Source of the DNA: a virus
Direction: 5' to 3' (one strand)
IMG/VR virus record: IMGVR_UViG_3300040801_006085
Span: 1 to 37,766 of that record
Length of the DNA stretch: 37,766 nucleotides
In this document: piece by piece, positions 1-37,766 of the stretch
Layout: each line of letters opens with the position of its first letter
Position numbering within the stretch: the first letter of the stretch is position 1
Translations under genes and position numbers: made by a program
Notes under the pieces: generated by a model
Seen by the model: the letters and a program-made list of their open reading frames with translations, nothing else
The model's database searches: none
What the model was told of the DNA's origin: nothing

Positions 1-1344
1 ATGAACAAGGCCGATCGCTATCTCGACCCGCCGAGGCATGGGCGGCAGTACCGCTTCCGCAGGCGCGTGCCGGCGGATGTTGCGCCCTTCCTCGACCGGA
101 TCGGCAAGCTGCCGAAGAACGGGCACCTCGCGGTGTCGCTCAAGACCCGCGATCTCGCCGAGGCGCGGCGGCGGCGTGATCTCATCGAAGCCGAGCAGGA
201 TCTCTGGTTCGCCGAGCTGATGCGCGGCGAGACCGATGCCACCGTGCGGTATCAGCGGGCGCTCCTGATCGCCAGGCGGGCAAGGATCGATTACCGGCCG
301 GCCTCCGAGCTTGCCGATGATCGGCGCACCAGCTCGGCCGAGCTCGCCCGGCGCCTAGACATGGTGCTGGCGGCATCGAACAGGAGCGAGGCCGCCCTTG
401 GCATTCTCGGCGGCGCGGAGCGGCCGCAGCTCTCGGTTCGCGGCGTGCTTGGCTACTGGCGGGAGAAGATCGCGGAGCGGGAGCGGCAGGGCAAATCGCC
501 GGCGCAGTTCCGGCGCTTCATCACCACAAGGGAGCAGGCGGTCGAGAAGCTGATCGGCGCAGTGGGCGACATACCGTGGGCGGATCTTACGCGGGAGCGC
601 GCCCTTGCGTTCCGCGATGACCTGGCGAAGAGGATCGCGGCGGGCGAGATCAAGGCCGAGACCGGCGACCGGCAGATTGCCTATGTGCAGGGGCTCTGGT
701 CGGCCTATGCGAAGGAAACCGGAGACGAGGGGCTCAACCCGTTCCGCGCTCTCAGGCTCACCGGGCGGCATCACGTGCCGGCGCGGCGCGAGTCCATCCC
801 GCCCGAGATCATGCGGAACTGGCTCGAGCTCGATGCCTTCGGCAGGCTCAACGCCGAGGCGCGCGATATCCTCCTCGGCATGGTGAACACCGGCGCCAGA
901 CTTGGCGAGATCGGCGGCCTCGCGGCCGACGATATCCGGCTCGAGGACGAGGTGCCGCATATCCTCATCCGCGATAACGAGCACCGGGCGATCAAGAGCA
1001 AGAGCTCGAAGCGTGCCGTGCCGCTGGTGGGCATCTCGCTCGAGGCCATTGGCCGGCACGCTCGCGGCTTTCCTCGTTATGCCGAACGGGTGACGCAGCT
1101 CTCGGCGATCCTGAACAAAACGCTCCGAGAGCGGAGGCTCATGCCCGAGCATCTCAAGGTCTACGGGGTGCGGCACGCATGGAAGGATCGCGCGATCGCG
1201 GCCGGCGCCGATCCCGAGCTTCGCGAGGTGCTGATGGGGCACGCCGTAGGGCATGTGGTCTACGGCGTGCAGGGCTCGCTTCGCGACCGCCTGCAGGTGA
1301 TGGAGCTCGCCTCGCTCGAGCGGGCGCTGCAGGTAGAAGCTTGA
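1..1344 (+). CDS. int: Tyrosine recombinase (prophage integrase)
   Basis: This 447-residue protein would catalyse site-specific integration and excision of the prophage. The N-terminus (about residues 1-60) has the basic layout common in alphaproteobacterial phage integrases. The C-terminal catalytic domain shows the first Arg in NTGARLGEIGGL, a Lys in the SKSSKR turn, the box VYGVRHAW (HxxR with the usual first His replaced by Tyr), then LMGH and the likely nucleophile Tyr in HVVYG. The ORF starts at the first base of the window, so its ribosome site and the left attachment site cannot be seen. It reads away from the left prophage end, and the presumed target, tRNA-Ser(GCT), is at the opposite end. 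This is normal when the functional tRNA copy is regenerated at attR. The family call is firm; the attachment specificity is inferred. Confidence 0.95.
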   Translation: MNKADRYLDPPRHGRQYRFRRRVPADVAPFLDRIGKLPKNGHLAVSLKTRDLAEARRRRDLIEAEQDLWFAELMRGETDATVRYQRALLIARRARIDYRPASELADDRRTSSAELARRLDMVLAASNRSEAALGILGGAERPQLSVRGVLGYWREKIAERERQGKSPAQFRRFITTREQAVEKLIGAVGDIPWADLTRERALAFRDDLAKRIAAGEIKAETGDRQIAYVQGLWSAYAKETGDEGLNPFRALRLTGRHHVPARRESIPPEIMRNWLELDAFGRLNAEARDILLGMVNTGARLGEIGGLAADDIRLEDEVPHILIRDNEHRAIKSKSSKRAVPLVGISLEAIGRHARGFPRYAERVTQLSAILNKTLRERRLMPEHLKVYGVRHAWKDRAIAAGADPELREVLMGHAVGHVVYGVQGSLRDRLQVMELASLERALQVEA

Positions 1345-1375
1345 ACCGCTCCTCGCCCGCGTTAGAACGCTCAGC

Positions 1376-1510
1376 ATGATGGAACTTATCGAGTTGCTCG
1401 CCGCCCTGGCGGTCATTTTCGCCGCGGCGGCCGTGATGCAATGGCTCAAGCCGGAGCTCGCCGCACCACCGAAGGACGAGTCCGAGCTTGAATGGTGGGA
1501 GATCCGCTAG
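1376..1510 (+). CDS. Small membrane protein, 44 aa, unknown function
   Basis: A short ORF starts at ATG-ATG, 32 bases after the integrase stop, and ends at TAG. The product begins MMELIELLAALAVIF, with one hydrophobic segment (about residues 4-24), followed by a short acidic tail rich in Glu, Pro and Trp ending EWWEIR. The ribosome site is weak and no family is recognised. It fills the gap between the integrase and the convergent methyltransferase, and the hydrophobic-then-acidic layout looks protein-like. Chance cannot be excluded at this length. Confidence 0.5.
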   Translation: MMELIELLAALAVIFAAAAVMQWLKPELAAPPKDESELEWWEIR

Positions 1511-1547
1511 CTGTTGAAAGCTTCGGCGCCGGCTTCGCCTTCTCTTC

Positions 1548-2768
1548 TCACGTGGCCACGATCTCGAGGCGATCCACCTCCGCGATCCGCTCGCCGATGA
1601 GCTGAGCGCAGTTGACCGCCCAACTGTTGCCGAGAGCCTTGTATCGGGGGCCATCGGCGGCGGGCTTTCCTCGGTAGGGGATAGCCGTCCAGCCGTCCGG
1701 GAAACCCATCAGGCGTTCGCACTCCCGAGGGGTCAGGCGACGGACTTGCCATGGGTCTTGAACGTAGCTGCGGCTGCTTCCGCCCGACCCGGCGCGCAAG
1801 TTGGCGGTTTGGTGCGGTCCTTCAAACTGAGAGCCGCCCTCGCGACCTCGCATGTCGTAGGCGACGCACGTCTCCAGCCCTTGATTGCGCCCGACGGGAT
1901 GCACAGCAGCGCCGGAAACGTCCGGATCTTGCGAGCCATGGAAGGCGATCAGCGCTTCGCTCTCGAAGTCCATGCGCCGCCCGCCCCCAGGATGCGCATT
2001 GAGGGCGGGGCTAGCGTCTATGGGACCGGAGGTGCGGTTTCCGCCGAATGCGATCAGATGCCCGGATTGCGCTTGGTTATCGTCCGCGCCGCTCGTTCCA
2101 ACGCCGTTTTCAGTAAAGGCGGCAACTGCCTGCCCCGCTTCGCGGCGCGGCGGAGGATGCCCGCACAGGCTTTCGGGCTCAAAGAGTACCGCTGCGGCAC
2201 GCTGCCAGCTTCCAAGATGTCCGACAACGAACACACGACGGCGTCGCTGCGGGACAGCGAGGGGGAAGCGGCGTGTTCGGACGTACTGAGCGTCAAGAAC
2301 TCGGTAGGCGAACCCATACCCGAGTTCGCCCAACCCCCCGAGGAAGGAGCCAAAGTCCCGTCCTTCGTTCGATGACAGGACGCCGGGGACGTTCTCCCAA
2401 ACCACCCAGCGGGGGCGAAGACGTTGAGCCAGTCGAATAAACTCAAGGGTGAGGTTGCCGCGCTGGCCCTCCATTCCGGCTCGCTGTCCTGCAACGCTGA
2501 AGTCTTGGCAGGGAGTTCCGCCGCAGAGAAGGTTAATTGCCTCATACTGCCCTTCACGAATGGTCTGGAAGCCCGCCACCTCGGCGTATTCCTCGAGGCT
2601 TTCGCCGCGCTCGCGCTCACGACCGTGGATCGGAACGTCAGGATAATGGTGCCGCAGAACCGCGCGCGGAAAGGCTTCAATATCCGAGAGAAAGGATGCG
2701 CGCCATCCGAGCGGATGCCATGCGACCGAAGCGGCCTCAATACCCGAGCAGACGGAGCCGAAGATCAC
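1548..2768 (-). CDS. DNA (cytosine-5-)-methyltransferase
   Basis: This is a 406-residue C5-cytosine methyltransferase using S-adenosylmethionine. The motifs appear in canonical order: motif I FGSVCSGIEAAS at the N-terminus, motif IV GGTPCQDFS with the catalytic Cys, motif VI VWENVPG, motif VIII VPQRRRRVF, a variable target-recognition region (roughly residues 195-340), motif IX RRLTPRECERLMGFP and motif X YKALGNSWAVN. The start is GTG at 2768, ten bases after the stop of a 42-residue upstream ORF. No restriction endonuclease partner is visible, so this is an orphan enzyme. It lies last in the minus-strand repressor operon and would be expressed in the lysogen. The target sequence cannot be read from the protein. 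Confidence 0.95.
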   Translation of the reverse strand: MIFGSVCSGIEAASVAWHPLGWRASFLSDIEAFPRAVLRHHYPDVPIHGRERERGESLEEYAEVAGFQTIREGQYEAINLLCGGTPCQDFSVAGQRAGMEGQRGNLTLEFIRLAQRLRPRWVVWENVPGVLSSNEGRDFGSFLGGLGELGYGFAYRVLDAQYVRTRRFPLAVPQRRRRVFVVGHLGSWQRAAAVLFEPESLCGHPPPRREAGQAVAAFTENGVGTSGADDNQAQSGHLIAFGGNRTSGPIDASPALNAHPGGGRRMDFESEALIAFHGSQDPDVSGAAVHPVGRNQGLETCVAYDMRGREGGSQFEGPHQTANLRAGSGGSSRSYVQDPWQVRRLTPRECERLMGFPDGWTAIPYRGKPAADGPRYKALGNSWAVNCAQLIGERIAEVDRLEIVAT

Positions 2769-2777
2769 GAGCGCAGC

Positions 2778-2906
2778 CTAGAAAGCGGCGGGATCGAAGG
2801 CGCCGATCGACCAGAGGGAAACGGCCATCATGGTCGTGATCGCGATCCAGTCGAGGAGGATCATGGCGACCCTTCGGGCGATGTTTCTCATGGCCGGGTT
2901 TCTCAT
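2778..2906 (-). CDS. Small membrane protein, 42 aa, in the lysogeny operon
   Basis: The minus-strand ORF starts at ATG 2906 with a good ribosome site (GAGG about seven bases upstream). The product begins MRNPAMRNIARRVAMILLD and then has one hydrophobic segment, giving a basic N-terminus and a probable single membrane span (about residues 13-34). It follows the 53-residue ORF by nine bases and ends nine bases before the methyltransferase start, so the three look co-transcribed and translationally linked. No family is recognised. The ribosome site and tight packing make it a credible gene. Confidence 0.6.
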   Translation of the reverse strand: MRNPAMRNIARRVAMILLDWIAITTMMAVSLWSIGAFDPAAF

Positions 2907-2915
2907 GATCAGTCC

Positions 2916-3077
2916 TCAGGCCGCGAGCAGACGCTCGAGCTCGTTTGTCTCGCGAAGTTCACGATCGACCCTCACCAGCACCAGCCAGTAAGGGGAACGC
3001 TTACCGCCGGTGCGCTTGCAGAGATCGAGAAGGCATTTCCGGTGCTCTTCCGTGATAACGCTCTGTCCTGCCGGCAT
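2916..3077 (-). CDS. Hypothetical protein, 53 aa, in the lysogeny operon
   Basis: The ORF starts at ATG 3077 after a strong ribosome site (GAGAGGG, four bases upstream) and runs to TGA at 2916. The product begins MPAGQSVITEEHRKCLLDLC, is mixed in composition and predominantly helical, with a KRTGGKRSPYW turn in the middle and an acidic, Leu-rich helix at the end. No family is recognised. It sits between the repressor and a 42-residue membrane protein, all reading left, which suggests expression from the repressor side of the switch. Confidence 0.6.
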   Translation of the reverse strand: MPAGQSVITEEHRKCLLDLCKRTGGKRSPYWLVLVRVDRELRETNELERLLAA

Positions 3078-3224
3078 CGATCCCTCTCCGCTTCATGTGA
3101 GGCGATCGACCCTCGGGCGGCCAACTCCGCTCGGCGAAGTCATGGGGGAGAGCCGAACGAAGTCCGCTTGGGGCCGCTCGGGGCCGATCGCGTGGCGGCG
3201 GCGCCCACATCATTCACCGCCACC

Positions 3225-3262
3225 GGGAGCCGGCATAACGGACAATCTGCAAGTTTTGCAAG
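3225..3262 (-). promoter_or_regulatory. Possible second operator/promoter upstream of the methyltransferase operon
   Basis: The 208-base gap between the repressor stop and the 53-residue ORF holds two copies of TGCAAG, at 3248-3253 and 3257-3262, nine bases apart. The complementary hexamer CTTGCA recurs in the main switch region (3945-3984). A TTGCAA on the minus strand could act as a -35 element with a weak TATGCC about 18 bases downstream. The rest of the gap shows no clear gene. The promoter assignment is tentative; the repeats themselves are directly visible. Confidence 0.35.
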
Positions 3263-3285
3263 TCTCATGACAAAAAATGCGAGCC

Positions 3286-3894
3286 TCAGGCCACATCGAC
3301 GTGCGGAGATATAAACCGCCGGCGGAATTGCTCGCGCACAACACCGATCACCCGAGAGGTCACGCCATCGAGCACAATGGGCTTGCGATGCGGGCCGGTG
3401 GCCGTGCCGCTGATGAGCCAGGCAGTCTCGTAAAACCTGAGCACCAAGGACGGCCGCCCAGCATCGCCCGGAACCTGCGCGATCACGAGCTCGCCGTTCC
3501 GCGGCACGGCGCCTCGCTCGCTCCGCACGATATCGCCCTTGCGAAAATCAACATGCGCCATCGCATCGCTAAGCACCTCGAAGTGCTCGAAGCCGTGCTC
3601 GGCATCCGCAGGAACGAAGGGAGGCAGCTTGATGATGGCTTGCAGTTCCTTCGCGGGAAGCGCCGTCTCCGCTGCGCTGGTTGGCCGATCCTCGGCCTCG
3701 TGAAATGCCGCCCGGATCTTGCGGAGCGTTGTCTCGCGCAGCGTATCGCTACGGCTTCCGTCTAGGAAGCCGTAAATAGTGGACGGCTGGATGCCGGCCT
3801 TCAACGCAAGGCCGTTCGCCGTGGCGTCGTGCCTATCCATGATTTCCTGCAGCTCGGCGAGCTGGCGATCGCGCTTCTCTGTCATGCGGGACAT
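3286..3894 (-). CDS. Phage repressor, HTH plus S24-type C-domain lacking the catalytic serine
   Basis: This is a CI/C2-type repressor of 202 residues from the ATG at 3894; the frame stays open to 3951. Residues 25-48 form a helix-turn-helix (NGLALKAGIQPSTIYGFLDG), and residues 98-200 resemble the LexA/S24 fold (FRKGDIV, then PRNGELVIAQV). The self-cleavage dyad seems absent: the position of the usual DSM serine reads SDAM (Ala111), and the Lys strand reads SLVLRFYE. The protein may therefore dimerise without RecA-triggered cleavage. It is transcribed divergently from a Cro-like gene across 3895-4028 and heads a leftward operon ending in the cytosine methyltransferase. The start is uncertain among ATG 3951, 3894 and 3885. 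The two later starts place the 16-base palindrome upstream of the gene. Confidence 0.9.
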   Translation of the reverse strand: MSRMTEKRDRQLAELQEIMDRHDATANGLALKAGIQPSTIYGFLDGSRSDTLRETTLRKIRAAFHEAEDRPTSAAETALPAKELQAIIKLPPFVPADAEHGFEHFEVLSDAMAHVDFRKGDIVRSERGAVPRNGELVIAQVPGDAGRPSLVLRFYETAWLISGTATGPHRKPIVLDGVTSRVIGVVREQFRRRFISPHVDVA

Positions 3895-4028
3895 ATTCAC
3901 CGCAAAAAGGTTCCTGCGCAATTGCGCAGCGCATACCCTCAAAACTTGCATTTAAGACTTGCCCTAGTTGCAGAAACGCTTGCAGTGTAGCGCTCTCATT
4001 CTCGTTACCCCACAGGCTGCGCCTTCTA
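3895..4028. promoter_or_regulatory. Genetic switch: divergent repressor/Cro-like operator region
   Basis: This gap separates the leftward repressor from the rightward Cro-like gene. It holds a perfect 16-base palindrome, CTGCGCAATTGCGCAG (3914-3929), and a cluster of related hexamers in the same orientation: CTTGCA at 3945 and 3979, CTTGCC at 3958 and GTTGCA at 3967, spaced 13, 9 and 12 bases. The repeats are likely operator half-sites, and the palindrome may be a second operator or part of the repressor leader. The region is markedly more AT-rich than its surroundings. No convincing -35/-10 pair could be fixed on either strand. Confidence 0.6.
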
Positions 4029-4397
4029 ATGGCTTGTTCGCGCGAAACAATCACAAAATTACCACAATTGCTTGTGCTCTGGCCGAGCATGGACGCATTC
4101 CGCGAGGACGCCGCCTTGGACGGCAAGGTGCCGAGCACAAATCTGGTTCATAACTGGAAAGCCCGAGGACTTCCTAAAAAGCGCCTGAAAACAATCGTTT
4201 CCGGCGCGTCGCGCCGCGGCATTTCCATCACCGAGGCTGAACTCGAGGCCATGAACCGCGCGATCCGCGAGCGCGAGGCTGTGCGAGCTGCCACCGGATC
4301 CGAACGCTGCCGGCGCAATCCGTTCGCGCGCCTCGCGCGAGGCGTCTGCAATTTTATCAATCCCAAAAAGCAAGCTTCAATGGAGGATAGCCGGTGA
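4029..4397 (+). CDS. Cro-like regulator (carph-isopro type HTH)
   Basis: This 122-residue protein is the first gene of the rightward early operon. The segment around residues 14-60 (LLVLWPSMDAFREDAAL, then VHNWKARGLPKK) matches the pattern of small alphaproteobacterial phage Cro/carph-isopro regulators: a LWPS start, a helix-turn-helix, a WKxRG-x-P recognition turn and a following helix. It would bind the operators between itself and the divergent repressor to control lysis versus lysogeny. The C-terminus is basic and of unknown role. The ribosome site at ATG 4029 is weak, so a slightly later start is possible. The stop overlaps the next start. Confidence 0.75.
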   Translation: MACSRETITKLPQLLVLWPSMDAFREDAALDGKVPSTNLVHNWKARGLPKKRLKTIVSGASRRGISITEAELEAMNRAIREREAVRAATGSERCRRNPFARLARGVCNFINPKKQASMEDSR

Positions 4398-4852
4398 TGA
4401 ACCTTAGCGACCCGGACGCGCGCGGCCGCGCGCGCAACAACCTGGACAACGTGGTGCAGCTTTTCGAGGAGCCGCCCGTCGTGGCCGTGGCGATGGAAGA
4501 GGCTCGCCCGCCGGCCGAGCCTGACTGGCGCGAGCGGCAGGACCGGCGCGACGTGCTCGTCGTGGAGTTCGGCGGCCTGGCGCACGCCTTCGCCCGCATC
4601 GATGAGGTCGAACGCTTCGCCGATGCACCGGTCGCGCTCCGGCTCGCCGGCGGGGGAAACATCGGCTTCGCGGATCTCGGCGTGACCGACGACATGGCGC
4701 TCCAAGCTATCCGCGCCTTTATCCGAGAAAGCCTTGCTCATCGCATCCGCAAGCTCGCGACCGCACTCGAGCGCGAGGGCCTCGGCACAATGACGATGCA
4801 GCGGATCTGCCAAGCCTTCGCGGTGCCGTATCCCGCGGAGGTGCTCGGCTGA
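4397..4852 (+). CDS. Hypothetical early phage protein, 151 aa
   Basis: ATG 4397 overlaps the preceding TGA, and a GTG at 4394 is an alternative start; GGAGG at 4382-4386 serves either. The N-terminal third is charged and Pro-rich, followed by a compact segment (VLVVEFGGLAHAFARIDE) and a C-terminal Arg/Leu-rich helix (FIRESLAHRIRKLATALE). No known family is recognised. Its position between the Cro-like gene and a chain of overlapping small genes indicates an early, possibly host-directed role. Confidence 0.75.
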   Translation: MNLSDPDARGRARNNLDNVVQLFEEPPVVAVAMEEARPPAEPDWRERQDRRDVLVVEFGGLAHAFARIDEVERFADAPVALRLAGGGNIGFADLGVTDDMALQAIRAFIRESLAHRIRKLATALEREGLGTMTMQRICQAFAVPYPAEVLG

Positions 4853-5064
4853 TGCTTACGCGGCTCGAGCTGGCGCAATGGGATCGCGCCGAGGGCGCGG
4901 ATCTCTTCGTGCGGCCAGTCGCGGTGCAGGCGGTGGAGGCCGTCTCCTCCAATACCAGTCGCGTGCTGATCTATGGCGGCGACTTCAAGGTGCGCGGCTC
5001 CGCCGAGGAGGTCCATCTCGCCCTCTTCGGGCCGGGAGCCGGCTCAATCCCTCCTCCTCGCTAG
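4852..5064 (+). CDS. Hypothetical protein, 70 aa, small beta-barrel-like
   Basis: The ATG overlaps the previous TGA by one base. The product has a short N-terminal segment followed by alternating strands (VRPVAVQAVEAV, RVLIYGGDFKVRGSAEEVHLAL). This resembles short SH3-like proteins in which a strand pair is followed by an E-E-V-x-x-L helix, the FlbD-like pattern. That is a resemblance only. It is followed by about 95 bases holding no convincing gene apart from a 15-codon ORF at 5110-5157. Confidence 0.7.
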   Translation: MLTRLELAQWDRAEGADLFVRPVAVQAVEAVSSNTSRVLIYGGDFKVRGSAEEVHLALFGPGAGSIPPPR

Positions 5065-5160
5065 TTCCGGCTCGGGAAGCGGGGAAGGCGAGCGGGGCCG
5101 GCGGAGGCGATGCCGGCCTCGCTCAATCAATCGACCAAGAGCAAACGAAAGGGCTGAAAA

Positions 5161-5424
5161 GTGAGCGAAGAAACCAAGAGCACAAGCTTGGAGAAAACGG
5201 TCGCGGTCGGAAGGCTGCGTGATTTCGTGGAACGCATCGAGCGCCTCGAGGAAGACAAGAAAGAGATCTCCGAAGACATCAAGGAGGTCTATGGCGAGGC
5301 GAAGGGCGAGGGCTTCGATACGAAGGCCATGCGCGCCCTTATCCGCCTGCGGAAGATGGATCGCGCCGATCGCCAAGAGCAGGAAGCCCTCCTCGATCTC
5401 TATCTCTCGGCGCTCGGCGAATGA
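5161..5424 (+). CDS. GapR-family nucleoid protein (DUF2312)
   Basis: This 87-residue protein matches the GapR/DUF2312 family, whose chromosomal members bind overtwisted DNA ahead of replication and transcription in alphaproteobacteria. Diagnostic segments are [19 protein letters not shown], then [17 protein letters not shown], a RLRKMD turn and a C-terminal DLYLSALGE helix. The length is close to the usual 80-90 residues. The start is GTG 5161 with GAAAGGG upstream. The next gene starts inside its stop (ATGA). A phage copy could aid phage DNA replication or interfere with the host GapR. The family call is strong; the role in infection is inferred. Confidence 0.92.
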
Positions 5425-5651
5425 GCGGCGGCGGCGATCGGAAGGCGGATCTCGGCCGCAAGCTGGCAAAGGTCTGCTTCGAGCATGGCGACGAAGTCGG
5501 CCTTAGCGCCGGCGACGTTGCCGAGGTGCTGACCGAGCTCGCGCTCGTATCGGGTTCATTCCTGCGCCGCTGCCCGCCCGAAGCGCGCGAGATCTTCATG
5601 CGCACGGTAACCGAGCAGGCCGAGGCGCCCGGCGGCGAAAGGCTGAATTGA
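5421..5651 (+). CDS. Hypothetical early phage protein, 76 aa
   Basis: This protein is translationally coupled to the GapR-like gene through ATGA. It is small and mostly helical, with an acidic central part ([20 protein letters not shown]) and a basic CPPEAREIF turn. No family is recognised. It belongs to a string of five overlapping small ORFs between GapR and the beta clamp. Confidence 0.7.
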
Positions 5652-5923
5652 TGGCGAGCGGCTTTCAGTTCCTCACTACCAGGGGCGCAGCGCAGACGCG
5701 TGCGGACGATCAGGTGAACACTGTCAGTGTGTCCGTGCAGCGGCCTCGGCCTACCGGACGGGCGCCCGTGATCTCGGTTCGGGCCGTTCACATGCGCACC
5801 GAGGATTGTGCGAGCCGGCACGTGACGGCCTGGCTCAATCCATCGCAGGCGCGGCATGTTGCCAAGCTCCTCGAGATCTCGGCTCGCGAGGTCGAGGCGA
5901 TGGATGAGGGTGGTTCCGAATGA
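5651..5923 (+). CDS. Hypothetical early phage protein, 90 aa
   Basis: ATG 5651 shares a base with the preceding TGA; a TTG at 5648 is an alternative. The product has a beta-rich first half (VNTVSVSVQRP, VISVRAVHMRTEDC) and a helical end containing WLNPSQARHVAKLLEISARE. The last part resembles the helix-forming tails of small DNA-metabolism proteins, but no family is recognised. It overlaps the next gene by ATGA. Confidence 0.7.
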   Translation: MASGFQFLTTRGAAQTRADDQVNTVSVSVQRPRPTGRAPVISVRAVHMRTEDCASRHVTAWLNPSQARHVAKLLEISAREVEAMDEGGSE

Positions 5924-6279
5924 CCGGCGAGCTCTTCGCGGTGGTGGTGCCGACCTTCGTTCGGCATCCCGCACGCGTGGTGCCGACCTATGGCCGGCTT
6001 CACCGCGACCGCCCGTGCTCGCTGGTCGTCGCAGAGGGCGGCGGAGAGACGGTGTGGCGCAAGGATCGCATCGCATACCAACTTTTCAGCACCGCCGAAG
6101 ACTGCCGCGAATGCATCGCGGCGCTCGAGGAGGTGTCGGGCATCTCGGCCGCGAGACGGAGCGGCGACAAGCACCAGATCTGGGCGGCGCAGGAACTCCT
6201 GTTCCTGCCCGTCTCATCCTATCGGTGGACGAACAAAAAGGGGCGCCCGGATACGGCGCCCCTTTCCTATTGGAAATGA
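5920..6279 (+). CDS. Hypothetical early phage protein, 119 aa, with a hairpin in its 3' end
   Basis: The start overlaps the previous stop (ATGA). The N-terminal half is beta-rich (ELFAVVVPTFVRHPARVVP) and the middle carries a DCRECIAALEEVSGI helix. No family is recognised. The last 40 bases contain a perfect 11-base-pair hairpin (6237-6265), so the C-terminal WTNKKGRPDTAPLSYWK is encoded by a terminator-like element. Either the gene has grown into the terminator or the hairpin tunes downstream expression. Confidence 0.65.
   Translation: MTGELFAVVVPTFVRHPARVVPTYGRLHRDRPCSLVVAEGGGETVWRKDRIAYQLFSTAEDCRECIAALEEVSGISAARRSGDKHQIWAAQELLFLPVSSYRWTNKKGRPDTAPLSYWK
6237..6265 (+). terminator. Strong hairpin, probable intrinsic terminator or attenuator
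   Basis: The perfect inverted repeat AAAGGGGCGCC / GGCGCCCCTTT (11 pairs) flanks a 7-base loop. A-rich and T-rich ends make it potentially bidirectional. It lies inside the last codons of the 119-residue ORF and 47 bases before the next gene (ATG 6312). It would reduce transcription into the dnaN part of the operon unless antiterminated. The downstream T-tract is short, so the terminator strength is uncertain. Confidence 0.6.
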
Positions 6280-6311
6280 CGCCTCGGCAGGGCGAGAAGG
6301 GAAGACGAACA

Positions 6312-6644
6312 ATGTTTGAAGAACTTATCGGGGACACGGTGCTGTTGCGCCGCGGGGGGCGGTTCTGGCCAGCGAAGCTCTACCATCGCCGCGGCCTTCT
6401 CTACGCGAAGGACGGGCGCTATTTCCTCCGGCTGCAAGCCGATGGCGGATGCTCTGACCAGAAAACATCCTTTCGCGAGCTGAGCTGCGAGCTCGAGGTC
6501 TTCGCCGCGAGGAGCACGCTCAATGCCCTCACGCTTGATGGCGAGAACGGCAAGCCGCTGCGGGCCGAGATGGCGCGCACAATCCTCTTCCAGCCGGCCG
6601 ATCCCATCAAGGCTCTCGAGGATCTTCGGGAGGGCGAGCAATGA
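6312..6644 (+). CDS. Hypothetical protein, 110 aa, upstream of the beta clamp
   Basis: The chosen start is ATG 6312, preceded by a purine-rich ribosome site (GAAGGGAAGA). The frame is open far upstream, but the longer N-terminus is Arg/Ser-rich and overlaps the preceding genes. The product begins MFEELIGDTVLLRRGGRFW and reads as a small beta-rich fold (LLYAKDGRYFLRLQADGG) followed by helices. No family is recognised. It overlaps the dnaN start by ATGA, which implies coupling and perhaps a role with the clamp. Confidence 0.75.
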   Translation: MFEELIGDTVLLRRGGRFWPAKLYHRRGLLYAKDGRYFLRLQADGGCSDQKTSFRELSCELEVFAARSTLNALTLDGENGKPLRAEMARTILFQPADPIKALEDLREGEQ

Positions 6645-7768
6645 GCGAGGAGCGTTGTCCGCACACTGCCGATGCCTTCGACATGACGGCCAAACCGCCG
6701 GCCGAGAGCCGGGCCACCTTCCCGGCGGCTGCACTTCGCCAGGCGCTCGACCGAGCGATGAAGGTTTGCGGCAAGTCGAAGGTGCCCATGCTCGAGCACG
6801 TGCTAATCGCGGCGCGCGGTGGCCGGCTTAGCGTAGCTGCGACCGATCTCGACCGGCAGCTCACCATGCATATCGAATGCGAAGGCGAGCTCGCGCCGAT
6901 GGCGGTGCGACCGGAGAAATTGCGCACGGTCCTCGGTGCCTGCAAGGCCGAGGCAGAGATCGCGCTCGAGGCAGGCCGGCTCGAGGTTCGGGCCGGCGCA
7001 GCCAAGGGCAAGCTCGCTACGCTTCCGGGTGAAGACTTCCCGCTCTTCCCGCCGATCGAAGGCGCCGAAGACGTGGAGGTGGAATGCGGTGCGCTGAAAG
7101 AGGTGCTCAATGGGGTGCGCACGGCCATCGGCCGCGATGAGACCCGCTACTACCTGACCGGCGCCTACTTCGATCCTGAAGAGGCGGTCGTGGTCGGTAC
7201 GGACGGGCACCAGCTTGCCGCTGTTCCGTTCGAGCCGGCCAAGAGCCTTACGGCCTCCATCGTTCCTCTGCCCGCGATCGCCGACCTTCTGCTCTTTCCC
7301 GATGGGCCGGTGCGGATCCTGGCGAGCGAGCGCGCTTGGCGCGTCTCGAGCGAAACCGAGAGCCTGACCTTCAAGCTCATAGACGGCACCTATCCGAGTT
7401 GGCGCAGGGTGATCCCGGCGGGCGACCGCAAGTTCGCCTTCATCGCGGAGCGCCCACTGCTCCTCGCGGCGACCGACCAGGCGATGAAGATGGCCGATCA
7501 GAAGCACCGCGCCGTGACCTTGGAGAGCCGCGAGGATGCCTTGGTCATTGCCGCGGAAACCCGCGAGGAAGGATCCGTCGACCAGGTCGAGATCGAGGTG
7601 GCCGCCGAGGGCGAATGCCCGGCGTTTCGCGTCAATGGCACCTATCTGACGAATTTCCTCAAATTCGGTCGTTCACAGAAGGTTCGCATCGAGCACGACG
7701 GTCCCAACTCCATCCTATGCGACATGGATGAGGGCCGCACGTACCTCGTTATGGCGTTGAAAGCGTAA
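6641..7768 (+). CDS. dnaN: DNA polymerase III beta subunit (sliding clamp)
   Basis: This 375-residue protein has the three-domain layout of bacterial beta clamps and would encircle DNA to tether a polymerase. Recognisable segments include LRQALDRAM, MLEHVLIAARGGRLSVAATDLD, GTDGHQLAAVPF, the TYPSWRRVIP strand and the C-terminal NGTYLTNFLKF...RTYLVMALKA. Bacterial clamps usually end in VMPMR. No DNA polymerase gene is visible in the window, so it probably works with the host polymerase or other clamp-binding enzymes. It lies in the early operon, upstream of the initiator-like gene. The family call is firm; why the phage carries its own clamp is not shown by the sequence. Confidence 0.95.
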   Translation: MSEERCPHTADAFDMTAKPPAESRATFPAAALRQALDRAMKVCGKSKVPMLEHVLIAARGGRLSVAATDLDRQLTMHIECEGELAPMAVRPEKLRTVLGACKAEAEIALEAGRLEVRAGAAKGKLATLPGEDFPLFPPIEGAEDVEVECGALKEVLNGVRTAIGRDETRYYLTGAYFDPEEAVVVGTDGHQLAAVPFEPAKSLTASIVPLPAIADLLLFPDGPVRILASERAWRVSSETESLTFKLIDGTYPSWRRVIPAGDRKFAFIAERPLLLAATDQAMKMADQKHRAVTLESREDALVIAAETREEGSVDQVEIEVAAEGECPAFRVNGTYLTNFLKFGRSQKVRIEHDGPNSILCDMDEGRTYLVMALKA

Positions 7769-7783
7769 GGCGGAGGGGTGTCG

Positions 7784-7963
7784 ATGATGAGCTCTCAAAC
7801 GCGCGCGCGGCGCGCCACGATCGGGGTGCGCCTGAATGGCTGTACCTTTCCGCGGGGCGAGGGCGGACGATCCGCCTGCGGCGCGCCACGCGAGGCCGGA
7901 TCGCCCTTTTGCGCCCGCCACCATCACCAAGTTCGGCAGGATCTTCACGGGGAGGCACGGTAA
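7784..7963 (+). CDS. GcrA-like mini-protein, 59 aa (C-terminal zinc-type motif only)
   Basis: This small ORF has an excellent ribosome site (GGAGGGG at 7772-7778) before ATG-ATG at 7784/7787; the GTG at 7778 overlaps that site. The product contains C20-TFP, then CGAPREAGSPFCARHHH (C32, C43, H46). This matches the conserved C-terminal pattern of GcrA (C-x-W-P ... F-C-G ... P-Y-C-x-x-H). GcrA is the alphaproteobacterial cell-cycle activator that binds sigma70 through that end. The DNA-binding N-terminus is missing, so the protein could compete for sigma70 or work with another DNA-binding partner. Its stop TAA overlaps the next ATG. The motif is clear; the function is inferred. Confidence 0.7.
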   Translation: MMSSQTRARRATIGVRLNGCTFPRGEGGRSACGAPREAGSPFCARHHHQVRQDLHGEAR

Positions 7964-9168
7964 TGTCCGCAGTTCAAATGATGGCAAGTTTTCAGCGGGC
8001 GCGGCTTCTGCCCGCTCGCGAGCATGCCCTGGCGATGGTGCTCGCCGATCATGCGCGCGAGATCGAAGTCAATGAGGCGTGGTGCGAGCTGTCGCTTCCG
8101 ACGCTGATCGATGAGGCCGACATGTCGAAGCCAACCGTTCTCAAGGGACTGGCCGCACTCGAGGCGCTCGGGATCATCCGCAAGACTGTCGGCGGCGGTG
8201 CCTCCGCGAACCAGTATGCGATCAACCTGCTCTGGCTCGAGGACGCCGCGCGGCGCCTCTACGACATCAAGAGGACCGCGAAACGCGAGCACGGCCGCCA
8301 TTGGCTCGGGCCTTATCGCGAGATCAAGGAGGCCGAGCGCGACCAGCTCCTGCGCGCCGGCGTGCCTCTCTCGCTCATTCCCGACGCCTGGCGGCGCAAT
8401 GGCATCACTCCGAGACCGGACGAATTGGCGACCTACTTCGGCAAGGGCAGGCCGACGAACAAGCCGGGCACGCGCTCCGTTTCTGCAAAGGATCGCGCGA
8501 AGGGCACCGAGAAAAAAGAGGCGACTTCGGCTGAGGGGGGTAAAGCGGCTTTACCGGTAGGGGGTAAAGCGGCTTTACCCCCTGAGGCTTCGTGTTTTCG
8601 GGGTCATTATGGTCAAAATTCGGAGATTTATGGTCAAAATTCGACCGATTATGGTCAACCCCAGGCTTTACCCCAAACCATAGAAACCAAAAAACCCTCT
8701 AAGGTTTCCTCTTCGAGTTCTGGGGGTGGCCGGGCTGATAGTTCGCGGCAGGGGACCGAGCACTCGGCCAGCGGTGAGGCCGAAGGGCAATCCGAGGACG
8801 GACAGGCTCTGAGCGGCTCCATCGCGATCGAGATTGCCGTGCTGTACTGGTGCGCGACCGGCATCTGGTCGCCGCCTAAGGGCTGCACCTCGGATCTCGG
8901 TCCACCGCCCGATGCGCAGGACGCTGCCGATCGCTTCGGCCTATCGGCATCGAAGCTGCGGTTTCGATACCAGTTCGAGATCCTTCCCGCCCTCGAGGAC
9001 CGGCGCGGCACCGCAGCCGGGCGCGTCGGGGCGATGCAGGCGAAGCTTCGCGAGCGTTTGGCCGGCGGCGATCAAGGCGCCCGAGAGCGGGTGCGCGTGG
9101 TCGAGCGATTGCTCGGCGCGCTGAAGGAGCGCGCCGTTCGGGAAACCCGCGAGGTGCGGCATGGGTAA
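7963..9168 (+). CDS. Replication initiator-like protein with winged HTH
   Basis: This 401-residue protein starts at ATG 7963, overlapping the previous TAA. Residues 1-100 look like a winged helix-turn-helix (LSLPTLIDEADMSKPTVLKG, then LEALGIIRKTVGGG), common at the N-terminus of phage initiators. Residues about 190-250 are low-complexity and repetitive (GGKAALP twice, YGQNS repeats) because the DNA there carries iterons. The C-terminal third is helical (AADRFGLSASKLRFRYQF). The arrangement recalls lambda O: an N-terminal DNA-binding domain, the origin inside the gene, and a C-terminal part to recruit the helicase loader. No helicase or loader gene follows. The initiator role is inferred from HTH plus iterons. 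Confidence 0.75.
   Translation: MSAVQMMASFQRARLLPAREHALAMVLADHAREIEVNEAWCELSLPTLIDEADMSKPTVLKGLAALEALGIIRKTVGGGASANQYAINLLWLEDAARRLYDIKRTAKREHGRHWLGPYREIKEAERDQLLRAGVPLSLIPDAWRRNGITPRPDELATYFGKGRPTNKPGTRSVSAKDRAKGTEKKEATSAEGGKAALPVGGKAALPPEASCFRGHYGQNSEIYGQNSTDYGQPQALPQTIETKKPSKVSSSSSGGGRADSSRQGTEHSASGEAEGQSEDGQALSGSIAIEIAVLYWCATGIWSPPKGCTSDLGPPPDAQDAADRFGLSASKLRFRYQFEILPALEDRRGTAAGRVGAMQAKLRERLAGGDQGARERVRVVERLLGALKERAVRETREVRHG
8539..8712. repeat. Iterons and AT-rich tract: probable replication origin
   Basis: Two copies of GGTAAAGCGGCTTTACC (8539-8555 and 8563-8579) repeat with a 24-base period, and a partial copy, GGCTTTACCCC, lies at 8664-8674. Each full unit is itself an inverted repeat. 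They are followed by TATGGTCAAAATTCG at 8608 and 8629 and a shortened TATGGTCAA at 8650, exactly 21 bases apart, which is two helical turns. An A-rich stretch follows (about 8675-8712), unusual in this GC-rich DNA. Iterons followed by an AT-rich block inside an initiator gene is the lambda-type origin layout. The repeats are directly visible; origin function is inferred. Confidence 0.7.
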
Positions 9169-9838
9169 GGCGATCGCGAAGGCCGGACAGACGCCGGAGA
9201 TGCGGGACGCTGCGGCGGTCCTGGCCGCTTATGAGCGCGGCGAGATCACGGACGAGGCGCTGCCGGCCGCGCTCCTCGAGGCCGAACTCCTCGAGGCACG
9301 CCGGCGCATTACGAGCCGGGAGTTGAGCTGCGGCGAGGAGCTGCAGCCGGCCACAGTTCGGGCGGCCGCGATTGTCTCGCACGAACTCGAGGCGGACGAG
9401 CAGAAGCTCCGCGGCATACAGCGGGGCCTGCGTTCCTGCCGCTCGCCGATCATCGCGCTCTGCCAGGCCGGCGAGATCGATGAGTGGGGCCTCAAGGCCG
9501 CGCTACGCTTCGGCGCTCTTGCCTCGCAGGTCTACGGCGCGCCGAGGGTGGCGGTGTCATCCCTAGCCGAGCGGATCCAGGGCGGCGAGCCGGCCGACCG
9601 GGACTGCGGTGTCGATGCGCAACGGCTGTACGACGCAGCGCTCAGCGCCCTTACGAAGCGCGAGGCGGCGGTGCTCGCGGCCGTGGTGCGGTTCGACATG
9701 ACCTTCACCGAGGCGGCGAGAGCGGCTCACCTCCGGGGCTCACAACCGGTGCTTAGCGCGCAAGCGAAGGTGCTGACGGTGCAAGCCTGCGAGACGCTTT
9801 CGGAGCTCTTTCGCACGCATCACAAAAAAGGCGCTTGA
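9161..9838 (+). CDS. Putative late regulator with C-terminal HTH
   Basis: This 225-residue protein starts inside the end of the initiator gene (8-base overlap). The N-terminal half is Ala/Glu/Leu-rich helix. The C-terminal 70 residues (SALTKREAAVLAAVVRFDMT, then FTEAARAAHLRGS and VLTVQACETLSELF) resemble sigma region 4 or LuxR-like helix-turn-helix proteins. It is the last early gene before a promoter-like inverted repeat (9832-9874) and the packaging and head genes. This is the usual place for a late activator or antiterminator. No exact family is recognised and the role is inferred. Confidence 0.65.
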   Translation: MGKAIAKAGQTPEMRDAAAVLAAYERGEITDEALPAALLEAELLEARRRITSRELSCGEELQPATVRAAAIVSHELEADEQKLRGIQRGLRSCRSPIIALCQAGEIDEWGLKAALRFGALASQVYGAPRVAVSSLAERIQGGEPADRDCGVDAQRLYDAALSALTKREAAVLAAVVRFDMTFTEAARAAHLRGSQPVLSAQAKVLTVQACETLSELFRTHHKKGA

Positions 9839-9874
9839 CCCGTATAATGAAGCACCTCACGAAACGGGTAAGCG
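9832..9874 (+). promoter_or_regulatory. Putative late promoter inside an inverted repeat
   Basis: The arms CGCTTGACCCGT (9832-9843) and ACGGGTAAGCG (9864-9874) pair with one bulge and enclose a perfect TATAAT (9843-9848). A TTGACC (9835-9840) sits only two bases upstream of the TATAAT, too close for a normal -35/-10 pair. The site is therefore more likely activator-dependent, with the inverted repeat as a regulator site. It begins at the stop of the putative late regulator and precedes the HNH, terminase and head genes. Alternatively it could be a weak terminator hairpin, but there is no T-tract. Confidence 0.45.
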
Positions 9875-9917
9875 GGAACACTTGCGCCAAGGGGCGGTTC
9901 TCGCTGGGCTCTCCCTC

Positions 9918-10748
9918 ATGACCCGGATGAACTCTCTCGGCTCGCGCGTTGCGAGCCTCGGACCACGCCTGGCGCCGACGCGGGCGGAGGCGCGGCGCCA
10001 GTACGACGGGCATCGTGAAGCGGCGCAGCCTTGGCGGCGCTGGTATCACACCGCCGATTGGAGGCGCCTGCGGGCCGAGGTGATCGAGGCTGCCGGCGGA
10101 AGGTGCGAGCGGACAGGGGTGGAGCTGACCGGGAAGCATCCGGCGCCGAACTCACCGGTCTGCGACCATATCGTTCCGCACGATGGCGATGCCCGGCTCT
10201 TCTGGGCGCGGAGCAATCTGCAATGTGTCTCGAAGCGCTGGCACGATCAGGTGAAGCAGGCGCGCGAGAAGGCGCACCGCAAGGCAGCCTTCATGCCCGA
10301 GTGGATGCCGAGGGCGCAAAGGCCGGTGACTTTGATCTTCGGGCCTCCGTTTGCCGGCAAGAGCACGCTTGCCCGCAATAGGGCGCGAGCGTTCGCGCCG
10401 ATCATCGAGCTCGACGCCTGCGCGGAGATCGTGAGCGGACACAAGGGCCGCGATTGGGATCGCGAGCGCTGGCTTAACGCGGCGCTCTTCCTGCGGAACA
10501 TGCAGCTCGCCGAGCTCGCCGAGAGGCCGAGCCAAGTTCGGGCATTCGTGACCATGACAGAACCTCGAGCGCAGCGGCGCGCGTGGTGGGAAGCCAAGCT
10601 CGGGGCCGACGAGGTGATCGTCATCGCTACGCCGCTCGAGGTTCTCGAGGAGCGCGCGAGCGGCGACCGGAAGCGCCTGGCGGCCGGGGCGGACTGGTGG
10701 CGCCTCTACAGGCATCGCGACGGCGAAACGGTGCTGGCGACGGCCTAG
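9918..10748 (+). CDS. HNH endonuclease fused to a P-loop kinase-like domain
   Basis: This 276-residue protein starts at ATG 9918; the ribosome site is weak and the frame is open to a TTG at 9882. Residues 40-115 form an HNH nuclease: RRWYHTADWRRLRAEV, C63, then CDHIVPHDGD (D83-H84), N100 in ARSNLQC and H109 in KRWHDQ. Residues 137-276 hold a P-loop domain with the Walker A motif GPPFAGKST (142-150) and IELDACAEIVSG as a likely second strand, resembling AAA_33/polynucleotide-kinase-type ATPases. HNH proteins next to terminase help cut cos DNA in HK97-like phages. The added kinase-like half suggests end processing or repair. The two domains are clear; the combined role is inferred. Confidence 0.85.
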   Translation: MTRMNSLGSRVASLGPRLAPTRAEARRQYDGHREAAQPWRRWYHTADWRRLRAEVIEAAGGRCERTGVELTGKHPAPNSPVCDHIVPHDGDARLFWARSNLQCVSKRWHDQVKQAREKAHRKAAFMPEWMPRAQRPVTLIFGPPFAGKSTLARNRARAFAPIIELDACAEIVSGHKGRDWDRERWLNAALFLRNMQLAELAERPSQVRAFVTMTEPRAQRRAWWEAKLGADEVIVIATPLEVLEERASGDRKRLAAGADWWRLYRHRDGETVLATA

Positions 10749-10836
10749 CCGGCGGCGAGCCGGGGGGGGTGGGTCCGATCTCTGGCGCGGTAACGCCCCA
10801 AACCGACACGCCCCCTCATTCGCGGATTTTTTTTCG
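10749..10836. other. Non-coding gap before terminase, candidate cos region
   Basis: These 88 bases lie between the HNH gene and the small terminase gene, the usual place for cos in HK97-type phages. They contain a run of eight G (10762-10769), a small inverted repeat GGCG...CGCC, C-rich blocks and a run of eight T just before the TerS start. No open frame or ribosome site is seen. Assignment as cos rests on position and the HNH neighbour; no cohesive end can be read directly. Confidence 0.4.
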
Positions 10837-11283
10837 ATGGCAGACGAGTTTGACCTCCTCGGCGAGGAGTACAGCGCGCCAAGCGTCGGCAAGGGCCGGC
10901 CTTCGCATCGCCCCACTAAGAAAATGCGCCAGAAAGTCAGTAACTTAGCGGCGCTTAACTGGCCGGTGAAGCGGATCGCGAATGCGGTCGGCCTCTCGGT
11001 GCCAACCCTTCGGGAGCATTATTTTTCCGAGCTGGCCGAAGAGCGCGAGAAGCTCCGCGACCGGATCGACGGAGATCTTCTCGAGCAGCTCTTCGCCAAG
11101 GCGAAGGGCGGCAACATCGCTGCGATCGATCGGCTGCGCCGGGAGCTCGACCGCGCCGAGATGCAGCGCTCGCAACAGCCGGCGAAGGAAGAGCCGAAGG
11201 GCAAGAAAGAGAAGGCGAAAGAGGACGCCCTCTTGCCGCCCGAGGGTGACGAATGGGAGTTCCTCAAACAGCGGCCGAACTAG
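10837..11283 (+). CDS. terS: Terminase small subunit
   Basis: This 148-residue protein has an N-terminal DNA-binding helix-turn-helix (KVSNLAALNWPVKRIANAVG, then LSVPTLREHYFSEL), a helical oligomerisation segment (about residues 65-110) and a Lys/Glu-rich tail. This matches small terminases that recognise phage DNA for packaging. A T-rich leader and no obvious Shine-Dalgarno precede ATG 10837, so initiation may be inefficient or leader-dependent. The large subunit gene starts inside its last 31 bases. Confidence 0.85.
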   Translation: MADEFDLLGEEYSAPSVGKGRPSHRPTKKMRQKVSNLAALNWPVKRIANAVGLSVPTLREHYFSELAEEREKLRDRIDGDLLEQLFAKAKGGNIAAIDRLRRELDRAEMQRSQQPAKEEPKGKKEKAKEDALLPPEGDEWEFLKQRPN

Positions 11284-12992
11284 GCTGGGATTTTTCCTGC
11301 GCCGACTGGTGGGATCGCCTTCGCCGCGGCGACAGCCTCATTCCAGACCTGCCGCTCGATGCCGAGCTCGCCGACTATGCCGTGAAGGTTTTCGATAACC
11401 TTCGCCTGCCTGACGTGCCGGGCAATCCGAAGCTCGCCGAGGCGGCTGGCGATTGGTCTCGCGATATTGTTCGCGCCCTCTTCGGTTCGATCGACCGGCG
11501 CAGCGGCATTCGGCGCGTTTCCGAGATCTTCGAGCTGGTGCCGAAGAAACAGTCGAAGACGACCACAAACGGCGCCGGGGTGATGCTCACGGCGCTCATC
11601 TTGAACGAACGGCCTAAGGCCGAGTTCCTCCTCATCGGGCCGACCCAGGCGATCGCCGAGAGGGCATTCGAGCAATGCGAGGGCATGATTGCCCTGGACC
11701 CGTATCTCGCCCGCAGGTTCAAGGCTCGGCCGAGCCGTAAGCTGATCGAGTGCCTCGCCACCGGCGCGAAGCTGCGGATCATTACGTTCGACGCGAACAT
11801 CGCCACCGGCTCGAAGCCGGTCGGCGTTCTCATCGATGAGCTTCACCTCATGGGGCCGATGGCGAAGGCCGGATCGGTGATCGGGCAGCTCCGCGGCGGC
11901 CAGATAGCGGCCGCTGAGAGCTTCCTGATCTTCATCACGACGCAGTCGGACAATGCGCCGACCGGCGTTTTCAAGGACGAGCTCGAGCGCGCCCGCAAGA
12001 TCCGCGACGGCCGCCTGACCGGGCGCGGCGCGCAGATGCTGCCGGTCCTCTACGAGTTCCCGCGGGAGATGCAGCTCGACAAAGAGGAACCCTGGCGCGA
12101 TCCGAAGCTCTGGCCGCTGGTCATGCCGAACCTCGGCCGCTCAGTGGCGCTCGACACGATGGTCGAGAAGTTCGAGGAGGCCGACGCGAAGGGCGAGCAT
12201 GAGCTGCGCCGATGGGCATCGCAGCACCTCAACCTGCAAATCGGCCTCGCTCTCTCGGGCGACCGCTGGCGCGGCGCAGATCTCTGGCCGGCTGCCGAGG
12301 TGCCGGATCTTCGCAGCCTTTCGCAGCTCCTCGAGCGGAGCGAGGTGGTGACGATCGGTGTCGATGGCGGCGGTCTCGATGACCTCTTCGGCCTCGCGGT
12401 GATCGGCCGAGAGATCGAAACGCGGCGCTGGCTCATGTGGGCGCACGCCTGGGCGCATCCCGAGGTTCTCGAGCGCCGGCAGGCCGAGGAGGCGCGCTTT
12501 CGCGAGTTCGCGAAACTTGGGCAACTGACAATCTGCGAAGATGCAACGCAGGATCTCCGAGAAGTCGCAGATCTCGCCTCGAGGGCGCGCGATGCAGCGC
12601 TACTGCCCGAGAAGCGCGCGATTGGCCTCGACCCGCACGGCGTTGCCGAGCTCCTCGATGAGCTCCTACTCGCTGGTTTTGATCGGGAGCAAATCACGGC
12701 TGTTCCGCAGGGCTTCCGACTGCAATCGGCAATCGTGGGCCTCGAGCGGAAGCTCAAGGACAAGACGGCGGTGCACGGCGGCCTCGAGCTCATGAGCTGG
12801 TGCATCGGCAACGCGAAGGTCGAGCCGCGAGGCAACGCGCAGATGATAAGCAAGGCGATCGCCGGGCGCGGAAAGATCGACCCGCTGATCGCCACACTGA
12901 ACGCAGCAAAGCTCATGGAGCTTGCGCCCGAGGCTGCCGGCGCCATGCCGCCTTCGCCCTGGGAAGATGAGGAGTTCGTTTTCGTCTCATGA
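11253..12992 (+). CDS. terL: Terminase large subunit
   Basis: This 579-residue packaging motor and nuclease has an N-terminal ATPase with a deviant Walker A, VPKKQSKTTT (residues 96-104), and a Walker B GVLIDELH (D196, E197). The C-terminal RNase H-like nuclease has acidic residues in TIGVDGGGLDDLFG (D371) and AIGLDPHG (D460). The length and motif order match the HK97-like Terminase_1 group. It overlaps terS by 31 bases and the portal by ATGA, implying a single coupled transcript. Confidence 0.95.
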   Translation: MGVPQTAAELGWDFSCADWWDRLRRGDSLIPDLPLDAELADYAVKVFDNLRLPDVPGNPKLAEAAGDWSRDIVRALFGSIDRRSGIRRVSEIFELVPKKQSKTTTNGAGVMLTALILNERPKAEFLLIGPTQAIAERAFEQCEGMIALDPYLARRFKARPSRKLIECLATGAKLRIITFDANIATGSKPVGVLIDELHLMGPMAKAGSVIGQLRGGQIAAAESFLIFITTQSDNAPTGVFKDELERARKIRDGRLTGRGAQMLPVLYEFPREMQLDKEEPWRDPKLWPLVMPNLGRSVALDTMVEKFEEADAKGEHELRRWASQHLNLQIGLALSGDRWRGADLWPAAEVPDLRSLSQLLERSEVVTIGVDGGGLDDLFGLAVIGREIETRRWLMWAHAWAHPEVLERRQAEEARFREFAKLGQLTICEDATQDLREVADLASRARDAALLPEKRAIGLDPHGVAELLDELLLAGFDREQITAVPQGFRLQSAIVGLERKLKDKTAVHGGLELMSWCIGNAKVEPRGNAQMISKAIAGRGKIDPLIATLNAAKLMELAPEAAGAMPPSPWEDEEFVFVS

Positions 12993-14260
12993 CTGACAAT
13001 ATCGAGAACCCTGCGGTTCCGCTCTCGAGCGAGAACATCCTTTCTTTTTTCGGGATCGGCTCGGGCGGCATCGGCGAGCTTGACATCAACGTGACCGAGC
13101 GCGCCGCCCTCGGCGTGCCGGCAGTGTGGGCGGCCGTTGTCTTTCTCTCGCGCACTATCGCGAAGCTGCCGCTGAAAGCCTATCGCCGCGACAAGAGCGG
13201 AAACCGGCAGCGGATCCGCGGCGGCGTGGCTGCCGTTGTCGGGAAGCACGTGAACCCGACGTTGACCTCTTTCGAGTGGCGGCGCGGAATGCTCGAGCGA
13301 GTGCTTCTGCCTGGCCGGCACCTCACCTATATCGAGCGGGCGCCGAACGGCCGGATCCTCAATCTCTGGCCGCTCGACACCGGCCGGGTGACAGTGCGCG
13401 AGGTGGTAAAAAGCGGCGTCCCAACCCGCAGCTACGACTATCACGGCACGCACGGAACGATCGCCTACGAGGCTCACGAGATCATCGATATCTCTTTCAT
13501 GGGGCACGGCGACGGGCTGCGATGCTACGGGCCGCTTCGCACCCATCGCGATACCTTCGCGCGCGCAATCGCGGTTCGGCACTACAGCTCGAAGATCTTC
13601 CGCGGCGGCGGCGTGCCGCCTTTTCAGATCCGGGCCAAGCACCAGACGCCGGCCGGGATGGAGCGGGCTTCCGAGCAGATGAGCCAGGCGGTCGCGCGAG
13701 CCTCGAAGGAAGGCCGGCAGGCGATCGCGGTTCCCGAGCACGTGGAACTCGAGGCGCTCGGCTTCGAGCCGCAGAAAATGCAAATGACGGACGCGGAGCG
13801 CTTCTGTCTCGAGGAGATCGCGAGGGTCTACAACCTGCCGCCGGTCTTCCTGCAGGATCTCTCGCGCGCCACCTTCTCCAACGCCGAGCAGCAAGACCTT
13901 CACCTCGTGAAGCACGTCATCACGAACTGGTGCGCGCAGATCGAGGAAGAGATCAATCTCAAGCTCTTCGGGCGCGGCAAGACCGATCGTTACTTCGAGT
14001 TCGACGTGGACGGACTGCTCCGCGGCGATTTCGGCAAGCGCATGGAGGGCTGGCAAAAGGCGATCAGCTCCGGCGTGGCAACGCCGAACGAAGCGCGCGC
14101 GGCAGAGAACAGGCCGGCGATCCCTGGCGGCGATGGCGGCTTTATCAACGGCGGATCCTTCCCGCTCGAGATGGTGGCGAACAGGCCGCCACCGGATCTC
14201 GGCGACCAGGGGGTGAGCGATAACGAAAGCGGCACGGAAGGCGCAGGCGATGAAGAATGA
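12989..14260 (+). CDS. Portal protein, HK97 family
   Basis: This 423-residue protein forms the dodecameric DNA entry ring of the head. Recognisable stretches are AALGVPAVWAAVVFLSRTIA near the N-terminus, GRHLTYIER, HEIIDISFMG, LSRATFSNAEQQDLHLVKHV and the conserved FDVDGLLRGDF region. These are standard HK97-type portal landmarks. It is coupled to terL by ATGA and its end overlaps the protease gene by 11 bases. Confidence 0.95.
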   Translation: MTDNIENPAVPLSSENILSFFGIGSGGIGELDINVTERAALGVPAVWAAVVFLSRTIAKLPLKAYRRDKSGNRQRIRGGVAAVVGKHVNPTLTSFEWRRGMLERVLLPGRHLTYIERAPNGRILNLWPLDTGRVTVREVVKSGVPTRSYDYHGTHGTIAYEAHEIIDISFMGHGDGLRCYGPLRTHRDTFARAIAVRHYSSKIFRGGGVPPFQIRAKHQTPAGMERASEQMSQAVARASKEGRQAIAVPEHVELEALGFEPQKMQMTDAERFCLEEIARVYNLPPVFLQDLSRATFSNAEQQDLHLVKHVITNWCAQIEEEINLKLFGRGKTDRYFEFDVDGLLRGDFGKRMEGWQKAISSGVATPNEARAAENRPAIPGGDGGFINGGSFPLEMVANRPPPDLGDQGVSDNESGTEGAGDEE

Positions 14261-14834
14261 ACGGCGGGGGCTCAAGGGCCATCAATTCGAGCTCCGGGCG
14301 GCCGATGACGGAACGATCACGGTCGAGGGTTACGCGGCCGTTTTCGGTGAGGCGACCAGCATCGGCGGATACTTCGACGAGGTGATCGCGCCTGGCGCGT
14401 TCGCCGATACCCTGCGCGCCGGCCGCAATATCTGCTTCCTGGTGGAGCACCGCGATCTTGCCCTCGCATCGACGGAGACCGGCACGCTCGAGCTTACCGA
14501 GGATGAGCGCGGCCTCAAGGTGCGCGCCTCGCTCGATGGCAACGACCCGGACGTGCAGCGGATCCGCTCGAAGCTCGAGCGCAAAACACTCCGCAGCATG
14601 AGCTTCGCCTTCCATGCCAAGCGCGAGGAATGGGACGACACCGGCGAGACGCCGAAGCGAACCCTGCTCGAGGTGGAAGTCGGCGAGGTCTCGGCTGTGC
14701 AGTTTCCTGCCTACGAGGGCACCGAGATCGCCCTTCGCTCGCTTCGCAGCGCGGACGCGAGCCTGCATAACAGTATCGGCGCACAAGCCCGTGTGCGGAT
14801 GAAACGAAACCTTCTCGCCCGCAAGGGGCGATAA
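14250..14834 (+). CDS. Prohead protease, HK97 gp4 family
   Basis: This 194-residue serine protease matures the procapsid. The family signature is present: VEGYAAVFGEATSIGGYFDE, EVIAPGAF, the catalytic His in VEHRD (H67) and the Ser in RSMSFAF (S118), followed by EVEVGEVSAVQFPAYEGT. It lies between the portal and the capsid, as usual. The start ATG 14250 lies inside the portal gene. Confidence 0.95.
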   Translation: MKNERRGLKGHQFELRAADDGTITVEGYAAVFGEATSIGGYFDEVIAPGAFADTLRAGRNICFLVEHRDLALASTETGTLELTEDERGLKVRASLDGNDPDVQRIRSKLERKTLRSMSFAFHAKREEWDDTGETPKRTLLEVEVGEVSAVQFPAYEGTEIALRSLRSADASLHNSIGAQARVRMKRNLLARKGR

Positions 14835-14881
14835 GAGGGGGCGCCCGCCCCACCACACCTGCCAACGAAAGGAAAGCGGAC

Positions 14882-16141
14882 ATGGCATTGGAAATTCGGC
14901 GCCTCGAGGAGAAGCGCGAGAAACTCATCGCGGATGCTCGGGCCGAGCTCGAGAAGATCACCGATCAGACAACGGCCGAGGAGGCGAAGGAACTCGAGGC
15001 GCGGCACGATGCGGCGCTCGCCGAGTACGACACCCTCGGCGAGCGTGTCGATCGGCTCAGGAAGCTCGAGGAGCGCGAGCGTGCCCGTGAGGAGGCCGAG
15101 GAGCGCAGCCGATCGGAGCGGCGGCCGAGCGGGCAGGGTTCCGCGCCTGCGGGCGATGGCCAGGCGGAAGTCACGGCGCGCGAGGCGTTCCGGTCCATCC
15201 TGCGCGCCGGCGGCGATATCGGCGAGCTGACCGCAGACGAGCGCTCTGCGCTGCAAGAGCTCCGCACGCAGGTTGCCGGCACGGACAACGCCGGCGGCTA
15301 TACCGTGCCGCAGGAGCTTGCCGACCGGATCATCGTCTCGATGGCCGCGCATGGTCCGATGCTCGACCCGAACGTTGTGACCGTGCTCAATACTTCCACC
15401 GGCGCGAAGCTGGTGATGCCGACCGTTGACGATACGGCCAACAGCGCTGCTATCAAGGCGGAGGGCGCTCAGCCGGCGGACGACAACAGCGGCGACGTGA
15501 CCTTCGGCAAATCGGAGCTCGACGCCTATCTCTACTCGACGCCGTTCGTGAAGGTGTCTCGCGAGCTCTTCACCGACAGCGATTTCAGCTTCGAGGATAT
15601 CCTCGCGCAGCTTCTCGGTGAGCGCCTCGCGCGCCAGGCGAATACGCAGCTTTCGGTCGGTACGGGATCCAATCAGCCGCAAGGTATTGCCAGCGCGGCC
15701 GTCGGCAAAATCGCGGCGTCGACCTCCGCGATCACGGCCGACGAGATCATCGACCTGCAGCACTCGGTCGATCCGGCGTATCGCAGGGCGCCGGGGATCG
15801 GCTTCATGCTCAACGACCAGACCCTCGCTTTCGTTCGTAAGCTGAAAGACGGCGACGGCAACTATCTCTGGCAGATGGGCGACTTCCGCAGCGGCGCGCC
15901 CGATCGCCTGCTCGGCGCTCCGGTCCATGTGAACCAGGGCCTCGCCAATCGGGCGGCGAACGCGAAACCGATCATCTTCGGTGACCTCAAGCAGTATTAC
16001 GCGCGGCAAGTCGGCCGCCCGGTGATCGGTGTGCTTCGCGAGCGCACCTGGCCGAACCTTTCGATCGCCGGCTTCATTCGCGCCGATGGCGCGATCGGCG
16101 ATCAAAAGGCGATCCGCTCGCTGCGGATGGCTGGCTCGTAA
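14882..16141 (+). CDS. Major capsid protein, HK97 fold
   Basis: This 419-residue capsid precursor has an N-terminal scaffold-like delta region (about residues 1-110) that is a highly charged coiled coil (RRLEEKREKLIADARAELEK), presumably removed by the upstream protease. The mature part shows typical HK97-family stretches: GGYTVPQELADRIIVSMA, KVSRELFTDSDFSFED, LLGERLARQANTQLSVGTG and GLANRAANAKPIIFGDLKQY. A clear ribosome site (GAAAGGAAAG) precedes ATG 14882. A strong intrinsic terminator follows 25 bases after the stop. Confidence 0.96.
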   Translation: MALEIRRLEEKREKLIADARAELEKITDQTTAEEAKELEARHDAALAEYDTLGERVDRLRKLEERERAREEAEERSRSERRPSGQGSAPAGDGQAEVTAREAFRSILRAGGDIGELTADERSALQELRTQVAGTDNAGGYTVPQELADRIIVSMAAHGPMLDPNVVTVLNTSTGAKLVMPTVDDTANSAAIKAEGAQPADDNSGDVTFGKSELDAYLYSTPFVKVSRELFTDSDFSFEDILAQLLGERLARQANTQLSVGTGSNQPQGIASAAVGKIAASTSAITADEIIDLQHSVDPAYRRAPGIGFMLNDQTLAFVRKLKDGDGNYLWQMGDFRSGAPDRLLGAPVHVNQGLANRAANAKPIIFGDLKQYYARQVGRPVIGVLRERTWPNLSIAGFIRADGAIGDQKAIRSLRMAGS

Positions 16142-16165
16142 GGCTTCGAGCCGTTCAACCAAACG

Positions 16166-16197
16166 AAGGGCGGCGGATCCTCGCCGCCCTTTTTTTA
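16166..16197 (+). terminator. Intrinsic terminator after the capsid gene
   Basis: The stem GGGCGGCG / CGCCGCCC (8 pairs, extended by AA/TT) has a 6-base loop and is followed by a run of seven T. It sits between the capsid stop and the next ribosome site. Partial termination would give more capsid mRNA than connector and tail mRNA. Confidence 0.85.
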
Positions 16198-16208
16198 GGG
16201 GTAATGCA

Positions 16209-16448
16209 ATGGAACAAGTTCAAGTCAGGCTGCGCTGCGGGCGCGCCACCGATCAGGGCACGCAGGAACCCGGAGAAGTTATCACAGTCGGCTCGGCCGA
16301 GGCCGAGGCGCTGATTGCAAACGGATCCGCGGAGCCTCTCGAGGAAGCCGACAATGCCGGCGCCGCGGGCGGCGGGGCAGGAGAGGGCTCGGGCGGCCTC
16401 GGCCTGGGGGATGGCGGCCGCAAAAGCGGCAAAGTCGATGGCAAATAG
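16209..16448 (+). CDS. Small neck-region protein, 79 aa
   Basis: ATG 16209 follows a G-rich ribosome site (TAGGGGTAATGC). The N-terminal half is a compact beta-rich domain (VQVRLRCGRATDQGTQEPGE, then VITVGSAEAEALIANGSAEP) that resembles small phage head proteins with an A-E-A-L-I-x-x-G-x-A pattern. The C-terminus is a Gly-rich flexible tail. The next gene starts inside its last codons. The role in head completion is inferred from position. Confidence 0.75.
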   Translation: MEQVQVRLRCGRATDQGTQEPGEVITVGSAEAEALIANGSAEPLEEADNAGAAGGGAGEGSGGLGLGDGGRKSGKVDGK

Positions 16449-16791
16449 TGCCGGACCCTTTCGTCTCGTGATCCTCGAGAGTCCGTATGCTGGTGATATC
16501 GAGGCAAACGTTCGGTACGCGCGCGCAGCCTTGCGCGACAGCCTTCGCCGCGGCGAGGCGCCGATCGCCTCGCACCTCCTTTATACGCAGGAGGGAGTGC
16601 TGCGCGACGAAGTTCCGGGGGAGCGAGCTCTCGGCATTGAGGCCGGCCTCGCCTGGCGCGATGCCGCCGAGGCTGCCGTCTTCTATGTCGATCGCGGCAT
16701 GAGCCTCGGGATGCGGGAGGCGCTGCGCCAATATAACGAGGACGGCATTCCGGTCTTCAAACGAAGGCTCGAGCCGCAGGGCGATCAGTAA
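16438..16791 (+). CDS. DUF7768-like protein (nucleoside deoxyribosyltransferase-like fold)
   Basis: This 117-residue protein starts at ATG 16438, inside the previous gene. It matches the phage family with the pattern VILESPYAGDIEANVRYAR, RGEAPIASHLLYTQ, GIEAGLAWRDAAEAAVFYVD and RGMSLGMREAL. This family (DUF7768/DUF4406-like) is thought to share the fold of nucleoside 2-deoxyribosyltransferases. Its placement within the head-tail connector genes is unusual for a metabolic enzyme, so it may be a moron. The family match is made from memory and the reaction is unknown. Confidence 0.75.
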   Translation: MANSAGPFRLVILESPYAGDIEANVRYARAALRDSLRRGEAPIASHLLYTQEGVLRDEVPGERALGIEAGLAWRDAAEAAVFYVDRGMSLGMREALRQYNEDGIPVFKRRLEPQGDQ

Positions 16792-16799
16792 GCGGAGGC

Positions 16800-17393
16800 A
16801 TGATGTTTCACCGAGTGATGGTAAAGGCGCCGCCTTCGGCCGCCCTGTTTACGGCGGAGGAGCTGCGGGCGAGCGTCGGCCTTACGACCGAGGAGTACGA
16901 TGCCGAGCTCTCGGCCTTCCTCGAGAGCGTTACGGCGGCGATCGACGGGCCGGATGGCATCGGTTACGCGCTGATGCGGCAGACGTGGACGCTTTCCCTG
17001 CCGGGCTTCGGATCCAGCATCGCGTTGCCTGGCGCACCCGTGAAGGCGATCGAGGCGGTGCGCTACCTCGACCTCGATGGCGAGGAGCAGACCCTCGACC
17101 CTGCCCTCTACAGGCTCGAGCTGGGCTCGCGGCCTGCGCGCTTCCTAGCGGCGCCCGACGCGATGCTGCCGCCGACGCTCGGTGGCGGGCTTGTTCCGGG
17201 GGCGGTGCGGATCGACTACGAGCTCGGCGAGGCAACGGCAGCGGCCGTGAGCGGTCGCGCGAAGGCGCTGGTTCGCGGCATGATCGCGCAGCGGTTCCGC
17301 TACCGCGAGGTTACGGACACGAAGGCGCATGCCGAGGTGCCTTTCGGCGTGCGTGACGACTTCCACGCGCTCAATCAGCGGGGGATCACATGA
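16800..17393 (+). CDS. Head-tail connector, HK97 gp6-like
   Basis: This 197-residue protein contains the typical gp6/gp15-like helices, AEELRASVGLTTEEYDAELS and FLESVTAAIDGPDGIGYALM, followed by a beta segment (VKAIEAVRYLDLDGEEQTLD) and a helical end that carries ALVRGMIAQRFRYRE. GGAGG lies just before the ATG-ATG start pair at 16800/16803. It is the first ring of the connector beneath the portal. Confidence 0.85.
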   Translation: MMFHRVMVKAPPSAALFTAEELRASVGLTTEEYDAELSAFLESVTAAIDGPDGIGYALMRQTWTLSLPGFGSSIALPGAPVKAIEAVRYLDLDGEEQTLDPALYRLELGSRPARFLAAPDAMLPPTLGGGLVPGAVRIDYELGEATAAAVSGRAKALVRGMIAQRFRYREVTDTKAHAEVPFGVRDDFHALNQRGIT

Positions 17394-17722
17394 TCGCCGC
17401 CGGCTCGCTTGACCAGGCATTCGAGGTGCTCGAGCCGGTGGTTTCCGCCGATGGGTGGGGTACGGATCGGCCGAGCTTTCAGAGCAAGGGGCACCTTCGC
17501 GGCCGCCTGGTGCGCGATGAAGGCGGCGAGCTCATGGGGCCGGGCCTCGAGCTCGCCGAGCGCAGGCTCACCTTCGAGACGCACTTCACAACGCTGGTCG
17601 GCACGGCCGATCGTATCGAATGGGGCGGGCTCACCCTCGAGGTGGTGTCCGTCACCGGTACGCGCCGCGACAGGCGGTCGATCATCACCGCCCGCGAGGT
17701 TCAATCGGAGGCCGAGACATGA
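17390..17722 (+). CDS. Head closure / head-tail adaptor protein
   Basis: This 110-residue protein starts in an ATGA overlap. It is a compact beta-barrel typical of the SPP1 gp16/HK97 gp7 adaptor family: LDQAFEVLEPVVSADGWGTD at the N-terminus, then LRGRLVRDEGGE, FETHFTTLVGTADRIEWGG and a TLEVVSVTGTRRDRR strand. Its place between gp6-like and gp10-like genes supports the call. Confidence 0.85.
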   Translation: MIAAGSLDQAFEVLEPVVSADGWGTDRPSFQSKGHLRGRLVRDEGGELMGPGLELAERRLTFETHFTTLVGTADRIEWGGLTLEVVSVTGTRRDRRSIITAREVQSEAET

Positions 17723-18222
17723 AGTTCGATCTCGAGCTTGCCGACATCGATGCAGTCGAGGCGACCCTCCGCACGCTGCCCGAAACGATCGAGAAGCGCG
17801 TTCTCAATGCAGCCTGCCGTTCGGCGGCAACGGTGGTCGGGCGCGAGTTTCGGAAGCGCGCGCCCGCGAAACGGCTGCGCAAGACCGGCATTCGCTCCGG
17901 GGTGAGTGCCGCGAAGGCGCTACGGCTGCGAACCCGCAAGGCGAAGGGGCTTGCCGTGGTCGGCTTCCTGCAGCCGAGCTCGCGGCTCGCCCACCTCTTC
18001 GAGTTCGGAACCGCGCCGCGCTTCCATCGCAGCGGCAAGAGCACCGGCCGGATGATGCCTCGGCCGTTCATGCGGCCGGGCTTCGATGCTGCCGTGCCCG
18101 AGGCACGCCGGCGCTTCGGCGCCACCATGAGGCGGAGGCTCGACGCGGAGGTGACGAAGCTCGCAGCCAGCCCTCAATTCAAGAGAGGCCGACGCCGATC
18201 GCGCCGCATTCGGAGGAAATGA
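17719..18222 (+). CDS. HK97 gp10-family head-tail joining protein
   Basis: This 167-residue protein starts at ATG 17719, overlapping the previous TGA. It shows the family pattern: VLNAACRSAATVVGREFRKRAP, VGFLQPSSRLAHLFEFGTAPRF and RPFMRPGFDAAV. The C-terminus is strongly basic (RRRSRRIRRK). It acts at the neck as a tail-completion ring. Confidence 0.9.
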   Translation: MKFDLELADIDAVEATLRTLPETIEKRVLNAACRSAATVVGREFRKRAPAKRLRKTGIRSGVSAAKALRLRTRKAKGLAVVGFLQPSSRLAHLFEFGTAPRFHRSGKSTGRMMPRPFMRPGFDAAVPEARRRFGATMRRRLDAEVTKLAASPQFKRGRRRSRRIRRK

Positions 18223-18602
18223 CCTTGCATCCGACGAAAACACTTCTCGACGCGGTCAAGGCGGTGCCGCAGGTGGCGGCTGCCTGCGGTAATCGTGTCT
18301 ATCCCGGCGAGGCACCGGAAGGCACGAAACCGCCTTACGTGCTGGTGCAGAGGATCTCCGAGCAACGGCGCGGCACCCTTACCGAAGGCGAGGCGCGGCC
18401 GATGGCGAGCTACAGGCTCGAGCTCATCGACTACAGCCTGCCTTCTCTGGGGCCGCTCGAGGATGCCCTCAAAGCGGCGCTTGATGCCTGGTCATCGAGC
18501 GACGGCGTATTCGTTCGCGTGGCGAGCATTGCGGAGGATCACGACCGCGATGCGAGGCTCGCCCGCATCATTCTCGACCTCTCTGTCACTTATCGCAGCT
18601 AA
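18219..18602 (+). CDS. Tail terminator/completion protein (DUF3168)
   Basis: This 127-residue protein is preceded by a strong GGAGG and starts within the previous stop. The pattern LLDAVKAVPQVAAACGNRVY, then PPYVLVQRISEQRRGTL and a YRLELIDYS strand is typical of DUF3168/gp11-like tail completion proteins. It lies directly before the major tail protein. Confidence 0.88.
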   Translation: MTLHPTKTLLDAVKAVPQVAAACGNRVYPGEAPEGTKPPYVLVQRISEQRRGTLTEGEARPMASYRLELIDYSLPSLGPLEDALKAALDAWSSSDGVFVRVASIAEDHDRDARLARIILDLSVTYRS

Positions 18603-18618
18603 GGAAGGACTTGCGAAC

Positions 18619-19071
18619 ATGGCGAAGCTAACAGCGGACGGCACTCGCTTCGAGCTTGGCGGCTCGGATGCGAGCGCGACGGCCTACGCGGACGAAACCG
18701 CGTGGACGCGCATCCTGGGGATCACGGACTTTACCCTCGGCGGCGAGAGCCGCGAGACCATTACGTTCCGCGATCTCGATAGCCTGAGCGAAACGCTCAA
18801 AACCTCGACGGTCCTGCAGTTCGCGGACTCGACCCTCTCGCTCGAGACCGACCTCGCCGATGCGGCGAGCAACGGCATCGAAGAGGTGCGCGCCGCCTTC
18901 GACAGCCGCGAAGAGCGCTTCCTCAAGGTGACCTTCGAGGACGGCACGATCATGTGGACCAAGATCCGCGTCCTCGATATGGGATCGCTACAAGGCTCCG
19001 TAGGAGGAAAGGTCGAGCGGCAGCTCACGTTCCGTCAGGTGACAATCTGGACGCAGGAAGACGCCTCATGA
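18619..19071 (+). CDS. Major tail (tube) protein
   Basis: This 150-residue protein shows the tube-protein layout: a beta-rich fold (WTRILGITDFTLGGESRETI), then FRDLDSLSETLKTS and KVTFEDGTIMWTKIRVLDMG. It precedes the frameshifted chaperone pair and tape measure, as in lambda and HK97. The start is ATG 18619 with AAGGAAGG upstream. Confidence 0.9.
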   Translation: MAKLTADGTRFELGGSDASATAYADETAWTRILGITDFTLGGESRETITFRDLDSLSETLKTSTVLQFADSTLSLETDLADAASNGIEEVRAAFDSREERFLKVTFEDGTIMWTKIRVLDMGSLQGSVGGKVERQLTFRQVTIWTQEDAS

Positions 19072-19361
19072 ATGCCGCAGTTTTCATGGCGGCCGCCGGC
19101 GAACTCAAGACCGCGAGCGTGGATGTGGCCGGCGAGCCGGTATCGGTGCGCGAGCCTTCGGCCGCGGATATTGAGTTCGCCTCGACGGCCAAGGGCCTCT
19201 CTGCCATCCGCCTGGTCTGCCGCTGCGTGATCGATGCGGAGGGGCGCCGACTGTTCGGCGATAACGATCTCGAGCGTATCGGCGGCCTGCCGAGCGAGCC
19301 AGTCGGCAGGGTTTTCGACCGGATCATCTCTCTGATGGGGGATGCTGCGGCGGGAAAGTAG
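19068..19361 (+). CDS. Tail assembly chaperone G
   Basis: This 97-residue zero-frame product starts in an ATGA overlap with the tail tube gene. Central stretches are VREPSAADIEFASTAKGLSA and RRLFGDNDLERIGGLPSEPV, followed by a DRIISLMGDAAAG helix. This is the gpG role in tape-measure folding. The last sense codons contain the slippery GGGAAAG, and the TAG at 19359 can be bypassed by a -1 shift to make the GT fusion. Confidence 0.85.
   Translation: MNAAVFMAAAGELKTASVDVAGEPVSVREPSAADIEFASTAKGLSAIRLVCRCVIDAEGRRLFGDNDLERIGGLPSEPVGRVFDRIISLMGDAAAGK
19352..19358 (+). promoter_or_regulatory. Programmed -1 ribosomal frameshift site GGGAAAG
   Basis: The heptamer GGGAAAG fits the X-XXY-YYZ rule exactly in the zero frame (G GGA AAG) and is the same sequence used by the lambda G-T pair. 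It lies directly before the G stop TAG (19359-19361). The -1 frame is open from the slip site through to 19687 with no stop. Confidence 0.85.
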
Positions 19362-19687
19362 AGCCGGGCAGCCGGAGGCATTTCGCCTTCCGGCTGGCGC
19401 TCGCTCTCGGCGAGCCGAACCCGGATCTCATGCTCGCGCGTATGCCTTCGCGCGTCTTCGACGCTTGGCTGTCTTTCTATCAATCCCATCCCTTCGGTGA
19501 GGATATCGAGGAACGGCGAGCTGCCATGCTCGCCTCGCTGATCGCGAACGCTCTGAGTTCCGGCTCGAAGCGCTTCGCCGAGGAGGACTTCATGCTCTCA
19601 GGCTACGGAACAAAGCCGAAGAAAGCCGCGACAGTTGGTGAAGCCTTCAAAGCGGCGATCCTGGCGCAAAAGAAGGTGAGCTCATGA
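19358..19687 (+). CDS. Tail assembly chaperone T domain (made as G-T fusion)
   Basis: After the -1 shift, translation continues from codon 19358 and the fusion spans 19068-19687. The added 109 residues begin VEPGSRRHFAFRLALALGEP, a classic GT-type start, continue with NPDLMLARMPSRVFDAWLSF and YQSHPFGEDIEERRAAMLAS, and end in a helix just before the tape measure. The stretch before the first internal ATG (19430) is clearly coding, so independent initiation is unlikely. Its end overlaps the tape measure start by ATGA. Confidence 0.85.
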   Translation, partial: VEPGSRRHFAFRLALALGEPNPDLMLARMPSRVFDAWLSFYQSHPFGEDIEERRAAMLASLIANALSSGSKRFAEEDFMLSGYGTKPKKAATVGEAFKAAILAQKKVSS

Positions 19688-21225
19688 CCAATATCGGCAC
19701 CATGACGGCGGCCGTGACCGCGGACTCGAGCAACTTCGAGCGCGCAATGAAGCGGGCCTCGGGATCGGCGAAGAGCTTCGGGCGGGAAACCGAGCGATCG
19801 GCCGACCGCGGCGCGGCAGCGCTGCAGCGGATGAACCCGGCGATCCTCGCCGCCGAGAACCGTTTTCTCAGCGCGAGGGCGAGTGCCCGGACCTTCTCAC
19901 GCACGATCGATGGCACGGCCAAGAGCTCGCGCCGCAACACCGCAGCCTTTCAGCAGCTCGGCTTTCAGGTCGGCGACTTCGCCGTGCAGGTGGGATCGGG
20001 GACGAATGCGCTGATCGCGTTCTCGCAGCAGGGCTCGCAGCTCCTCGGTTTTTTCGGTGCCTACGGTGCCGTGGCCGGTGCTGCCCTTGCTATCGCCGCT
20101 CCGCTCGCCCGTGCCTTCTTCGCGCAACGTGATGGCGCGAGCGCGGCAGGGCCGGCGATCGGCGACTACGCGAGCGAGCTCGAGCGGCTTAGCGACTTCC
20201 TGATCCTCACCGCCGGCGGGGAGCGCGCGCTCGCAAAGGCGATGGCGGAGAGGCGCCTCGAGACCTTCCAGGCGATCAAGGCCGAGGCAGAACGGCGCAA
20301 GGCTGCGACCGATCGCCGGCGCGGCATTATCCAAGGTGTCGGCGCGGTCATGAGCGGCCAGACGGGCGCTATCGGGGCCATTGGCCGAGGCACCGCAGGT
20401 GCCCGCGAGGGCATCGCGGAGGGGCTCGAGGCCGAGGCCGAGCGGTACGAGAAAGACATCGCCAAGGCCGAGGAGGCAATCAAGCGCCTGGATGAACGCA
20501 TCGCCCGCGGCCTCTATTCCGATCGGGAGGGCATTCCAGGCAGGCCGGCGGGTGGCGGCCGTGGCGCCGGGGCTGGCGCGGCGAACGACAACGACGGCCT
20601 GACCGAGATCTTCGAGGGGCTTCCCGACAGAGTGCGCGAGACCTTCGGCGAGGTGGGCACCATCATCGAGGAGGCTACGGCGGCGCATCGGCGCCTCGTG
20701 GTCGACCAGTGGGGCGGCGCGCTCGAGGACGGCGCTTCGGCGCTGCGCGTTTTCGCCGGCGAGAACTCGCGGATCTACCGCAGCCTTTTCGCTGCCTCAA
20801 AGGCTTACTCTATCGGCATCGCGACGATGGACGGCGTGCAGGCCGTGCAGAAGGCCGCATCGGCTTTTCCCTTCCCGGCAAACCTTCCGGGCATCGCCGC
20901 TGAGACGGCGCGCGCTGCGGCGAATGTCGCTCGCATCAAGAGCACGGGCTTTCAGCGCGGCGGCTTCACCGGCGCCGGGCTCGATCACCAAGAGGCCGGC
21001 ACCGTGCACCGAAACGAGTTTGTCTTCGACGCTGGTGCAACGGCGCGCATCGGCGTTTCCAGGCTCGAGGAGATCCGCCGGGGCGGTGGCGACGCTGGCG
21101 GGCGACCGGTGGTCGTGAACTTCAATCTTCCTCCGGGGGCTGACGTCGAGAGCTTCCGGCAAAATCGCGGCATGATCGCGGCCGGTGTCGCCAGGGCCGT
21201 TGCCGCGGGCGCGAGGCATCAATGA
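19684..21225 (+). CDS. Tail tape measure protein (short)
   Basis: This 513-residue protein sets tail length. It has a coiled-coil N-terminus (ADSSNFERAMKRASGSAKSF), a hydrophobic stretch around residues 118-145 (LLGFFGAYGAVAGAALAIAA), long helices in the middle and the tape-measure end pattern FQRGGFTGAGLDHQEAGTVH, then RNEFVFDAGAT. At roughly 0.15 nm per residue the tail would be about 75-80 nm, among the shorter siphovirus tails. Confidence 0.9.
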   Translation: MTNIGTMTAAVTADSSNFERAMKRASGSAKSFGRETERSADRGAAALQRMNPAILAAENRFLSARASARTFSRTIDGTAKSSRRNTAAFQQLGFQVGDFAVQVGSGTNALIAFSQQGSQLLGFFGAYGAVAGAALAIAAPLARAFFAQRDGASAAGPAIGDYASELERLSDFLILTAGGERALAKAMAERRLETFQAIKAEAERRKAATDRRRGIIQGVGAVMSGQTGAIGAIGRGTAGAREGIAEGLEAEAERYEKDIAKAEEAIKRLDERIARGLYSDREGIPGRPAGGGRGAGAGAANDNDGLTEIFEGLPDRVRETFGEVGTIIEEATAAHRRLVVDQWGGALEDGASALRVFAGENSRIYRSLFAASKAYSIGIATMDGVQAVQKAASAFPFPANLPGIAAETARAAANVARIKSTGFQRGGFTGAGLDHQEAGTVHRNEFVFDAGATARIGVSRLEEIRRGGGDAGGRPVVVNFNLPPGADVESFRQNRGMIAAGVARAVAAGARHQ

Positions 21226-21845
21226 GCTTTCATGACGTAAGGTTTCCGACCGGCATCTCGCAGGGCTCGAGCGGCGGTCCTGAGCGCCGCACCCTAGTAT
21301 CAGAGGCGGTGAACGGCCGCGAGCACCGCAATCAACAGTGGGCGGATAGTCGGCGAGCCTATAACGCAGGTTACGGCCTCAAGTCGCGAGCGGATCTCTA
21401 TGCGGTGCTCGAGTTCTTCGAGGAGCGCCGCGGCCGGCTCTATGGCTTCCGCTGGCACGATCGCGTCGATCATAGCTCGAGCGGCGGCAGCGGCGATCCT
21501 ACGCCGACCGACCAGGAGCTCGGAGTCGGCGATGGAACCCGCACGGACTTCGCGCTGGTGAAGCGCTACGGCGGAGCCTTCGCCCCTTACGAGCGGCGCA
21601 TCACGCGCCCGGTCGCAGACACGGTGGTCGTAGCGGTCGGCGGTATGCAGACGAATGCCTTCACCCTCACGGATCTCGGCACCGTTCGGCTGGACGTGCC
21701 GCCGGATGCCGGTGCGGCGGTGACGGCAGGGTTCCTTTTCGACGTGCCCGTGCGGTTCGATACCGATCGCCTCGACGTGGTGCTCGAGCATTTCGATGCC
21801 GGCGCGATCGCCGACATTCCGATCGTGGAAGTGCGCGAAGGCTGA
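21222..21845 (+). CDS. Distal tail protein, DUF2460 (GTA gp12-like)
   Basis: This 207-residue protein has the DUF2460 hallmarks: FHDVRFPTGISQGSSGGPER at the start, RRAYNAGYGLKSRADLYAVL, EFFEERRGRLYGFRWHDRVD, GVGDGTRTDFALVKRYG and YERRITRP. The homologue in Rhodobacter-type GTA is the distal tail ring. It opens the four-gene GTA-like tip module. Confidence 0.93.
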   Translation: MSFHDVRFPTGISQGSSGGPERRTLVSEAVNGREHRNQQWADSRRAYNAGYGLKSRADLYAVLEFFEERRGRLYGFRWHDRVDHSSSGGSGDPTPTDQELGVGDGTRTDFALVKRYGGAFAPYERRITRPVADTVVVAVGGMQTNAFTLTDLGTVRLDVPPDAGAAVTAGFLFDVPVRFDTDRLDVVLEHFDAGAIADIPIVEVREG

Positions 21846-21873
21846 AAGCCTCGCCCCCAGGAGGACTGAAGAC

Positions 21874-22758
21874 ATGGCGCGGAAACTTCCCGCTGGCATC
21901 TCGGCGCAGCTTGCGTCGGGCGCCTCGACCCTTGCCCATTGCTGGCGGCTCGAGCGTAAGGACGGGCTTGTGCTCGGCTTCACCGATCACGACCGCGAGC
22001 TCGCGTTCGGGGGCCTGACCTTCGAGCCAAGTTCCGGCTTCTCAGGCAGCGAGGCCGCATCGACCCTCGGCCTTTCGGCCGATACGCAGGAGCTATCCGG
22101 CGCGGTACGCTCCGAGGCGATCACCGAAAAGGATCTCGCCGCGGGCTTCTATGACGACGCGGAGATCACCCTTTTTCTCGTGAACTGGCGGGACACGGAT
22201 GATCGGACAATTCTCCAACGGGGGCACCTCGGGCGCATCACCAGGACCGAGAACGCCTTCCGCGCCGAGTTCCGGTCGCTCGCCCACCGGCTACACCAGC
22301 CGCAGGGCCGGGCGCTCTCGCATACCTGCGATGCCGAGCTCGGCGACCATCGCTGCGGGGCCTCGGTGAGCTCGAGCCTGGGCGCAGTGTCCGCGACCGA
22401 TGGTGCCGCGACCCTCGAGGCGGATGGGCTCGGCGGCGCTCCGCAGGCGTTTGCCGGCGGCCTTCTCACCTTCACCAGCGGCGCGAATGCCGGCCAGAGC
22501 GTCGAGGTGAAAACGCACACCCTCGACGGCTCGCGAGCCTTCATCGCCCTATGGGCGCCGATGCGGGCGGAGATCGGCGAGGGCGACAGCTTCGAGATCA
22601 GGCCGGGCTGCGACAAGACCTTCGAGACGTGCGTGAAGCGGTTCGGAAACGGCGCGAATTTCCGCGGCTTCCCTCATATTCCGGGCGGCGACTTCATCTT
22701 CACCTATGCCCGCACGGGCCAGACCTACGATGGCGGCGGTAATTTCGGTGCGCCGTGA
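21874..22758 (+). CDS. Tail tip protein, DUF2163 (GTA gp13-like)
   Basis: This 294-residue protein starts at ATG 21874 after GGAGG. The family pattern is clear: AHCWRLERKDGLVLGFTDHD at the N-terminus, then an RSLAHRLHQPQGRALSHTCD segment, AELGDHRCG and a Cys-rich C-terminal FETCVKRFGNGANFRGFPHI. Conserved Cys residues in the C-terminal part suggest a metal-bound hub domain. It overlaps the next gene by 29 bases. Confidence 0.93.
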   Translation: MARKLPAGISAQLASGASTLAHCWRLERKDGLVLGFTDHDRELAFGGLTFEPSSGFSGSEAASTLGLSADTQELSGAVRSEAITEKDLAAGFYDDAEITLFLVNWRDTDDRTILQRGHLGRITRTENAFRAEFRSLAHRLHQPQGRALSHTCDAELGDHRCGASVSSSLGAVSATDGAATLEADGLGGAPQAFAGGLLTFTSGANAGQSVEVKTHTLDGSRAFIALWAPMRAEIGEGDSFEIRPGCDKTFETCVKRFGNGANFRGFPHIPGGDFIFTYARTGQTYDGGGNFGAP

Positions 22759-23179
22759 GCTCATCCTCGAGGAGGCGCGCTCGTGGATCGGTACGCCATA
22801 CCATCACCAAGCCTCGGCCAAGGGCATCGGCTGCGACTGCGTCGGCTTGGTGCGCGGTATCTGGCGCGAGCTCACGGGCGCCGATCCTCTGCCGTCTCCG
22901 CCGGCCTACGCGGCCGATTGGGGCGAGGCGGCCGACAATACCCGCATCCTCGAGCTCGGCCGCGAGCTCATGCTTCCGCGGCCGGCGATCGATGCCGAGC
23001 CAGGAGACGTGCTCGCGATGGCGCTGCGATCAAATCGCCGGGCACGTCATGTGCTCATCCTCGGTGAGCACGGCTCGGTCGTTCATGCGCTGAATGGCGC
23101 AGGGGTGGTCGAGGTTCCCTTTGCCGGATCGATCCGCTCGCGGATCGTTGCGGCTTTTTCGTTTCCTTTCGTGGAGTAG
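22730..23179 (+). CDS. NlpC/P60 cell-wall peptidase, GTA gp14-like
   Basis: This 149-residue peptidase starts at ATG 22730, inside the end of the DUF2163 gene. The core shows SWIGTPYHHQASAKGIGCDC (catalytic Cys in DCVGL), a His-containing strand RRARHVLILGEHGS and a second HALNG segment. In tail tips such enzymes open the peptidoglycan during DNA delivery. The gene order DUF2460-DUF2163-peptidase-hub matches that of GTAs. Confidence 0.93.
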   Translation: MAAVISVRRELILEEARSWIGTPYHHQASAKGIGCDCVGLVRGIWRELTGADPLPSPPAYAADWGEAADNTRILELGRELMLPRPAIDAEPGDVLAMALRSNRRARHVLILGEHGSVVHALNGAGVVEVPFAGSIRSRIVAAFSFPFVE

Positions 23180-23185
23180 CGTTCA

Positions 23186-26100
23186 ATGGCACAGGCTGCG
23201 GCAGCGACCATCGCCTTCGTGGGCAACAATGCGAGCACCATCGCGGCCGTTGCCGCTACCGCTGCGGCCGCCGGCAGCTACGCGGCCGCGAGCTCGGTAA
23301 GAGCGCCTGGCGCTGGTGATGGGCCGAGGCTCGAGAACCTCGAGGTTATGACCTCGAAGGAAGGCGCGCCGCTTCCGCGTGCCTACGGCTCGGTGCGGAT
23401 CGGCGGGCAGGTGATCTGGGCGACCCGTCTTGAGGAGGTTGCCGAGGAGGTTGCCGCCGAGGGTGGGGGCGGCGGCAAGGGCGGTGGTGCATCGAGCGGC
23501 TCCTCTTCGACCCGGTACAGCTACTTTGCGAACTTCGCGGTCGCGCTCTGCGAGGGCGAGATCGGATCGATCGGTCGTATCTGGGCCGATACGGTGGAGC
23601 TCGACCAGACCGAAGTCACCATGCGCGTCTATCGCGGTACGGAGGAGCAGGACGTAGACCCGTTGATCGCTGCGAAGTCGGGGGGCCAGGCGCCGGCCTA
23701 TCGCGGCACGGCTTATGTTGTCTTCGAGCGCCTGCCGCTTGCCGAGTTCGGAAACAGGATCCCGCAACTATCCTTCGAGGTTATCAAGCCGGTGATCGGC
23801 GAGACCGAGCGGCTGGTGCGCGGCGTGGACATTATTCCGGGCTCCACCGAGTTCGGTTACGACCCGCAGGTAGTGGAGCAGACGGAGCTTTCATCGGCGG
23901 GCGAGGTGATCCGCCTGCGCACCGAGAACTCGCACAATCTTACGGGCGAGTCGGACTTCGTGAAGGCGATCGACCAGCTCGAGGCGACGTGCCCGAACGT
24001 GCGCACCATCGCGCTCGTGGTGGCCTGGTTCGGCACCGACCTCCGGTGCGGCGAGTGCGAGGTGAAGCCGGGCGTTGAGGTGCGCGGCAAGGCAACCCGC
24101 CCGCATGGCTGGCGGGTGGCGGGGCAGACCCGCGAGACCGCGTACCTCGTCACCGAGGCAGCGCTCGAGGGCCGGCGCTTTCCTGCCTATGGCGGCGCAC
24201 CGAATGACGCCTCGGTCGTGCGCTGCCTCGAGTTCCTCAAGGCGCGCGGCTTCAAGGTGATGCTCTATCCCTTCATCCTCATGGACGTGCCGGCGAACAA
24301 CGTCCTGCCCGACCCTTATGGCGGCGGCTCCCAGGGCGCCTACCCGTGGCGCGGCCGCATCACCCTATCGGTGGCGCCGGGCCTTCCCGGCTCGCCCGAT
24401 AAAACGCCGGCCGCGGCTGCCGAGATCGCGGCCTTCACCGGCGGCGCGGTCTGGTCCGATTTCGGCACCGATGCCGATGGCGTGACCTACGCCGGGCCTG
24501 CGGATGACTGGTCGTTCTCGCGCTTCATCCTGCACCTTGCCAAGCTCGGGCAGCTCGCCGGCGGTGTCGATTACTTCCTGGTGGGATCGGAAATGGTGCA
24601 GATGACCGCTGCGCGCGATGCTCTTGGATCCTATCCGTTCGCGGACGAGCTGGTGCGGCTCATCGGCGAGGCGCGCAACCTTCTGCCCTCCGCCGAGATC
24701 TCCTATGCCGCCGACTGGTCCGAGTACCATTCGCACCGCACCGACGACGGTGTCTGGTTCCACCTCGACGCGGTGTGGGATGCCGCGGACTTCGTGGCGA
24801 TCGACAATTACCTTCCGCTCTCGGACTGGCGCGATGGCTCGGCGCATCTTGATTTCCAGGCGGGTTATTCTTCGATCTACTCGCTCGACTACCTCAAATC
24901 GCAAATCGAGGGCGGAGAGTTCTTCGATTACTTCTATGCGGATCGCGAGGCGCGGTCGGCGCAGAACCGGACGCCGATCATCGACAGCGCGCACGGCGAG
25001 CATTGGGTTTATGGTAACAAGAACCTGCGCGGATGGTGGCAGAACCCGCACCACAACAGGCCGGGCGGTGTGCGAAGCGGCACCTCGACCTCCTGGACGC
25101 CGGAAGGCAAGCGCATTGTCTTCTCCGAGTTCGGCGTTGCGGCGGTGGATAAGGCCACCAACGCGCCGAACCTCTTTCCCGACCCGAAGAGCTCCGAGGC
25201 GGCGCTGCCGCCCTATTCGAGCGGCGGCCGGGACGACATGGTGCAGCGGCGTGCCATCCGAGCCTTTCTCGAGTATTGGAGCGACGAAGCCAACAATCCG
25301 GCATCCTCCGTCTACGGTGGGCGGATGATCGACACCGAGGCGCTGTGCCTCTGGTCGTGGGATGCGCGCCCGTTCCCGACATTCCCGCAGGACGAGCACC
25401 TCTGGGCCGATGCTGGCAACTGGCGGCTGGGGCATTGGATCTCGGCGCGTCTCGGCACGGTATGGGCCGGCGCCGTGGCGGCGGAGCTCTGCGAGGCGGC
25501 CGGCGTTGTGCACTACGACATGAGTGATGCGCTCGGTTCGGTGGATGGCTTTGTCATCGACCGGATCATGTCGGCGCGAAAGGCTCTCGAGCCGCTCGAG
25601 GGCGCGCTCTTTCTCGACTTCTTCGAGAGTGGCGGCGAGATCCGCGCGGCCTCGAAGAGGAGCGTGCCTGCGCCGGTCGGGCTTGACGACGATCGCCTGG
25701 CGCCGGGCGGCGATGGCGGTGCGGTCCAGCTCGAGCGGGCGCAGGAAACAGAGATGCCGGCGCGAGTGCTGTTCCGGTATCAGGGCATCGATACCGCCTA
25801 TCGGGCCTCGGCTACCGGCGCGAGCCGCTTCTCGGTCAGCACAAAGAGTGTTGACGAGCGATCCTATTCGATCGTGCTGGACAGCGGTCGCGCTCAGGTT
25901 GCCGCCGAGGCTCTCCTCTTCGATCAATGGGCGGGCATCGAGGGGCTCTCGGCCGGTACGCTCTGGTCGAGCCTGGATCTCGAGCCGGGCGATGCGGTCC
26001 GCTATCGCGGCCGCGAGTATCGCCTCGAGGAGGTGGTGCGCGCCGATCGCCGCGTCGAGATCAGCGGCCGGAGCTTCGACCGCTCGGTCTTCTCGGCCGG

Positions 26101-27073
26101 GGTGACGGCATCGCGCCAAGCGGAAACCGGCGACCGGGCGGTGAAAGTCGCACCGCTCGCTGTCTTCGCGGATCTCCCTCTTCTGGCCGCCGGGCTCGAT
26201 GACTGGCGAGGCTATGTGGCGGCAACGGCTACGCCGTGGCCGGGCGGGGTGGCGGTCTTCCGCTCGCCGACCGATGGCGGCTATGCGCTGAACGCCGCCC
26301 TGGCTTCGCCGGCCTCGATCGGCGAGCTGACGCGCGACCTCGCGCCCGGCGTGATGAACTACATCGATCGCGGATCCGCGCTCGAGGTGGAGCTCTATTC
26401 GGGCGAGCTCCAATCGGTGAGCCGGGAGGCGTTCCTCGCTGGCAGCCAGGCGCTCGCGGTGCAGCACGCCTCGGGCGAGTGGGAGATTGTGCTTGCCGAG
26501 ATCGCCGAGCTCGTCGCCGAGCGCACCTACAGGCTTACCGGCCTCATGCGTGGCCAGCTCGGGACCGAGCTCTTCCGAGGGGCGAGCACGGGCGCGCGCG
26601 TGATCGTTCTCGGGCCGGCCTTGCGGCAGGTGTCCATGACGCCGGGGGAGATCGGCCGCAGCTTCTACTACCGCACCGGGCCGGCGGGCATCTCGATCGG
26701 CGATGACCGCTATAGCACGCGGCAAGTCACTTTCCGCGGCGTCGGTCGCCGCCCCTATTCGGTCGCACACCTGCGCGCTCGCCGAAGCGGCGGAGATCAC
26801 ATCGTCTCATGGGTGCGCCGTACCCGGATCGAGGGGGATAGCTGGGAAGGCGTCGACGTTCCGCTTGGTGAGGAGCTCGAGCTCTATGTCCTCGAGGTTC
26901 GGGTGGCCGGCGAGCTCAAGCGCACCGCCGAGGCCGCTGCGCCCGACTTTCTCTATTCGGCCGCGATGAAGGCGGCGGATGGATACACCGGCACCGAGGA
27001 TCTCGAGGTGACGGTCTATCAGGTTTCACAAAGCTACGGGCGCGGAGCGCCGAGGAGTATCAATGTCACTTAG
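23186..27073 (+). CDS. Tail hub with GTA TIM-barrel domain (gp15-like)
   Basis: This 1295-residue protein is the largest tail component. An Ala-rich hydrophobic N-terminus (residues 1-40) leads into a baseplate region (KEGAPLPRAYGSVRIGGQVI). A TIM-barrel-like domain spans roughly residues 290-620, with VLRCLEFLKARGFKVMLYP-like strands, PAAAAEIAAFTGGAVW, FLVGSEMVQMT and EISYAADWSEYHSHRTDDG. A phage-tail_3-type C-terminal region follows, ending in LRARRSGGDHIVSWVRRTR and an FN3-like tail. It is the GTA gp15 (megatron) homologue, which may bind or cut cell-surface sugars. The last 11 bases overlap the next gene. Confidence 0.93.
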   Translation: MAQAAAATIAFVGNNASTIAAVAATAAAAGSYAAASSVRAPGAGDGPRLENLEVMTSKEGAPLPRAYGSVRIGGQVIWATRLEEVAEEVAAEGGGGGKGGGASSGSSSTRYSYFANFAVALCEGEIGSIGRIWADTVELDQTEVTMRVYRGTEEQDVDPLIAAKSGGQAPAYRGTAYVVFERLPLAEFGNRIPQLSFEVIKPVIGETERLVRGVDIIPGSTEFGYDPQVVEQTELSSAGEVIRLRTENSHNLTGESDFVKAIDQLEATCPNVRTIALVVAWFGTDLRCGECEVKPGVEVRGKATRPHGWRVAGQTRETAYLVTEAALEGRRFPAYGGAPNDASVVRCLEFLKARGFKVMLYPFILMDVPANNVLPDPYGGGSQGAYPWRGRITLSVAPGLPGSPDKTPAAAAEIAAFTGGAVWSDFGTDADGVTYAGPADDWSFSRFILHLAKLGQLAGGVDYFLVGSEMVQMTAARDALGSYPFADELVRLIGEARNLLPSAEISYAADWSEYHSHRTDDGVWFHLDAVWDAADFVAIDNYLPLSDWRDGSAHLDFQAGYSSIYSLDYLKSQIEGGEFFDYFYADREARSAQNRTPIIDSAHGEHWVYGNKNLRGWWQNPHHNRPGGVRSGTSTSWTPEGKRIVFSEFGVAAVDKATNAPNLFPDPKSSEAALPPYSSGGRDDMVQRRAIRAFLEYWSDEANNPASSVYGGRMIDTEALCLWSWDARPFPTFPQDEHLWADAGNWRLGHWISARLGTVWAGAVAAELCEAAGVVHYDMSDALGSVDGFVIDRIMSARKALEPLEGALFLDFFESGGEIRAASKRSVPAPVGLDDDRLAPGGDGGAVQLERAQETEMPARVLFRYQGIDTAYRASATGASRFSVSTKSVDERSYSIVLDSGRAQVAAEALLFDQWAGIEGLSAGTLWSSLDLEPGDAVRYRGREYRLEEVVRADRRVEISGRSFDRSVFSAGVTASRQAETGDRAVKVAPLAVFADLPLLAAGLDDWRGYVAATATPWPGGVAVFRSPTDGGYALNAALASPASIGELTRDLAPGVMNYIDRGSALEVELYSGELQSVSREAFLAGSQALAVQHASGEWEIVLAEIAELVAERTYRLTGLMRGQLGTELFRGASTGARVIVLGPALRQVSMTPGEIGRSFYYRTGPAGISIGDDRYSTRQVTFRGVGRRPYSVAHLRARRSGGDHIVSWVRRTRIEGDSWEGVDVPLGEELELYVLEVRVAGELKRTAEAAAPDFLYSAAMKAADGYTGTEDLEVTVYQVSQSYGRGAPRSINVT

Positions 27074-27752
27074 TCCAAAGCTCGGCGTTCCGCTGATCGA
27101 GGCCAGCCAGGCGCAGAAGCACGCAACCCATAACGAAGGCGTGCTCATGCTCGAGGCGCTGCTTTCGGCCGTTGTTCTCGCATCCGACCTTACCATCCCG
27201 CCGGCCTCGCCAGAGGAGGGCGATCTCTACATCGTGCCCGCGGGCGCCTCGGGTTTGTGGCAGGGCGAGGCAGGAAGGCTCGCCCTGTTTCTCGGCGGCG
27301 CCTGGAGCTTCACTGACGCTGCGGCCGGCTTCGAGGCATTCGATGCTACCAGCGGCAATCGCCTGCAGTTCCTCGGCGGCATGTGGCGCGTCACGGCGAG
27401 CTACGGCGCCGCCGGCGCAAGGTCGGCAAACCGCACGATCGAAGCCGAGGTCGCCCTCTCCGGCGCGAGCGTGGCGACCGGCATGAGCTTTCCCGACCGA
27501 TCGATCATGAAGGCGGTATCGGTGGAGGTGCTCGAGGAGATCACCGGCGCGGACAGCTATGATTGCGGGATCGCCGGCGAGGCCGACAAGTTCGGCGGCA
27601 CCCTCGGCATTGATGAGGGCTCGCGCAACGTCGGCGTGATCGGGCCGGTCGCGATCTATCAGGACACCGAGATCATTCTCACCGCGAACGGCGGCAGCTT
27701 CACGGGCGGCAGGGTGAGGCTCGCCATGCACTTCGAGGAGTTCGACGTCTGA
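27063..27752 (+). CDS. DUF2793 tail/fibre-tip protein
   Basis: This 229-residue protein carries the DUF2793 signature: KLGVPLIEASQAQKHATHNE, then a GDLYIVPAGASGLWQGEAGR strand and LALFLGGAWSFTDA. The second half is a jelly-roll-like repeat of short strands. DUF2793 proteins usually follow the GTA-type tip and are thought to be part of the receptor-binding apparatus. Confidence 0.88.
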   Translation: MSLSPKLGVPLIEASQAQKHATHNEGVLMLEALLSAVVLASDLTIPPASPEEGDLYIVPAGASGLWQGEAGRLALFLGGAWSFTDAAAGFEAFDATSGNRLQFLGGMWRVTASYGAAGARSANRTIEAEVALSGASVATGMSFPDRSIMKAVSVEVLEEITGADSYDCGIAGEADKFGGTLGIDEGSRNVGVIGPVAIYQDTEIILTANGGSFTGGRVRLAMHFEEFDV

Positions 27753-27756
27753 GGCC

Positions 27757-28404
27757 GTGCCCCTGGAAACTCAGACAATCGGTAAGGCGACCCTCTATCG
27801 GGCCGATTGCCGCGAAGTGCTTCCAATCGTGCAGCACAAAGATCAAGCGATCCTCACCGACCCGCCCTACGGCATCAATATCGCCAAGTTCGGCGGAACT
27901 CGACTGCAGCCTGCGGGCGCTCCTCGGAAGGACTGGGACAGGCCGGTGGCCGATGTTGTGCTCGGCCTTCCCGGCATCGCCCCTGCTATTATTTGGGGTG
28001 GGAACTATTACTCGCTCCCTCCGACCCGCGGCTTCCTGGTCTGGCATAAGCCCTACGCTTTGCCGTCTATGGCCGATTGCGAGCTCGCGTGGACGCCCTG
28101 GGATCGGAACGCGCGCCTTCTGACATTCGACGTTGGTAAGGCGAAGCGTGAGCGAGTTGAGCGCGAGGGCGCGATGGGGCCGGTTCGGCACCCAACACAA
28201 AAGCCAGTACGGGTTTTCGATTGGTCGGCGGACCAATTCGAGCGCCTGCCTGCGATCCTCGACCCTTTTATGGGAACGGGGACCGCTGGCGTTGTCGCGT
28301 CACGGCGCGGCGTGCCCTTCATCGGGTGCGAGATGGACGCGGAGTATTTCGATATGGCCTGCAAGAGGCTCGAAGAGGAGGAGATGAGCGGAACACTCAT
28401 CTAG
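27757..28404 (+). CDS. Beta-class amino-DNA methyltransferase (N6-A or N4-C)
   Basis: This 215-residue enzyme starts at GTG 27757. Motif IV DPPYGINIAKF lies near the N-terminus and motif I DPFMGTGTAGVVA near the C-terminus, the order of the beta class, with HPTQKP before motif I as in CcrM-type enzymes. It is short for a full enzyme, so target specificity may be limited. No restriction partner is seen. It lies between the tail genes and the lysis cassette in the late region, so it would modify DNA late in infection. The class is firm; the recognition sequence is unknown. Confidence 0.92.
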   Translation: MPLETQTIGKATLYRADCREVLPIVQHKDQAILTDPPYGINIAKFGGTRLQPAGAPRKDWDRPVADVVLGLPGIAPAIIWGGNYYSLPPTRGFLVWHKPYALPSMADCELAWTPWDRNARLLTFDVGKAKRERVEREGAMGPVRHPTQKPVRVFDWSADQFERLPAILDPFMGTGTAGVVASRRGVPFIGCEMDAEYFDMACKRLEEEEMSGTLI

Positions 28405-28412
28405 CGTGATTT

Positions 28413-28877
28413 ATGGCGAACCATTTCACCGAGGAGGCGCTCGCGCTTCTGAAGGATCTCGAGGGCTTCAAGGCGGAGCCGTATCTGTGCTCGGGCAACG
28501 TCCTCACCATCGGCTACGGCCACACCTCGAAGGCGGGGCTTCCCTTCGTGGTGGAGGGCATGCGGCTCACCGAGCCGGAGGCAGAGGGCATCCTCCTGCG
28601 CGATCTTCTCACCTTTGAGGACGCCGTGCGGAGGCTCGTGCGGGCGCGCCTGACGGACACCGAGTTCTCGGCTTGCGTTATTCTCTGCTTCAATATCGGC
28701 GAGGGCAATTTCGGATCCTCGACCATGCTCAGGCGCCTTAATGCCGGCGATCGCGAGGGCGCGCTCGAGGCGTGGGGGTGGTGGACGTATGCGGACGGCG
28801 AGCACGTTCCCGGTCTTGCCACAAGGCGAGCGCGCGAGATCGCCCTTTTCCGCGGCCGTGCGGATCCCGGCTCATGA
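28413..28877 (+). CDS. Endolysin, GH24 lysozyme
   Basis: This 154-residue peptidoglycan muramidase has the catalytic pattern E-8-[D/C]-5-T: E17 in DLEGF, C26 in PYLCS and T32 in LTIGYGHT. The rest (SACVILCFNIGEGNFGSSTM, RRLNAGDREGALEAWGWWTY) is typical of T4/P22-like lysozymes. There is no signal peptide or N-terminal anchor, so it should need a holin for release. It is coupled to Rz by ATGA. Confidence 0.95.
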   Translation: MANHFTEEALALLKDLEGFKAEPYLCSGNVLTIGYGHTSKAGLPFVVEGMRLTEPEAEGILLRDLLTFEDAVRRLVRARLTDTEFSACVILCFNIGEGNFGSSTMLRRLNAGDREGALEAWGWWTYADGEHVPGLATRRAREIALFRGRADPGS

Positions 28878-29521
28878 TCGGCCGCGCGATCCGGCGCCGG
28901 CTGCCGATGAATTTCAGGGCGCACGCCGAGCTGGCCGCCCTTGTGCTGTTCGGCGTGATCTTCGCCGGCGTGGTGCACAAGGCCGACCAGGGCGGTTACA
29001 ACCGGGCGAAGGCCGAGGATCTTGCCGAGGTGCGGAAGTGGCGGGTTCGCTTCGAGACCCTCGAGGCACTCCGCGAGGCCGACTTCGAGGATTGGGAGCT
29101 CGAGCGGGCTGCGATCCGCCGGCGCGGCGACGATGCCCTCGAGGAGCTCGGCGAGCTCAACCTGAAAGCGATGCTTGAAAATGATCCGACACCTGATTGT
29201 CCTACTTGGCGCGTGTCTCGTCGCGAGCTGCTCCACGCGAGAGCCGTTGCAAATGCCGCAGTCGCGGCCGAGCTGCCCGATGCCGAGGCCGGACCTTATG
29301 CTGAGGCTGCCGCCGATACCGGAGCCGATGCCGGCGCCTGGATCGAGCGAGAATGGCTCGACCCGGACGACCTCGTCCGTTTGATTTCGCAGGGCTACAG
29401 AAGGGAAGCTCAATGCATGAGGAAGCTCCACGAATTGCAGGACGTGGTCCGCCGAGGACGCGCCGTTTATTCGGCCGAGGCGGAGACAAGGTTACGGTCT
29501 GGGATGACCTCAAGGGACTGA
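28874..29521 (+). CDS. Rz-like inner-membrane spanin
   Basis: This 215-residue protein starts in the endolysin stop. One membrane span near the N-terminus (ELAALVLFGVIFAGVVHKAD, about residues 18-37) is followed by a long charged coiled coil (AEDLAEVRKWRVRFETLEAL and on). This topology fits an i-spanin that fuses the inner and outer membranes at lysis. Its partner lipoprotein is encoded entirely inside it in another frame (29181-29384). The C-terminal 60 residues are acidic and Ala-rich; a shorter functional protein is possible. Confidence 0.8.
   Translation: MIGRAIRRRLPMNFRAHAELAALVLFGVIFAGVVHKADQGGYNRAKAEDLAEVRKWRVRFETLEALREADFEDWELERAAIRRRGDDALEELGELNLKAMLENDPTPDCPTWRVSRRELLHARAVANAAVAAELPDAEAGPYAEAAADTGADAGAWIEREWLDPDDLVRLISQGYRREAQCMRKLHELQDVVRRGRAVYSAEAETRLRSGMTSRD
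29181..29384 (+). CDS. Rz1-like outer-membrane spanin lipoprotein, nested in Rz
   Basis: This 67-residue ORF lies within Rz in a different frame. It has a short signal peptide MIRHLIVLLGACLVASC with lipobox LVASC (residues 13-17, lipid-modified C17) and a Pro-rich mature part (RPDLMLRLPPIPEPMPAPGS), exactly the Rz1 design. The start is ATG 29181, with an alternative TTG at 29175. The ribosome site is weak, as is common for nested Rz1 genes. Confidence 0.85.
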   Translation: MIRHLIVLLGACLVASCSTREPLQMPQSRPSCPMPRPDLMLRLPPIPEPMPAPGSSENGSTRTTSSV

Positions 29522-30135
29522 GCTTCGCGATCTTCGGCTCGGCTTCGATCGCGGGATCGGCCGGCGCCTTCGTGCAATGGTACGTGCACCGCGAGGATGT
29601 GGCCGAGGATCGGGATTTTTCGTTCATGGAGCGCCAGGCGCAGAGCGAGCTCGAGAACGCGGAGCGCTGGCAGGCGCGCGCGATCGATTGCGAGGCTCGA
29701 GGCCGGCTTCTGAGCGAGGAGAACGTTCGGCTGATCCTACAAGCCTCGAAGGGGACGCCGCCCGAGAAGGTGCTTCGCGCAGTCACCGAGGCCGACTTCG
29801 GTCATTCGATCGTGGTCCGACGGATGCCGAGCGGAACGCTTAGCGTTATCGGGGTGAGCCGCGGCATCGCCTACGACCTCTTGGGCTCGCCGCCCCACCT
29901 GTATCGTGGGGAGAGCCTCGAGGCCGTCTTCGGCTCGAAGGGGGCAAAGGCGTTCGCGGCGAGCACCGAGGCGGCCTTCGTGTCGGGCGGGCTCGAGGTG
30001 CAGGACGAGGTGAGCTCAACCCGCACCGGGCTCGCGGGCTATCTGACCGGGCGCAAGTACAGAGTGAACCTCGAGGGGCACGAGGCCAGCTTCATTATAG
30101 CGCAGCTCAGTTTTCGAGCTCGCAACCCGGAATAA
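29413..30135 (+). CDS. Membrane protein with PAS-like C-domain, candidate sensor holin
   Basis: This 240-residue protein starts at ATG 29413 after GAAGGGAAGC. The Arg-rich N-terminus (residues 1-35) precedes one span at about 36-58 (LSFAIFGSASIAGSAGAFVQ), predicting N-in/C-out. A coiled coil (about 60-110) then leads to a PAS-like domain (about 135-235) with SGTLSVIGVSRGIAYDLLGS, LYRGESLEAVFGSKG and GRKYRVNLEGHEASFI. The lysis cassette has no other holin candidate and the endolysin needs one. The topology and size resemble T4 holin T (one span, large periplasmic domain), so a holin with a sensing domain is possible. The span is clear; PAS and holin are inference. Confidence 0.6.
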   Translation: MHEEAPRIAGRGPPRTRRLFGRGGDKVTVWDDLKGLSFAIFGSASIAGSAGAFVQWYVHREDVAEDRDFSFMERQAQSELENAERWQARAIDCEARGRLLSEENVRLILQASKGTPPEKVLRAVTEADFGHSIVVRRMPSGTLSVIGVSRGIAYDLLGSPPHLYRGESLEAVFGSKGAKAFAASTEAAFVSGGLEVQDEVSSTRTGLAGYLTGRKYRVNLEGHEASFIIAQLSFRARNPE

Positions 30136-30144
30136 GGAACGATC

Positions 30145-30198
30145 CGCCGATTGCGATCGGCGATAAATCAGCGCGCAATGCTTACCGGCATTGCGCGC
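30145..30198. terminator. Two hairpins between the lysis and spike cassettes
   Basis: The first hairpin pairs CGCCGAT (30145-30151) with ATCGGCG (30156-30162). The second pairs GCGCGCAATGC (30171-30181) with GCATTGCGCGC (30188-30198), 11 perfect pairs around a 6-base loop. Neither is followed by a clear T-tract, so they may be Rho-linked ends, RNA-processing sites or mRNA stabilisers. They separate the late operon from the spike cassette, which starts 32 bases later with its own ribosome site (AAAGGAGAA). Confidence 0.55.
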
Positions 30199-30229
30199 CA
30201 TCTCTGCAAATCGTGAAAGGAGAACCTGA

Positions 30230-30490
30230 ATGTCCGATCTTAACACCTACCCGGTGGAGCCGGATAGTCCGCCCTCGCGCGCTATCGACATCACGCCGAA
30301 CGATAGCGATGACCTGACCTTCGTGATCCGGGGGCTGATGGTGGCGGAGGCCGGGAACGTGGCCGTTGAGACCGTTCTCGGCGATACGGTCACCCTGCCG
30401 GCGCTGCAGCCTGGGGCGCAGTATGCGATCCTCTGCCGGAAGGTTCTGGCGGCCGGCACGACCGCGACCGGGATCGTGGGGCTGGCATGA
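30230..30490 (+). CDS. Spike base protein, RCAP_rcc01079-like (prophage copy)
   Basis: This 86-residue protein has a strong ribosome site (AAAGGAGAACCTGA). The signature DLTFVIRGLMVAEAGNVAVE, GDTVTLPALQPGAQYAILCR and KVLAAGTTATGIVGL matches the small spike base family of Rhodobacter GTA head spikes. It is coupled to the large fibre gene by ATGA, the same order as in the GTA spike pair. A second copy lies outside the prophage at 34828. Confidence 0.85.
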   Translation: MSDLNTYPVEPDSPPSRAIDITPNDSDDLTFVIRGLMVAEAGNVAVETVLGDTVTLPALQPGAQYAILCRKVLAAGTTATGIVGLA

Positions 30491-33400
30491 AGCGATGGGG
30501 CCTCATGTTTTCGCCCTCGGCGCGTGCGCTGTTGTCGAGCGACCCGATCATCCCGGCGCTCCGCGTGCCCGATATCGTTGCAGGTATATCCGTCACGCCG
30601 GGGACCGGATCGGCCGCGATCACCTGGGATGAACCGGAGGCGAACAGCTCGGCCATTACCGGCTACAGGGTGCAGATCGATGACGGCTCGGGCTTCGAGA
30701 CCGTGCGCGATACCGCCGACACAACGCGCAGCTTCGACGCCTCGGATCTTACCGGCGGCGCCCTGACGCGCGTGCGCATCGCGGCGCGTAACAGCGACGG
30801 CCTCGGCGCCTACTCGGTGCCGGTGGAGTTCGTGCCTCTGGTGCCGGCTTCCGTTCCGGGGCAGCCGACCGGGGTCTCGGTATCCATCGGCGACGGCGAG
30901 GCCGAGGCTACCTGGAACCCGCCGGCCGATAACGGCGGCGCTCCGATTACCGATTACGTGCTCGAGCTCTCGGAGGATGGCGGTGCCACGTGGTCGACGG
31001 TGGCCGATGGCGCCGGCTCGGCAACGACCGCGCTTCTCGAGGGCCTCACTAACGGCACTCGCTACCGCCTGCGCGTCTCGGCGGTGAACGAAGCAGGCCA
31101 GGGGCAGGTATCGCAGGCGGCGGACTTCACTCCGCAAGGGGCGATCGCGCAGGCCGGTCTCGCGATGGGCGAGCTTACCGATCGCCGCGTCTATCAGCGC
31201 TCGAGCGAGACGGGCGGCGCCTTCGGCAAGGGATCGGCGGCGATTGCGGTGCCGATCACGCTGACGGCCGAGGCTGCGTCCATCGAGTATCGCCTCATCG
31301 ATCCCGACACCGATCAAACAGTCGTCAACTGGTCGACCGCGGGAACCGATATTGCAGCCTCCACGACCGAGCTCACCCTCGAGGTGCCGGCGGCGCTTGG
31401 CTGGTATGCGCTCGAATTGAGGGCCAACCAGGACAACGCGCAGGTCGTGCGTGGCCAAAACCGCTTCGCGGTCGGGCGGGTGATCGCGGTCGCGGGCCAG
31501 TCGCTCGCAACCCGGATGATCGACAATCAGGGCATGGACGGCACCTTCGCCGACTTCGGCCTCACGGTGCCTGAGAACTGTTCCGTTTACGCAACCTATC
31601 TGGGGCCGAACGACGATGACACGCCGGTCTGGGCGCCGCCGAACGAAGGCGGTTTCGGCTCGGAATACTCCTCGACCTTCCTGCCCGAGTTCTTCCGCCT
31701 TCAGACCGCAGCGGCAGGCGTGACATGCGCTATCGTCGGGCACGCGGTGGGCGGCGCGAGCGCGTGGCAGTTCCGAGACAGCGGCACGGACGGTATCCAG
31801 CTCGCGTCGGTGCTGGAGGATGTTGGAGGCTTCGAGGCGTTCATCTGGTTCCAGGGGCACTCCGACCGGGCCGGCAACGACTACGGCAGCACGCTCGGGC
31901 AGCGCTTCACCGAGTTCGCGGGCTACAATGCCCTTCGCGCAGGCGACTTCGAGAAGTATGTCGCCACCATCCCGAACGTACAGCATGAGGCATATCAGGA
32001 CGACGCGCAGAACATCCTCGAGATCAGGGCGGAGGCGCAGGCGTGGTGCGAGGCGAACGGCGCGGTCTATGTGCAGCCGAACGATCTCGAGATGGACGAC
32101 ACGCTGCACCAGAGCCAGGCCGGCAACATCACGCTCGCGCATCACTTCCATCGGGCAACCCTGCCGGCGCTCGGGCTGCCGGGCGATCACCTCGGGCCGG
32201 CGATCACCGCGGCCAGCCGCACCGGCAGCACCATCACCCTGCAGGTGACGCACCGGCCGGGCGCTACGGCACTGGTCGCCGAAGGTAATGTCGAGGATAT
32301 CTTCTCGGTCTTTGCTGATGGAGATCTTGCGGCCGAGCTGCCGATCGCCTCGGCAAGCGTGGCGGCTGCCGAGATCACTCTCGAGCTGGCCAATGATCCC
32401 GGCTCGGTCGCGCTCGATGTTTACGCCGGCCTCGCGCCCGATAAGGGTACGCCGTGGGCTGACAACATCTACGACAATCATACCGATGGCGACGGCATCA
32501 CGGATGGTCGCCTTCTGCAGGTGACGCTCGCGCCGGTGGATGTTGCGGCCGTGGCCGCGCCCGCTACCAGACCGGCGGCGATCGATGATCTCGCGGTCAC
32601 GGCCGGCGATGGCGATGCCGATGCGAGCTGGTCGGCGCCGGCGAGCGGTGGGGATCCGATCACCGATTACGTGCTCGAGCTCTCGGATGATGGCGGCAGC
32701 ACCTGGTCGGTCTATGCGGACGGGGTGGGCGCCACCAACGCAGCGACCGTTAATTCTCTCGCCAACGGCACCGAGTACCGCCTCCGCGTGGCGGCGGTGA
32801 ACGGCATCGGTACGGCCAACTGGTCGAACGTCGCGACGTTCACACCGGAAAGCGGCGCAGCGGCACCGGCCGCGATCGATGATCTCGCGGTCACGGCCGG
32901 CGATGGCGATGCCAATGCGAGCTGGTCGGCGCCGGCGAGCGGTGGGGATCCGATCACCGATTACGTGCTCGAGCTCTCGGATGATGGCGGCAGCACCTGG
33001 TCGGTCTATGCGGACGGTGTGGGCACCGAAACCTCGGCAACGATCGAAGCTCTCGCCAACGACACTGAGTACCGCCTCCGCGTGGCGGCGGTGAACGGCA
33101 TCGGTACGGCCAACTGGTCGAACGTCGCGACGTTCACGCCCGAGGCCGCGGGCGGCGATACGCCGGTCGGCTTCGATCTCGACGGCTCGGGCGCGAGCTT
33201 CGCTACCGGACGGTTCGGCCAGGCGCTCAGCGCCACCACGATCGAGGTGCAGGACCAGGACATCGCGCCGGAGGGCACCGATACCTTCACCGTCGAGTGC
33301 TGGGTCCGGCGCGCCGATCAGGAGGACAAGATCGCGCTCTCGGGCGAGGACCGCTGGTGGATCGGCTGCGACGGCGCCAACACCTGGTTCCGCATCACGA

Positions 33401-33762
33401 CGGCCGGTGGCAACAAGGTGCACTTGGCCCGCAACGCGGCGCCGGTGCCGGCCGGCGTCTGGCATCACATGGCGCTGGTCTGCCATCCGGGCGGGGCGAG
33501 GGCTTATCTCGACGGCGTCGAGGTCGGCAGCACGACAGACCTGCCGGCGCAGACCGCGGGCCGGAATCCGGCCGCATTGATCGGCGGCATCGGGCCGTTG
33601 CCGCAGTTCAATTGGGATGGTGAGATCGACGAAGTCGCGGTCTTCGATACCGAGCGGTACACCGCGAACTTCACGCCGCCCACCGCGCCGTACACGGGCA
33701 ACGAGCCTGGTCTGGTGCAGCTATGGCACTTCGACGGCGACACGCTCTCGGCGCGCGTCTAG
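30487..33762 (+). CDS. Large spike fibre: FN3 repeats, carbohydrate esterase-like core, LamG-like end
   Basis: This 1091-residue receptor-binding protein has two N-terminal FN3 domains (about 25-115 and 118-217), an insertion, then an SGNH/sialate-O-acetylesterase-like domain (about 325-560). That domain has VAGQSLA (Ser339), WFQGHSD (454-460) and DDTLHQ (D538, H541), the three blocks of that family. Two nearly identical FN3 domains (about 697-887) and a LamG-like C-terminal domain (about 930-1091, ECWVRRADQEDKIALSGEDR to the end) follow. It probably binds and trims acetylated surface polysaccharide. It is a head-spike or tail-spike candidate by analogy with GTA GhsB. Domain calls come from motifs. 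Confidence 0.85.
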   Translation: MKRWGLMFSPSARALLSSDPIIPALRVPDIVAGISVTPGTGSAAITWDEPEANSSAITGYRVQIDDGSGFETVRDTADTTRSFDASDLTGGALTRVRIAARNSDGLGAYSVPVEFVPLVPASVPGQPTGVSVSIGDGEAEATWNPPADNGGAPITDYVLELSEDGGATWSTVADGAGSATTALLEGLTNGTRYRLRVSAVNEAGQGQVSQAADFTPQGAIAQAGLAMGELTDRRVYQRSSETGGAFGKGSAAIAVPITLTAEAASIEYRLIDPDTDQTVVNWSTAGTDIAASTTELTLEVPAALGWYALELRANQDNAQVVRGQNRFAVGRVIAVAGQSLATRMIDNQGMDGTFADFGLTVPENCSVYATYLGPNDDDTPVWAPPNEGGFGSEYSSTFLPEFFRLQTAAAGVTCAIVGHAVGGASAWQFRDSGTDGIQLASVLEDVGGFEAFIWFQGHSDRAGNDYGSTLGQRFTEFAGYNALRAGDFEKYVATIPNVQHEAYQDDAQNILEIRAEAQAWCEANGAVYVQPNDLEMDDTLHQSQAGNITLAHHFHRATLPALGLPGDHLGPAITAASRTGSTITLQVTHRPGATALVAEGNVEDIFSVFADGDLAAELPIASASVAAAEITLELANDPGSVALDVYAGLAPDKGTPWADNIYDNHTDGDGITDGRLLQVTLAPVDVAAVAAPATRPAAIDDLAVTAGDGDADASWSAPASGGDPITDYVLELSDDGGSTWSVYADGVGATNAATVNSLANGTEYRLRVAAVNGIGTANWSNVATFTPESGAAAPAAIDDLAVTAGDGDANASWSAPASGGDPITDYVLELSDDGGSTWSVYADGVGTETSATIEALANDTEYRLRVAAVNGIGTANWSNVATFTPEAAGGDTPVGFDLDGSGASFATGRFGQALSATTIEVQDQDIAPEGTDTFTVECWVRRADQEDKIALSGEDRWWIGCDGANTWFRITTAGGNKVHLARNAAPVPAGVWHHMALVCHPGGARAYLDGVEVGSTTDLPAQTAGRNPAALIGGIGPLPQFNWDGEIDEVAVFDTERYTANFTPPTAPYTGNEPGLVQLWHFDGDTLSARV
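32575..33145 (+). repeat. Tandem near-identical FN3 modules in the spike fibre
   Basis: Two copies of a 294-base unit (starting near 32575 and 32869) encode a 98-residue FN3 domain. The first half is almost base-identical (for example GATCGATGATCTCGCGG in both); differences cluster in a short middle stretch (ATNAATVNSLAN versus TETSATIEALAN). The linkers also differ. This is a recent duplication inside the gene; the copy outside the prophage has a single unit here. Confidence 0.9.
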
Positions 33763-33790
33763 CGGCCTCGGTGGGGCGGCTTCGGCGGCC

Positions 33791-34345
33791 TCACCATTTT
33801 CGATCGCGGCGCTGGCGCTCGAGAACACCGAGGATCTCCACCGCCGATCCCTCGGCGAGGAAGGTCGGGTGCCGCGATGGCGATCTCGGCACAAGAAAGG
33901 GCGGCTCGTAAAGCCGTATGCGAAGGCTTTGCGTGCCGCGCCCTGTCATTGCAATGCGCACGCACAGAATGTCCTCGGCCTTGGGCATCCGATCGCGCTC
34001 GAAGAGCAGCTCGTCGCCGGGCTCGATACCCTCGAGCGAGAGGGCATTGCTGCGCATCTCGAGGGCGAGGCCGGGGGTGGGGAAGCCTGCCGAGCGCCAG
34101 TCGGCCTCGGTGAGGGAGCGCACCTCGGCGTCATCTTCGGCGGCCGCCTGGCCGGGCACTTCCAGGCGTGCCGCTTCGCCGATCTTCTGCAGGGTAAGGG
34201 GCCGGAGCGTGCCGCCCTGTTCGGACAGGAAGCGGGTCAGCGTGCTCGGATTGATCTTCGCCGCTCGGGCGAGGCCAGTCGGGGATAATTCGAGGGTGTC
34301 GAGCGCTCGCCGAACGAAGGCGAGCTGGACGGGGCGCGCAGTCAT
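33791..34345 (-). CDS. Second HTH/S24-like repressor lacking the catalytic dyad
   Basis: This 184-residue protein has an N-terminal helix-turn-helix (SPTGLARAAKINPSTLTRFL, residues 21-40) and an S24-like C-domain (IEPGDELLFERDRMPKAEDI). As in the main repressor, the Ser position reads SNALS (A101) and the Lys position R144 (SLRIRLYEPPF), so self-cleavage is unlikely. It lies convergent to the spike fibre gene and next to the attachment site, away from the main switch. It may silence the integrase or spike region or give superinfection immunity. The start is ATG 34345; CTCGC-TT-GCGAG at 34360-34371 is a possible operator upstream. Confidence 0.8.
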   Translation of the reverse strand: MTARPVQLAFVRRALDTLELSPTGLARAAKINPSTLTRFLSEQGGTLRPLTLQKIGEAARLEVPGQAAAEDDAEVRSLTEADWRSAGFPTPGLALEMRSNALSLEGIEPGDELLFERDRMPKAEDILCVRIAMTGRGTQSLRIRLYEPPFLVPRSPSRHPTFLAEGSAVEILGVLERQRRDRKW

Positions 34346-34562
34346 GCCTTCGCATGGCCGCTCGCTTGCGAGTCGTCACGATGCTTTGCGGGCGGTGGTT
34401 AACGGCCGCGCGCAATGCCAGCGCACACGTCGCGCAACCCTCGAGGCTTCCGAGGTTCGATTTTGCCGCTATTTCGGAGCGCAGAATGGAGCGCGAACCG
34501 GAGCGCAACGGCCGCCAGAGGATCGCTTAAACCCTTGTTTTTACTGGTTATGGGGGGTCTGG
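34346..34562. other. Non-coding right-end region of the prophage
   Basis: No convincing gene is seen here. The gap contains the promoter side of the second repressor, the small inverted repeat at 34360-34371, three 12-base repeats at 34476-34511 and a T-rich stretch just before the tRNA 3' end. Its position next to the presumed attR suggests the phage arm of the attachment site. Confidence 0.5.
34476..34511. repeat. Three 12-base direct repeats near attR
   Basis: GGAGCGC occurs at 34476, 34488 and 34500, giving the units GGAGCGCAGAAT, GGAGCGCGAACC and GGAGCGCAACGG at an exact 12-base period. They end 51 bases before the tRNA 3' end. They could be integrase or excisionase arm sites, or repressor sites. 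The repeats are directly visible; the binding role is inferred. Confidence 0.6.
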
Positions 34563-34600
34563 TGGCGGAGACGAAGGGATTCGAACCCTCGAGACGGCTA
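34563..34600. other. Presumed attR: 3' part of tRNA-Ser
   Basis: The prophage genes stop on the 3' side of the tRNA, and tyrosine integrases commonly use the T-arm and 3' end as the crossover site. A matching fragment is expected just left of the integrase, outside this window, so the exact core cannot be defined here. Confidence 0.5.
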
Positions 34601-34655
34601 CAAACCGCCTACTCCCTTAGCAGGGGAGCGCCTTCGACCACTCGGCCACGTCTCC
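34563..34655 (-). tRNA. tRNA-Ser (anticodon GCT)
   Basis: On the minus strand the acceptor arms GGAGACG and CGTCTCC pair perfectly. The D-arm reads TGGCCGAGTGGTCGAAGGC, the anticodon stem CTCCC/GGGAG flanks the loop with GCT, and a long variable arm (GGCGGTTTGTAGCCGTC) typical of Ser tRNAs follows. The T-arm is GAGGGTTCGAATCCCTT and CCA is encoded (34563-34565). The prophage lies on the 3' side, the usual integration side. Confidence 0.95.
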
Positions 34656-34662
34656 ACCGACG

Positions 34663-34691
34663 TGTAGACCTTATGACGGCGCGCGGTGCAA
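34663..34691 (-). promoter_or_regulatory. Probable promoter of tRNA-Ser
   Basis: On the minus strand TTGCAC (34686-34691) and TCTACA (34663-34668) are separated by 17 bases, and the -10 element ends seven bases before the tRNA 5' end. Spacing and position fit a tRNA promoter; the -10 hexamer is imperfect. Confidence 0.5.
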
Positions 34692-34827
34692 GACCTTTCC
34701 CGCTTCGCGCGGCCTCGATCGGGCTCCGATCGGCGCAAACTTATCCCCGGTCCCGGACCGGCCCCTAGTCTTGGCGCTCAGACCTGTTGCCGGCCGGTGA
34801 TGACCGCCGGCGGATATGGAGAGCGCC

Positions 34828-35091
34828 ATGACGACCGATCTCGAAACCCTGCAGCCCGGCCTCGAAAGCCCGCCTTCGCGCGGCACCGTGGTCACCCCCG
34901 ATGACAATGCGGATCTCAGCTTCCCTGTCAGGGGCCTCATGGTGGCGGGCGCTGGCGATGTCTCGGTGGAGACACTCGGCGGGGATACCGTGACCCTCCC
35001 TGCGCTGCAGCCCGGCGTGCAGTACGCGGTGCTCGCCCGGAGGGTCCTCGCGGCAGGCACCACGGCCACCGGCATCATCGGGCTCGCCTGA
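34828..35091 (+). CDS. Spike base protein, RCAP_rcc01079-like (copy outside the prophage)
   Basis: This 87-residue protein is closely similar to the prophage copy at 30230, sharing RGLMVA, GDTVTLPALQPG and LAAGTTATGI. The start is ATG 34828 after GGAGAG; ATG 34816 overlaps that ribosome site. The 170 bases upstream hold the tRNA promoter and GC-rich inverted repeats (for example CCGGTCC-C-GGACCGG at 34747). It overlaps the large fibre gene by a single base (stop TGA and ATG share an A). Being beyond the tRNA it is probably host DNA, perhaps the GTA head-spike locus; a neighbouring phage remnant is the alternative. Confidence 0.85.
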   Translation: MTTDLETLQPGLESPPSRGTVVTPDDNADLSFPVRGLMVAGAGDVSVETLGGDTVTLPALQPGVQYAVLARRVLAAGTTATGIIGLA

Positions 35092-37766
35092 TGAGACTGG
35101 GCTTGGGACTGAGTTCTTCGCGTCCGCAGCGCACCGGCGGCGGGGCCCTCCCGCCGAGCCTCAACGTGCCCGGGCAGGTGAACGGACTGACGCTCCGGCC
35201 GGGCGACGGCGAGTTGACCGCAAGCTGGGAGGAGCCACTGAATGACGGCCCGCCAGTCCGGGACTATCTCATCCAGCTCGATGCCGGAAACGGGTTCGCC
35301 ACGATCACGGATGGGGTCGGGACAGACCGGAGTTTCGTCGTCGAGGGGCTGAAGAATGGCGACAGCTACCGCCTCCGCGTTGCAGCCATCAACGATGACG
35401 GAACCGGTGCGTTTTCCAGCGCAGTGCGTGCGGTCCCGGCGGCTTCGGTGGGCTTTTCCGTGACCGAGCCGGCGGCCTACCGCGTCTTCCAGCGTGCGAA
35501 CGAAACCGGTGGAGCGTTCGGTCTGGGCGAAGCGGCGGCGGGTTTCCGCATCGACGCCTCCGAAGCGATCCCACAACTCGAGATGCGCCTGCGGGATGCG
35601 GCGGACGGTTCGGTTCTTGCGGACTGGCACCTCGAAGCCGAGAACCTCCCGCAGGGCGGGACTGATATCGAGGTCACGCTGCCCGCGCGGAAGGGGTGGT
35701 TCGTCGCCGATTTCAGGGCGGGCAACGACACGGTCCTGGGGCAGAACCCGATCGCGGCAGGCCGGGTCATTGCCGTTGCGGGGCAGAGCCTTGCGACCCG
35801 TCTGCTCAACGACCAGGGGGAGACGGGAAGCTTCGCAGCCCTCGGCCTGGGGGTGCCCGAGCACGGTGCGGTCTACGCGACCTTCTCCGGGCCCGAGACC
35901 GACGAAACCGCGGTCTGGGCACCGCCCAACGAGGGTGGTTTCGGGTCGGAATATTCGAGCGCCTTCCTGCCGGCATTCCTGAGCCTTCAGGCCGAAGCGT
36001 CCGGCGTGACCTGCGCGGTCGTCGGTCATGCCCAGGGCGGTGCGAGTGCATGGACGTTCCGGCCTTCGGGCAGCAACGGGATCGCACTCGCCTCGGTGCT
36101 GGGCGAGGTCGGAGGCTTCGAAGCCTTCATCTGGTTCCAGGGCCATTCCGACCGCGGAACTTCGGACTATGGCGGGATACTCGAAAACCGCTTTGCAGAA
36201 TTCGCAGGCTACAACGCCCTTCGCGGGCAGGACTTCGACAGGATCGTCGCTACGATTCCGAACGTTCAGCACCCAGCCTATGCGGAGGACCAGGAGGCCA
36301 TCCTCAGCCTTCGCGCCAGCGCGAAAGCCTGGTGCGAGGCGAACGGTGCGGCCTATGTCCAGCCGCACGACATCGAGATGGACGACACGCTGCACCAGAA
36401 CCAGGCAGGCAACATCACCCTCGCGGGGCATTTCCACAGGGCGAGCCTGCCGGGGCTCGGGCTTGGCGAGGGCCACCTCGGGCCGCAGGTGACTGGGGGC
36501 AGCCGAAGCGGTACCATCGTGACCCTCGATGTGACGCACCGGCCAGGCGGCACGACGCTCATCGGTGAAGGCAGTTTTGCAAATCTCTTCAGTCTCGTGG
36601 CGGTAGGCGAGGTCGGACCGCCGCTCTCTATTGCCCAGGCGTCGGTCGGTGACGACACAGTGACGCTTGAGCTGGCAGAAGATCCGGGGGCATCCGAGCT
36701 GGACCTCCATGTGAACCTCTCGCCAGACCGGGGAACGCCTTGGGCAGACAATATCTATGATGACCGCCTCGGAGGCGATGGACTCGGCTTCGGACGGCCT
36801 CTCGAAACCACGCTCGCGCCGGTCAGGATCACGGCCATGGCCGCCCCTGCGACAGTCCCCGCCGCCATCGACGACCTCTCGGTCGCGGCGGGCGACGGTG
36901 AAGCCCTTGCAAGCTGGACCGCCCCCGGGGACGGAAGTGACCCGATCACGGACTACCACCTTGAAATCTCCGAAGACGGAGGAGCAACCTTCACGCAGGT
37001 GAATGATGGTGTGTCGGACGTGCCGGGAGCAACCCTGGGAAACCTCGTGAACGGGACTGAGTATCACCTTAGGGTTCGGGCCGAGAACGGTGTCGGGCCT
37101 GGCGAGTTCTCGGAGGCCAAGGCGTTCATCCCGGCTGCGGCGGCCACGGGAGGTGACACGCCCGTGGGGCGGGACATCGATACCAGCAGTGCCGGGTTCG
37201 CGCCGGCCGGCGCCGGGTTCGGGCAGGCCCTCGCGAACAGCCGGGTCGAACTCGGTTCCGGCCTGGCGCCCGGTGGCTCGAACACCTTCACCGTGGAATG
37301 TCGCCTGAGGCCAGCCAATGACGACAAGGACCAGATCGCACTGTCCGATAACGGGAGGTGGTGGATCGGCAAGGACGGAAACGAGACCTGGTTCCGCATT
37401 CTCGAGCCTGGCGGTGCCAAGATCCACCTTGCCAGGCGGGCGGCGCCCATGCTCGCGGGGCAGTGGTATCACGCTGCCCTCGTCTGCGGGCCGTCCGGTT
37501 GCCGGGTCTTCCTGGACGGAACGGAAATCGGCTCGACGACCTCGACGGTGACGACATCCACCGGGGGAAGTCCCGGGGGCTGCATCGGCGGGCTCGCCGA
37601 ATCGGGGACATTCGACTGGGAGGGCGAAATCGACGAGATCGCGGTTTTCGACCATGAGCGCTACGCCGCGGGATTCACGCCGCCCCAGGCACCCTATACC
37701 GGATCGGAGCCGGGGCTCGTCGAGCTTTGGCACCTCGATGGTGACGGCCTTTCGGCACGGGTCTGA
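35091..37766 (+). CDS. Large spike fibre: FN3, esterase-like core, LamG-like end (copy outside the prophage)
   Basis: This 891-residue paralogue of the prophage fibre keeps the same domain order with one FN3 at the N-terminus instead of two and one FN3 before the LamG-like end instead of two. The esterase-like core retains VAGQSLA (S233, codon AGC rather than TCG), WFQGHSD (348-354) and DDTLHQ (D432, H435). Codon choice differs from the prophage: Leu-Glu pairs are mostly CTCGAA or CTTGAA rather than CTCGAG. The stop codon is the last three bases of the window. It is a candidate GTA-type head spike (GhsB-like) of the host; the assignment is by analogy. Confidence 0.85.
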   Translation: MRLGLGLSSSRPQRTGGGALPPSLNVPGQVNGLTLRPGDGELTASWEEPLNDGPPVRDYLIQLDAGNGFATITDGVGTDRSFVVEGLKNGDSYRLRVAAINDDGTGAFSSAVRAVPAASVGFSVTEPAAYRVFQRANETGGAFGLGEAAAGFRIDASEAIPQLEMRLRDAADGSVLADWHLEAENLPQGGTDIEVTLPARKGWFVADFRAGNDTVLGQNPIAAGRVIAVAGQSLATRLLNDQGETGSFAALGLGVPEHGAVYATFSGPETDETAVWAPPNEGGFGSEYSSAFLPAFLSLQAEASGVTCAVVGHAQGGASAWTFRPSGSNGIALASVLGEVGGFEAFIWFQGHSDRGTSDYGGILENRFAEFAGYNALRGQDFDRIVATIPNVQHPAYAEDQEAILSLRASAKAWCEANGAAYVQPHDIEMDDTLHQNQAGNITLAGHFHRASLPGLGLGEGHLGPQVTGGSRSGTIVTLDVTHRPGGTTLIGEGSFANLFSLVAVGEVGPPLSIAQASVGDDTVTLELAEDPGASELDLHVNLSPDRGTPWADNIYDDRLGGDGLGFGRPLETTLAPVRITAMAAPATVPAAIDDLSVAAGDGEALASWTAPGDGSDPITDYHLEISEDGGATFTQVNDGVSDVPGATLGNLVNGTEYHLRVRAENGVGPGEFSEAKAFIPAAAATGGDTPVGRDIDTSSAGFAPAGAGFGQALANSRVELGSGLAPGGSNTFTVECRLRPANDDKDQIALSDNGRWWIGKDGNETWFRILEPGGAKIHLARRAAPMLAGQWYHAALVCGPSGCRVFLDGTEIGSTTSTVTTSTGGSPGGCIGGLAESGTFDWEGEIDEIAVFDHERYAAGFTPPQAPYTGSEPGLVELWHLDGDGLSARV

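Follow-up and report, generated by a model that had tools for sequence, protein, structure and literature searches.

A stand-alone protein resembling the sigma-contacting domain of GcrA in a phage early region

Introduction

What could a phage gain from the sigma-contacting end of GcrA alone, separated from the half of the protein that reads DNA? This question is raised by a very short open reading frame in the virus record IMGVR_UViG_3300040801_006085, of which the whole stretch of 37,766 bases was analysed here (hereafter, the window). GcrA couples DNA methylation to sigma70 promoter choice in Alphaproteobacteria. In the available text of PMC7403470, the sigma-contacting domain of GcrA (SID) binds sigma domain 2 and its DNA-binding domain (DBD) reads methylated promoters; the title of PDB entry 5yix likewise names the GcrA SID with sigma domain 2. 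A SID alone may therefore bind sigma but would not find GcrA promoters. Phage genes for GcrA are described in the accessible portions of PMC3556154 (phiCbK gp222 and relatives) and PMC9437464, and two adjacent GcrA-like ORFs of a brucellaphage are named without detail in that of PMC11836647. We found no paper on stand-alone SIDs among openly licensed papers.

P0001 resembles the sigma-contacting domain of GcrA

The open reading frame, which we refer to as P0001, translates to MMSSQTRARRATIGVRLNGCTFPRGEGGRSACGAPREAGSPFCARHHHQVRQDLHGEAR followed by a stop codon, and both the 59-residue frame and the strong ribosome-binding site that an earlier note had read from the letters are present (Table 1). 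The Cys/Pro/Gly/His pattern of the GcrA C-terminus, which the note had also recognized, extends from C20 to H46 as C-x-x-P ... C-G-x-P ... G-x-P-F-C-x-x-H (C20, P23, C32-G33, P35, G39, P41-F42-C43 and H46). P0001 has the Cys/Cys/Cys/His scaffold of the SID with an aromatic residue after the first Cys (C20, F22, C32, C43, H46), and the SID positions that it keeps are C20, F22, P23, G25, C32, G33, G39, P41, F42, C43 and H46. We rejected this motif as the only evidence, because part of it is common to HNH-type proteins. A trap for motif-only searches is formed by the HNH-type proteins at L002, L003 and L010-L014, which contain a SID-like CG..P..GGPYC..H.

Table 1. Features of the P0001 locus and its surroundings, in positions of the window
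Feature	Position	Strand	Basis or remark
GapR-like DNA-binding protein	5161..5424	+	Pfam PF10073, 117.8 bits; early region shared with the SID and beta clamp
Phage DNA polymerase III beta clamp, upstream neighbour	6641..7768	+	Pfam and PHROGs; context, outside the proposed mechanism
GGAGG ribosome-binding site	7772..7776	+	7 nt upstream of ATG 7784; sequence
Alternative P0001 start, GTG	7778	+	1 nt from GGAGG
Stand-alone SID-like protein P0001, 59 aa	7784..7963	+	SID profile 32.9 bits, E 2.5e-8
SID-profile-matching stretch of P0001, residues 18-49	7835..7930	+	putative CCCH ligands C20, C32, C43, H46
P0004, winged-helix, replication-initiator-like, downstream neighbour	7963..9168	+	PHROGs replication initiation E 2.6e-7; Pfam HTH_IclR E 0.0099

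The Pfam GcrA family (PF07750) matched P0001 at 16.0 bits (E 0.016), below its gathering cut-off of 26.9 bits, and the match was confined to the C-terminal positions 106-149 of the 155 in the profile. WRC (PF08879) also stayed below its cut-off (14.1 bits, E 0.038; cut-off 28.6 bits). No other Pfam family matched up to E=10, an HNH domain included, and neither PHROGs nor NCBIfam gave a match up to the same limit, which bears out the note's remark that the protein is too short for most pipelines to name. Because the Pfam score lay below the cut-off, we built SID profiles without the window. The larger contains 123 sequences, namely SIDs from frames that also encode a GcrA DBD plus eight canonical seeds, and it matched P0001 at 32.9 bits (E 2.5e-8 for 10,000 sequences), compared with 9.0 bits for the second-best frame of the window; a profile of the 8 canonical SIDs alone gave 29.6 bits.

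Shuffled versions of P0001 reached its SID score in 0 of 20,000 trials, both when all residues were shuffled and when Cys and His were held fixed; the highest-scoring shuffle had 22.1 bits, where P0001 itself had 33.2 bits in the same test. Since the shuffles with fixed Cys and His never reach the score, the similarity exceeds the putative metal ligands. Alignment of P0001 with the SID by hhalign gave a probability of 94.5%. Searched alone against 385 alphaproteobacterial genomes, P0001 matched best, and weakly, to the C-termini of full GcrA proteins (E 5.8e-4 per genome); it had no close relatives among viral contigs, and matches among phage records were at chance level. The G+C content of its three codon positions is 0.72/0.63/0.72, with the second position above that of the six other genes measured. 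We consider the homology of P0001 to the GcrA SID solid as judged from these sequence comparisons. A profile of the GcrA DBD, searched at a limit of E=10, matched no frame anywhere in the window, in agreement with the claim that the DNA-binding domain is missing.

P0001 shares its Cys/His scaffold with Caulobacter crescentus GcrA (PF07750; SID 108-173; PDB 5yix, 7ye1 and 7ye2), and an aromatic-Pro after the first Cys and G-x-P-[FY]-C-x-x-H are also common to both. C. crescentus GcrA, however, has 173 aa with a DBD (residues 1-45) and a linker, whereas P0001 has neither in its 59 aa. phiCbK gp222 and relatives are, like P0001, products of a GcrA-family gene on a phage, but these proteins of about 180 aa comprise both GcrA domains, and P0001 comprises the SID only. 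We do not class P0001 as a GcrA; within the GcrA family we place it as a variant with a stand-alone SID.

Departures from the SID consensus

Most SIDs keep an F-x-F aromatic pair before the second Cys and an A-Y after the His. P0001 lacks both (it has R at residue 29 and A at residue 31; V50 and R51 follow the His), and its spacing before the second Cys is shorter than in SIDs. The second aromatic is found in 7 of 14 stand-alone SIDs and in 100 of 115 SIDs with a DBD (Fisher p 0.0026, with relatedness ignored).

The single-chain AlphaFold model of P0001 had a pLDDT of 73.7 and a pTM of 0.50, and this single low-confidence model matched no PDB chain in Foldseek up to E=10. A canonical viral SID taken through the same procedure as a control gave a pLDDT of 91 and matched 5yix_B (1.3e-4), 7ye2_G and 7ye1_G. 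The order of elements is alike in the two models, to both of which related alignments were fed. If anything, this comparison leans against a SID fold for P0001.

Genomic context and GANTC depletion

The window contains genes for a phage integrase, portal, capsid, terminase and tape-measure protein, and a large tail gene has GTA-type domains. P0001 sits immediately 3′ of the beta clamp gene among early replication genes, and the ATG of P0004 overlaps its stop codon by one base (TAATG); from gene kind and place, the genes of this region are probably expressed early. All three clamp domains were matched in the beta sliding clamp, which had no close relatives among viral contigs. The terminase (TerL) had relatives in three contigs, all short, and in one MAG of the Rhodobacterales, the latter being the nearest in a cell genome at 51% identity, and none of these four loci is in our list of SIDs without a DBD. 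The best reading of the window virus is a temperate phage of an alphaproteobacterium.

GANTC is methylated by CcrM. The window contains 14 GANTC sites against 211 expected, a ratio of 0.066 that is the lowest of 251 gapped words, and one span that includes the early region (1483 to 16478) is free of them; GTNAC and CANTG are close to expectation. Other SID-bearing viral loci among the matches listed have a median GANTC ratio of about 0.30, and the ratio of the window is equalled or undercut in 12 of 111. As a mark of stand-alone SIDs, depletion was rejected, the medians for these and for other SIDs being 0.30 and 0.30 (p 0.78). The available text of PMC9516812 reports GANTC depletion for some pelagiphages. 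The depletion supports a CcrM-type host for the window virus and proves nothing about P0001.

Stand-alone SIDs in other genomes

Pattern scans of IMG/VR, in which the second Gly stood at its usual spacing or one codon earlier and SID frames were kept at 27 bits or more, returned at least 126 SID frames including that of the window; that CG, G-x-P-Y-C and H never vary within this viral set is partly built in by the search pattern. Among the matches listed, 120 frames were non-redundant and 107 had an intact 5′ end, 13 cut by a contig end being left out of the count. Within these 107, again among the matches listed, a GcrA DBD was present in 88, only a weak DBD match in 3, and none in frame in 16. 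We set aside three of the 16 in which we saw another HTH-like N-terminus by eye (L132, L101 and L169) and one apparent frameshift with the DBD in another frame (L112), which leaves stand-alone SIDs at 12 of the 107 non-redundant viral frames among the matches listed, P0001 counted. L181, a duplicate of L140, and L046 together with the phage records, which lie outside the viral scan, were not counted. P0001 thus joins a recurrent class of stand-alone SIDs, and this membership, together with the SID homology and the absent DBD, upholds the earlier description of a GcrA-like protein with only the sigma-contacting end.

The stand-alone SIDs at L015, L110, L140, L161 and L162 and those of phages phiKM1 and Mwe-JY25 are, like P0001, short ORFs with a SID and without an in-frame GcrA DBD, but most of the others retain more of the SID consensus, and their neighbours differ. 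Komagataeibacter phage phiKM1 encodes a 68-aa SID ORF in an unannotated gap (L052, 3959-4165), and in Microcystis phages Mwe-JY25 and Mwe-JY07 a 75-aa ‘hypothetical protein’ immediately after replication protein O is a SID. At L015 (1678-2336) we observed a split GcrA, in which an ORF with two HTH domains overlaps a 61-aa SID ORF by ATGA and the second HTH matches the GcrA DBD (Pfam E 0.004; our own profile 1.5e-4). In an alphaproteobacterial cell genome (L027), an HTH_36 domain and a SID are fused in one protein. Across 142 alphaproteobacterial genomes, 3 of 95 SID matches fell in frames of less than 100 aa (L200, L201 and L202); judged from translations, two of these lie amid ordinary chromosomal genes, one of the two adjoining a groEL-like gene. 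GcrA or SID genes also occur in records labelled as Synechococcus, Microcystis and Pseudanabaena phages (L054, L058, L059 and L199), which suggests that the true hosts of these phages are alphaproteobacterial companions.

Discussion

We tentatively propose that P0001 acts as a small ligand of sigma70 region 2, in competition with the GcrA of the host, a reading drawn from sequence that we regard as possible. The phage would make P0001 early, as a free-standing GcrA-family SID, which would fold around a small Cys3-His centre and bind host sigma70 domain 2 on the surface that GcrA uses. With no DNA anchor, P0001 would compete with host GcrA, and the GcrA/CcrM cell-cycle programme would be weakened and sigma70-RNA polymerase freed for a phage whose own genome offers nearly no GANTC sites for GcrA action. 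Competition would be the simplest consequence of a SID alone, if sigma binding is retained, and P0001 might block or redirect host cell-cycle gene control.

The loss of both F-x-F and A-Y and a model with no PDB match are what one would expect if P0001 were a SID descendant that kept the Cys/His scaffold and lost sigma binding, either making another contact, with protein or nucleic acid, or decaying. The open frame with its good ribosome site, the compact operon position, the codon-position G+C and a retention of the scaffold far beyond chance speak against this reading, which we consider unlikely while giving it some weight. It is very improbable that P0001 has nothing to do with GcrA and that the pattern arose by chance or is a small zinc-binding motif of a general kind, such as zinc-ribbon HNH nucleases have: HNH-type proteins (L002, L003 and others) with CxxCG..P..GGPYC..H do match the same DNA pattern, but with the SID profile these decoys reach 16.8-20.8 bits, well under P0001, the one decoy compared with Pfam falls in HNH and zinc-ribbon families and not in GcrA, and shuffles with fixed Cys and His never attain the score of P0001. 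A further thought is that P0001, bound to sigma70 domain 2, stimulates the formation of open complexes generally, without promoter specificity, in the manner of Crl or RbpA, sigma domain 2 ligands of other families that we set beside P0001 by role only. The available text of PMC7403470 has both Crl and GcrA working via sigma domain 2 and lists Crl without DNA contact, and some chromosomes have stand-alone SIDs too, away from any obvious prophage; we nevertheless think such a general activator quite unlikely.

P0001 could instead act as one half of a split GcrA or as an adaptor, tethering sigma70-RNA polymerase to P0004 as its DNA-binding partner at a promoter or an origin of the phage. The literal split GcrA at L015 and the HTH_36-SID fusion at L027 make the idea of a partner attractive, and several stand-alone SIDs adjoin HTH, CII-like or RepO-like genes. 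Gene overlap was rejected as a sign of partnership, since gcrA genes with a DBD ordinarily overlap their neighbours (upstream 52/65, downstream 62/81). DNA-binding families were also found beside DBD-bearing genes, with no clear contrast in a purely descriptive comparison, which set 23 neighbour proteins of stand-alone SIDs against 59 proteins from 40 loci drawn at random from 96 with a DBD. This comparison is not blind, because in the stand-alone set the downstream neighbour of L126 and both the upstream and downstream neighbours of phiKM1 were replaced by hand, by eye or annotation, and the upstream neighbour of L126 was omitted. P0004 had no relatives in the 385 genomes, the phages or the viral contigs that could show a conserved linkage between P0001 and P0004, and we judge the tethering role rather unlikely.

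P0001 may also be a case of a wider pattern, a speculative idea that we hold to be doubtful. The sigma-gripping domain of GcrA would be a mobile module that acts, in alphaproteobacterial phages and some chromosomes, either as a sigma70 ligand in its own right or as a tether on GcrA-type, HTH_36 or replication-initiator-like proteins; phages with genomes purged of GANTC would thereby attract sigma70 or withhold it and dispense with the half of GcrA that reads methylation, and P0001 would pair with P0004.

A SID that occurs in nature apart from the half of GcrA that reads DNA would offer a ready reagent to part ‘binding sigma’ from ‘finding the promoter’. The phage factors acting on host sigma that are given in the available text of PMC7403470 target domain 4, and P0001, as a domain-2 ligand, would extend such factors. 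If the chromosomal stand-alone SIDs are real, they would represent an unnoticed layer of sigma70 control in these bacteria.

Follow-up and report, generated by a model that had tools for sequence, protein, structure and literature searches.

The locus described here raises the question of how a phage endolysin devoid of an export signal could cross the inner membrane, and whether the last gene of its operon encodes the holin responsible. An initial annotation had proposed that this gene (29413-30135, +), hereafter the candidate gene, encodes a holin with a periplasmic PAS-like sensor domain. The window, i.e., the whole stretch of DNA analyzed, is the entire virus record IMGVR_UViG_3300040801_006085 (37,766 bases). 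It encodes an integrase, a terminase, a portal, a major head protein and a tape-measure protein, along with a GTA-like tail protein and DUF2793.

Genomic Context

Several other features of the record were noted. One repressor-like gene is found near each end (3286-3951, −, and 33791-34345, −), with HTH or UmuD-like matches that are weak. Right after the integrase gene, a 44-aa single-span ORF (1376-1510, +; KD 2.26) might, as an outside possibility, encode a small membrane protein or one of holin type. The early region also contains a C5-cytosine-type DNA methyltransferase gene (1548-2768, −), and an N6/N4-type DNA methyltransferase gene (27757-28404, +) lies directly 5′ of the endolysin gene, ending 8 nt before it. 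The true start of a replication-initiator-like ORF is probably further in, as its first 24 codons (7909-7980, +) score −16.2 nats. A complete tRNA-Ser(GCT) gene (34563-34655, −), of which 45 nt match two Rhizobium phages at 97.8%, is a possible attachment site. Just past it, a second pair of spike-base and spike-fibre genes is present (34816-37766), whose fibre is 57% identical to that of the pair at 30230-33762, and the right end of the window may be part of another element or of the host.

The lysis operon is composed, in this order, of an endolysin, an i-spanin with a nested o-spanin and, finally, the candidate gene, which is followed by head-spike genes. The endolysin gene (28413-28877, +) encodes a 154-aa GH24 phage lysozyme (PF00959, E = 1.2e-37; phrog_7, E = 1.4e-48). 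The claim that this enzyme has no export signal was confirmed: neither a hydrophobic export segment, a signal nor an anchor was found, the best 19-residue KD value being 1.07. The Rz-like i-spanin (28874-29521, +; 215 aa), whose start overlaps the endolysin stop as ATGA, has a single N-terminal span (KD 2.09 at residue 16) and matches phrog_1403, an Rz-like spanin family (E = 0.0089), while a Pfam search returned no match. Nested in this gene in a different frame, an ORF of 67 aa (29181-29384, +) encodes an Rz1-like lipoprotein, the o-spanin, with the lipobox-like motif LVASC; its best PHROG match is weak (phrog_812, Rz-like spanin, E = 0.17). An i-spanin with an N-terminal span and a nested ORF with such a lipobox correspond to a two-component spanin. 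The candidate gene, directly after the endolysin, Rz-like and nested lipoprotein genes, thus belongs to the lysis cassette, as originally stated.

The next gene on the 3′ side encodes a head-spike base protein (30230-30490, +) of the RCAP_Rcc01079 family (NF048002 spike base, E = 9.9e-24), followed by a head-spike fibre (30487-33762, +) with Pfam matches to fn3, esterase-like and lectin-like domains. The second spike pair, at 34816-37766, is not preceded by a copy of the candidate gene, which therefore is no constant component of the spike module. The lysis operon is ordinary; its orphan last gene is unusual.

Coding Signal and Start of the Candidate Gene

The open reading frame spans 29353-30135, and the ATG at 29413 gives a protein of 240 aa with a single membrane span and a predicted PAS-like C-terminal domain. 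Codon log-odds of this frame are above zero in every tiled segment between 29485 and 29800 (e.g., +12.2 at 29629-29700, 24 codons), whereas those of the other two frames are mostly below zero over the same interval. From 29521 to 30132, the candidate frame scores 0.153 per codon versus −0.605 and −0.378 in the other frames. Because its frame scores positive from 29485 on while the others are mostly negative, the candidate gene is coding.

The first 24 codons (29413-29484, +), which are overprinted on the i-spanin frame, behave differently: their score is −12.5 nats when read as the candidate and +4.4 when read as the i-spanin, and a value as low as the former is seen in a single one of 621 in-frame tiles of 24 codons. 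A content of 25% Arg, as in residues 1-24, is reached by 1.4% of 621 in-frame 24-mers versus 45.5% of 800 out-of-frame ones, and this Arg-rich segment thus has the composition of an out-of-frame reading. The signs reverse at 29485, the best change point being 29484/29485 (log-likelihood 21.6, versus 2.9 at 29413 and 6.0 at 29518), and codon log-odds indicate that the last 12 i-spanin codons also look out of frame.

Translation of residues 1-24 requires initiation at ATG 29413. A Shine-Dalgarno-like motif, AAGGGA (29401-29406, +), is located 6 nt before this ATG; a motif of that kind precedes 6 of 161 out-of-frame ATGs inside genes and 4 of the 16 gene starts examined. Between ATG 29413 and the span, no further ATG, GTG or TTG is found. 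Because of this motif and of the lack of an alternative start before the span, a start at ATG 29413 with an overprinted tail is favoured over a frameshift joining both frames near 29485, and these signals suggest, if modestly, that translation begins there.

Membrane Span and Topology

The single hydrophobic span predicted earlier was recovered at residues 36-58 (LSFAIFGSASIAGSAGAFVQWYV; 29518-29586, +). It is rich in Gly, Ala and Ser and scores 1.58 on the KD and 37.1 on the GES scale. By KD alone, this segment is borderline, since 1.57 is reached in 760 of 5000 shuffled versions of the protein. A run of 25 uncharged residues, as found here, is less common and occurs in 108 of 5000. One span is what is expected of a class III holin, and one such segment was found, with this borderline KD value.

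The initial annotation had deduced from the Arg-rich N-terminus that this end is cytoplasmic and that about 180 residues lie outside. Residues 1-35 contain eight K/R and five D/E, and the 17 residues past the span three K/R and six D/E, a balance which favours an N-in orientation, less strongly than it first appeared. The topology is uncertain because this charge argument leans on the basic tail, which is overprinted on the i-spanin gene and seemingly out of frame.

After the span, a probable helix (residues about 66-111; 29608-29745, +) likely links it to the C-terminal domain, a low-confidence model placing helices at residues 76-95 and 102-111. Although a helix is predicted, the coiled coil proposed for this part is not supported, because 4848 of 5000 shuffles reach its heptad a/d count in what is a crude test.

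The C-Terminal Domain

The outer part of the protein had also been described as PAS-like, a proposal to which structure prediction lent weak support and sequence profiles none. A low-confidence model of residues 113-240, made without alignment (mean pLDDT 50, pTM 0.45), shows the strand order of the PAS fold, with two strands, a helical stretch, a long helix and three strands at residues about 131-236 (29803-30120, +). When this model was submitted to Foldseek, 36 of the best 50 rows were PAS or LOV, as judged from row titles; the best E-value was 0.05, none being significant, and the probability reached 0.94. The rows left out of this count comprised seven rubella capsid entries, DotB, two HSP33, IclR, CAR4 and two entries for an unnamed B. 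subtilis domain. Realignment of Foldseek's own candidates placed PAS-fold proteins, again by title, in 49 of the best 50 entries, the remaining one being the unnamed B. subtilis domain. TraJ PAS domains ranked at the top with Z-scores of 8.6 and 8.5, although best Z-scores of 7 to 8 are typical of models without a clear match. The full-length model (mean pLDDT 38) gave no PAS-titled row among its best 50 structure matches.

At the sequence level, no PAS row was obtained in Pfam for the whole protein (E up to 1) or for two parts of it (E up to 10), and no PAS domain was found among PDB sequences. A home-made PAS profile gave the candidate 3.2 bits, a score reached by 59 of 5000 shuffles and 97 of 3617 ORF tiles. 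With a half-trained profile, it scored −0.5 bits (reached by 1109 of 5000 shuffles) while held-out PAS domains scored 20 to 128 bits. Similarly, hhalign against PAS returned a probability of 0.5%, the same as for the control, T4 holin T, compared with 98% and 95% for two left-out PAS domains. No profile match to PAS was thus significant; nevertheless, the alignments by HMMER and by hhalign both have residues about 153-201 in correct register with PAS. Weak matches to AcrF8, MDMPI_C and nitrite reductase, the Pfam ones below cut-offs, were attributed to chance. In a viral structure library, no phage relative was found, and a few PAS-named viral proteins were among the rows.

Overall, we consider a PAS fold slightly better than an even bet. 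Another small alpha/beta fold, which would make the candidate an orphan single-span lysis protein and which is compatible with either function discussed below, is a serious contender, as the profile scores are within or near chance and the hhalign value equals that of T4 holin T. Against it, the strand and helix order of the model, its PDB matches and the common register found by the two profile methods all point to PAS.

Search for Relatives

In viral contigs, queries with the whole protein and two fragments gave 3, 22 and 21 pattern stretches, and genome contigs gave 61, none of which was confirmed. A phage collection yielded seven records, all with E-values of 6 or worse, and plasmids yielded no relative. 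Among 390 and 397 genomes of two orders, five and two matches were obtained at E ≤ 0.01, which is about chance level for 787 genomes. Two of these seven, at loci L167 and L169, were rejected since their alignments were judged to be out-of-frame readings, and a tblastn re-check of the other five gave no alignment. Nothing was found at E = 1 in the eight whole genomes behind the loci, and neither the 22 records behind the fetched loci nor the 84 loci contained a relative. Without filters, 164 loci gave 11 ORFs with E-values of 0.18-4.6, and the six loci reached through the spike gene gave two (0.12 and 0.25). Scans in which the endolysin, spike-base and i-spanin proteins served as bait returned no confirmed relative either. 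As far as such searches, which reach only close relatives of a lone query, can tell, the candidate appears to be an orphan in all collections searched.

Holin Candidates in the Window and at a Syntenic Locus

Among the ORFs of 40-349 aa in the window (span KD at least 1.55), none has two spans, in agreement with the claim that an ordinary holin is absent. Upstream of the endolysin gene, the window contains no holin-like ORF, this position being occupied by a methyltransferase gene. The candidate is the best holin candidate in the operon; it matches no holin family, and a BLASTP comparison with T4 holin T gave a best E-value of 8.1, which does not indicate homology.

Six loci were reached through the spike gene and the neighbourhood was listed for five of them. 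In one, L235, from a syntenic phage, the compact operon (6041-7732) comprises a holin (DUF7940/phrog_1356, 2.6e-6) that precedes the endolysin, an Rz-like gene, a nested lipoprotein gene and a gene for a 107-aa single-span protein (7412-7732; phrog_7885, 4.6e-10, unknown function), beside spike genes; such a layout is clear in this one of the six loci only. The 107-aa protein has no sequence similarity to the candidate. Given that the L235 phage encodes its holin at another place in the operon and fills the slot of the candidate with an unrelated single-span protein, identification of the candidate as a holin by elimination is weak, and this slot can hold a membrane protein other than a sole holin.

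Endolysins of other loci show hydrophobic segments. The L235 endolysin carries a hydrophobic N-terminal stretch, and in endolysin ORFs at L043, L047, L093 and L238 a hydrophobic span lies in the C-terminal part (for instance, in L043, at residue 274 with KD 2.56); the latter are possibly anchored endolysins of alphaproteobacterial prophages.

Comparison With Known Systems

The resemblance to T4 holin T noted previously holds for the layout and not for the sequence. In the published account, T is made of an amphipathic helix, a span, a bridge helix and a globular domain, the last being required for regulation only (PMC12162936). T, so described, and the candidate are alike in size (218 and 240 aa) and in having one span, a linking helix and a C-terminal globular domain. 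Both genes also lie beside fibre genes. The N-terminal amphipathic helix of T is described there as needed for the hole (PMC12162936), whereas the candidate, whose N-terminal tail is rich in Gly and Pro, has no clear one. Further differences are the lack of sequence similarity, the uncertain topology of the candidate and the fact that the T domain was not matched to PAS here.

N4 gp63, a regulated class III pinholin, likewise has one span and a soluble part to which control of lysis timing is ascribed (PMC12642591). As presented there, it differs in that this part is cytoplasmic, its "Receiver domain" is a mutation cluster and no sensor fold, and its partner is a SAR endolysin (PMC12642591).

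With TraJ PAS, FixL and short LOV proteins, the low-confidence model of the candidate shares the strand-strand-helices-strand-strand-strand order and matches their structures. They differ by the absence of a significant profile match to the candidate and, for most of them, by a cytoplasmic location. The closest positional counterpart is the L235 protein (phrog_7885/736/462), which also sits between Rz/Rz1 and spike genes and has an N-terminal span followed by a probable helix. At 107 aa, it lacks a PAS-like domain and has no sequence similarity to the candidate, and its own phage has a separate holin.

Proposed Function and Rival Explanations

Our best guess, with a probability of about 0.4, is that the candidate carries a PAS-like regulatory domain and acts as a class-III-like holin or as a holin regulator. 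It would be a single-span inner-membrane protein produced late, together with the lysis genes. Its N-terminus would be inside and about 180 residues periplasmic, as a helix and then the PAS-like domain. The Gly/Ala/Ser-rich span may accumulate in the membrane and then open to let the endolysin pass, with the PAS-like domain possibly timing lysis by subunit pairing or by binding of a small ligand. A more specific version, in which a temperate phage of GTA-tail kind would encode a sensory holin, single-span and class-III-like, with a periplasmic PAS domain and with lysis timing adjusted through a small ligand, through redox state or through the pairing of subunits outside the membrane, is improbable as a whole; a variant of it allows for the i-spanin to be frameshift-fused to a cytoplasmic PAS module.

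Alternatively, the candidate might be a membrane protein with an accessory role and not the holin, encoded between the lysis and spike genes and acting for instance in superinfection, at the envelope or at the lysogeny stage; the holin would then be an unrecognised gene elsewhere, or another export route would be in use. We regard this as somewhat less likely. It is consistent with L235, where the 107-aa single-span protein is encoded after Rz1 and ahead of the spike genes and the phrog_1356 holin lies before the endolysin, and the 44-aa ORF after the integrase gene would offer an alternative holin. However, nothing holin-like lies ahead of the endolysin in the window, and the L235 protein is dissimilar in sequence, in a layout clear at one of six loci.

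In a further reading, which seems unlikely, a frameshift near 29485, be it programmed, natural or an assembly error, divides a single gene into what appear as the i-spanin and the candidate. The PAS-like domain would then be cytoplasmic, like that of ordinary membrane sensors, the fused product having two spans that flank a periplasmic loop. PAS domains are mostly cytoplasmic, which fits such a fusion, as do the switch of the coding signal at 29484/29485 and the out-of-frame appearance of both the Arg-rich tail and the i-spanin end. Yet ATG 29413 has a good Shine-Dalgarno motif and no slippery heptamer was seen near 29485 on inspection by eye. Moreover, overlapping genes can give such a split signal, and the nested o-spanin likewise scores poorly in its own frame by codon log-odds.

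Significance

The locus cautions against inferring topology from overlapped, GC-rich start regions and, even if it does not encode a holin, the candidate gene is plainly an orphan, next to a lysis operon that is well defined. Full-text literature searches returned no report of a holin with a PAS or PAS-like domain, as judged from titles and the beginning of abstracts, and none for a holin with a sensor domain. If the preferred reading is true, the candidate would represent a second design, besides T4 holin T, of a holin with an outer regulatory domain, here with a sensor fold that is among the commonest. Lysis timing would then become directly testable as a response to a signal.

Follow-up and report, generated by a model that had tools for sequence, protein, structure and literature searches.

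Two anciently diverged head-spike cassettes lie on either side of a tRNA-Ser gene at the probable attachment site of a prophage

Results

We analysed a virus record from IMG/VR (IMGVR_UViG_3300040801_006085; 37,766 bases), here called the window, which runs from the start codon of an integrase gene to the stop codon of a spike fibre gene. Near its right end we found two colinear cassettes in the same orientation, each with a spike base gene followed by a spike fibre gene; the inner cassette lies at 30230–33762 and the outer cassette at 34816 (34828)–37766. The inner spike base (30230–30490, plus strand; 86 aa) belongs to phrog_12296 and has an Rcc01079-like jellyroll, and the inner fibre (30487–33762, plus strand; 1091 aa) has four FN3 copies, a SASA-type acetylesterase, and LamG. 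The outer base (34816–35091, plus strand; 91 aa) has a likelier start at 34828, after GGAGAG, and the outer fibre (35091–37766, plus strand; 891 aa) begins with an MRLGLGL anchor that is followed by FN3, an acetylesterase (S233, D432, H435), FN3, and LamG. Between the cassettes, a repressor gene and a tRNA-Ser(GCT) gene are found on the minus strand; the repressor (33791–34345) is a second Xre/LexA-like protein and a distant homologue of the repressor at 3286–3951. A scan of 33700–34900 for sigma-70 promoters gave no match. Open reading frames, the tRNA, and homology all confirm the arrangement of two colinear cassettes around tRNA-Ser that a preliminary description of this DNA had put forward.

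The inner cassette is part of a prophage. A tyrosine integrase (DUF6538 and Phage_integrase; 1–1344, plus strand) stands at the left end of the record, which does not include attL. Further along the plus strand there are a head module with large terminase, portal, prohead protease, and major capsid protein (11253–16141), assigned by order and similarity; GTA-like distal tail genes (g12, g13, g14 peptidase, and a g15 that is tip or 'megatron' like; 21222–27073) that resemble GTA and Rhodobacter phage genes; and a phage lysozyme (28413–28877) at the start of the lysis module ahead of the inner spike pair. Given this gene order, from the integrase through terminase, portal, capsid, and tail to lysis, the element is a temperate siphovirus-like prophage, and its host is probably a Rhodobacterales bacterium; compared with an even draw of the class, the major capsid protein reached only 42%. 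The late genes of the prophage end with the inner pair, found after the lysis genes and before the regulator and the probable attachment site, and this position matches the order in phage RcapNL (lysis, base, fibre, regulator, integrase). Base and fibre likewise end the late genes in phages RcWaterboi and Pben1. The bases of these three phages are about 31–41% identical to the inner base; in contrast, their fibres are unrelated to the inner fibre. On reading the sequence, we also noticed that the prophage appears to encode a DnaN-like DNA polymerase sliding clamp (6641–7768), and motifs point to two probable DNA methyltransferases (1548–2768 and 27757–28404), one of the cytosine type and one of the N4/N6 type with DPPYGI.

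The two bases are 67% identical (E = 3e-39), and both belong to phrog_12296 (E = 1e-17). A profile of the two matched the RcGTA head-spike base Rcc01079 (6tb9; E = 7.5e-8) and the spike base of the Carin1 phage capsid (8cjz; E = 2e-4). The AlphaFold model of the outer base has a mean pLDDT of 90, and when we searched with it in Foldseek, only 6tb9 (rmsd 1.4 Å) and 8cjz, which has the same base fold at 28% identity, fell below E = 0.001. In sequence and in the fold of the 84-aa jellyroll, these proteins are head-spike bases of the Rcc01079 and phrog_12296 kind; both window pairs are of the head-spike base and fibre type, and the cassettes add new members to the head-spike family of phages and GTAs. 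In RcGTA, the base protein forms pentamers on the capsid vertices, each holding one fibre through its N-terminal Leu-Gly repeat (PMC7296036).

The fibres are 56% identical over 661 aa and 59% over 305 aa, and have the domain order FN3, SASA-type esterase, FN3, and LamG in common. A domain search found four FN3 copies in the inner fibre and two in the outer, so that earlier claims of a shared domain order, shared esterase motifs, and differing FN3 number were borne out. In the inner fibre, tandem FN3 units at 32571 and 32865 (32571–33143) are 92% identical in DNA, which points to a recent tandem duplication of this unit. The fibre model has low confidence overall; its core matches the carbohydrate acetylesterases XAC1771, SIAE, and CE20, which have the esterase core and the GQS and D-x-x-H motifs in common with the window fibre. 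Residues S233, D432, and H435 of the outer fibre are invariant in 7 sequences, and they are the Ser/Asp/His set of an SGNH/SASA carbohydrate acetylesterase. Unlike those enzymes, the window esterase sits within a spike fibre, and its activity is a prediction. Judging from motifs and model, the fibre would likely bind and de-acetylate surface polysaccharide, its presumed substrate. Known relatives of the esterase fibre are phage proteins, and a search of 84,980 species genomes with two short patterns found no fibre relatives. The outer fibre gene directly follows its base, and its start, MRLGLGL, has the alternating glycine/hydrophobic anchor of head-spike fibres and resembles the RcGTA star peptide IALGLGLGL (PMC7296036); in the inner fibre (MKRWGLMF) the anchor is degenerate.

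When the cassettes were compared base by base, the DNA was 65–70% identical over matching parts and the longest identical run was 27 nt. Fourfold sites were identical at 42% of positions, with 35% expected by chance for this composition. Because silent sites are near saturation and no identical run exceeds 27 nt, the cassettes must have parted long ago and any exchange is ancient. The long identical stretches described earlier are present in the protein and absent from the DNA, and the different codon use is real but mild (GC3 of 0.829 and 0.777 for the inner and outer fibres, 0.828 and 0.837 for the bases). Recombination between the copies, which had been predicted to delete the tRNA gene, is unlikely given how short the longest shared run is and how high the divergence. 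A stretch of 60 consecutive fourfold sites within the esterase core, 38 of them identical, is less diverged (permutation p = 0.008), a weak trace that was possibly left by partial exchange between the cassettes.

We placed the bases in a tree of 100 rows and 82 columns, in which many forks are unresolved. Rather than falling into unrelated clades, the outcome that the preliminary description had set against a shared cassette, the inner base is sister to the outer base (98/90); as neither has a closer relative in the tree, a spike cassette is common to phage and flank. The other rows of their 13-row clade (97/81) are nine host loci and two from prophages of a single genome, and this clade holds stand-alone Rhodobacterales pairs, many of them beside exopolysaccharide genes. 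Rcc01079 of RcGTA falls in a group with phage RcapNL and the copies of a genome described below, G519 (100/93). A tree with the outer base as sister of Rcc01079 (RcGTA GhsA) was rejected (p-AU = 0.002). Forcing the outer base into the RcGTA/RcapNL/G519 group was weakly rejected (p = 0.032), and forcing both window bases there was not rejected (p = 0.14); the outer pair is thus placed outside the GhsA clade, weakly so with respect to the wider clade. The outer pair had been likened to a GTA head spike, and this stands for its type (profile match and fold) and not for a specific tie to the GTA. Similarly, of the proposed module exchange between phage and GTA, an old exchange between phage and host is partly supported by the sister bases; a recent one is contradicted by the fourfold sites, and the outer locus is at most a putative GTA locus.

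RcGTA GhsA/GhsB (Rcc01079/Rcc01080) of Rhodobacter capsulatus resembles the window pairs in having a small jellyroll base and then a long fibre, and the outer pair in particular in having an LGLGL-type N-terminal anchor and, as we infer for the outer pair, a stand-alone chromosomal locus. In contrast, RcGTA lies on a different branch of the base tree, its fibre has 325 aa as compared to 891–1091 aa with FN3, esterase, and LamG in the window, and the window, which ends at 37766, shows no GTA cluster or capsule genes.

The tRNA-Ser(GCT) gene (34563–34655, minus strand) has its 3' end facing the prophage and is the probable attachment site. Just inside it, on the plus strand, are repeats in the order CGGAGCGCA / GGAGCGCGA / CGGAGCGCA (34475–34508; the two CGGAGCGCA copies at 34475 and 34499), possible integrase arm-type sites. 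No second copy of the att core at tRNA-Ser was found within the window, and attL lies outside the record; since the record opens with the start codon of the integrase, the site was deduced from the tRNA. Among 33 Rhodobacterales tRNA-Ser(GCT) loci, an integrase is found on the 3' side in 7 and on the 5' side in none. The outer pair sits on the 5' side and is therefore probably chromosomal. The window tRNA-Ser(GCT) is 97–99% identical to chromosomal Rhodobacterales copies, and a 55-nt tRNA pattern had no match among viral contigs. In genomes G600 and G584, a stand-alone spike pair adjoins the 5' side of tRNA-Ser(GCT), in the opposite orientation to the window, and G584 also has an integrase on the 3' side of this tRNA. 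The genus with the nearest tRNA-Ser has integrases on the same 3' side of the tRNA, and none of its 33 genomes has a spike base; it is probably not the host genus, because its flanks look more AT-rich, so that the suggested comparison with prophage-free relatives could be made only in part.

Spike bases are present in 8 of 385 genomes drawn class-wide, in 8 of 40 of one family, and in 110 of 293 Rhodobacterales, and the Rhodobacterales loci whose context was read are mostly stand-alone. Glycosyltransferases, WecG, Wzy, and Wzz are frequent among the neighbours of 32 host spike loci; the RcGTA spike pair of R. capsulatus adjoins capsule genes (PMC10218006). In seven genomes of one family, a stand-alone pair occupies the same chromosomal position next to tRNA-Thr and murA, usually preceded by a small gene for a possible holin, which has no match in Pfam. 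Stand-alone pairs at tRNAs were found at tRNA-Ser (G600 and G584), at tRNA-Thr (G465 and these seven genomes, of the G248 family), and at tRNA-Asn (G248); by a rough estimate, tRNA adjacency is only slightly above chance. In G465 (6052–8251 of locus L195, a host context), tRNA-Thr is followed 110 bp on by a spike base and then by a fibre with a SASA-type esterase. Tandem spike bases were seen in other phages, at four loci. In two prophage-like contexts of one further genome, G460 (contigs C38 and C11), the fibres are 80% identical over their first 278 residues and the bases 38%, a hint from sequence that fibres may be swapped between bases.

An independent case came from ten genomes with at least two spike bases, for which adjacency was not a search criterion. 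In G519 (contig C29, 252381–294459), a prophage with terminase, portal, capsid, and tail genes is bounded by a perfect 48-bp repeat of a tRNA-Trp 3' end (252381–252428 and 294121–294168), and a base and fibre pair is found inside it at 288169. Past attR, at a distance of 291 bp, another base begins at 294459 in the same orientation, and its fibre is decayed. The outer and inner bases are 69% identical, share 18 of 40 fourfold sites, and are sisters in the tree (100/98). As in the window, a phage pair lies inside the att sites and a sister base just outside, in the same orientation and with near-saturated silent sites, and the window-type arrangement is not unique. Unlike the window, the tRNA is tRNA-Trp, attR is at a partial tRNA copy, the outer fibre is decayed, and the base belongs to the RcGTA/RcapNL clade. 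The outer base of G519 is consistent with a remnant that an earlier prophage left at this site.

Discussion

Capsid spikes that bind polysaccharide on the cell surface are common to the gene transfer agents and the phages of alphaproteobacteria, and we know of no described route by which the genes for these spikes are passed from virus to host or back. For the window, we favour a reading, with a probability of about 0.62, in which the inner pair is the cassette of the prophage, the outer pair is a resident chromosomal pair, and the two go back to an old phage–host exchange that preceded integration. It builds on the homology and sisterhood of the pairs, the base fold, the intact catalytic residues, and the saturated divergence. 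Both pairs would encode head spikes, with a base pentamer on the capsid vertices that holds one long fibre through a glycine/hydrophobic N-terminus, and the fibre would bind surface polysaccharide and probably de-acetylate it. The siphovirus-like prophage would have integrated at the 3' end of tRNA-Ser(GCT), bringing the inner pair as its terminal late cassette. The outer pair, on the chromosomal (5') side, would be a resident stand-alone cassette such as many Rhodobacterales have, in most cases by exopolysaccharide genes; in R. capsulatus, a cassette of this kind arms the gene transfer agent. One ancestor would have given rise to both pairs by exchange between phage and host long before the present integration. 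Against this reading, the outer pair has no close relative in any genome searched, the genus with the nearest tRNA has no spikes, relatives of the esterase fibre are phage proteins, the pairs in G600 and G584 are oriented differently, and the tree has 82 columns. Because the record ends at 37766, the outer pair could also belong to another mobile element.

The outer pair might instead be a relic of an earlier related prophage, left by serial occupancy of one attachment site, as the decayed fibre and the sister base 291 bp past attR in G519 would suggest and as the otherwise phage-like esterase fibre would allow. We consider this unlikely for the window, where the outer pair is intact and lies 5' of the tRNA, a place where a prophage using the tRNA 3' end would not have been, and where no other phage gene is found between tRNA-Ser and the outer pair. 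A resident locus fits better than a relic, because the outer pair is intact and across the tRNA. Less probable still is one larger prophage with two spike sets and a tRNA-Ser gene whose true right end is beyond 37766; the IMG/VR record does extend to the end of the outer fibre and other phages do have tandem spike bases, but the tRNA-Ser(GCT) is nearly identical to chromosomal copies and a recurrent integration site, and the repressor and possible arm-type repeats are just inside it. A recent duplication within this genome, to which the side-by-side placement in the same order and orientation might point, is refuted by silent-site saturation (and a protein identity of 57%), unless substitution rates are extreme.

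Beyond the resident-cassette reading of this one locus, we put forward, tentatively and as a whole that is rather doubtful, that prophage attachment sites may be exchange points for head-spike cassettes. As the last late cassette, next to attR, the spike pair would be most easily left behind; leftovers might turn into the stand-alone loci, resident in Rhodobacterales, whose spikes these hosts use for GTAs, new phages might settle beside them, and the window and G519 might be two snapshots of an old resident beside a new phage.

Sharing of spikes between phages and GTA is already known from RcapNL and RcapMu with RcGTA (PMC8601537). New here are the tandem placement across a probable attachment site and the ancient sisterhood of the two cassettes, which extend this sharing. 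In each of two independent genomes, the cassette of a phage is accompanied by a sister cassette from which it parted long ago, positioned across the attachment site or next to it, which makes attachment sites worth examining, and spike bases are present in more than one third of the sampled Rhodobacterales, mostly stand-alone where the context was read. Taken together, these data suggest that viruses and their hosts exchange the components that hold on to sugar coats at the cell surface, and they prompt a question open to experiment: can the capsid of an incoming phage be fitted with a resident spike?
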